The position numbers were made by a program, and so were the translations under genes. Positions 1 through 32,203 of a stretch of 32,203 nucleotides of DNA are shown here, in pieces. The DNA lies in NCBI GenBank assembly GCA_012517385.1, contig JAAYUZ010000018.1, positions 1 to 32,203 on the forward strand, written 5' to 3'. The first letter of the stretch is position 1. Each line of letters begins with the position of its first letter. A model generated the notes under the pieces. It made no database searches. It was not told the origin of the DNA and saw only the letters and a program-made list of their open reading frames with translations. The stretch is from Treponema sp. (GTDB lineage Bacteria > Spirochaetota > Spirochaetia > Treponematales > Breznakiellaceae).

Positions 1-78
1 ATGTATATTGAAAGCGATACTCCTTCTATTACCTTTTATTTTGATGATTTTAAAGTGATAAAAACTCCAACTCCTTAA
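1..78 (+). CDS. C-terminal end of a carbohydrate-binding-module protein (partial)
   Basis: An open frame runs from the first base of the window to a TAA at 76-78 and gives 25 residues. It contains a TFYFDDFKV strand close to its end. A strand of this kind (y-x-D-D-v/f-x-v) is typical of the last beta-strand of CBM22/CBM4_9-type jelly-roll modules, which are common at the ends of GH10 xylanases. The neighbouring xylan genes make a secreted xylanase or CBM protein plausible, but the catalytic part lies outside the window. The reading as a coding tail is fairly secure because a terminator follows at 127-155. The family assignment is an inference from a very short segment. Confidence 0.5.
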   Translation: MYIESDTPSITFYFDDFKVIKTPTP

Positions 79-104
79 AAGTCTTTTGTCCTCTTTATAA
101 TACA

Positions 105-122
105 ACGATGATATACTAGAAT
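105..122 (+). promoter_or_regulatory. Possible GntR half-operator upstream of the GH8 gene
   Basis: The right half, TACTAGAAT, closely resembles the right half of the operator at 4798-4815 (TACTAGTAT). The left half matches poorly (about 4 of 9 symmetric positions), so this is at best one good half-site. It lies before the terminator at 127-155. The TATACT inside it could serve as a -10 element, but no convincing -35 was found. Confidence 0.25.
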
Positions 123-126
123 ACAG

Positions 127-155
127 CTTCCGGCCTGCGGGTCGGAAGTTTTTTT
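127..155 (+). terminator. Rho-independent terminator of the upstream CBM gene
   Basis: The stem CTTCCGGCC / GGTCGGAAG (one G-T pair) with a TGCG loop is followed directly by seven T. It ends the partial gene at 1-78. It also stands only five bases before the ribosome-binding site of the GH8 gene (GAGGTG, 161-166), so GH8 transcription must either read through it or start inside it. Confidence 0.85.
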
Positions 156-170
156 GTGACGAGGTGCATA

Positions 171-1274
171 ATGCTAAACCAAAAATCCTATCTTGAACAG
201 CTTGGGTATAGTCGTGATGAAATTGAGCAGCGGCTTCTGAATGCATGGAAGACCCTGTTCGAAGGTCCTGAAGATGAACGTATTTATTTTGAAGCAGGCC
301 CTGATATGGGCTATATGCTTGATACGGGAAATATCGATGTACGGACCGAAGGTCAATCCTATGGTATGATGATGGCAGTACAGATGAATCGTCAGGATAT
401 ATTTGATAGGATTTGGAAATGGACCATGACCTATATGTATATGGATCAAGGACCTAATGCGGGCTATTTTGCCTGGTCCTGCAGTCCCGATGGCAGCAAA
501 AACTCCTACGGTCCTGCTCCTGATGGTGAAGAATACTTTGCCATGGCCCTCTTTTTTGCTTCCCATCGCTGGGGCGACCGGGAGTCTCCCTTTAATTACA
601 GCCAGCAGGCTCGGGAACTCCTTTCTCATTGCATTCATAAGGGCGAACGGGAACCAGGGGACCCCATGTGGGATCCGGAGAATTACCTCATCAAGTTTAT
701 TCCCAATTGTGATTTTACCGACCCATCGTATCATCTCCCCCACTTTTATGAACTCTTTGCCCGCTGGGCAAACCCTGAGGATCGCCTTTTTTGGCAAAAA
801 GCCGCCGAGGCAAGCCGGGAATTTCTGCCACGGGCCTGTCATCCCGTCACCGGTTTGGCCCCTGAATATTCCTATTATGACGGGAAGCCTAACTTTTATA
901 ACGATCATGGCGATTTTTACAGTGACTCCTATAGGGTGGCAGCAAACCTTGGATTGGATGCACTCTGGTTCGGACCACGGTCCTATCAGAAAGAGATAAT
1001 CGACGCAATCCACCGATTTTTTGCGGACAAAAAACCCGAAGACTATCGTTGGTATAAGATTGATGGGACTCCACGGCCGGAGCCTGCTTTACATCCCGTG
1101 GGACTCCTGGCCACCAATGCCATGGGGGCTCTGGCTACCGAAGGTCCCCTTGCAGAAAACATGGTCCGTCTTTTCTGGAATACACCCCTCCGCAAAGGAG
1201 ATCGACGGTATTATGACAATTGCCTCTACTTCTTTGCAATGCTCGCCCTAAGCGGCAATTATAAAATCTATTGA
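171..1274 (+). CDS. GH8 reducing-end xylose-releasing exo-oligoxylanase (Rex-like)
   Basis: This 367-residue protein fits the Rex group of glycoside hydrolase family 8, which removes single xylose units from the reducing end of xylo-oligosaccharides with inversion. The family's general-acid motif is visible as DVRTEGQSYGMMM with Glu at about residue 60. The general-base region is visible as DFYSDSYRV near residue 250. Length agrees with known Rex enzymes (about 380 residues). There is no signal peptide, so it should act in the cytoplasm on imported oligosaccharides. The ATG at 171 was chosen over an upstream in-frame GTG at 156 because GAGGTG (161-166) lies just before it. Its end overlaps the convergent GH2 gene by seven bases, and its terminator lies inside that gene. 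A broader GH8 specificity is possible but less likely. Confidence 0.88.
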   Translation: MLNQKSYLEQLGYSRDEIEQRLLNAWKTLFEGPEDERIYFEAGPDMGYMLDTGNIDVRTEGQSYGMMMAVQMNRQDIFDRIWKWTMTYMYMDQGPNAGYFAWSCSPDGSKNSYGPAPDGEEYFAMALFFASHRWGDRESPFNYSQQARELLSHCIHKGEREPGDPMWDPENYLIKFIPNCDFTDPSYHLPHFYELFARWANPEDRLFWQKAAEASREFLPRACHPVTGLAPEYSYYDGKPNFYNDHGDFYSDSYRVAANLGLDALWFGPRSYQKEIIDAIHRFFADKKPEDYRWYKIDGTPRPEPALHPVGLLATNAMGALATEGPLAENMVRLFWNTPLRKGDRRYYDNCLYFFAMLALSGNYKIY

Positions 1275-4200
1275 AACTGAAACCATCCAAAATCGAAGGA
1301 TGAACCGGGCAGAAAAATAAATGAAACCTGCAATCTCTGAGATTGCAGGTTTTTTGATAATAGTGGCAGAGTAAAGTCTTTCTCTATTGGTTGTTCAGAA
1401 TGCTCAAAATCAATCAGGTGTACCTGTTCAATTCCTGCCCCCGAAAATCTGATTTGTATGGAATTTTTTTCTGTTAGAGATCGGCCATAGATACGTAGGG
1501 TATTAAAAGTCTTTGTATCAAAATGCAAATTCCTAAAGGCAATGGTTACATTATTCCCAATTGCTTTGATACCCCAATCAGTTAGGATATACTGGTCGCC
1601 ATACAGCTCGTCATACTCATTTGCATATATTCGTGTATGAGCACGGTTTTGTTTTTCAAAAATAAAGCCCTTAATATGCATTTTAGCAGTGGTTACAAAA
1701 TATATCGATTGTAGCAGCCTGAGTCTACGATTCAGATGATAGGTAGCTTCCTGATATACATTCCATATACTCTTTTTTTTGTATATAAAATTTCCTAGCT
1801 TAATGCTGCCTTCTCCCTCAGGGTATCCCTGCCATATTTCAAGCCCATAGGCTTCATTACTGAGGGTAAATATGGGAAGGCTTATTGTGTCAGATCCATC
1901 GGTACCAAAATCAAGATCCCTGTAGCCCACGATGGTGGTTATATCCCGGGCGGTTGCAATACCCTGTTCATTTCCCGGACCAACACCATCATTGGCATCA
2001 TCATAGAGTCCTGCAGAACAGAATTGATAGGGATCCTTATACAGGGTTCCGAAACCAGCAGCGGTGAACTCCAGTTGGCTGATGAGCCTAACGTGATCTG
2101 TACCATTTGTACTGCTACATCGAATAACAAAATTGCCATCGCCCCTTGGATTTACCAGCGCCCGATTCCCCTGGACTGTAACGGTAGCCAGGGGAGAGGG
2201 AATGCCACCTTCGTTTACCACTGACCATTGTAGATCCTGGTAACTTGCCTGTATTGGGTAGAGGTATGCTTCCAGTTCTGCAAATCCTGATTCCGGTGTA
2301 AGATGCTGGCTCCCATTACAGAGATGGAGTTCAATTTTACGGAGAGGAATTTCATCTTCCTTACCTGTCCTTATAATACAAGGGCTATTTCGGTCTATGA
2401 CAGCATAACAATCTACATCTGTTTTTTCTGTAGGAACCGCAGTAATAGTTATTGTCTCATCAGGCAACATGGGTGAAGTAACGGTAACAGAAATGAGTCC
2501 CGTTTCTTTCGTTGAGCCGACAAGGGCCATCAATTTACCATTAAAAAGACGCTTACTGGTACCTTTGTAAGAATCATTATCTGTGCTGTCTCCATTATCA
2601 AGACCACGTAGTCTTCCTGGACCCTGCATCGTTATATGAACACGATTTGCAGCATTTTCTACAGTATTTCCAAAGGCATCGAGGGTACTTATCTCTATAA
2701 AGACAAGATCCCTTCCATCTGCTTCCAAAAAGGTTTTGGATGCCCGCAGGTTGAGCCGAACCGGATCACCAAAGGAGCGACGGATTGAACGGGCAATACA
2801 TCGCCCCTGCTCATCATAGGCTAGGGCCGTTAATTCTCCCATCTCATAGGGAATGGTCCACCAGGCAGTATGTAAAGTTCCCTGTTCATCCATCAAGTTT
2901 TTAGTTCCTATGAGTCGATTATTACAGTACAGGGCAACACGGGGAGCATTTGAATAGATGCGGATATCGATCATCTGCCCGGGGTTCCAATCCCAATAAG
3001 GAAAGAGATGTATCATGGGAGACTTTTTATAATCAGTCCAAGCTGCTTGATAAAGATAAAAAGAATCTTTGGGAAAGCCAGCTGAATCAATCTGGCCAAA
3101 ATACGAGTTTTTAGTGTGATATGGTGTGGGTTCACCAAGATAATCAAAACCGCTCCAAATGAACATCCCTAACGAATGGGGAGTTATTCTGTCATTATTA
3201 ATGCATTCCTCCGGGGATCGGGCGCCCCAACTAGTCGGGCTGTTTCCTAGGGCAGAACATTGCTGATCCGCTTCAGTTAAGATCGTTCTCTTATATGGGA
3301 AATGGTAGATTCCCCTGCTTTGTACTACCGATGAGGTTTCACTACCATAGATGATCCAATCCGGGTGCATCCGGTGATGCAGATCATAGTATTTTTCACC
3401 GTAATTATAACCTGCATATTTAAGAATATCCGCACACTTTTGTGCATTTTCCCATGGCATATAATTTGAAGCCAACGTGACCGGTGCATTACTTTTAGGA
3501 TCATATTGACGGACTGTATTCATCAATAGTTGTGTTAGTTCTTCTCCTCTTTGAGATATATGGGTGTCATAAATTTCATTACCAATACTCCACATCAAAA
3601 GGCTTGGATGATTTCGGTCTCTGCGGACCCAGCTTTCTATATCCTTGCTGAACCATTGGGGAAAAAAACGGGCATAGTCATATTCGGTTTTTGGCCGTTC
3701 CCACATGTCGAATGCTTCTGATACAATAAGAAATCCCAACTCATCAGCCAGATCCATTAGCTGTGGATCTGGCATATTGTGACTGGTACGGATGGCATTA
3801 ACACCCATCTGTTTTAAAAGTTGCATACGGTATCGCTGAGCCTCTCTATTAAAGGCTGCTCCGAGGGCCCCCAGATCGTGATGTTCACAGGTTCCCTGTA
3901 GTTTTGTAGGATTCCCATTAACAATAAGCCCTTTATCTGGATCGAATAGCAAGGTGCGGAACCCTACAGGATTAATGACCTGGTCAATACAATGTCCTTC
4001 ATGGTCAAGGAGTTTTGTTTCTAGGATATAGAGGTGGGGCTGCTGGGGGCTCCAAAGGCAGGGTTGCTCAACTCTAAGTACCTGTTTGATGCTATGCATG
4101 GGATCATTTGATTGTGGGTGAAGCTGTTCCTGTAGTTCTACTACTTTAATGTTACCTGAATATAGGGTCTGGATGATTGTTATCCTATCTTTTATGAATA

Positions 4201-4708
4201 ATTCTGTTTCTATTTCGACGTTCCAGTGGTTCCCTGCATTCTTCGTGGATATATAGACTCCATAAGTGGGAATGTAGGAAGCTCCCCGCTTTATAAGCCA
4301 CACATTGCGATAGATCCCTGCTCCTGAATACCAGCGGCTGTTTGGTGCCTGGTACAGGACCTTAAGGACCAGTGTATTGGTTCCTTCCCGCAGAAAGGGT
4401 GTTAGCTCATGTTCAAAGGATGAATACCCATATTTCCATTCACCTACAAACGATCCATTACAAAAGAGGGTACTATCCATATAGACCCCATCGAAGCGGA
4501 TCGAAACGCACCCGGCATCGGAGGGCTTATATGAAAATTGGGTTTGATACCAGCCGATACCATTTTCATATAAATTATCTGTATTATAAATAAGCCAGTC
4601 GTGGGGCAATTCTACTGGAAAGAATTGCAGATCCTTCCAGTCCTGAACATCCAAAGGTGTTTTTGCAAAGGTCCACCCATTATTAAACAGAGTTTTAGTA
4701 GTTTTCAT
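1268..4708 (-). CDS. Glycoside hydrolase family 2 enzyme (beta-galactosidase-like) with C-terminal CBM-like domains
   Basis: The 1146-residue product begins with the GH2 sugar-binding domain (about 1-160, ending GAGIYRNVWL), an Ig-like domain (to about 270) and a TIM barrel. The barrel carries the acid/base motif WSIGNEIYD (Glu about 378) and the nucleophile motif IYGSETSS (Glu about 457). An Ig-like/DUF4982-type segment follows at roughly 600-800. The last 300 residues look like two beta-sandwich, CBM6-like modules, the final one ending FDFGWFQF. No signal peptide is seen, so it is probably cytoplasmic. GH2 covers beta-galactosidase, beta-glucuronidase and others; the xylan setting suggests a side-chain sugar, but the substrate cannot be fixed from sequence. 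No good Shine-Dalgarno precedes the ATG. It is divergent from the transporter and shares a 109-bp regulatory region with it. Confidence 0.85.
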   Translation of the reverse strand: MKTTKTLFNNGWTFAKTPLDVQDWKDLQFFPVELPHDWLIYNTDNLYENGIGWYQTQFSYKPSDAGCVSIRFDGVYMDSTLFCNGSFVGEWKYGYSSFEHELTPFLREGTNTLVLKVLYQAPNSRWYSGAGIYRNVWLIKRGASYIPTYGVYISTKNAGNHWNVEIETELFIKDRITIIQTLYSGNIKVVELQEQLHPQSNDPMHSIKQVLRVEQPCLWSPQQPHLYILETKLLDHEGHCIDQVINPVGFRTLLFDPDKGLIVNGNPTKLQGTCEHHDLGALGAAFNREAQRYRMQLLKQMGVNAIRTSHNMPDPQLMDLADELGFLIVSEAFDMWERPKTEYDYARFFPQWFSKDIESWVRRDRNHPSLLMWSIGNEIYDTHISQRGEELTQLLMNTVRQYDPKSNAPVTLASNYMPWENAQKCADILKYAGYNYGEKYYDLHHRMHPDWIIYGSETSSVVQSRGIYHFPYKRTILTEADQQCSALGNSPTSWGARSPEECINNDRITPHSLGMFIWSGFDYLGEPTPYHTKNSYFGQIDSAGFPKDSFYLYQAAWTDYKKSPMIHLFPYWDWNPGQMIDIRIYSNAPRVALYCNNRLIGTKNLMDEQGTLHTAWWTIPYEMGELTALAYDEQGRCIARSIRRSFGDPVRLNLRASKTFLEADGRDLVFIEISTLDAFGNTVENAANRVHITMQGPGRLRGLDNGDSTDNDSYKGTSKRLFNGKLMALVGSTKETGLISVTVTSPMLPDETITITAVPTEKTDVDCYAVIDRNSPCIIRTGKEDEIPLRKIELHLCNGSQHLTPESGFAELEAYLYPIQASYQDLQWSVVNEGGIPSPLATVTVQGNRALVNPRGDGNFVIRCSSTNGTDHVRLISQLEFTAAGFGTLYKDPYQFCSAGLYDDANDGVGPGNEQGIATARDITTIVGYRDLDFGTDGSDTISLPIFTLSNEAYGLEIWQGYPEGEGSIKLGNFIYKKKSIWNVYQEATYHLNRRLRLLQSIYFVTTAKMHIKGFIFEKQNRAHTRIYANEYDELYGDQYILTDWGIKAIGNNVTIAFRNLHFDTKTFNTLRIYGRSLTEKNSIQIRFSGAGIEQVHLIDFEHSEQPIEKDFTLPLLSKNLQSQRLQVSFIFLPGSSFDFGWFQFQ
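1327..1355 (+). terminator. Rho-independent terminator for GH8, embedded in the GH2 coding sequence
   Basis: A perfect 10-bp inverted repeat (CCTGCAATCT / AGATTGCAGG) with a 3-base loop is followed by six T on the plus strand. It sits about 50 bases after the GH8 stop but inside the 3' end of the convergent GH2 gene, where it encodes part of an LQSQRLQ stretch. On the minus strand the following T-run is weak, so it should act mainly on GH8 transcripts. Confidence 0.85.
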
Positions 4709-4722
4709 AATTGCTATCAGAT

Positions 4723-4760
4723 ATACTTGTATATTAGTATAATGATTAGATGATTTGCAA
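4723..4760 (-). promoter_or_regulatory. GH2 promoter with overlapping GntR-type operator (site A)
   Basis: On the minus strand TTGCAA (4755-4760) and TAATAT (4731-4736) are spaced by 18 bases. The 18-bp imperfect palindrome ATACTTGTATATTAGTAT (4723-4740, 7 of 9 positions symmetric) covers the -10. The same type of palindrome occurs at 4798-4815 and 14552-14569. A repressor bound here would block GH2 transcription. Binding by the GntR protein encoded at 13768-14496 is inferred from shared sites, not shown. Confidence 0.6.
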
Positions 4761-4780
4761 GAGCCTCAATAAAAAATTGA

Positions 4781-4815
4781 TTGACAGAATTAAATATATG
4801 CTAATATACTAGTAT
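4781..4815 (+). promoter_or_regulatory. Transporter operon promoter with overlapping GntR-type operator (site B)
   Basis: TTGACA (4781-4786) and TATACT (4805-4810) are spaced by 18 bases, a strong vegetative-type promoter. The imperfect palindrome ATGCTAATATACTAGTAT (4798-4815, 7 of 9 symmetric) covers the -10 and contains the perfect 10-mer ATACTAGTAT. Transcription would start at or next to the ATG at 4818, so the mRNA may be leaderless. Confidence 0.7.
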
Positions 4816-4817
4816 TC

Positions 4818-5771
4818 ATGAAGACGCCTATAATGAGTACAGGAACACGATGGTCATCACATGGTGCTTCCCGGTATATCCAACGATATTGGTCGTTGTA
4901 TGCAATGCTGTTACTGCCTATGGTATATTTTCTGGTTTTTAAATATATACCGATGACGTATATACAGATTGCCTTTAAGAATTATAGTATTGTTAAAAGT
5001 CCCTGGGAAATGCCCTGGGCGGCACATAATGGATTTGAATATTTTATTCAGGCTTTTCAAAACAGGGATTTCATAGATGCATTACGGAATACCATTCTGC
5101 TCAATGTCCTGGATTTAATAATAGGTTTTCCGGCACCGATCATACTGGCGATAATCTTGAATGAAATATCCCATCGAGCACTTAAACGGATTACCCAAAC
5201 CGTTGCATATATGCCTCATTTTTTGTCCTGGATAATCATAGCTGGAATGGCACTACAGCTTTTAGCGCCCTCTAATGGTCTGATCAATATTGTATTGCAG
5301 CGATTAGGCATGCAGCCGATTCCTTTTCTGAACGAACCGGTCTATTGGGTTGCTACCTATGTGATTTTGGGTATTTGGCAGAGTGTTGGATGGAATACAA
5401 TTATCTATCTTGCAGCTATTACAAGCATTAATCCCGAACTGTATGAATCTGCCGCAATTGACGGCGCCAGCAGATTACAACGGATTTGGCATGTTACCTT
5501 GCCGGGTATTAGATCTACCATTATAGTGCTCCTCATTTTGTCCCTTGGCCGTATTTTAGGGAGTGATTTCGATCGGCCCTATGCGTTGCGAAATCCCCTG
5601 GTGAAAGAGGTCTCTGATGTTCTTTCCATTTTTATCTACAACTACGGAATTCGGGGATTACGATTTTCTTTAACTACAGCTGTTGGCCTCTTCCAGTCAG
5701 TTGTTAGTGTGAGTTTCCTTTTATTTGCAGATTATCTCGCCAAAAAATTTGGTGAGCGTGGAATTATTTAG
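4818..5771 (+). CDS. Carbohydrate ABC transporter permease (LplB/UgpA type)
   Basis: The 317-residue integral membrane protein has about six hydrophobic segments. Its BPD-transporter EAA loop reads AAIDGASRLQRIWHVTLPGI, the site that contacts the ATPase. It pairs with the permease that follows 10 bases downstream, and the two form the channel of a family-1 (CUT1-like) importer. The setting before aguA, uxuA and the xylosidase points to xylo-oligosaccharides or aldouronic acids as cargo. The start is uncertain. The ATG at 4818 lies seven bases after a TATACT -10 and has no Shine-Dalgarno, so translation may be leaderless or may begin at the in-frame ATG at 4833. No ABC ATPase gene is present in the window, as is usual for systems that share an MsmX-type ATPase. 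Confidence 0.9.
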   Translation: MKTPIMSTGTRWSSHGASRYIQRYWSLYAMLLLPMVYFLVFKYIPMTYIQIAFKNYSIVKSPWEMPWAAHNGFEYFIQAFQNRDFIDALRNTILLNVLDLIIGFPAPIILAIILNEISHRALKRITQTVAYMPHFLSWIIIAGMALQLLAPSNGLINIVLQRLGMQPIPFLNEPVYWVATYVILGIWQSVGWNTIIYLAAITSINPELYESAAIDGASRLQRIWHVTLPGIRSTIIVLLILSLGRILGSDFDRPYALRNPLVKEVSDVLSIFIYNYGIRGLRFSLTTAVGLFQSVVSVSFLLFADYLAKKFGERGII

Positions 5772-5781
5772 GAGAACGAAG

Positions 5782-6651
5782 ATGGTTAATGCTAGGGAGT
5801 CTAAATATTTAGATGTTATTTTTATTACCGTATGTATAGTTATCATTATTGTTTGCCTGCTGCCTATGGTGACCCTTCTTGCCCGTTCTGTAAGTTCTCC
5901 TGAATATTTAATACGCAATCAGGTTACCCTCTGGCCAAAGGGTTTTACACTCGATGCATACAGATATGTGCTGACCGACTCTAAATACACCTGGTCTCTT
6001 CTCTGGACCACCATGTTGACCGTGGCTGGTACCTTATTATCCCTGTTTATGACGACCCTGGCAGCATTTCCCCTCACCTATGACAAATTAAAGGGGCGAA
6101 CGATCATAAGCTCCTTGATCCTTTTTACCATGTATTTTAATGCAGGTACCATTCCTATGTATCTGTTGTTAAAAGATATTGGCCTATTAAATAAACCGCT
6201 TGTGCTCATCGTGCCCTACTGTTTGAGTGTATTTAATCTTATTCTGATGAGAAATTATTTTTATACCATTCCTGCCAGTCTTCGAGAGTCAGCGGAAATG
6301 GATGGAGCTGGGCCGGTGCGAATCCTCCTCAGTATATATATTCCTCTTTCGGCTCCCATTATAGCAACCCTTGCCCTTTTTTATGCCGTGGGTCGGTGGA
6401 ATGGGTTTTCCGACGCTCTAATGTTTATGAATAAACGGGAATATTTTCCTATTCAGCTTTTACTATACAACTTGATAAATGCTGTTTCGAGCCTGGAAAC
6501 CTATTCAACGGAGGGTTTTACCCAGCCAGGCTTAAGTGAATCATTAAAGGCTGCGGCGATCATGTTTGCCACCATCCCTATTCTGTTTGTTTATCCCTGG
6601 CTTCAGAAATATTTCATCCAGGGAGTAACCCTGGGTGCAATAAAAGAATAG
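5782..6651 (+). CDS. Carbohydrate ABC transporter permease (LplC/YtcP/UgpE type)
   Basis: This is the second permease of the importer, 289 residues with about six membrane segments. The EAA loop is visible as ESAEMDGAGPVRILLSIYIP. The C-terminal PWLQKYFIQGVTLGAIKE is typical of the YtcP/LplC group. The ATG at 5782 is preceded by AGGAGA at a good distance. A longer in-frame opening from 5725 would overlap the previous gene and is not needed. It is co-transcribed with the first permease and the binding-protein gene. The LplBC-like type usually imports acidic or complex oligosaccharides in gut and soil bacteria, which agrees with an aldouronate substrate but does not prove it. Confidence 0.9.
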   Translation: MVNARESKYLDVIFITVCIVIIIVCLLPMVTLLARSVSSPEYLIRNQVTLWPKGFTLDAYRYVLTDSKYTWSLLWTTMLTVAGTLLSLFMTTLAAFPLTYDKLKGRTIISSLILFTMYFNAGTIPMYLLLKDIGLLNKPLVLIVPYCLSVFNLILMRNYFYTIPASLRESAEMDGAGPVRILLSIYIPLSAPIIATLALFYAVGRWNGFSDALMFMNKREYFPIQLLLYNLINAVSSLETYSTEGFTQPGLSESLKAAAIMFATIPILFVYPWLQKYFIQGVTLGAIKE

Positions 6652-6719
6652 GGCAAAAAAATGCTGTGGGAATCCGCTGCTCTTAAGGGCAGTCACAATA
6701 TAATAAGGAGGATAGGGCT

Positions 6720-8345
6720 ATGAAAAAAGCTTTATTGGTGTTTCTCGGTTTGCTTACAGCCGCATTGCTGATGGCTGCAGGCAATGCTGACACAGGGCAG
6801 ACTGGGGGAACAAAAATTGCTGACCTGGCAGATGGTCGTTTTACTCAGACTAAGACCATCACGGTAGAAGTCTATGACCGTGGTACAGGGACCCCGCCGG
6901 AAGATAACTTCTTTGCGCGCTTTATTAAAGAAGGCATGCTTCGGGACCATAATGTCAATGTAGTATTCAAACCGGTACCCCGCTGGACAGAAGTACAGGC
7001 ATTGAATAATTTGCTGGCCGCAGGAGAAGCCCCTGACATCTGTGTTACCTACGATTATCCCACGATCCAAACCTATGCAAATATGGGTGGTGTAATGGAT
7101 TTGAATCCCTACCTTGAACAATTCAAACCATACTTAAAAAACCTATGGGATCTGCTAGGCGATAATAACATATACTACGATCAGGATCCAAAAACAAAAC
7201 AGCTGTGGGCTATAGAGGGAATCAGAAAGCCCAATACCAGGACCACCACTTTTATTCGTGAAGACTGGTTAAAAAAGCTGAACCTTCCGGAACCAAAAAC
7301 TCTGGCAGAATTTGAAAAAACCCTAAAAGCATTCCGTGATAATGCTGAGAAGCTCCTTGGGAAAGATAAGGACAAGATGATTCCCTTCTTCCTGACAGTA
7401 GATGTAGGTTGGTATATCAATAATCTGGCAGACTCCTTTGTGCCTGATAAGACCAGTGATGAACAGCTCTATATTTATGGTTTTGATGACCGGCATCTGC
7501 TCTGGCCTAAATATAAGGAAGCTGTCCGGGTTGTAAATAAGTGGTATAACGAAGGCCTTATCTGGAAGGATTTTGCCCTTTATCCTGTTGGAGATCAGAC
7601 TGGAGATAATCTCATTAAATCCGGTTATGTAGGAGCCTTTATACAGAATTGGGATTATCCCTATCGGGATGGTGAAAAAGGTATCCATGGTAATCTTCAG
7701 AAACTGATCGGGCCTGAGGCTGCCTTTATTGCGATTGATACATTTAAGAATGATGCCGGCAAGTACCGGAAGTACCTTGGCCCAGCTGTAGATCGCAAGG
7801 TCTTCTTCCCAGCCACCAATAAGGAGCCTCTGGCTTCTCTCTTGTATCTTAATTGGATCAGCAAACTGGACAACCGAAAATTCCTCGCAATTGGTGAGCC
7901 TGGTGTACATCATGACGTACTTCCAGACGGAGCGGTCAAGATGAAGCCGGTCGAAGGGGATAAGCGCATCAATTCGCTCTACAATATCGATTATACCATT
8001 ACCTTGAATGGCCTCGATCTGGGTGATCCTGCGCTGAATGCCCGGTCTCTGGCTCTTGGGTACGGCGGAGTAGATCCGCGGTATATTGAAAAGGCCTATA
8101 AGACCCAGACGGTGGATGTCCGTATTATACCGGCTTTTAAGGTTGGAGAAATTAAGGCAGAACAGGGGATGGGTCCAGCCCTTTCTGAAAAACGGAATAC
8201 CCTGCTGGTAAAAGCGGTGGTTGCAAAGACCAGCGACTTTGATAAGGTCTTTGACGCTGGTATGCAGGATTACCTCCGTTCTGGCGGCCAGGCAATCATT
8301 GATGAACGAAAAGCAAAGATTGATGAATTAAAGAAATCAAAGTAA
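6720..8345 (+). CDS. Extracellular (periplasmic) solute-binding protein of the sugar ABC importer
   Basis: The 541-residue protein starts with a clear signal peptide (MKKALLVFLGLLTAALLMAAG). A family-1-type, LplA-like binding protein follows, rich in aromatic residues and with typical segments such as APDICVTYDY (about residues 100-109). No cysteine lies at the end of the signal peptide, so it is probably a soluble periplasmic protein rather than the lipoprotein seen in Gram-positive relatives. This supports a diderm host. The start is fixed by AAGGAGG at 6705-6711. A small CTGCTC/GGGCAG hairpin (6677-6692) lies just upstream. The gene completes the importer with the two permeases; two larger hairpins follow it. 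The ligand is probably an aldouronic acid or xylo-oligosaccharide, inferred from the neighbours. Confidence 0.88.
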   Translation: MKKALLVFLGLLTAALLMAAGNADTGQTGGTKIADLADGRFTQTKTITVEVYDRGTGTPPEDNFFARFIKEGMLRDHNVNVVFKPVPRWTEVQALNNLLAAGEAPDICVTYDYPTIQTYANMGGVMDLNPYLEQFKPYLKNLWDLLGDNNIYYDQDPKTKQLWAIEGIRKPNTRTTTFIREDWLKKLNLPEPKTLAEFEKTLKAFRDNAEKLLGKDKDKMIPFFLTVDVGWYINNLADSFVPDKTSDEQLYIYGFDDRHLLWPKYKEAVRVVNKWYNEGLIWKDFALYPVGDQTGDNLIKSGYVGAFIQNWDYPYRDGEKGIHGNLQKLIGPEAAFIAIDTFKNDAGKYRKYLGPAVDRKVFFPATNKEPLASLLYLNWISKLDNRKFLAIGEPGVHHDVLPDGAVKMKPVEGDKRINSLYNIDYTITLNGLDLGDPALNARSLALGYGGVDPRYIEKAYKTQTVDVRIIPAFKVGEIKAEQGMGPALSEKRNTLLVKAVVAKTSDFDKVFDAGMQDYLRSGGQAIIDERKAKIDELKKSK

Positions 8346-8353
8346 CCAAGAAC

Positions 8354-8432
8354 TGAGGTTCATGCAATAGTATGTTACTTTTGCAAAGACCTCAATCTAT
8401 AAGATTTGGACTGTCTGGTTCTCAGACAGTCC
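8354..8432 (+). other. Two consecutive intercistronic hairpins without a U-tract
   Basis: The first structure is TGAGGT-tca-TGCAA, a 13-base loop, then TTGCA-aag-ACCTCA (8354-8394), with a symmetric 3x3 internal loop. The second is GGACTGTCTG / CAGACAGTCC with a 5-base loop (8408-8432), a perfect 10-bp stem. Neither is followed by a T-run, so they are poor terminators. Their place after a binding-protein gene suggests mRNA stabilisation or partial attenuation, which would give more binding protein than downstream enzymes. Confidence 0.6.
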
Positions 8433-8464
8433 ATTGTAGCCCCTAGCTGTACATACATTACTAT

Positions 8465-9535
8465 ATGAAAATTCTATTCAGATGGTTTGGCAAAGAATAT
8501 GACACGGTTTCCCTTGATAAAATCAGACAGTTGCCACACATTAATGGTATCATCAGCACATTGTACACCAAGCCTGCCGGTGAAGCATGGAACAGGCATG
8601 AAATCCGTTTATTAAAAGCCGTTATAGAAAAGTCTGGTTTGTCATTACAAGGCATAGAAAGTGTTAATGTTCATGAATCGATAAAAGCCGGTTTTCCGGA
8701 GCGAGATAGATATATAGAAAATTATATAAAAACTCTTACGGCCCTGGGGGAAGAGGGAATTCATCTGGTGGTCTATAATTTTATGCCCGTATTTGACTGG
8801 ATCCGTTCTTCTCTGGCAAAACCGCGGCTCGATGGGACCACCGTACTAGCTTATGATGAGGAACAGATCATTAATCTTGGCCCGGAAAAACTTTTCGGAT
8901 GGCTACAAGGTCAGGCAAAGGGATTCCTTTTGCCAGGCTGGGAGCCGGAGCGAATGTCTCGGGTAAAGGAACTTATCGAATATTATCGTGGTAGTTCAGA
9001 GGAAACTCTCTTTAATAACCTGGAATATTTTCTTAAGGCTATAATACCAACCTGTGAAACATATGGTATTAAATTGGCCCTCCATCCCGACGATCCTCCC
9101 TGGAGTATATTCGGAATCCCCCGGATTGTGACAAAATTGGATAATTTAAGACGAATACTTAATCTGAACCCTAGCCCTTCTCATGGCTTAACGATCTGTA
9201 CTGGTTCTTTAGGGATCCATCCTGAAAATGATGTGATCCATATTATTCAGGAACTGCATGACCGAATCCATTTTGTTCATCTTCGTAATTTAAAGACCCT
9301 TGGATCGGGTAAGTTTGAAGAGACCGCCCATCTCTCCTGTGATGGAGATTTGGATATATATAATATATTGAAAACCCTTTACGATTATGGGTACGATGGT
9401 TGTATGCGACCCGATCATGGCAGAGCAATCTGGGGAGAGCTTGCCATGCCTGGCTATGGTTTATATGACCAGGCGCTTGGGTCTGCATATATGTATGGAT
9501 TATGGGAAGCTATATCAAAATCTAATCCTAAATAA
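8465..9535 (+). CDS. uxuA: Mannonate dehydratase
   Basis: The 356-residue protein matches UxuA throughout. Examples are the N-terminal MKILFRWFG, the central GIHLVVYNFMPVFDWIRS, the metal-site region LALHPDDPPWSIFGIPRI, and the C-terminal CMRPDHGRAIWGE. UxuA dehydrates D-mannonate to 2-keto-3-deoxygluconate in the Kornberg hexuronate pathway, using a divalent metal in the cytoplasm. Here it would process glucuronate released by the neighbouring alpha-glucuronidase. The other steps (uronate isomerase, fructuronate reductase, KDG kinase and aldolase) are not in the window. No clear Shine-Dalgarno precedes the ATG. It follows the double hairpin after the binding-protein gene and is 16 bases from aguA. 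Confidence 0.95.
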   Translation: MKILFRWFGKEYDTVSLDKIRQLPHINGIISTLYTKPAGEAWNRHEIRLLKAVIEKSGLSLQGIESVNVHESIKAGFPERDRYIENYIKTLTALGEEGIHLVVYNFMPVFDWIRSSLAKPRLDGTTVLAYDEEQIINLGPEKLFGWLQGQAKGFLLPGWEPERMSRVKELIEYYRGSSEETLFNNLEYFLKAIIPTCETYGIKLALHPDDPPWSIFGIPRIVTKLDNLRRILNLNPSPSHGLTICTGSLGIHPENDVIHIIQELHDRIHFVHLRNLKTLGSGKFEETAHLSCDGDLDIYNILKTLYDYGYDGCMRPDHGRAIWGELAMPGYGLYDQALGSAYMYGLWEAISKSNPK

Positions 9536-9551
9536 GAACTGGAGTACATAG

Positions 9552-11582
9552 ATGAGTGCATATTCGCTCTGCTGGCTTGATTATACTAATGCTTATTGTA
9601 AACAGGGTTTTTATACAAAGTATAAAGAACAGGTATTGCATGATATTCGGGGATATTGGGTAGATCCCGCAGTGAAAGATACTGCTCCCCGAATAGAAAT
9701 ACAGCGGTTTTTTCAGGAATATTTTGATGTATCGATCCCTGAATTAAAGGAGTATCATGAGCACTCCCTGGTATGTAGTCTGAATGACGTTGCCGAAGCG
9801 GGTAAGGCTGTTCTGAAGAACGAATCCTTTAGTATCAACTATATTCAAGATAAACATATCCTCATGATTATTGGCGGTTCTGAATCGGGCCTGCTCTATG
9901 GGCTTTTTTATCTATTTAGTATCCTTCAGCAGCAGAAAGATTATACCACTATAACTGTCCAGGAAGGACCTAAAAATCCACTACGACTTCTGAATCACTG
10001 GGATAATCTTGACGGCACCATTGAACGAGGATACTCGGGAACTTCTATTTTCTTTAACGACAACCGTATAATTAATGATCCGGAGAGGCACCAGGAATAT
10101 GCACGGCTCCTTGCTTCGGTCGGAATAAATGGCACCGTTATCAACAATGTCAATGTAAAGAATCGATCTCCCTTTCTTATTACCGATTCGTACCTGCCTG
10201 ATCTGGCAAGATTGGCTGCCATTTTGCGATCATATCATATCCGCCTGTATCTCAGCGTAAACTTTATGAGCCCTGTGATTGTCGGAGGGCTCGAAACAGC
10301 TGATCCACTTGACCCCCAGGTAATTTCCTGGTGGCAAGCCCAGGTCCGTTTGATTTATAAGTGGATTCCCGATTTTGGCGGCTTCCTTGTAAAGGCTGAT
10401 TCTGAATATAATCCGGGACCTCATACTTATGGCCGATCCCAATCCGATGGGGCAAATATGCTGGCCCGGGTATTACAACCCTATGGAGGCGTTTTAATAT
10501 GGCGTGCCTTTGTGTACAAGTTGCAGGATTGGCGTGATACGAATATAGACAGGGCCAGGGCTGCGTATGATATCTTTAGACCTCTGGATGGTCAATTCGA
10601 AGATAATGTGATTTTACAAATAAAAAATGGTCCCCATGATTTTCAGGTCCGTGAACCCGTATCCCCCCTTTTCGGAACCATGGCCAAAACGAACCAGATA
10701 CTTGAATTGCAGATAACCCAGGAATACACAGGACATCAGATTGATCTGTGTTATCTCGCTCCCCAATGGAAACAGGTTTTAGACTTTGACCCCCATATAT
10801 CAGAAAAAAATGTAAAACTTTCTTCTATAATAAACGGTGATTTCTATAAACGTCCAGCGGGAGGTATGGCAGGGGTATCTAATATAGGTAACGATTATAA
10901 TTGGACGGGGCATTGGCTGGCTCAGGCAAATTGGTATGCCTTTGGGAAACTCGCCTGGAATCCTGATCTTGCTTCGGAGGAAATTGCCAGAGAGTGGATC
11001 CTTCGCAGTCTCACCAACGAACCATCTGCTGTTGATACCATCGTCACCATTTTGGAACGTTCATGGCCCATCTACGAAAAATATACAACTCCCTTTGGAC
11101 TTGGATGGATGGTTACACCTGGAACTCATTATGGTCCAAATCCTGAAGGGTATGAATATTCTATCTGGGGCACCTATCATCGGGCTGACACTAAGGAGAT
11201 TGGTGTGGACCGTACCAGTAGAGGAACTGGTTTTAGTGGCCAATATTCTGGTTATTGGAAACGCATCTTCGATGACCGAGATCTCTGTCCTGAGACGCTT
11301 ATCCTGTTTTTCCACCGCCTTCCCTATACATATGTGATGAAAAACGGAAAAACCTTGCTGCAGAATTATTATGATGCTCATTTTCAAGGTTATGAGGAAA
11401 TGAGGGATCTGCAGCAGCAATGGCAGAGCGTGGAACATGCAATAGAACCGCGTATTTTTGCAGAGGTGTCAGAACGTTTTGTGAAACAGGAAGAGAATGC
11501 CCGGCAATGGCGGGATGTTATTAATAGTTATTTCTACAGAAGAACCGGTATTAAGGATGAGATGGGAAGACCCCTCTATTGA
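9552..11582 (+). CDS. aguA: Alpha-glucuronidase, GH67
   Basis: The 676-residue protein is a full-length GH67 enzyme, which removes (4-O-methyl)glucuronic acid from the non-reducing end of aldouronic acids. The general acid is in KADSEYNPGP (Glu 285), and the paired base residues are Asp about 363 in NGPHDFQVREP and Glu about 390. These positions are nearly identical to those of the Geobacillus enzyme (285, 364, 392). There is no signal peptide, as expected for the intracellular GH67 group. GGAG precedes the ATG by seven bases. It lies between uxuA and the GH3 xylosidase in the same direction, forming a compact glucuronoxylan cassette. Confidence 0.96.
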   Translation: MSAYSLCWLDYTNAYCKQGFYTKYKEQVLHDIRGYWVDPAVKDTAPRIEIQRFFQEYFDVSIPELKEYHEHSLVCSLNDVAEAGKAVLKNESFSINYIQDKHILMIIGGSESGLLYGLFYLFSILQQQKDYTTITVQEGPKNPLRLLNHWDNLDGTIERGYSGTSIFFNDNRIINDPERHQEYARLLASVGINGTVINNVNVKNRSPFLITDSYLPDLARLAAILRSYHIRLYLSVNFMSPVIVGGLETADPLDPQVISWWQAQVRLIYKWIPDFGGFLVKADSEYNPGPHTYGRSQSDGANMLARVLQPYGGVLIWRAFVYKLQDWRDTNIDRARAAYDIFRPLDGQFEDNVILQIKNGPHDFQVREPVSPLFGTMAKTNQILELQITQEYTGHQIDLCYLAPQWKQVLDFDPHISEKNVKLSSIINGDFYKRPAGGMAGVSNIGNDYNWTGHWLAQANWYAFGKLAWNPDLASEEIAREWILRSLTNEPSAVDTIVTILERSWPIYEKYTTPFGLGWMVTPGTHYGPNPEGYEYSIWGTYHRADTKEIGVDRTSRGTGFSGQYSGYWKRIFDDRDLCPETLILFFHRLPYTYVMKNGKTLLQNYYDAHFQGYEEMRDLQQQWQSVEHAIEPRIFAEVSERFVKQEENARQWRDVINSYFYRRTGIKDEMGRPLY

Positions 11583-11666
11583 GTATCTCTTTATCTATCC
11601 TCAAAATTCCCTATAGCAACTTAATGAGGTATTGCATAGTATTGGTGCATCAAGGAGCAGAACGTA

Positions 11667-13754
11667 ATGGACAGACAGCTAATTATAGAAACAATGGTAA
11701 CCCACATGACCTTGGAAGAAAAAGTTGGCCTTATGGTACATCGGGCTAAGGGGGTTTCTCGCTTTGGAATCCCAGATTATAACTGGTGGAATGAAGCCCT
11801 GCATGGTGTGGCCAATAATGGGGAGGCAACAGTGTTCCCCCAGGCTATAGGGTTAGCTGCAACCTTTGATGATCAATTGCTGTATCGGATAGCGGAGGCC
11901 ATCTCTATAGAAGCCCGGGCAAAGTTTCATGCGGTAGGTAAAGAACAGGCTGAGCGATTTCATCGTGGGCTTACCTTCTGGGCTCCAAACATAAATATTT
12001 TCCGGGACCCCCGCTGGGGCAGGGGCCAGGAAACATATGGAGAAGACCCGTACCTGACAAGCCGTATGGGAACCGCCTATGTCCGTGGTTTACAGGGCAA
12101 TGATCCCTACTACCTCAGGGCTGCCGCATGTGCAAAGCATTTTGCGGTACACTCCGGACCGGAGGGATTGCGGCATACCTTTGATGCACAGGTTTCTCAA
12201 AAGGATCTGGAGGAGACCTATTTACCAGCCTTTAAGGCCCTGGTTGATGCGGGGGTCGAAAGTGTGATGGGTGCCTATAACCGTGTTAATGGAGAACCTG
12301 CCTGCGGGAGTTCCTACTTGTTGCAACACAAATTACGGGGCCAATGGCAGTTTAAAGGGCACGTTGTTTCAGATTGTTGGGCGATCTGTGACTTTCATAA
12401 AAATCACAAGGTGACTCAGGATATTCTTGAGTCCCTTGCGCTGGCATTAAAAACAGGCTGTGACCTTAATTGTGGTGATGCCTACTACTATTTGGCTGAG
12501 GCAGTACAAAAGGGCTATATCAGTGAAGCTGATATCGATCGTTCTGTGACTAGACTTCTTATGACACTGGACAAGCTGGGCTTGATACATGATGATGGTC
12601 CCTATCAAGGGATAGATCTTCAGCAGGTTAATTGGGAAGCCCATCATTCCTTAGCCTTGGAAGCCGCTGAAAAGTCAATTGTTCTATTAAAAAATAACGG
12701 TATTCTTCCTTTAAATAAGGAAAAGCTTTCGTATATTTACGTGACTGGCCCCAATGCAACAAACATTGATGCGTTGCTGGGGAATTATGCGGGAGTATCA
12801 TCGAATTTACAAACCATTCTTGAGGCTGTCGTTAAGGAAGCTGGCCCTGAAATCACCGTCACCTACAAGAAAGGATGCCCTCTGGCAGAGAAACGGATTA
12901 ATCCGAATGACTGGGCCAGCGGTGTTACTAAATACGCCGATGTTACCATTGCAGTTGTCGGCAGGGATATCAGCCTGGAGGGTGAAGAAGGGGACGCCAT
13001 CCTTTCATCAACCTATGGGGATTTTGAAGATCTGGACCTGAGTGATGAACAGCTAACCTATCTCCAGCGCCTGAAAGAAAGCGGAAAGCCCCTCGTAGTG
13101 GTTCTTATGGGCGGGGCTCCCATCTGTTCTCCCCGGCTGCATGAACTGGCTGATGCAATTCTTATGGCCTGGTACCCTGGACAGGCCGGGGGGACCGCTG
13201 TTGCAAATATTCTTTTTGGGAAAAAGAGCCCTTCAGGGAAACTGCCGGTTACATTCCCTAAATCGGTTCGCCAACTGCCTGAATTTGACAATTATGCTAT
13301 GCAGGGTCGAACCTATCGTTACATGGATGAGGAACCCCTGTACCCCTTTGGTTTTGGACTTTCCTATACAAACATGGAACTTGTTCATGGGGAATGCCGT
13401 TGGTCTTCGGCGGCGCAGGATGAACTTGCCCTGTCGGTGCAAATAAAAAATACCAGTATTAGAGATGGCGAAGAGGTGGTACAGTTGTATATGCACTGGG
13501 CTGATGCTCCCTTTGTGGTTCCCCGCTGGTCTTTAGTAGAATTTATTCGGCTTCCCCTTGCTGCCGGTGAAGTAAAAACAATTGAATTTGTATTACCCCT
13601 GGAGCATTTGCGGTGTATCGATCCTGATGGCCAGGCGGTTCTTCCCACAGGTAGAATACTGTTTTATGCGGGTTTTAACTCTCCAATATCCCAATCTACT
13701 GTTTTAGGCAGCCAGGAGGGAATCACCATGCAAATACAAAGGGATAAAAAATAA
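11667..13754 (+). CDS. Beta-xylosidase / beta-glucosidase, GH3
   Basis: The 695-residue protein has the GH3 order: N-terminal barrel with NWWNEALHG (about 39-47), WAPNINIFRDPRWGRGQETYGEDP, nucleophile motif VVSDCWA (Asp about 236), C-terminal alpha/beta domain with GRDISLEGEEGD, and a fibronectin-III-like end. The NWWNEALHGVA motif is characteristic of the bacterial and plant xylosidase branch of GH3. It lacks a signal peptide and should split imported xylo-oligosaccharides in the cytoplasm. AAGGAG stands nine bases before the ATG. An 84-base gap separates it from aguA. It converges on the GntR gene with only 13 bases between stop codons. The assignment as xylosidase rather than arabinofuranosidase rests on context and the N-terminal motif. 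Confidence 0.9.
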   Translation: MDRQLIIETMVTHMTLEEKVGLMVHRAKGVSRFGIPDYNWWNEALHGVANNGEATVFPQAIGLAATFDDQLLYRIAEAISIEARAKFHAVGKEQAERFHRGLTFWAPNINIFRDPRWGRGQETYGEDPYLTSRMGTAYVRGLQGNDPYYLRAAACAKHFAVHSGPEGLRHTFDAQVSQKDLEETYLPAFKALVDAGVESVMGAYNRVNGEPACGSSYLLQHKLRGQWQFKGHVVSDCWAICDFHKNHKVTQDILESLALALKTGCDLNCGDAYYYLAEAVQKGYISEADIDRSVTRLLMTLDKLGLIHDDGPYQGIDLQQVNWEAHHSLALEAAEKSIVLLKNNGILPLNKEKLSYIYVTGPNATNIDALLGNYAGVSSNLQTILEAVVKEAGPEITVTYKKGCPLAEKRINPNDWASGVTKYADVTIAVVGRDISLEGEEGDAILSSTYGDFEDLDLSDEQLTYLQRLKESGKPLVVVLMGGAPICSPRLHELADAILMAWYPGQAGGTAVANILFGKKSPSGKLPVTFPKSVRQLPEFDNYAMQGRTYRYMDEEPLYPFGFGLSYTNMELVHGECRWSSAAQDELALSVQIKNTSIRDGEEVVQLYMHWADAPFVVPRWSLVEFIRLPLAAGEVKTIEFVLPLEHLRCIDPDGQAVLPTGRILFYAGFNSPISQSTVLGSQEGITMQIQRDKK

Positions 13755-13767
13755 GTGTATATAAGTC

Positions 13768-14496
13768 CTATACCCTATTAATAAAATTGTTTACCAGGGG
13801 ATCCTCGGTGTGTATCGGCAATCTAAAATAATCAGGATATGCATCGAGTAACTCCTGTTCTTGTTTTGAAATCCGTGAAAAATGATCATGAATTAACGAA
13901 AACACTGTTTTTGTATCTTTCTTCTTAAGGAATTCATAAATTTCTTGATGTTGTTCAAAGACGGAATAACGTAATTCTTTATTCCAGAGAGTCATGATCC
14001 GAATTCTTCGGTAATGGCTGGAATTATTAAGAATGAGTTCCCAACTTAATGATTTCTCCGCAAAATGAAAAATACTACGATGGAATTCATCATCCCAATC
14101 AAGAAAAGAAAGAGCATCCGGATCTTTCAGGGATGTTTCCTGATGTAACAGGGCTTTTTCTAAATCTAATAATAACAATTGCAGATTTTTACTAAAGCAT
14201 AATTCAAGAGCCTTTTCTTCCAGACTGGAACGAATGAATTGTTCCTCTTCCACCCTGGAAAGGTCAATTTTAGATACGCTGGTGCCCACTTGAGGTATTA
14301 CATCTACGAGACCTTCCCGCTCAAGCCGGATCAGGGCTTCCCGCACCGGAGTTCGACTGACATCCAATTTTTCTGTAATCTCACGTAAATTTAAGACCTG
14401 GCCGGGTTTAAAATGTAAATTAACGATGTTCTGCCGCAAGGTATGATACACATTATCGCTGATTGAAAATCCCGTAGTTTTCGCCAAGGTCCTCAT
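13768..14496 (-). CDS. GntR-family regulator, FadR/FCD subfamily
   Basis: The 242-residue protein has an N-terminal winged helix (about 10-75; VSRTPVREALIRLEREGLV is the recognition-helix region). An all-helical FCD effector domain follows, with the metal-ligand pattern D-x-x-x-H in DDEFHRSI and a later His in FEQHQEIYEFL. FCD regulators commonly respond to uronates and other organic acids. An autoregulatory site is proposed at 14552-14569, and similar sites lie between GH2 and the transporter, so it probably represses the xylan regulon until a uronic-acid ligand binds. The start has GGAG eight bases upstream. A 13-bp palindrome CTGGAAGTTCCAG (14512-14524) lies in its 5' region; its role is unknown. 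Confidence 0.9.
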   Translation of the reverse strand: MRTLAKTTGFSISDNVYHTLRQNIVNLHFKPGQVLNLREITEKLDVSRTPVREALIRLEREGLVDVIPQVGTSVSKIDLSRVEEEQFIRSSLEEKALELCFSKNLQLLLLDLEKALLHQETSLKDPDALSFLDWDDEFHRSIFHFAEKSLSWELILNNSSHYRRIRIMTLWNKELRYSVFEQHQEIYEFLKKKDTKTVFSLIHDHFSRISKQEQELLDAYPDYFRLPIHTEDPLVNNFINRV

Positions 14497-14551
14497 AGAT
14501 GTTACTCCTAACTGGAAGTTCCAGCTTTCTAATATATATTGATTTATAAAT

Positions 14552-14593
14552 ATCCTAATATATCAGAATAATGATTTTATCTTTGCAGGTCAA
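14552..14593 (-). promoter_or_regulatory. Promoter and autoregulatory operator of the GntR gene (site C)
   Basis: On the minus strand TTGACC (14588-14593) and TATTCT (14565-14570) are spaced by 17 bases. The palindrome ATCCTAATATATCAGAAT (plus strand, 14552-14569; 7 of 9 positions symmetric) starts at the -10 and extends past the expected start of transcription. Its core CTAATATA is shared with site B and, on the reverse strand, with site A. A weaker half-site (CTAATATATATTG) occurs at about 14529-14541. Confidence 0.55.
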
Positions 14594-14634
14594 GATAAAG
14601 TTGACAAGTCTCGTAGGGCCCTGCGGCTCCGGCC

Positions 14635-14762
14635 ATGGCTGCCAATCCCTTCGCTAAGGTGTGCCCCTACTGCGGAGCGGAAAATTTCGTGTAGATGTCC
14701 CCCTTCTGCGGAGCGGGACCTTCCTTGTACCGGACCGAGTGTTTTAACTGAGGCAAGGCCCT
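14635..14762 (+). pseudogene. Decayed zinc-ribbon protein fragment
   Basis: In one frame the sequence reads MAANPFAKVCPYCGAENFV, a TAG stop, MSPFCGAGPSLYRTECFN, a TGA stop, then GKAL. The spacing of CPYCGA, (S)PFCGA and ECFN(C)GKAL looks like a multi-zinc-ribbon segment in which cysteine codons have turned into serine or stop. The DNA shows a matching near-repeat of CTGCGGAGCG about 40 bases apart. It has two in-frame stops and no neighbouring partner, so it is read as debris. The parent family is unknown. Confidence 0.35.
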
Positions 14763-14764
14763 AT

Positions 14765-14783
14765 AAGACTTACTGTAAGTCTT
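14765..14783 (-). other. Hairpin overlapping the stop codon of the ADC-like gene
   Basis: AAGACTTA and TAAGTCTT form an 8-bp stem with a 3-base loop, covering the TAA of the gene at 14782-15456. There is no T-run on either side, so it is a weak terminator at best. It may mark the transcript end. Confidence 0.35.
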
Positions 14784-15456
14784 AGTTGTTTCCGTTTGGC
14801 AGCTCCTCTATTACGGCAGGGGGAAACCGTATTGCAAAAGGTTGTACCGCAATCGCCAGGAGAGGTTTCTTTTCTGCCAGGGCAGGGAACTCATCTGGCT
14901 TAACCCGTATTTCTCCTACCTTTGCGAGTCTACCCCAGCCATGGCCGGTAAAGCGGGTGTAGTAGACCCGCTTTTCCTGAGTATGCACCTGCACAAGCCG
15001 GTAGGGAAAGAGCAGGGTGTTCACCGGAAACAAGGGTCCTCCTGTGCTGAAGCGGCCCAAAAAGATCTGGTCCCCGTTCCGCAGTACCCGCACTTCTTCA
15101 TCATGCTTTTCCAGGGGCCTGAAGTGAAACGCTGCCTGTTCCTTCGGGATAGCCCAGTTTCTCAGGCCATTTACTACGCTCTCCCTGGTCGAAACAAATA
15201 TGCGGCTGATATGCTGGAGTTTTCTGCCCGTAAAGGTGAATTTACCGGGGATAAAGAGCAGTTCCTGGTAGGGACCCGCATTCGAATCCTGGTAATCCAC
15301 CACCATGAGGCTGCCAAAACCTCCAGAATAGTTATTCCGAAACTGGTCTGATAAAAAGGGATCCTGGGCAATTTCATCCTTTGTAAAACGATACAGGACG
15401 ATGTATCCCCGGCCTTTTAAGTCCCAGGGGGCAGGTATATGGGGAACCTCAGTCAT
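14782..15456 (-). CDS. Acetoacetate decarboxylase family protein
   Basis: The 224-residue protein has the ADC-like beta-barrel pattern: IPAPWDLKGRGYIVLYRF at the start, GPYQELLFIPGKF, and IFVSTRESVVNGLRNWAIPKEQAAFHF in the middle. The Lys in the WAIPKEQ segment lies where acetoacetate decarboxylase has its Schiff-base lysine near a PK motif. Many family members act on other substrates, so the reaction is not assigned. Its start overlaps the end of the SDR gene by eight bases, and both follow the MarR gene in one minus-strand operon. The trio resembles small detoxification or ketone-metabolism operons. The function remains open. Confidence 0.7.
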   Translation of the reverse strand: MTEVPHIPAPWDLKGRGYIVLYRFTKDEIAQDPFLSDQFRNNYSGGFGSLMVVDYQDSNAGPYQELLFIPGKFTFTGRKLQHISRIFVSTRESVVNGLRNWAIPKEQAAFHFRPLEKHDEEVRVLRNGDQIFLGRFSTGGPLFPVNTLLFPYRLVQVHTQEKRVYYTRFTGHGWGRLAKVGEIRVKPDEFPALAEKKPLLAIAVQPFAIRFPPAVIEELPNGNN

Positions 15457-16216
15457 GGACTGCCTCCGTTTTGCTGAACTCTTTTTTAAACTTACGGCCC
15501 TCTATTTTCATGTAGATAGGAATAATAGGGATGATCCGGCTTACACCCTGCATAAACCGATACATCGGCGAGGGGAATATATGATTCTTTTTATGTTCAA
15601 TGCCTCTGACTATAGCCTGTGCGACCGTTACCGCCCGCTGCCGCGGCCAGGGGAGGTGTTTACTCTGGGCTACCGAGAAGAATTCAGTCAATGTAGCAAT
15701 AGGGTATACTAATTGCAGGTGCTGTCCCGGTTCCAATTCATAGCGCATCCCTTCGGCAAAACCCCGAAGAGCAAACTTGGTACCGCTGTACAGGGCATAG
15801 CCGGGCATTCCGTAAAAGCTCATCGCGCTGGCGGTAATGATATACTGAAAGGGCGCACTCCCTTTTCGTGCGCGTAAAGCCTGGAGCCCATAGATCGGGG
15901 CATACACATTGGTTTTAAAGATACTGTCCATGTGTTCCCAATCAGCGTCCTGCCACTTCTCATAGTAGGCAAAACCCGCATTGCTGATAAAAATATCCAC
16001 ATCCCCCAGGATCCGATAGGCCTCATCCAGCAGGCGGTCCATGCCTGCTTTGTTTGAGACATCGATTGAAAGGGGAGTAATGGTTCCGTGGACAGGTATC
16101 CGTTCTGCCCGGCGGGCAACTGCAACAATGGTGTTCTCCCCTGCAAGGGCTTTGCAAAGCTCGGAGCCGATGCCTGAGGATGCCCCCGTAATGACGATTC
16201 GTTTTCCCTTAACCAT
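15449..16216 (-). CDS. Short-chain dehydrogenase/reductase
   Basis: The 255-residue protein has the classical SDR signature: cofactor loop TGASSGIG (about 11-18), NAG motif in FISNAGFAY, catalytic Ser in ITASAMSFYG, and YALYSGTK with the YxxxK pair. An Arg pair after the first strand (VARRAER) suggests NADP(H). The C-terminal IIPIIPIYMKIEGRKFKKEF is hydrophobic then basic, suggesting possible membrane association as in several SDRs acting on lipids. It lies two bases after the MarR gene and overlaps the ADC-like gene, so it is translationally coupled. The substrate is unknown. Confidence 0.88.
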   Translation of the reverse strand: MVKGKRIVITGASSGIGSELCKALAGENTIVAVARRAERIPVHGTITPLSIDVSNKAGMDRLLDEAYRILGDVDIFISNAGFAYYEKWQDADWEHMDSIFKTNVYAPIYGLQALRARKGSAPFQYIITASAMSFYGMPGYALYSGTKFALRGFAEGMRYELEPGQHLQLVYPIATLTEFFSVAQSKHLPWPRQRAVTVAQAIVRGIEHKKNHIFPSPMYRFMQGVSRIIPIIPIYMKIEGRKFKKEFSKTEAVHD

Positions 16217-16218
16217 GT

Positions 16219-16656
16219 TTATTCCTCCAGATTGATGCCAACCATAGTGGCAAATTGATGAATGGTGCGGTTCAGTTCTGCCAGGGTCTGTTTCCCCGGA
16301 CCACCCCTGCGTTCGCTTACTTCAAAGAGCTGCCGGTGATAAGCCTCGATGTCCGAAAGCCTTTGCTGTCCCGCAGGGAGCAGCTCTACCTCTACGTTTC
16401 GCCTGTCATCAGGAACGCCTGTACGGCGAACCAGTCCCAGGTTTTCCAGCCGGCTTACAAGACGGCTTATCTGGTATTTTTTTAACTCCAGTTTAGTTCC
16501 AAGCTGGGTTATCCGCCGGTCCTGACTGCGGCGCAGTACCTGCAGTAAATAAATATCCTGCCAGCTTAAGTCAAAAAGCCGCCTTTCCTGCATTTCAAAA
16601 TGGTAGGAGGTCTGCAGGAAAACATAAAGACAGCGATCAATTGTCTCAGATGTCAT
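16219..16656 (-). CDS. MarR-family transcriptional regulator
   Basis: With the start at the ATG at 16656, the product has 145 residues and a MarR winged helix: LTQLGTKLELKKYQISRLVSRLENLGLV-type recognition region (here beginning ITQLGTKL) and wing VRRTGVPDDRRNVEVEL. A longer opening from 16713 would run through the operator and adds a non-MarR leader, so it is rejected. No Shine-Dalgarno is present. A -10-like TTATAT lies exactly seven bases before the ATG, suggesting a leaderless message. The gene heads the marR-SDR-ADC operon and is probably autoregulated through the perfect palindrome at 16675-16695. The debris of an ABC exporter gene lies just upstream. Confidence 0.85.
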   Translation of the reverse strand: MTSETIDRCLYVFLQTSYHFEMQERRLFDLSWQDIYLLQVLRRSQDRRITQLGTKLELKKYQISRLVSRLENLGLVRRTGVPDDRRNVEVELLPAGQQRLSDIEAYHRQLFEVSERRGGPGKQTLAELNRTIHQFATMVGINLEE

Positions 16657-16663
16657 ATTGTAA

Positions 16664-16695
16664 ATATAACAATAATAGTTGCAAAATGCAACTAT
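16664..16695 (-). promoter_or_regulatory. marR promoter and operator
   Basis: On the minus strand TTGCAT (16686-16691) and TTATAT (16664-16669) are spaced by 16 bases. The perfect inverted repeat ATAGTTGCA-AAA-TGCAACTAT (16675-16695, 9-bp arms) covers the -35 and spacer. This is the usual size and place of a MarR dimer site. A second short repeat, ATTGT/ACAAT, flanks the -10. Confidence 0.7.
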
Positions 16696-16712
16696 AAACA
16701 AAGGTGGTAGCA

Positions 16713-16820
16713 TTACGTCCTTGCGAACCAGTCCCTGGCGATACCCATCTCCTGCAGGCTCACGAGGCGGTTGAAGGTGCCGTTCTGCAGGATCAGTTCG
16801 CGGTAGCTCCCGATTTCTAC
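16713..16820 (-). pseudogene. C-terminal remnant of an ABC exporter ATPase
   Basis: On the minus strand about 35 codons read EIGSYRELILQNGTFNRLVS followed by LQEMGIARDWFART and a TAA. The E-x-G-x-(H/Y)-x-E-L-x-x-x-x-G-x-F-x-x-L-x-x-x-Q pattern is the typical end of multidrug-type ABC transporter ATPase domains. A stop lies in frame a few codons upstream and the Walker and signature motifs are absent, so only the tail survives. MarR regulators are often adjacent to such exporters, which supports a deletion of the original partner. Confidence 0.6.
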
Positions 16821-16826
16821 ATTACG

Positions 16827-16922
16827 TTAAGGATGTTCACAGAATAATCGAAAATTGTTTTTCCAGCCGGTACAGTCCGGTATTTTCCAGACCATGGCCT
16901 TGGTCATGGCAAAAGCAAACAT
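16827..16922 (-). CDS. Small open frame of 31 residues after the FecR-domain gene (doubtful)
   Basis: An ATG overlaps the TGA of the FecR-domain gene (TGATG) and opens a 31-codon frame starting MFAFAMTKAMVWKIPDCTGW. It has no recognisable domain. The overlap could couple translation, but the sequence lies in a decayed region next to the ABC exporter remnant and may be debris. Confidence 0.2.
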   Translation of the reverse strand: MFAFAMTKAMVWKIPDCTGWKNNFRLFCEHP

Positions 16923-17608
16923 CAGTCTGCCCTTGTCCAATCGATGGTCACCCCGATTTTTTCTGCAAGTTTTTCGATATCTTCATCGGTGTGGTGTTCC
17001 AGGCCTGCAGGCATAACAGTATACTCAGATTCTTTTGGCACATATAAATGAGCTGTATGGTGTGCTGCTGTTGTAACAATCTCATTTGAACCCTTTGGGT
17101 CCAGTGTACGCACTGTCCCGTTGCAGGTACAGACATAAGAATTTGTGCCATCTGACCATACACATAGGGATGTACCACGTACACCCGCAGAGGCTGCTGG
17201 TGAATTTATTATAAAGCTGTCATCATTATTTATAACTTTCGTTAACTTTTTTAGGACAGCCGCTACTCCCCCTGTCTTTAATTCTATTTGAATTGAGGGG
17301 GCAGTAAAATCTAATGTTGTCTGGGTGTTTTGTCGTATTTGGATGATATTTTTATCACTAAATATGATTTCACAGGATGATTCTCGCCCCGTTTTTATTG
17401 AACATTTAAGGGGTAACAGCTGTCCTACTTCAGCAGGTTTACCATCTATAGAAACTTCTCCATCAACATAAGACAGTTTAATCTTTACTATCTGGTTTGT
17501 TGATGTTGCATGCGAATCTGAATCCTTTTCCCGAACTGGTCCAGAAAATAAGAGGCTTCCAGAAAATATCATAAGCAGGAAACTGAATAGATATGTTTGT
17601 CGTTTCAT
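16922..17608 (-). CDS. Exported FecR-domain protein
   Basis: The 228-residue product has an N-terminal signal segment (FSFLLMIFSGSLLFSG). A FecR domain follows: VDGEVSIDGKPAEVGQLLPL, SIKTGRESSCEIIFSD, IIQIRQNTQTTLDF and INSPAASAGVRGTSLCVWSDG. In spirochaetes such proteins are often stand-alone, without the sigma factor and TonB receptor of classic iron signalling, and none is nearby here. The SPAASAGVRGT motif is the most diagnostic part. Its ATG overlaps the stop of the DUF4256 gene by four bases, so the two are coupled. The C-terminal 40 residues contain several His and acidic residues. The role is unknown. Confidence 0.75.
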   Translation of the reverse strand: MKRQTYLFSFLLMIFSGSLLFSGPVREKDSDSHATSTNQIVKIKLSYVDGEVSIDGKPAEVGQLLPLKCSIKTGRESSCEIIFSDKNIIQIRQNTQTTLDFTAPSIQIELKTGGVAAVLKKLTKVINNDDSFIINSPAASAGVRGTSLCVWSDGTNSYVCTCNGTVRTLDPKGSNEIVTTAAHHTAHLYVPKESEYTVMPAGLEHHTDEDIEKLAEKIGVTIDWTRAD

Positions 17609-18180
17609 TTCATTGCTCCAATATAGACGCTTCCCCGGAAGCCCCTGGCGGCATAGTATGACTGGGCTCCATTGTGGTACACAAATACGGTGCCATAGCG
17701 ATATTCCATAAAGAGGGCTCCGCCAAGTTTTCGTATCTCTGGAGGTGTGAGAATCCAGCTTGATGTTTTTGTATCATAGTGGCCTGTGGCTTGTAATTTC
17801 CGGTAAAGCCCTTCGTTCAGGATTTCTATACCCATTTCTGTCGCCATATCCATAGCACTGGTTTCCGGTCTGGCATCTTTTCGCGATTCAAGTCCCGCAC
17901 GGTCATAACAGAGGCTTCGTCTTCCTGCAGGGCTTTCGGGTGAACAATCTACAAAGAGGTATGCATCTTTTGCACTGTCATATTCAAGCACATCCGGTTC
18001 CCCGCCACTGGTTTCCATAGCCCAGAGGGAGCGGAGGCTCCCTTTGTTTGCTAATAGTTTTCTCTGCACCTCTTCCCACTGGATATTCGGATGCCGCTGC
18101 GGGTTTGCTAAAAATCTTGTTTGCAAGGCAGAAATAAGATTTTCTTCCTGTTCCTGCGAAACTGTTAGTACATATTTCAT
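17605..18180 (-). CDS. DUF4256 family protein
   Basis: The 191-residue protein matches the DUF4256 pattern: RFLANPQRHPNIQWEEVQRKL near the start, SLWAMETSGGEPDVLEYD, FVDCSPESPAGRRSLCYDR, and SSWILTPPEIRKLGGALFME followed by YRYGTVFVYHNGAQSYYAARGFRG. It has no signal peptide and no known reaction. A TATAAT box lies seven bases before the ATG on the minus strand with no Shine-Dalgarno, as for marR. It is translationally coupled to the exported FecR-domain gene, an odd pairing of a cytoplasmic and an exported protein. Confidence 0.8.
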   Translation of the reverse strand: MKYVLTVSQEQEENLISALQTRFLANPQRHPNIQWEEVQRKLLANKGSLRSLWAMETSGGEPDVLEYDSAKDAYLFVDCSPESPAGRRSLCYDRAGLESRKDARPETSAMDMATEMGIEILNEGLYRKLQATGHYDTKTSSWILTPPEIRKLGGALFMEYRYGTVFVYHNGAQSYYAARGFRGSVYIGAMK

Positions 18181-18187
18181 TCTCTAT

Positions 18188-18193
18188 ATTATA
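18188..18193 (-). promoter_or_regulatory. -10 box of the DUF4256-FecR operon
   Basis: A perfect TATAAT on the minus strand ends seven bases before the ATG at 18180. The -35 region is A/T-rich and not clear. Transcription would begin at or next to the start codon. Confidence 0.4.
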
Positions 18194-18217
18194 TTACATT
18201 TTTTTAAATTTTTCATC

Positions 18218-18256
18218 GAGGTTTTTATACAAGTCTGTTGCTTTCGCAAAAACCTC
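18218..18256. other. Long-range inverted repeat (9-bp arms)
   Basis: GAGGTTTTT (18218-18226) and AAAAACCTC (18248-18256) are perfectly complementary, with a small TTGC-TTTC-GCAA stem inside the right part. It lies between the GH11 terminator and the DUF4256 promoter. The function is unknown; no T-run follows, so it is not a standard terminator. Confidence 0.4.
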
Positions 18257-18331
18257 TTACAGTATTTTTACAGAAAGAACTGCAAATATTTAGTAATATG
18301 GATTTTAATTTGCTGAACAGATAATGGTGAT

Positions 18332-18355
18332 AAAAAAGGAGGGGCAGTGCCCCTC
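18332..18355 (-). terminator. Rho-independent terminator of the GH11 gene
   Basis: On the minus strand the stem GAGGGGC / GCCCCTC with a 3-base loop is followed by C and six T. It lies about 45 bases after the xylanase stop codon. Confidence 0.88.
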
Positions 18356-18399
18356 TCTTTATGCATATCAGCAAATTAATTTCAATGAAAATCTAAGAC

Positions 18400-19494
<1,095 letters not shown>

Positions 19495-19564
19495 TTATTA
19501 CTGATATGCTTCATTTAAGAATGACATAATCAAAATCCATGTCTATCAGGTTTTTTACCGATAT

Positions 19565-19582
19565 AAAAATATTTATTAGTAT
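19565..19582 (-). promoter_or_regulatory. Possible GntR half-operator upstream of the GH11 xylanase
   Basis: TATTAGTAT (19574-19582) is identical to the right half of site A at 4732-4740. The other half does not match (about 4 of 9). It lies about 90 bases before the xylanase start. No firm promoter was recognised in the rest of the 19483-19629 stretch, which is A/T-rich. Confidence 0.25.
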
Positions 19583-19629
19583 AAATGTTTATAGTCTTTA
19601 TATCTGCTGATAGACCATATACTTTTTGC

Positions 19630-19657
19630 TTGACTTGTATACAATCTGGTATATAAT
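19630..19657 (+). promoter_or_regulatory. Promoter of the large catabolic operon with an embedded palindrome
   Basis: TTGACT (19630-19635) and a perfect TATAAT (19652-19657) are spaced by 16 bases. The perfect palindrome TTGTATACAA (19635-19644) lies between them, in the form and place typical of GntR-family operators. The operon's own GntR/FCD gene (26060-26740) is the likeliest binder. Transcription would start near 19664, giving a leader of about 30 bases before the GTG at 19693. Confidence 0.75.
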
Positions 19658-19692
19658 TAAGTCTACAAATAGTGGTGCGGGGAGGTTCTGTT

Positions 19693-22600
19693 GTGAAACA
19701 AGTTCATATTAAGAAAGATACCTATGTCGATTCGGTGTTTTTAATGCTTTTAAGCAAAGACCTGAAGGAACGGCCCGATATCAAAGATGCCACGGTAACC
19801 ATGGGAACTCCCATGAATCTGGATTTGCTTAAAGAACAGGGTTATAGCCTGGAATCCCTGAAGGATGTTACCCCGGCGGACCTGATTATTGCTTTGGATT
19901 GCACTTCTGAAAAAGCCCTGGATGCTGCCCTTTCAGCGGTAGATGATATGCTGGCTGGCAAAAAGAAGTCCAGTTCCACCTCCCTTTCGGGTACTGGATT
20001 ACCCCACAGTAAAACCCTGGACAGCGCCTTAGAACAAATACCCGATGCTAACCTCGCTATTATCTCCGTTCCCGGTATGTATGCGGCCCGGGAAGTCCGG
20101 AAGGCCCTGAATAAGAATCTCCATGTGATGCTCTTTTCGGACAATGTGTCCCTGGAAGATGAAATTTCCTTAAAACGTCTGGCCCGGGAAAAGGGACTCC
20201 TCGTGATGGGGCCCGATTGCGGTACCGCCATCATAGATGGTAAGCCCATCTGTTTTGCCAATGTGGTAGACCGGGGGCCTGTGGGGATCGTGGCCGCTGC
20301 AGGTACGGGACTCCAGGAAGTGTCCTGCCTTATCGACCGTTTTGGCAGCGGGGTAAGTCAAGGTATCGGTACGGGCGGCCGGGACCTTAAGAATGCCCAG
20401 GTGGGGGGAACTACCATGCTTATGGGTATCGAGGCTCTTGGTGCGGACCCCGAAACCAGGGCAATCCTTATTGTTTCTAAGCCCCCCGCACCGGAAGTTG
20501 CTTCCAAGGTAGTACAGGCCCTTGAAAAAACAGGAAAGCCCGCGGTGGTGCATTTTATCGGCCTCAAGACTCAGATAGCAGCGAAGCCCTCAATTCATTT
20601 TGCTTCCAATCTGGAAGAAGCATCCCGTTGGGCGGTGGCCCTTGCAAAGGGCGAACATATTGATGTACAGAGCCGGCGGTCTTGGCCCTTTGATCAATCC
20701 AGGGAAGAAATTGAGGCTCTGGTTGATCAGGAAACCCGCCGTATGTCCAAAGCGCAAAAATATATCCGGGGCTATTATACCGGCGGCACCCTGACCGATG
20801 AGGCCTGGATACTGCTCCATGAGCTTACCGGTGCGGTCTATTCTAATAATCAAACTGACCCTGCCTTTGTTCTGCCTAATCCTAAAAAATCCATTGGTCA
20901 CACCGTTGTGGATCTGGGGGACGATGTATTCACCGTAGGCAGGCCCCATCCCATGATTGATCCCTCTACCCGGACCGAACGGATTGATGCAGAACGGGAT
21001 GATCCGGAAATTGCGGTTGTTCTGGTGGACTGTGTATTAGGCTATGGTTCCCATGAGGACCCGGCGGGCGCAATGATTCCTTCTATTAAAAAGGCTAAGG
21101 AAGCGGCGGAAAAAAGGGGCGGATACCTTTCAGTGATCGCCTCTGTAACCGGCACCCCCGGAGACTTCCAGGGTTTCGAAGCCCAGGTGGCTAAGCTTCG
21201 CAGCGCCGGGGTCATCGTCATGCCGTCGAACTATCAGGCATCGATGCTAGCCCTGAAAATTATGGAGAAAGTAACCGGCAAACCGGCAGCGAGCAGCGTT
21301 GGCGAAAGACCTGCTGCCGGTACGGCAGCTTCGGCTGCCAAGGCCGGGGCTGTTCTGGTAAGTCCATCTGAGTCCATCGGCTCCGCTGTGGGTCCCAAAC
21401 ATATCCTTTCCCTCTTCAGTCACGGGTTAAAGGTCATCAATCTGGGTCTTGAATCCTTTGCAAAAAATCTGAAGGCCTGCGAAACTCAGGTGGTTCATGT
21501 GGATTGGGTGCCCCCAGCTGGCGGGAATACGGAGCTGATTCAGGTTTTGGACCGGCTGGAATCTAAAGCAACCATAGATATTGAAAAAGCCAATGCAGAA
21601 GCGGTGGATCGGATACTCTCAGGAAAGCCGGTTCTCAAAGGTATTGGAACCGCCCTTGACACAATACCCGGTATGAAGCCGAACCTCTTCCTCCATGCGG
21701 GACCGCCCGTAACCTGGGAAAAGATGTGCGGCCCCATGCGGGGTGCTGTTATCGGCGGCATCCTGTATGAGGGTTTGGCAAAAACAGAAGCAGAAGCGGA
21801 AGCCCTCGCTGCATCGGGAAAAATCGAATTTTCACCCTGCCAGGATCATTCGGCTGTCGGGCCTATGGCGGGTATTGTGACCCCCCGGATGCCGGTGTGG
21901 ATCATTGAGAACGAAACCTTTGGCAATCGGACCTATGCTACCCTGAACGAAGGGCTTGGCAAGGTACTGCGCTATGGAGCCTATTCCCATGAAGTGCTGG
22001 ATCGGCTCCGCTGGATGGAGGGCGAACTGGCCCCCATTCTGCAGAAGGCTATCGAAAAACATGGCCCGGTGGATATGCGGAGCCTCATTGTGCAGGCCCT
22101 GCAGATGGGTGACGAAGGCCATAACCGGAACCGGGCCGGAACTTCCCTGGTTATCCGGGAACTGGCTCCCTACCTGGTGATGCTGGATGAAAAGAAGGAA
22201 GCCCTTTCCCGGGTCCTCACCTTTATGCATCAAAATGACCATTTCTTCCTTAATCTTACGATGCCCTCGGCCAAGTCGGTGTTGATGGCCGCCGAAGGTA
22301 TTCCCGGCAGCACGGTCATTACCGCCCAGGGAAGAAACGGCACCGAATTCGGTATCCAGGTTGCGGGGCTTAAGGGCCGCTGGTTTACCGGACCTGCGGG
22401 TATCGTAAATGGTTTATACTTGCCAGGCTTTGGTCCTGAGGATGCGGCTCCCGATATTGGGGACTCGGTTATTACTGAAACAAGCGGTATCGGAGGCTTC
22501 GCCATGGCTGCAGCGCCGGCTATTGTAAAATTCGTAGGTGGTACCCCCGAGGATGCCCTCCGCTTTACCCGGGAGATGTATGAAATCACCCTGGCAGAAA

Positions 22601-22815
22601 ACAGGGAATACAAAATCCCGATTCTCGATTTCCGGGGCACCCCCACGGCTATCGATGTTCGCAAAGTGGTGGAAAAGGGCATATTGCCCGTGATTAACAC
22701 CGGTATCGCCCACAAAAAGCCCGGTATTGGCATGGTGGGTGCGGGCCTCGTGAAACCGCCGGTTAACTGTTATCAGGATGCTTTAAAAGCCCTGGCAGAG
22801 GCTTATACAAGATAA
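19693..22815 (+). CDS. FdrA-YlbE (AllF-AllG) fusion: oxamate transcarbamylase-like protein
   Basis: The 1040-residue protein joins two families that are separate in E. coli. Residues to about 525 match FdrA (AllF), a CoA-ligase-like fold with glycine-rich loops AAAGTGLQEV (about 199) and GIGTGGRDL (about 223). An Ala/Gly-rich linker follows (about 528-560), then DUF1116/YlbE (AllG) from about 600, with LFLHAGPPVTWEKMCGPMRG and MGDEGHNRN. In E. coli AllF, AllG and AllH together convert oxalurate and phosphate to oxamate and carbamoyl phosphate. An AllH-like gene and carbamate kinase lie downstream in the same operon. GTG at 19693 was chosen because GGGGAGG lies seven bases upstream; the frame opens earlier at 19672 without such support. 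The true substrate may differ, because no allantoin genes are present. Confidence 0.85.
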   Translation: MKQVHIKKDTYVDSVFLMLLSKDLKERPDIKDATVTMGTPMNLDLLKEQGYSLESLKDVTPADLIIALDCTSEKALDAALSAVDDMLAGKKKSSSTSLSGTGLPHSKTLDSALEQIPDANLAIISVPGMYAAREVRKALNKNLHVMLFSDNVSLEDEISLKRLAREKGLLVMGPDCGTAIIDGKPICFANVVDRGPVGIVAAAGTGLQEVSCLIDRFGSGVSQGIGTGGRDLKNAQVGGTTMLMGIEALGADPETRAILIVSKPPAPEVASKVVQALEKTGKPAVVHFIGLKTQIAAKPSIHFASNLEEASRWAVALAKGEHIDVQSRRSWPFDQSREEIEALVDQETRRMSKAQKYIRGYYTGGTLTDEAWILLHELTGAVYSNNQTDPAFVLPNPKKSIGHTVVDLGDDVFTVGRPHPMIDPSTRTERIDAERDDPEIAVVLVDCVLGYGSHEDPAGAMIPSIKKAKEAAEKRGGYLSVIASVTGTPGDFQGFEAQVAKLRSAGVIVMPSNYQASMLALKIMEKVTGKPAASSVGERPAAGTAASAAKAGAVLVSPSESIGSAVGPKHILSLFSHGLKVINLGLESFAKNLKACETQVVHVDWVPPAGGNTELIQVLDRLESKATIDIEKANAEAVDRILSGKPVLKGIGTALDTIPGMKPNLFLHAGPPVTWEKMCGPMRGAVIGGILYEGLAKTEAEAEALAASGKIEFSPCQDHSAVGPMAGIVTPRMPVWIIENETFGNRTYATLNEGLGKVLRYGAYSHEVLDRLRWMEGELAPILQKAIEKHGPVDMRSLIVQALQMGDEGHNRNRAGTSLVIRELAPYLVMLDEKKEALSRVLTFMHQNDHFFLNLTMPSAKSVLMAAEGIPGSTVITAQGRNGTEFGIQVAGLKGRWFTGPAGIVNGLYLPGFGPEDAAPDIGDSVITETSGIGGFAMAAAPAIVKFVGGTPEDALRFTREMYEITLAENREYKIPILDFRGTPTAIDVRKVVEKGILPVINTGIAHKKPGIGMVGAGLVKPPVNCYQDALKALAEAYTR

Positions 22816-22836
22816 GGATGTACCCGTTCAGACCTG

Positions 22837-22860
22837 GTCGGACAATATGTCGGACAATAT
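22837..22860 (+). repeat. Perfect 12-bp tandem duplication
   Basis: GTCGGACAATAT occurs twice in direct succession, ending just before the ribosome-binding site of the cyclase gene. It is outside both flanking coding regions when the cyclase starts at 22877. It may be a replication slip or a duplicated regulatory element. Confidence 0.8.
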
Positions 22861-22876
22861 TTTTTGGAGGTGTTCA

Positions 22877-23755
22877 ATGAAAGTTATCGATTTAACGATT
22901 CCGCTGGGTGTAGGGACCCCGCCCTGGCCAACCTACATTCCTCTGCAGGTACAATACTTTAAGCGTCTGGCTCCTAATGGGGCTAACGGTCAGGTGGTAA
23001 CCCACTCGAACCATATCGGTACCCATCTGGACGGGGAAATCCACTTTTATACCCCCGGAAAGGATATTGCGAGCCTGGATATGGATTTCCTGGTCCATGA
23101 AGGGGCCATCGTAGACCTGTCCGATGTATGCGGCGATTATGACGTGTACACCTCCAAAATGGTGGAGGAACGGGTGGAAGTAAAAGAGGGGGATATCCTC
23201 ATCATTCATACGGGATACCATCATTATGGCTGGGACCAGCCCACCGGAGACGAAATCCGGTACATGATTAAGCATCCCGGGCCGGATCGGGAATTTGCTG
23301 AATGGGCAAAGAAAAAGAAACTCCGGTGGATCGGCGTCGACTGCGGCAGTGCGGATCACCCCATGAACACCAAGATCCGGGAATGGATGCCCCGGCAGGC
23401 TAAGGAGTGCGATGCCCATTTTCAGAAGAAATATGGCAAATCCCTGGAAGAGTTCTTCAGCGATGATAAGTACCAGTTGATGCATATCGAAATGTTCGAC
23501 AAGGGAATTATCCATGCCGAATGTGTGGGCGGCGACATCGATCTGCTCCTGAATCAGCGGGCGGTTATCGGCTGTTATCCCTGGCGTTTTGTGGACGGCG
23601 AATCCTCCATTGCCCGTATTGTAGCCCATGTAGAGGATGACCGTTATGAAGAATTGATGAAGAAAAAGGCCAAAGCAGAACTTACCCGGTTTGGTGATGT
23701 GGCTGGTGCAAAGAATCCCTGGCTCCATGAGGAAGCCAGAAAGAACCATAAATAG
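22877..23755 (+). CDS. Cyclase-family metal-dependent hydrolase (kynurenine formamidase-like)
   Basis: The 292-residue protein belongs to the cyclase family (Pfam Cyclase), which includes kynurenine formamidase and isatin hydrolase and splits amide or lactam bonds with Mn or Zn. The metal motif is seen as NHIGTHLDGEIHF (about residues 46-58), against the usual H-x-G-T-H-x-D-x-P-x-H-F, with the proline position changed. Other family marks are DILIIHTGY and WIGVDCGSADHP. The ATG at 22877 is preceded by GGAGGT at five bases; a longer opening from 22847 crosses the tandem repeat. In this operon it may open a ring or remove an acyl group from a nitrogen compound before the transcarbamylase step, which is inference. 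Confidence 0.85.
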   Translation: MKVIDLTIPLGVGTPPWPTYIPLQVQYFKRLAPNGANGQVVTHSNHIGTHLDGEIHFYTPGKDIASLDMDFLVHEGAIVDLSDVCGDYDVYTSKMVEERVEVKEGDILIIHTGYHHYGWDQPTGDEIRYMIKHPGPDREFAEWAKKKKLRWIGVDCGSADHPMNTKIREWMPRQAKECDAHFQKKYGKSLEEFFSDDKYQLMHIEMFDKGIIHAECVGGDIDLLLNQRAVIGCYPWRFVDGESSIARIVAHVEDDRYEELMKKKAKAELTRFGDVAGAKNPWLHEEARKNHK

Positions 23756-23766
23756 AGGAGCAAATC

Positions 23767-24453
23767 ATGGCAATTGATGAGATGGAGAAAAAACTGAGAC
23801 CCCCAGAGATAGAGCTGAAGCCCTATCCACCCAAGGTAATTACCCTGGCTTCGGGAGAAAAGATGGTAGTCCGCGAAGCCCGCCGGGAAGAAGTTGGTGT
23901 TCTGCTGGGTACGGTTGCCCCCCTTATCGGTGTTGCAGCTGATTTTTATGATATCGTCGCTGCCCGTATGTATTCGGAAATCTTAGGCTGGTACCGCTAC
24001 CGGGTAGCCAACGAATTTGTTCTCGTTGGTGCAATTAACGGCGTTATCGCCGGTATCGTAACCAGCCGCCATGTGGATGACAAGCTTGGTATGAGTCTCC
24101 ACACCCTTACTATTAAGCGGGGCCTCCGGGTCGGTGCCCAGCTTTTTGCTGCCAAGATTGAACACCACATCGATATTCTTGGTGAAGATGAAGTATGGAT
24201 CGTGGCCGAGAGCCCCAATGGCTTTAAGCGCTGGATGATTGAATATCAGCTGGAAGACCGGTCCCACCTGTATCCTCAGGTCCGGCATGAACTCGGCGGG
24301 GTTCCCACCTATGTACTGACCCGCAAGCTCTGGAATGATGTAAAAGCGGTGAAATGCACTGGTACCCGTCCTGTTTCAGAAGAGGACCTTAAGTCCGCTG
24401 AAAAACTGATCATGCCCAGTGAATATCCACAAATTCCAGGGTTTAAGAGGTAA
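23767..24453 (+). CDS. GNAT-like acyltransferase fold protein of unknown role
   Basis: The 228-residue protein begins with a 25-residue acidic/proline lead. The rest follows a GNAT-type order: VVREARREEVGVLL, FVLVGAINGVIAGIVTSRHV, the cofactor-loop-like KRGLRVGAQLFAAKIEHH, and EVWIVAESPNGFKRWMIEYQ near the expected product-side strand. The R/Q-x-x-G-x-G/A loop is not exact, so acetyl-CoA binding is uncertain. It lies 11 bases after the cyclase gene and three bases before the thiolase-fold gene, with GAGGAG before the ATG. A role in modifying a pathway intermediate, or as a structural partner, is possible. The family is recognised only loosely. Confidence 0.5.
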   Translation: MAIDEMEKKLRPPEIELKPYPPKVITLASGEKMVVREARREEVGVLLGTVAPLIGVAADFYDIVAARMYSEILGWYRYRVANEFVLVGAINGVIAGIVTSRHVDDKLGMSLHTLTIKRGLRVGAQLFAAKIEHHIDILGEDEVWIVAESPNGFKRWMIEYQLEDRSHLYPQVRHELGGVPTYVLTRKLWNDVKAVKCTGTRPVSEEDLKSAEKLIMPSEYPQIPGFKR

Positions 24454-24456
24454 ATT

Positions 24457-25656
24457 ATGGCCGCCAGAGTCGGTATTGTTGGAATCGGGCATACCCGGTT
24501 CGGAAATTCTTCGGAATACGACCTGGCGGACGTCATGGCCTATGCGGCTACTGACGCCCTCCAGGATGCGGGGTATCTGGAAAAACGAAAAGAAATTGAC
24601 CAGGTCATTGTAGGAAACATGGCTTCGGGACTTTTCGTTCATCAATCTGCGGTGGCTTCCTCTTTAATAAGCCGCATGGATATGGAACCAGTCCCTGCTG
24701 AATTGGTCGAAAACGGACCAGCCTCCGGGGCCAGTGCCATTAAAATCGGTTATATGGCCATTGCCTCCGGGATGTGCGATGTGGTCCTGGTGGTTGGCGG
24801 CGAAGTGATGCGGAAGGTCAGCGGATGGATGGCCACCGATATAGTTGCAACCATGCTTCATCAGGAAGCGGAATACAATATGGGGCTCACCCTGCCATCC
24901 TTTGGCGGAATGTTCACCAGGCTTTATATGGAAAAGTATGGGCTTACAGAACGGGACCTGGCACTTCTTGCGGTAAAGAACCATGATAACGGGGCAAAGA
25001 ATAAATATGCCCATATTCAGGCCCCGGTGAATATCGAAGCTATTGCGGATGGTCCCGAAGCGGAGGTTGTGAACAACTATGTGGCTGAACCCCTGCGGAT
25101 GTATTCAACCTGTCCTGTTTCAGACGGTGCTGCCGCAGTGCTCCTGGTGAACATGGACTCCCCCCGGGTAAAGGACTTTAAGAAAAAGCCCATTAGAATT
25201 GCAGGCATCGCCAGTGCCACCGACACCCACTGCGTCCATAACCGTACGGACCCCCTGCAGCTGAATGCGGTCCGCATTGCCGCTGAAAAGGCCTACAAAA
25301 TGGCCGGTGTGGGCCCAAAGGATATTTCCTTTGCAGAACTTCATGATGCATTCTCTATCCTGGAACTGGCCATCAGCGAAGAGGTCGGTTTCTTTGAGCG
25401 GGGCAAGAGCTATCTTGCGGTTCGCAATGGGGAAACCAGGATTGATGGACGGCTCCCGATTAATACCTCCGGAGGCTTAAAATCAAAGGGCCATCCGGTC
25501 GGTGCTACCGGGGTATCCCAGGTGGTTGAACTGGTCCGTCAGCTCCGTGGTGAGGCAGAACCGGGCCGCCAGGTAAAGGACCCGAAGTATGGTATGGCGG
25601 TGAACTTTGGTGGTTTTGGCAACAACGTGGTTGCCGTTATTTGTGCAAAGGAATAA
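24457..25656 (+). CDS. Thiolase-fold protein of the SCP2/Ltp type lacking catalytic cysteines
   Basis: The 399-residue protein is thiolase-like across its length. The two catalytic His regions are kept: FAELHDAF (His about 296) and GGLKSKGHPVGATG (His about 346). The nucleophilic Cys is replaced: the usual C-A-S-G segment reads ENGPASG with Pro at about 88. The C-terminal Cys motif is NFGGFG, and HDCF of SCP2 thiolases is HDAF. Normal acyl transfer through a Cys-bound intermediate is therefore unlikely. Paired with the DUF35 gene 10 bases downstream, it resembles Ltp-type retro-aldolases, which work as thiolase-fold/DUF35 complexes. It probably makes or breaks a C-C or acyl bond in the pathway; the reaction is unknown. 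Confidence 0.82.
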   Translation: MAARVGIVGIGHTRFGNSSEYDLADVMAYAATDALQDAGYLEKRKEIDQVIVGNMASGLFVHQSAVASSLISRMDMEPVPAELVENGPASGASAIKIGYMAIASGMCDVVLVVGGEVMRKVSGWMATDIVATMLHQEAEYNMGLTLPSFGGMFTRLYMEKYGLTERDLALLAVKNHDNGAKNKYAHIQAPVNIEAIADGPEAEVVNNYVAEPLRMYSTCPVSDGAAAVLLVNMDSPRVKDFKKKPIRIAGIASATDTHCVHNRTDPLQLNAVRIAAEKAYKMAGVGPKDISFAELHDAFSILELAISEEVGFFERGKSYLAVRNGETRIDGRLPINTSGGLKSKGHPVGATGVSQVVELVRQLRGEAEPGRQVKDPKYGMAVNFGGFGNNVVAVICAKE

Positions 25657-25666
25657 GGGGTCAGCT

Positions 25667-26050
25667 ATGTTTATCGATTTCAGCCAATACGAAGTAAAGG
25701 CCCCCAAGATTAAGGCCTTTAAGTGTCAGAGCTGCGGGGCCATCTATTATCCAGCACCGATGATCTGCTCAAAATGTAATGCCCGGAGGGACCCGGTAAC
25801 CGGCAAGGGCTGGGAAACCTTTGACCTGGAAGGCCCCTGTACCCTGCTTTCCTGGACCAGGGCTTGGAATTTACCGGAAGGGTATACCAAAAAGTATATG
25901 CTCTTTGGTATAGTCCAGTTCGAAAACGGACTGCGAGCCTCGGGGCGGCTGGAAGTGGATAACCCGGTTATCGGGATGAAACTTACCGCTACGGTCATAG
26001 AGTCCGATGAACGGCCGGGAAAACCGGTAAAGGTATTTGTGTTTAAGTAG
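25667..26050 (+). CDS. DUF35 zinc-ribbon/OB-fold protein, partner of the thiolase-fold protein
   Basis: The 127-residue protein has an N-terminal rubredoxin-like zinc ribbon (CQSC about 24-27 and CSKC about 38-41). An OB-fold follows: FDLEGPCTLLSWTRAW, MLFGIVQFENGLRASGRLE, IGMKLTATVIE. DUF35 proteins bind thiolase-fold partners and help bind CoA substrates, as in archaeal thiolase/HMG-CoA synthase and Ltp2 aldolase complexes. It directly follows the thiolase-fold gene. The ATG at 25667 was chosen because it gives the standard DUF35 start; the longer opening overlaps the preceding gene. Confidence 0.9.
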   Translation: MFIDFSQYEVKAPKIKAFKCQSCGAIYYPAPMICSKCNARRDPVTGKGWETFDLEGPCTLLSWTRAWNLPEGYTKKYMLFGIVQFENGLRASGRLEVDNPVIGMKLTATVIESDERPGKPVKVFVFK

Positions 26051-26059
26051 GAGGATCCA

Positions 26060-26740
26060 ATGGCCGACGGACGGAACGGGCGTAATCTCAGTGCAGAGGT
26101 CTACGAGACCCTATCAGAACGAATTCGCACCTGGCTCTATCCGCCTGGCCATCGGCTTACCGAAGAAGAACTTTGTAATGAATTTGGTATGAGCCGCAGT
26201 CCCATCCGGGAAGCCCTGAACATGCTTGTGGAGGCTGGTCTTGTAGATAAGGCTGAACGGAAGGGGTACCGGGTCCGCAAAATTGATCTGCAGGAACTGC
26301 AGGACCTCTACGATACCCGGCTGGTGCTGGAACTGGCGGTCATTGAACGGATCTGTGAACGGGGGATAAGTTCCGGACTCCTCAGGCAGCTTAGAAAACG
26401 CTGGAAGGAACTGCGGGACGCCCTGCCGGCCATGGCCCATGAGGCAGCCCTGGAGGATGAACACTTTCACGAAGCCCTTGCTGCCGAAGCAGGCAATAGG
26501 GTGATGCAGCGTATTCTTAAAGAGATTGATCGTAGTATCCATTTTGTCCGGCTTTCGGATATTACCGATCCGGAACGTCTTCGCAAAACCTGTTCGGATC
26601 ATCTGGAGATTCTTGATGCCCTTGAAAAGCATGATCTACAGAGGGCCAAGGAATTAACCCGTGAAAACATACTCTGGGGCAAAGAAAAGGTTGCAAATGC
26701 CCTGAAGGAAGCTCTGGTGCGTTCCTATGGCATGGTATAG
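26060..26740 (+). CDS. GntR-family regulator, FCD subfamily
   Basis: The 226-residue protein has an N-terminal winged helix (about 8-75; MSRSPIREALNMLVEAGLV is the recognition segment). An FCD domain follows with the metal-ligand pattern in DEHFHEAL and SDHLEIL. It is encoded inside the operon, nine bases after the DUF35 gene, with GGAGG before the ATG. It probably controls the operon through the TTGTATACAA palindrome at 19635-19644, with a pathway acid as effector. It is only distantly similar to the regulator at 13768-14496, and its proposed site differs, so the two circuits should be separate. Confidence 0.92.
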   Translation: MADGRNGRNLSAEVYETLSERIRTWLYPPGHRLTEEELCNEFGMSRSPIREALNMLVEAGLVDKAERKGYRVRKIDLQELQDLYDTRLVLELAVIERICERGISSGLLRQLRKRWKELRDALPAMAHEAALEDEHFHEALAAEAGNRVMQRILKEIDRSIHFVRLSDITDPERLRKTCSDHLEILDALEKHDLQRAKELTRENILWGKEKVANALKEALVRSYGMV

Positions 26741-27722
26741 CATGGAATCAAGTGCTGAAGGCACTGCGGTTCCTCCAGAATCGGTGAATCTATTAACTGC
26801 AATTCAAAGAGGCTCTCTTTTCCCAAAGGAACCCTTTAATTGTAAAATTCACTCTCTATTTGCCCATGCTGTTAACCTGGAAATTCCTGATTTCCCCCTC
26901 TTATATACCCTGGTAAATCAAGAGTTCCTGATGCATCCCCTGGCGGCCCTCATTTCAAACAGCGGTTATACATCCTTTGAATCCCTCAAGCTCCAAACTG
27001 GCCAGAGTGGATACTTTGATGGGATGAGTCTTACTCTTGGTCCTACATGCAGGATTAGCTTTCCAAAAGTAAGGACGGCCCGTGCCTGTGATGAACGAGT
27101 CCCGGATCTGAATTTATCCCATGGGGAATTTCAGGATCAACTTGATCTGGCTGGACAAGCTCTGGAGTATGCCCAGACACAAAAAGATACTGTACTTCGC
27201 TGGAATTCCGCCAAAAGACAACCCTATTACAGGCTTTCAGGTTCAAAACAGAACTGGGCTTCTTTTAGTGAAGCTGTAAACAATTTGGTGCTGGCTTTGC
27301 ATAAAGAAAAAATCTCCGAAGCCCTCACTGCAACTTTACAGCTTGTAGGTTTGGGGCAGGGGCTTACACCTTCGGGAGATGACTTTCTCTGTGGTTTTAT
27401 TCTGGCCCTGTGTATGGGTCAAATGGATACGCTGATTCTTGATACCTGGCTCTGGGGGCTTGCAAATGAACTTGGTGTTGGAGAATTGCCTGCAAAAACA
27501 ACAAAAGAGCTGACCAGCAGGGTTTCAAAAACCTTTTTGTACCTGGCGACCAGGAAAAGGTTCAGCAAACTATTGTTGCAGATGGGACGGTCCTATTCCA
27601 AAGACCCAGCTTCATGGATGAGTTTTTTGAGCCTGCTGGAAACCTATGGGCATAGCTCTGGACTGGATAGTGCCACCGGGTTTCTGTATGGAATGGCAAC
27701 GGTGGATAAAAGGAGGAATTGA
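26727..27722 (+). CDS. DUF2877 protein (YlbF/AllH-like), third transcarbamylase component
   Basis: The protein has up to 331 residues and carries the DUF2877 hallmark GLGQGLTPSGDDFLCGF in its middle. In E. coli the DUF2877 protein YlbF (AllH) is needed with AllF and AllG for oxamate transcarbamylase activity. Here it is the only other member of that trio, since F and G are fused. The start is not certain: the ATG at 26727 overlaps the GntR end by 14 bases, and an in-frame ATG at 26742 begins one base after the GntR stop. Neither has a good Shine-Dalgarno. Its TGA overlaps the ATG of the carbamate kinase by one base, so the two are coupled. It is somewhat longer than E. coli YlbF (about 270 residues). 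Confidence 0.85.
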   Translation: MAWYSMESSAEGTAVPPESVNLLTAIQRGSLFPKEPFNCKIHSLFAHAVNLEIPDFPLLYTLVNQEFLMHPLAALISNSGYTSFESLKLQTGQSGYFDGMSLTLGPTCRISFPKVRTARACDERVPDLNLSHGEFQDQLDLAGQALEYAQTQKDTVLRWNSAKRQPYYRLSGSKQNWASFSEAVNNLVLALHKEKISEALTATLQLVGLGQGLTPSGDDFLCGFILALCMGQMDTLILDTWLWGLANELGVGELPAKTTKELTSRVSKTFLYLATRKRFSKLLLQMGRSYSKDPASWMSFLSLLETYGHSSGLDSATGFLYGMATVDKRRN

Positions 27723-28666
27723 TGGCACGTAAAATAGCTGTTGTTGCAGTGGGAGGCAATGCGCTGATCCGGGATCCCAAGAAAACCGGGCTTCAGTATC
27801 AGTTTGAGTCGGTGCGGCTTACTGTTCCCTATATAGTGGATCTTATTCAGGCAGGGTATTCCGTGGCGATTACCCATGGCAACGGTCCCCAGGTTGGTTT
27901 TTTACTGCGTAAAAACGAAATCAGCGCGAAGGAAGTGCCGCCAGCCCCGTTGGATTATATCGGTAGCAATACCCAGGGGTCCATCGGCTATATGTTCGAA
28001 ACTTCCCTCTATAACGAATTCCGTCGTCGCGGTATGCCGAACCGGGCGGTGGCACTGGTCACTGAGACTGTGGTAGATCCCAAGGATCCGGCGTTCCAGA
28101 ACCCCACAAAGCCTATAGGTTCCTTTATGGACGAGGCCACCGCCCGGATGCGGCACGAACAGGACGGGTGGACCGTAGTGGAGGATTCCGGCCGGGGCTG
28201 GCGGCGGGTAGTTCCAAGCCCCAAGCCGAAGCGGATCATTCAGGAAAGTATAATCCGGGAACTTTTGGAGCAGGGCGAGACGGTCATCGCCGTGGGCGGC
28301 GGCGGTGTCCCCGTGGCTGAGGCCGAAGACGGCACCATATCGGGACTGGAAGCGGTGATCGATAAGGACCTGGCATCCAGTGTGCTCGCCTCATCAATTG
28401 GGGCGGACCTCTTCCTGATTTCTACCGAGGTAGAAAAGGTTGCCCTGGATTTTACCAAGCCAAGCCGCCGCTGGCTCGACAAACTTACTATAGCGGAGGC
28501 GGAGGAATACCTGGCCCAGGGCCAGTTCGGCAAGGGCAGTATGGAACCAAAGGTAAGTGCGGTAATCGACTATCTTAAGAGGGGCGGCAAAGAAGCGATT
28601 ATCACCAATTCAGAAAACATGAGCCGGGCTCTGCGGGGAGAGTCTGGAACCCGGTTCATTCCGTAA
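27722..28666 (+). CDS. arcC: Carbamate kinase
   Basis: The 314-residue protein is a full carbamate kinase of the amino-acid-kinase fold: VVAVGGNALI near the start, ITHGNGPQVGFLL, PLDYIGSNTQGSIGYM, VIAVGGGGVPV, AVIDKDLAS and FGKGSMEPKV. It makes ATP, ammonia and CO2 from carbamoyl phosphate and ADP. Coupled to the AllH-like gene, it probably has the role of E. coli YbcF (AllK), the kinase of oxalurate breakdown, rather than that of the arginine deiminase pathway, because no arcA or arcB is nearby. The ATG at 27722 has AGGAGG five bases upstream; an earlier TTG at 27719 is not needed. It ends about 28 bases before the hydroxylase genes. Confidence 0.96.
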   Translation: MARKIAVVAVGGNALIRDPKKTGLQYQFESVRLTVPYIVDLIQAGYSVAITHGNGPQVGFLLRKNEISAKEVPPAPLDYIGSNTQGSIGYMFETSLYNEFRRRGMPNRAVALVTETVVDPKDPAFQNPTKPIGSFMDEATARMRHEQDGWTVVEDSGRGWRRVVPSPKPKRIIQESIIRELLEQGETVIAVGGGGVPVAEAEDGTISGLEAVIDKDLASSVLASSIGADLFLISTEVEKVALDFTKPSRRWLDKLTIAEAEEYLAQGQFGKGSMEPKVSAVIDYLKRGGKEAIITNSENMSRALRGESGTRFIP

Positions 28667-28694
28667 TACCGAAATCCCGAAATAAGGAGGTGCT

Positions 28695-29513
28695 ATGTTA
28701 CATCAATTTTCCTATGCAGCCCCCCGATCAAAGTCGGAGTTGTTTTCGATTCTGGACGATCAGGGTGCTAACGCAAAGGTTCTGGCAGGCGGAACTGATT
28801 TATTGGTGAATATCCGCAATGGGGTCATGAAACCCCGGCTTGTGGTGGATATAAAAAAGGTATCCGGTTACCAGGGCATCAGTTACAGCCCTACCGAAGG
28901 TCTTATATTCAGGCCCACGGTGACCATCAACGAAATCCTTCGGGATGCTTCGGTCCGGGACCATTATCCGCTTTTACAGGAATGCGGTCATGATCTGGCC
29001 AGTTATCAGGTCCGGAACCGGGCGACCATAATGGGTAATGTGGTAAACGCATCCCCCTGTTCGGATATGGCCCCGGCTCTGCTTTGTCTTGGTGCCCGGG
29101 CGGTGATTGCTTCGAGTAAGGGAACCAGAGAAGTACCCTTTAAGGAATTTTTTACGGGTGTAAAAAAGACCGTCCTTAGTCCCACCGAAGTTCTGGAGTC
29201 CATTGTGGTACCTGCATCTTCTGCAGGCGGTCGCGGAGCCTACAGAAAGCTGAAACGGATCAATGGGCACGATTTGGGGATCGTCGGTGTGGCGGTTTAT
29301 ATTCAGGGGGATCTGCTTCGTATCGCAGCCAGTTCCTCTGCTCCTACCCCGGTAGTTACTCCGGATCTGCCGGCTGACATCTCAGTAGAGGATGCGGTGG
29401 CTGCCATAAAGAAAATCATCAGTCCCATCAGTGATGTACGGTGCAGCAAGGAATACCGGGAATTTATGGTGGAAGTATTTGTAAAACGACTGCTGGCGGA
29501 GGTGAGAAAATGA
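28695..29513 (+). CDS. FAD-binding (medium) subunit of a xanthine dehydrogenase-family hydroxylase
   Basis: The 272-residue protein has the CO dehydrogenase/xanthine dehydrogenase FAD-binding fold: the pyrophosphate loop VLAGGTDLLVNIRNG (about 34-48), and RNRATIMGNVVNASPCSDMAPALL (in place of the usual T-I-G-G-N). A C-terminal CO-dehydrogenase flavoprotein domain follows. It passes electrons from the 2Fe-2S centres to an external acceptor such as NAD+. AAGGAGG lies before the ATG. Its TGA overlaps the ATG of the 2Fe-2S gene. Order FAD, 2Fe-2S, Mo is that of CoxMSL-type trimers and many N-heterocycle hydroxylases. Confidence 0.93.
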   Translation: MLHQFSYAAPRSKSELFSILDDQGANAKVLAGGTDLLVNIRNGVMKPRLVVDIKKVSGYQGISYSPTEGLIFRPTVTINEILRDASVRDHYPLLQECGHDLASYQVRNRATIMGNVVNASPCSDMAPALLCLGARAVIASSKGTREVPFKEFFTGVKKTVLSPTEVLESIVVPASSAGGRGAYRKLKRINGHDLGIVGVAVYIQGDLLRIAASSSAPTPVVTPDLPADISVEDAVAAIKKIISPISDVRCSKEYREFMVEVFVKRLLAEVRK

Positions 29514-30001
29514 AGATCTCGGTAAAAATAAACGGCGAACTCTATGAACGGGATGTGGCAGAAAACCGGACCCTCCTGCGTTTTTTGCGGGAAGACCTGG
29601 GCCTTACGGGCACCAAGGAAGGCTGCGGGGCAGGGGAGTGCGGCGCCTGTACGGTCTTTATGAATGGGAAAACGGTCAATTCCTGTATGGTCCTGGCGGT
29701 AGAAGCGGATGGTGCAGAGATTGAAACCATAGAAGGGGAAGCGAAAGATGGCACCCTGTCGAAACTGCAGGAAGCCTTTGATAAAAACAATGCGGTCCAG
29801 TGCGGCTTTTGCACTTCCGGTATGATCATGTCCGCCCGGGAGCTGATTCGTATCCACCCGAAACCCACGGTAGAAGAAATAAAAGAAGGGCTGGAGGGTA
29901 ACTTCTGCCGCTGTACGGGCTATCAGCAGATCATAGAAGCGGTCCTGGATGCCACGGGACAACTCGAAAAGAAGGAGGGATTGAAATATGCTGGAAAATA
30001 G
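29510..30001 (+). CDS. 2Fe-2S (small) subunit of a xanthine dehydrogenase-family hydroxylase
   Basis: The 163-residue protein has both iron-sulfur clusters: a plant-type ferredoxin domain with GCGAGECGACTVFMNG and a later Cys (VNSC), then a helical domain with CGFCTSGMIM and CRCTGYQQI. It links the molybdenum centre to the FAD subunit. The ATG at 29510 is supported by GGAGG upstream and by the ATGA overlap with the previous gene; the longer frame from 29441 is rejected. It overlaps the start of the Mo subunit by 14 bases. Confidence 0.95.
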   Translation: MKISVKINGELYERDVAENRTLLRFLREDLGLTGTKEGCGAGECGACTVFMNGKTVNSCMVLAVEADGAEIETIEGEAKDGTLSKLQEAFDKNNAVQCGFCTSGMIMSARELIRIHPKPTVEEIKEGLEGNFCRCTGYQQIIEAVLDATGQLEKKEGLKYAGK

Positions 30002-32203
30002 CGATCCCAAAACCTTAAAATATGTCGGTAAGGCGGTCCGCCGCGAAGAGGCTATCGAAAAAATCACCGGCGCCGCCACCTATGTAAGTGATATGGTATT
30101 ACCGGGTATGCTCTACGCCCAAGTAAAAAAAAGCCCCCATGCTCGGGCCCGCATTATAAAGATTGATGTATCCAAGGCCCAGGCTTTGCCGGGGGTTCGG
30201 GCGGTGCTCACCGGGGAGGAGCTTAATTACAAGCTCGGTCTTTATATTGTTGATAAGGATATACTCGCAAAAAAGGAAGTCCGTCACTATGGCGAAGCCG
30301 TAGCGGCGGTGGCCGCAGATACCCTGGAAATCGCAAAAAAAGCGGTAGATCTCATCGATGTTGAATATGAGGTTCTGGAGCCCATACTGAACCACATGGA
30401 TGCTATAAAAGAGGGAGCCCCCCTCATCCACCCCGATCTGGGCAAATACGATTATTTTAAGCCCGCCTTTTCTCCCCAGCCGGGAACTAATATTGCTACC
30501 TGGAATAAGATGCGCAAGGGGGATGTAGAAAAGGGCTTTGAAGAATCGGAATGGATTATTGAACGGGAATACACGAACCCGAGTGTCCAGCATGTACCTA
30601 TGGAAACCCATGTGGCCATAGTGCAGTGGGGAAAGGATGATAACATCACCATCTGGTCCAGCGCCCAGTCTCCCTTTACCGTGCGGAACCTGTTCTGCTA
30701 TGCCTTTAAGCTGCCCCTGAACAAGGTGAGGGTTCTGGTTCCCCATGTGGGCGGCGGTTTTGGCGGCAAGGCGGGGATTCATATTGAACCTCTTACAGCG
30801 GTTCTTTCTAAAAAAGCCGGAGGCCGGCCGGTGAAATTCCAGGCTACGAGGGAAGAGGAATTCTCCCTGTTACCCTGCCGCAGCGCTCTGACCTATCGGA
30901 TTAAGACCGGTGTGTCAAAGGATGGTCGTATCCTCGCCCAGAAAATGACCATGTACTGGGATGCAGGAGCCTATGCGGACTACGCAGTCAATGTTACCCG
31001 GGCTTCCTGCTATTCTGCCAACGGACCCTATGATATTCCCAATGCCTGTGTCGATGCCTATACGATTTATACCAACAAACCCTATGGTACCGCCTACCGG
31101 GGCTTTGGTCATGTGGAATTCCACTGGGGCCTGGAACGGCACATGGAACTGGTTGCCCGGGCTATCGGTATGGATCCCCTGGAGTTCCGCCGCAAAAACG
31201 CTCTCAGACCCGGATCTACTACCCTATCCGGTGAAGTAATCCAGGAACACACCGGCAATGTTCTTAAATGTATCGATGAGGTCGCCAAGTCTATACATTA
31301 TGGAACCTTAACGGAAGAAGAAAAGGAACGGGAACGGAAGACGGGCCGGAAGATCGGTAAGGGTATTGCGGCCCTTCATAAGGCCCCAGCCATGCCTTCC
31401 TTCACGGCCACTTCGGCGGTCATCAAGATGAACAGCGACGGGACCGTGAATGTAAACGTGGGCCTCATGGAAATTGGTCAGGGTTCCAGCACAGCCTTCC
31501 AGCAGATTGTGGCAGAACGCCTGGGTTTCCCCCTGGAGAAGGTTAAGGTTACTGTGGAAAAGGATACCGACCGTGATCCCTACGATTGGCAGACCGTGGC
31601 TTCCAAGGGGCTCATTCTCTCCGGGAATGCCTGTATCCTCGCTGCGGAGGACCTCCTGAAGAAGGGCTATGAGGTGGCTGCCCAGATTTTAAGGGCTAAT
31701 CCTGCGGACCTGGCCCATGACGGGGACAAGATATATGTAAAACATCACCCCGCAGAGGCGGTTACCTGGGCAAGTATCTCTATCGGTTACGCCTATCCTA
31801 ACGGAAACGGTGTGGGCGGACCCCTCATCGGTGTTGGTCAGTATATAGCCCAGGGCTTGAGCAACCTGGATAAGGAAACCGGTGTGGGCAATCCCGCGTT
31901 GGACTGGACCTATGGTGCCCATGGAATCATTGTAGAAGTAGACCCCGAAACGGGTGAATACAAGATTCTAAAAATAGCCAGTGCCTTTGATGTAGGAAAG
32001 GTTATCAGCGAAGATATGGTTCGGGGTCAGGCTATCGGCGGCATGATCCAGGGCCTTGGGACCGCAATTTGCGAAGGGTACATCTACGATAAGCAGGGGC
32101 ACCTCCTTAACCCCTCCTTTACGGACAATAAGATCCCCACCGCTAAGGACCTGCCTGAGCAGATTGAGACCATCGCGGTAGAAACCCCGCAGCTGGATGG
32201 TCC
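29988..32203 (+). CDS. Molybdopterin-binding (large) subunit of a xanthine dehydrogenase-family hydroxylase (partial, runs off the window)
   Basis: The frame is open for 738 codons to the window end. The N-terminal a/b hammerhead domain (VGKAVRREEAIEKITGAATY) is followed by the Mo-cofactor motif HVGGGFGGK (about 253-261), HVPMETH, and GTAYRGFGHVEFHWG, where the Arg is that of the active-site RGFG loop. The usual family length is about 760-780, so only some 20-40 residues are missing, among them the conserved catalytic Glu near the C-terminus. AAGGAGG precedes the ATG. The residues after RGFG (HVE rather than the PQ typical of xanthine dehydrogenases) suggest a substrate other than xanthine, such as another N-heterocycle; this is only a hint. 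Confidence 0.93.
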   Translation, partial: MLENSDPKTLKYVGKAVRREEAIEKITGAATYVSDMVLPGMLYAQVKKSPHARARIIKIDVSKAQALPGVRAVLTGEELNYKLGLYIVDKDILAKKEVRHYGEAVAAVAADTLEIAKKAVDLIDVEYEVLEPILNHMDAIKEGAPLIHPDLGKYDYFKPAFSPQPGTNIATWNKMRKGDVEKGFEESEWIIEREYTNPSVQHVPMETHVAIVQWGKDDNITIWSSAQSPFTVRNLFCYAFKLPLNKVRVLVPHVGGGFGGKAGIHIEPLTAVLSKKAGGRPVKFQATREEEFSLLPCRSALTYRIKTGVSKDGRILAQKMTMYWDAGAYADYAVNVTRASCYSANGPYDIPNACVDAYTIYTNKPYGTAYRGFGHVEFHWGLERHMELVARAIGMDPLEFRRKNALRPGSTTLSGEVIQEHTGNVLKCIDEVAKSIHYGTLTEEEKERERKTGRKIGKGIAALHKAPAMPSFTATSAVIKMNSDGTVNVNVGLMEIGQGSSTAFQQIVAERLGFPLEKVKVTVEKDTDRDPYDWQTVASKGLILSGNACILAAEDLLKKGYEVAAQILRANPADLAHDGDKIYVKHHPAEAVTWASISIGYAYPNGNGVGGPLIGVGQYIAQGLSNLDKETGVGNPALDWTYGAHGIIVEVDPETGEYKILKIASAFDVGKVISEDMVRGQAIGGMIQGLGTAICEGYIYDKQGHLLNPSFTDNKIPTAKDLPEQIETIAVETPQLDG

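Follow-up and report, generated by a model that had tools for sequence, protein, structure and literature searches.

The window analysed here, a stretch of 32,203 nucleotides from Treponema sp. that is the whole of contig 30 in an assembly of 2.97 Mb and 201 contigs, carries a set of similar 18-bp pseudo-palindromes that are very likely the operators of a GntR protein with an FCD effector domain, encoded in the same locus. This protein would be an autoregulated, UxuR-like repressor of glucuronoxylan uptake and degradation that responds to an acid of the uronate pathway. The proposal builds on the conservation of the sites, their overlap with promoters, their spacing, the gene content of the locus and the co-occurrence of the sites with the GntR gene, all of which can be read directly from the genomes. 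Regulator and predicted operators form a new and convincing case of a sugar-acid gene switch of an ordinary kind. For thermophilic spirochaetes they supply a specific cross-phylum binding motif, as predicted, and a list of targets of a glucuronoxylan regulator, and text searches of the literature found no such regulon described for this group. With a few short fragments of DNA and a single protein of 242 residues, the question of the effector can thereby be tested directly. The features are listed in the table below; the gene order from the two permeases and the solute-binding protein over UxuA, GH67 and GH3 to GntR is kept in two genomes of the same genus (G001, G003) and in one of the same family (G018).

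Table. Features of the xylan locus and of the fdrA/allG region, with window coordinates
Feature	Position	Strand	Remarks
Weak fourth candidate operator	105..122	+	upstream of the GH8 xylanase-type gene; 2 mismatches, 12.9 bits
GH8 (xylanase-type) gene	156..1274	+	PF01270
GH2 glycoside hydrolase gene	1268..4708	-	proposed target of A; Pfam
Candidate operator A	4723..4740	-	ATACTAATATACAAGTAT on the GH2 strand; over the weak TTGCAA-18-TAATAT promoter of the GH2 gene
-35 TTGACA of the perm1 promoter	4781..4786	+	18 bp from the -10
Candidate operator B	4798..4815	+	ATGCTAATATACTAGTAT; over the -10 of the transport/uxuA/GH67/GH3 run; ends 2 nt before the ATG at 4818
-10 TATACT of the perm1 promoter	4805-4810	+	inside operator B
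ABC transporter (two permeases, solute-binding protein)	4818..8345	+	proposed target of B; Pfam; order conserved in G001, G003, G018
uxuA (mannonate dehydratase), GH67 alpha-glucuronidase, GH3 beta-xylosidase-like	8465..13754	+	same run; Pfam/NCBIfam
gntR, FadR-subfamily GntR with FCD effector domain	13768..14496	-	proposed repressor; PF00392, PF07729
Candidate operator O2 of gntR, weak second operator	14526..14543	-	ATCAATATATATTAGAAA on the gntR strand; 26 bp downstream of O1
Candidate operator C (O1 of gntR)	14552..14569	-	ATTCTGATATATTAGGAT on the gntR strand; overlaps the -10 TATTCT
Perfect palindrome	19635-19644		TTGTATACAA; in the fdrA/allG promoter; conserved in window, G001, G003
Second GntR gene	26060-26740		in the fdrA/allG cluster

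The sequence-only reading had singled out A, B and C, and for all three the coordinates are exact and 7 of 9 positions are symmetric. By itself such symmetry is weak evidence, as the window holds 66 18-mers with a symmetry of 7/9 or better, and in the intergenic region (109 bp, 76% A+T) two 7/9-symmetric 18-mers are seen vs 0.7 expected. It is the similarity of A and B, the centres of which are 75 bp apart, that is informative: A, read on the reverse strand, agrees with B at 16 of 18 positions, a value that none of 400 dinucleotide shuffles of the intergenic region reached, and the earlier statement that the two match is borne out. C agrees with B at only 14 of 18 positions and would be unconvincing from this similarity alone, but as a candidate operator it is confirmed by independent matrices and by the paired sites at its promoter. 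The consensus of the sites is AT-N-CTA(A/G)TA|TA(T/C)TAG-N-AT, and its 8-bp right half TACTAGTA is itself palindromic, and produces a second match at 8 nt that overlaps the first; additional dimers could be seated on the overlapping sites that this half creates in steps of 8 bp. Overlapping operator-like units in 8-bp steps are also found in G099, where a palindrome of about 28 bp, CTTGTATACTAGTATACTAGTATACAAG, occurs at four places (L079, L081, L082, L083); at one of these it separates a GntR homologue from a TRAP transporter gene.

With B alone as the probe and up to three mismatches allowed, the 2.97-Mb assembly yields B itself, A (two mismatches) and two other places with three mismatches each. 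The pattern ATNCTDRTATAYHAGNAT was also used for a search of the own genome, but it includes the three sites by construction and therefore was not used as proof, for which B alone and external matrices were taken instead. A matrix built only from sites of other species places B (23.9 bits), A (22.5 bits) and C (20.6 bits) as the top three of the window, followed by the site at 105-122; the sequences of A and C were absent from its training set, and that of B was present because it is identical in the relatives. The chance per position to reach a score of 20 is <1e-6 at 72% A+T. A random placement of the sites in A/T-rich DNA, named beforehand as the refutation of the operator proposal, is not what the scan gave, as the best matches in the own genome fall in the xylan locus. 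Two own-genome matches elsewhere were taken as chance, one at C114:28412 (one mismatch) next to a methyltransferase-type gene that has no evident connection with xylan, the other in an unrelated region of C43, and so was a match in G001 at 2400071 inside a sensor-kinase-like ORF. Another G001 site, at 3183600, is upstream of a MATE-like gene with an esterase nearby. The site before the GH8 gene, which the sequence-only reading had not listed, is doubtful as a fourth operator, since neither G001 nor G003 has a counterpart at this position.

The overlap with a -10 element, which had been claimed for all three sites, is clear and conserved at B and good at C; at A it is weak. B is identical at all 18 positions in five genomes (window, G001, G002, G003, G018), and the mean pairwise identity around it rises from 25% at -60 to -36 over 61% in the -35 and spacer to 100% in the operator and falls to 44% in the next 40 bases. 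All five genomes have the same layout TTGACA-18-TATACT-7-ATG, which recurs at uxuA of G018, where the start codon is secure, as the protein aligns with the UxuA of the window from residue 1 on. In each case the -10 ends 7 nt and the operator 2 nt before the ATG (window, G001, G003, G018 and uxuA of G018, with the same block in G002). Since the operator ends so close to the start codon, a leaderless mRNA is predicted. The 182 ORF starts surveyed in DNA of the genus and of G018 usually have a purine-rich ribosome site around -11, and few other candidates for a layout of this type were seen among them. It may be, and we suggest this only tentatively, that the fused block of operator, -10 and ATG produces leaderless mRNAs for the transporter run and for the uxuA of G018, with the repressor switching expression directly at the start codon, in bacteria that have a normal ribosome-binding site at most of their genes. 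Such a leaderless, operator-fused start would be an unusual arrangement, if a small one. The conservation of A is only partial: a degenerate counterpart, CTTGTACGCTAG, lies before GH2 in G003 and G002, the locus of G001 has no GH2, and in G018 there is no site at GH2.

At the promoter of gntR, TTGACC-17-TATTCT on the minus strand (-35 at 14593-14588, -10 at 14570-14565) is overlapped by C. The sequence-only reading knew one site here, and this part of it stands; it had missed O2, so that the promoter has two sites. A matrix free of gntR sites, built from perm1, uxuA, GH10, GH2 and Firmicute sites only, finds its two best non-overlapping matches upstream of gntR at a distance of exactly 26 bp in each of the window, G001, G003 and G018, although O2 of the window is weak with this matrix (6.9 bits). 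This also bears on the possibility that the sites resemble each other only as A/T-rich -10 elements (TATACT/TAATAT) and that no regulator is involved, which we regard as extremely improbable: -10-like sequences do coincide with all of the sites, and the DNA has about 76% A+T, but the conservation extends over the full 18 bp and beyond the -10, the shuffles at 76% A+T gave no 16/18 pair, and the O2 sites, 26 bp downstream of an O1 that overlaps the -10, recur as operator-like palindromes, as does a pair of sites in a Firmicute. The region upstream of gntR (14590-14760) contains zinc-ribbon-like coding remnants (CPYCGAE/CGAG-like, interrupted by stops) and resembles a decayed small gene.

Similar sites are also found outside of the window. 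In G018, GTACTAATATACTAGTAT ends 2 nt before the start codon of uxuA, TTACTAATATACTAGTAT lies before a GH10 xylanase gene on another contig, and a second GH10 gene has a weaker site (16.1 bits) that overlaps a TTGACA-17-TAACAT promoter. A GH11 xylanase with CBM6 is encoded at 18400-19482 of the window with no strong operator before it; in G018 (L073) a copy of 88% identity directly precedes the GH10 gene that bears the operator. The uxaC and Mannitol_dh_C loci have no strong site, and the motif thus is not a mark of every sugar-acid gene. In G000 and G003 (94-95% complete), uxaC and uxuA are present and Mannitol_dh_C (the UxuB-type fructuronate reductase) was not found, and the fructuronate reduction step may use another enzyme in these organisms. 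In a Firmicute MAG (an Epulonipiscium-named record) with a GntR protein of 48% identity, sites of 22.6 and 20.7 bits, scored with a matrix that contained no Firmicute site, lie between uxuAB and a divergent TRAP transporter run that is followed by gntR, and four Saccharibacillus genomes have a ATGCTAGTATGCCAGTAT-type site closely upstream of uxuA. Distant spirochaete homologues of GntR have GTACTAGTATACTAGTTT-type sites upstream of their own gene, CTAGTATACTAG-type sites adjoin the own gntR homologue in G031 and G099, and G034 and G004 have weaker operator-like sites. With this recurrence beside GntR homologues across Firmicutes and distant spirochaetes, the motif tracks the GntR lineage and not the xylan enzymes. 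Judged by the motif, uxuA would be a target, as part of the run behind B, with its own operator in G018, and with the uxuAB and uxuA sites of the Firmicutes.

These data also weigh against another regulator, global or two-component, that would act on the same genes with the GntR gene as a mere passenger. The binding of GntR to the sites is deduced from the genomes, and G002 carries B although GntR was not found in this 89%-complete assembly, but the motif is also upstream of gntR itself with a fixed spacing in four species, it stands beside GntR homologues in distant spirochaetes and Firmicutes that have otherwise different gene sets, and both its two-fold symmetry and its core spacing of 2 bp agree with the FadR/UxuR type (PMC4494728). 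Such a regulator is thus unlikely, and the earlier assignment of the sites as a candidate operator of the xylan-locus GntR gains support from conservation, external matrices and co-occurrence.

The regulator itself has an N-terminal GntR winged helix-turn-helix (PF00392, 71.4 bits) and a C-terminal all-helical FCD domain (PF07729, 54.8 bits), and its orthologues are 79-80% identical in G001 and G003 and 66-67% in G018. Relatives in the PDB are 7u5q and 3fms/3sxy of the GntR family, the latter of which we take to be TM0439. With the NCBIfam UxuR model (PRK10225) it scores 36.9 bits in the HTH region only, far below the cut-off of 442, and it is therefore UxuR-like in its proposed function and not an E. 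coli UxuR. A counterpart in gene content is presumably the UxuR of the glucuronate cluster of Geobacillus stearothermophilus T-6, a GntR regulator beside uxuA and a GH67 gene, for the operator of which nothing usable was found in the open papers. The Asp and His positions of the FCD-pocket metal (DDEFH, SHY, EQH, DHF) are conserved in the close orthologues, and metal binding is predicted.

In comparative work on operators of the FadR subfamily, members of the UxuR type have a core spacing of 2 bp, and divergent promoters with double sites as well as accessory half-sites at 7-12 nt from the centre are described (PMC4494728). The xylan-locus regulator shares with this group the combination of GntR HTH and FCD, the double sites at a divergent promoter and an accessory half-site about 8 nt from the centre. 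Operators of the subfamily are A/T-rich palindromes with TKGT/ACMA boxes. Of these features, the palindrome and the 2-bp core spacing are present, and the GT-N2-AC-type centre is complete in the distant relatives (CTAGTATACTAG), whereas Gracilinema mostly has A/T in place of the G/C of the GT/AC boxes (CTAATATATTAG) and keeps an outer CT/AG as the part that does not vary. E. coli DgoR is likewise a FadR-subfamily sugar-acid repressor with a divalent metal in the pocket and two inverted repeats that overlap the promoter, but its substrate is D-galactonate and its genes are other ones, so that the relationship is a general one of family only (PMC7674646). Joint control of xylan hydrolases and transport is known from XynR of Caldicellulosiruptor bescii, which controls also uxuAB, and from XylR and KdgR of Thermotoga maritima, but these belong to unrelated protein families (LacI, ROK, IclR) (PMC8579813, PMC3750489).

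In the proposed mechanism, a GntR dimer would bind the pseudo-palindromic consensus. At B it would lie over the start region and the -10 of the transporter-uxuA-GH67-GH3 run, at A over the start region of GH2, and binding to C and O2 at its own promoter would result in negative autoregulation. As B contains the -10, a bound protein would exclude RNA polymerase, and as B and C both overlap their -10s, repression and autorepression fit the positions of the sites. An activator function of the same regulator, at all or some sites, has a precedent in FCD regulators such as CitO (PMC4746285), but the sites overlap the -10 and start region instead of lying upstream of the -35, and near-consensus TTGACA promoters need no activator, which makes this very unlikely. 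For the repressor, we infer that the effector is a uronate-pathway acid more likely than a xylo-oligosaccharide, because of the metal positions in the FCD pocket, the use of a divalent metal in ligand binding by DgoR and CitO (PMC7674646, PMC4746285), and uxuA as the cross-phylum target. A glucuronoxylan-derived acid (glucuronate, fructuronate, mannonate or aldobiouronate) would then bind the metal-containing pocket and free the DNA.

The second GntR gene of the window belongs to another cluster, and the perfect palindrome TTGTATACAA is its probable operator, so that the two GntR regulators of the window appear to use distinct operators. At 19672-22815, one protein of 1047 residues unites CoA-ligase domains of the FdrA type with AllG, a subunit of oxamate carbamoyltransferase; after it come genes for a cyclase, a thiolase, and proteins resembling carbamate kinase and xanthine dehydrogenase.

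Follow-up and report, generated by a model that had tools for sequence, protein, structure and literature searches.

AllFGH, the oxamate carbamoyltransferase of Escherichia coli (subunits FdrA, YlbE and YlbF), represents a class of transcarbamylase that was assigned in 2024, and its complex could not be predicted by its discoverers. Escherichia coli also carries a second pair, YahF and YahG, for which no role is known to us. In the AllFGH report, the enzyme is described as showing no similarity to the classical transcarbamylase family, to which YgeW belongs, and dimers of AllF and AllG in equal number are deduced from SDS-PAGE, a stoichiometry that the western blot did not show (PMC11326118). 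YgeW and YqeA act in uric acid breakdown, where, according to PMC12507026, phosphorolysis of a ureido group yields carbamoyl phosphate and, from it, ATP.

The window analyzed here is a stretch of 32,203 nucleotides from Treponema sp. (contig JAAYUZ010000018.1). On its plus strand, 19693..22815 translates to 1040 residues with a terminal stop only and thus forms one uninterrupted frame, in which homologs of AllF (FdrA) and AllG (YlbE, DUF1116) are united, as the initial annotation had proposed. Both profiles exceed their cut-offs in the same open reading frame (NCBIfam FdrA model NF004760, 597 bits against 433; Pfam AllG model PF06545, 332 bits against 27), and separate parts of the protein are matched by 3dmy (E. 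coli FdrA) and 3clq (Enterococcus faecalis DUF1116). The ORF caller placed the start at GTG 19672 (1047 residues); GTG 19693, the start taken in the initial annotation, is likelier because a GGGAGG sequence, found by eye, lies seven bases upstream. For the fused protein, no Pfam or NCBIfam model of the classical transcarbamylases (ATCase, OTCase or YgeW) was matched at E<=0.001 and no PDB chain of that kind at E<=1, and a virus search returned nothing confirmed. The fusion is genuine, because same-frame fusions were found in 10 of the 103 classified loci (one, L049, cut by a contig end), two of which lie in single-contig genomes (G538 and G564, 3.3 and 3.6 Mb); this recurrence among fused and unfused homologs removes the concern that the gene is an annotation artifact. 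Fusion is the exception, with three fused proteins among the 80 named relatives. A long open frame was rejected as proof of fusion by itself: in L039 (G460) and L040 (G525), the AllG frames extend over 1028 and 1010 residues, with FdrA in another frame.

The chain begins with module F, the FdrA/AllF core with succinyl-CoA synthetase (SCS) alpha-like and CoA-ligase domains (residues 1-527, 19693..21273), followed on the same strand by a linker (residues 534-564, 21292..21384), a small module m (residues 568-624, 21394..21564), and module C, the DUF1116/AllG core (residues 630-1040, 21580..22812). The Ala/Gly-rich linker lies where it was initially noted and has an AF2 pLDDT below 50; its equation with the border between the two subunits fails, as the E. 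coli border falls later and a third module lies between. Judged by that border, the join would be located near residues 622-630, approximately 60 residues past the linker, because the NF004760 match ends at residue 622 (629 of the 1047-residue form) and 3clq matches from residue 630 onward. Residues 420-475 of 3dmy align to 568-624 of the fused protein with 28.9 bits. The linker measures 34-45 residues in the 10 fused proteins and is predicted to be disordered, while in 82 unfused FdrA proteins the chain continues for a median of 6 residues past the core. It would serve only as a tether, because its sequence is not conserved. Residues 12-318 adopt the succinate-CoA ligase alpha fold (2yv2, Z 20.1, rmsd 2.5 over 216), and the AF2 arrangement of F and m is unlike that in 3dmy (rmsd ~20 Å). 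The fusion would most likely give a stable F2C2-type core, with m kept beside both halves; the equal stoichiometry of F and C (1:1), as originally claimed, follows from the fusion itself.

Module m, of about 57 residues, constitutes the C-terminus of AllF and the N-terminus of YahG in E. coli, and 21 loci encode it separately. The 103 loci comprise 65 with F|m-C, 21 with F|m|C, 10 with F-m-C, 2 with F-m|C (bars marking gene borders) and 5 incomplete ones; wherever all three modules are found, their order is constant and the gene borders alone shift. Separate m genes contain 56-69 codons, and a script taking the nearest start found a start codon for every one of them (TTG in L112). Six residues are invariant among the 19 m sequences aligned. 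Two other interpretations of these genes were discarded. The apparent pairs of AllG genes in many clostridia are an m gene and a C gene with stops between them, and a reading of in-frame AllG stops as selenocysteine was set aside, as the stops fall between m and C and the m genes have starts of their own. The shifting border hints at the site of contact between the two large subunits. The contact between AllF and AllG that was initially deduced from the fusion gains in plausibility, since fusion and exchangeable borders argue for parts working in one complex.

The fusion appears to have arisen once or twice within a spirochete-centered clade. On a tree of 28 rows picked by hand from 91, the fused rows require two changes, and L038 (G435, fused) groups with the unfused L055 and L056. 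A single origin was also considered: forcing the fused rows together gave a tree 18.5 log units worse with a p-AU of 0.056.

The fused gene belongs to an operon, the following members of which are all encoded on the plus strand. A cyclase-family hydrolase (PF04199; 22847..23755, with an internal ATG at 22877 as a possible start), for which no second PF04199 match was found genome-wide, is the proposed ring-opening amidase. It is followed by p228 (23767..24453), which has no Pfam match at E<=0.001 and a predicted GNAT (acetyltransferase) fold, a thiolase-like protein (24457..25656), in which NGPASG presumably occupies the site of the thiolase catalytic cysteine, and a DUF35/ChsH2-type zinc-ribbon partner (25607..26050; PF12172, 21.6 bits, below the cut-off of 23.2), whose true start is probably near 25664. 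For the GNAT, thiolase-like and DUF35 genes, the uracil scheme outlined below offers no obvious step. After a GntR/FCD regulator (26060..26740) come the AllH homolog, the third transcarbamylase subunit (26727..27722; PF11392/DUF2877, 70.5 bits against a cut-off of 25), and a catabolic carbamate kinase, ArcC (27719..28666; TIGR00746, 370.5 bits against 358.25). The last genes encode a molybdenum hydroxylase with an FAD subunit (28695..29513), a 2Fe-2S subunit (29441..30001; PF01799, PF00111) and a large subunit (29988..32201; MoCoBD_1, MoCoBD_2, Ald_Xan_dh_C). The large subunit, 738 residues long here and cut by the contig end, scores under the cut-off of all 13 listed curated models. In the close relative G012, a uracil-permease-like NCS2 permease lies 3' of the large subunit gene, and the complete relative G011 shows an operon in decay, with six deletions.

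Across the 80 named loci, PF04199 accompanies the family in 71, AllH in 56, the molybdenum hydroxylase large subunit in 42, an NCS2 permease in 32 and p228 in 25; ArcC was found beside only four. The relatives accompanied by PF04199 span many phyla. Thirteen NCS2 genes, hand-picked from 47 listed ORFs, were compared with curated models, 12 from PF04199 loci and one from a locus without it. In all 12, the uracil-permease model outscored the xanthine (pbuX) and RutG models, with two above and ten below the NF007995 cut-off of 477, and the broad NCS2 model outscored the uracil-permease model in two of them; the single gene from the locus without PF04199 is of the xanthine type and above cut-off.

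In the oxidative pyrimidine pathway, uracil is converted via barbiturate and ureidomalonate to malonate and urea, and ureidomalonate is oxalurate extended by one CH2. A related route can be proposed for this operon. Uracil would enter through the NCS2 permease, the molybdenum hydroxylase would convert it to barbiturate, and the PF04199 hydrolase would open the ring to ureidomalonate, a reaction for which no member of that family is known to us. The F-m-C protein with AllH would catalyze phosphorolysis of an acyl-urea to an amide and carbamoyl phosphate, an activity assigned by homology to E. coli AllFGH. Its predicted substrate, deduced from gene neighbors, would be ureidomalonate in place of oxalurate, giving malonamate and carbamoyl phosphate, from which ArcC would form ATP, NH3 and CO2. 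On balance, we lean towards reading the gene as a fusion of AllF and AllG homologs of the non-classical transcarbamylase, with the chain order F, flexible linker, m and C, acting in such a uracil route. A broader proposal, put forward more tentatively, is that it belongs to a widespread, undescribed anaerobic route from uracil via barbiturate, with ATP gained from ureidomalonate phosphorolysis by a transcarbamylase of four modules instead of three subunits, in which the 57-residue protein, separately encoded in many bacteria, is an overlooked subunit that completes the F-C active site. No paper describing such a fusion, module m or a pathway linking uracil to FdrA was found in a search largely confined to open-access journals.

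The initial annotation spoke of the transcarbamylase, which could be read as the oxamate enzyme that serves E. coli in the anaerobic breakdown of allantoin (a purine route), only fused. Its interpretation is partly supported: AllH and carbamate kinase in the same operon sustain the transcarbamylase assignment, as does the characterized homolog, E. coli AllFGH, but the oxamate identity is not borne out. Some family members do adjoin xanthine-type permeases, and the best model for the large subunit is xanthine dehydrogenase XdhA (NF043082), though at 477 bits, below its cut-off of 780. However, the genome (94% complete) yielded no AllC or AllD match in a search run without a positive control and, for allantoinase, a best score of 208 bits, short of the curated cut-off of 358, no allantoin-pathway genes occur among the window genes scanned, and relatives carry the PF04199 hydrolase, the molybdenum hydroxylase and uracil-permease-like transporters, so that the allantoin role is unlikely. 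The same mechanism might act on another acyl-urea, either biuret or carboxybiuret derived from cyanurate or the ureido compound formed from thymine (methylbarbiturate). On two plasmids, fdrA, a DUF1116 gene and arcC are clustered with a ring-opening amidohydrolase of the AtzD type that exceeds the cut-off for cyanuric acid amidohydrolase, and a biuret-hydrolase-like gene that scores under its cut-off occurs in a third cluster. Substrates differ within the family, because it is the cyanuric acid model that the ring openers on the plasmids match, and a xanthine-type permease is present in one of the two plasmid clusters. For the present operon, such a substrate is improbable: PF04199 and the molybdenum hydroxylase would be needless for cyanurate, and no AtzD or isochorismatase-type match occurs among the window genes scanned.

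FdrA is named an acyl-CoA synthetase in databases, and that function would fit the SCS-alpha-like fold of F (Z ~20), its Pfam Ligase_CoA match, and the CaiB-type CoA-transferase (19 of 80) and thiolase-like genes (20 of 80) at the named loci. It is nevertheless highly improbable, as the succinate-CoA ligase alpha models score only 57.6 and 59.3 bits where 353.2 and 336 would be required, and E. coli AllFGH is a demonstrated transcarbamylase (PMC11326118). The fusion itself could be a neutral accident without effect, a stop lost between coupled genes, which is compatible with the preferred transcarbamylase reading. This agrees with the unconserved linker, with the restriction of fused proteins to a single region of the tree, where they arose once or twice, and with the 18 of 64 scored F|m-C loci in which the start codon of the m-C gene and the fdrA stop codon overlap within four bases (ATGA in 15, GTGA in 3). 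Yet the fusion is kept in several families with a linker that stays open, disordered by prediction and 34-45 residues long, making neutrality somewhat doubtful.

The fused protein offers a single-chain version that, with AllH, is available for structure work, and the uracil reading, if true, adds an energy-saving pyrimidine pathway in many anaerobic phyla, with a ring opener from a family to which, so far as we know, that reaction has not been assigned. Among known systems, E. coli AllFGH with AllK shares homologous F, m, C, AllH and carbamate kinase; unlike the fused protein, it has separate subunits with m on AllF (F-m|C), allantoin-pathway neighbors and oxalurate as substrate. YahF/YahG with YahE (DUF2877) and YahI (carbamate kinase-like) presents the same modules and partners, although unfused and with m on YahG (F|m-C). 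The plasmid clusters of Aminobacter pSR8 and Citrobacter pE51_002 likewise place a transcarbamylase set beside a ring-opening amidase, but theirs is AtzD rather than PF04199, and no molybdenum hydroxylase is annotated in the stretches shown. The oxidative pyrimidine pathway has its first two chemical steps in common with the proposed scheme, whose last step would instead be phosphorolytic and energy-conserving and whose ring opener comes from another family. The carbamoyltransferase YgeW and the carbamate kinase YqeA resemble the proposed system in phosphorolytic ureido cleavage for ATP.

The frame at 19693-22815 (+) is open across all 1040 codons, bearing out the initial annotation, which had described AllF and AllG homologues within one 1040-residue frame; in that ORF FdrA is matched in full (NF004760, 597 bits) and the AllG domain is complete (PF06545, 332 bits). 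Because GGGAGG lies seven bases 5' of the GTG at 19693, this originally assigned start is preferred over the mechanical start at 19672. The fused protein, on contig C30, is the sole match in its own genome. Profile searches for the separate parts classified 103 loci, ten of which hold the FdrA core (F), a module of about 57 residues (m) and the DUF1116 core (C) in one frame. Assembly error is a poor explanation, since two of the fused loci (G538 and G564) lie in single-contig genomes. The FdrA-DUF1116 fusion is genuine, and the original observation was right.

The position assigned to the join was only partly correct: the Ala/Gly-rich linker is present, but the E. coli AllF border does not lie there. 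The E. coli FdrA structure (3dmy) matches residues 96-527 and then, with its own C-terminus, residues 568-624 (28.9 bits), while the match to the E. faecalis DUF1116 structure (3clq) begins at residue 630; the roughly 57 residues after the linker are therefore part of AllF in E. coli. YahG, not the FdrA homologue, carries module m in the second E. coli set. Across the 103 loci, m begins the DUF1116 protein in 65 (including the script-scored L035, actually a decayed fusion), forms a separate gene in 21, is fused on both sides in the ten and ends FdrA in two, namely the E. coli all locus and a Chloroflexi MAG (L111); five loci are incomplete. The separate gene, of 56-69 codons, lies between the two larger genes in 21 of 21 cases (L070, L072, L074, L076, L087, L088, L090, L092, L094, L096, L099, L100, L104, L108, L109, L112, L114, L115, L119, L120 and L125). 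Genes this short are easily overlooked by annotation. An alignment of 19 chosen m sequences has N, G, F, W, P and G invariant at six fixed positions. The order F, m, C is kept in all 98 loci with three parts and only the gene borders shift, which is the behaviour expected for parts of one complex and suggests that m is located at the F-C interface.

An AF2 model of the fused protein, built from 53 aligned rows (mean pLDDT 89.4, pTM 0.80), falls below pLDDT 50 at segments 95-100 and 534-564 and predicts m as a compact strand-helix-strand-helix unit. The 3clq structure superposes on residues 623-1039 (Z 63, 52% identity) and 3dmy on residues 102-611 at an rmsd near 20 A, presumably through different domain placement; given this poor fit, no contact of m with F or C is claimed. 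Linkers of the ten fused proteins span 34-45 residues and are unlike in sequence, and unfused FdrA proteins (n=82) end a median of 6 residues past the core. Among 64 scored loci where m begins the DUF1116 protein, the fdrA stop and the start codon of the following gene share four bases in 18 (15 ATGA, 3 GTGA) and one base in 7, which suggests that translation of the two genes is coupled in unfused relatives.

The ten fused loci comprise the window, G012 (86% identical over the protein), G010 (73%), G435, G538, G564, G512 (cut by a contig end that leaves 44 FdrA residues) and three named records: L053 (a Caldiserica-labelled MAG), L054 (Spirochaetae HGW-2) and L058 (a Sphaerochaeta MAG). Two pairs of unfused loci among the 103 have identical C modules (L044/L067 and L045/L059) and are probably the same contigs counted twice. 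Within the family, 23 of 195 genomes searched match the fused protein; in 17 the match is confined to short stretches of the succinyl-CoA-synthetase-like part (24-31% identity), and the other six have a true homologue (G000, G010, G011, G012, G145 and G148). The AllG domain occurs in 32 of 392 genomes of the phylum, and among the 22 of these whose frames were inspected six are fused, G512 counted. Among 80 named loci, the best of at least 570 confirmed relatives, three are fused.

The fusion may have arisen once or twice. An IQ-TREE phylogeny of 28 rows needs two changes: the decayed G011 and eight fused rows form one group (support 81/89, not starred), and the fused L038 (G435) groups with unfused L055/L056; a tree holding all fused rows together is 18.5 log units worse, with p-AU 0.056. 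The operon (19672-32203) has 52% GC against 44% in the upstream 19.6 kb of the window, and third-position GC is 0.43-0.63 in nine operon genes versus 0.34-0.45 in seven upstream genes. This fits horizontal gain, which the data suggest, although the contrast in G012 is weak (0.53 vs 0.49-0.50). In the complete relative G011 the operon is decaying (L035 2060-10292), with six deletions relative to the window that affect the fusion, PF04199, p228, thiolase-like, AllH, ArcC, 2Fe-2S and molybdenum large-subunit genes. AllH (26727-27722) is 42% identical to that of same-genus G012 (L033:8318-9355), against 86-99% for the rest of the operon proteins, reflecting either very fast evolution or exchange.

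On the same strand, 3' of the fusion, lie genes for a hydrolase of family PF04199 (a family that includes cyclic-amide hydrolases), a GNAT-fold protein, a thiolase-like protein, a DUF35 partner and a GntR regulator, then AllH, carbamate kinase and three molybdenum hydroxylase subunits, the contig ending inside the last. An NCS2 permease gene comes next in G012, and a 99% identical permease fragment reaches the end of contig C112 of the window's genome (10894-11403 of 11403), which is very likely where the operon goes on. The GNAT-fold protein p228 (23767-24453) is a conserved 228-residue protein with no Pfam match at E<=0.001, its acetyltransferase fold being predicted. The thiolase-like protein (24457-25656) has NGPASG at the position of the thiolase catalytic cysteine, with Pro in 27 of 27 rows covering the site (of 28), and keeps the GHP and HDAF motifs. 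Much of the window's upstream portion (156-13754, 18400-19482) is taken up by plant-polysaccharide genes (GH8, GH2, ABC transporter, UxuA, GH67, GH3, GH11 with CBM6).

In the 80 best named loci (44 of them at least 15 kb), partners are PF04199 (71), AllH (56), molybdenum large subunit (42), NCS2 (32), p228 (25), thiolase-like, DUF35 and PucR (20 each), CaiB (19), nitrilase-type and cytosine-deaminase-like (7 each), MmdA-like (6), and GntR and ArcC (4 each). Thirteen permeases, hand-picked out of 47 ORFs, were typed. In all 12 from PF04199 loci the uracil permease model outscores the xanthine and RutG models; two exceed its cut-off of 477 (639 and 656), and the broad NCS2 model scores highest in two. 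The thirteenth, whose locus (L123) lacks PF04199, is of xanthine type, over the cut-off. The best model for the molybdenum large subunit, xanthine dehydrogenase XdhA, scores 477 of 780 bits, too far under its cut-off to settle the substrate. In the genome (94% complete), protein searches run without a positive control gave no match to AllC or AllD, and no allantoinase exceeded the cut-off (best 208 of 358 bits). The genomic setting points to uracil rather than allantoin.

E. coli AllFGH converts oxalurate to oxamate and carbamoyl phosphate (PMC11326118). Ureidomalonate, or ring-opened barbiturate, equals oxalurate plus one CH2 and is the proposed substrate here: uracil permease, molybdenum hydroxylase, cyclic-amide hydrolase, transcarbamylase and carbamate kinase would together take uracil to malonamate, ATP, NH3 and CO2. 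The CoA-transferase, nitrilase-type amidase and MmdA-like decarboxylase of other loci would suit later use of malonamate.

Ring openers of another kind adjoin some family members. The fused protein matches 194 plasmid records, in 159 of which a single place covers 80% or more of it, and three clusters were inspected. On Aminobacter pSR8 and Citrobacter pE51_002, both typed conjugative, an AtzD-type ring-opening amidohydrolase (551 and 581 bits against a cut-off of 360 for the cyanuric acid model) accompanies fdrA, arcC and a DUF1116 gene (L145 8989-14082 and L146 5299-12941), and substrates therefore differ within the family. On pE51_002 a gene annotated DUF2877, confirmed as AllH, adjoins the cluster and the permease is of xanthine type; on pSR8 the gene so annotated is about 8 kb off and cut, the piece having no Pfam match. 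The Peptoclostridium cluster has a biuret-hydrolase-like gene below its model's cut-off and two genes annotated xanthine permease, neither with an NCBIfam match at 1e-10. In nitrifiers, allFGHK is reported beside biuH (PMC12625717).

No paper dealing with the FdrA-DUF1116 fusion, with module m or with this set of genes turned up in the literature searched. An orphan-enzyme paper of 2012 considers each of the three E. coli genes as a candidate of its own (PMC3364942), and another, which mentions neither FdrA nor DUF1116, cites the oxidative pyrimidine pathway as a known one (PMC12507026). The fusion alone is a modest variant; added weight comes from a third module with its own gene in many bacteria and from surroundings indicative of uracil, not allantoin.
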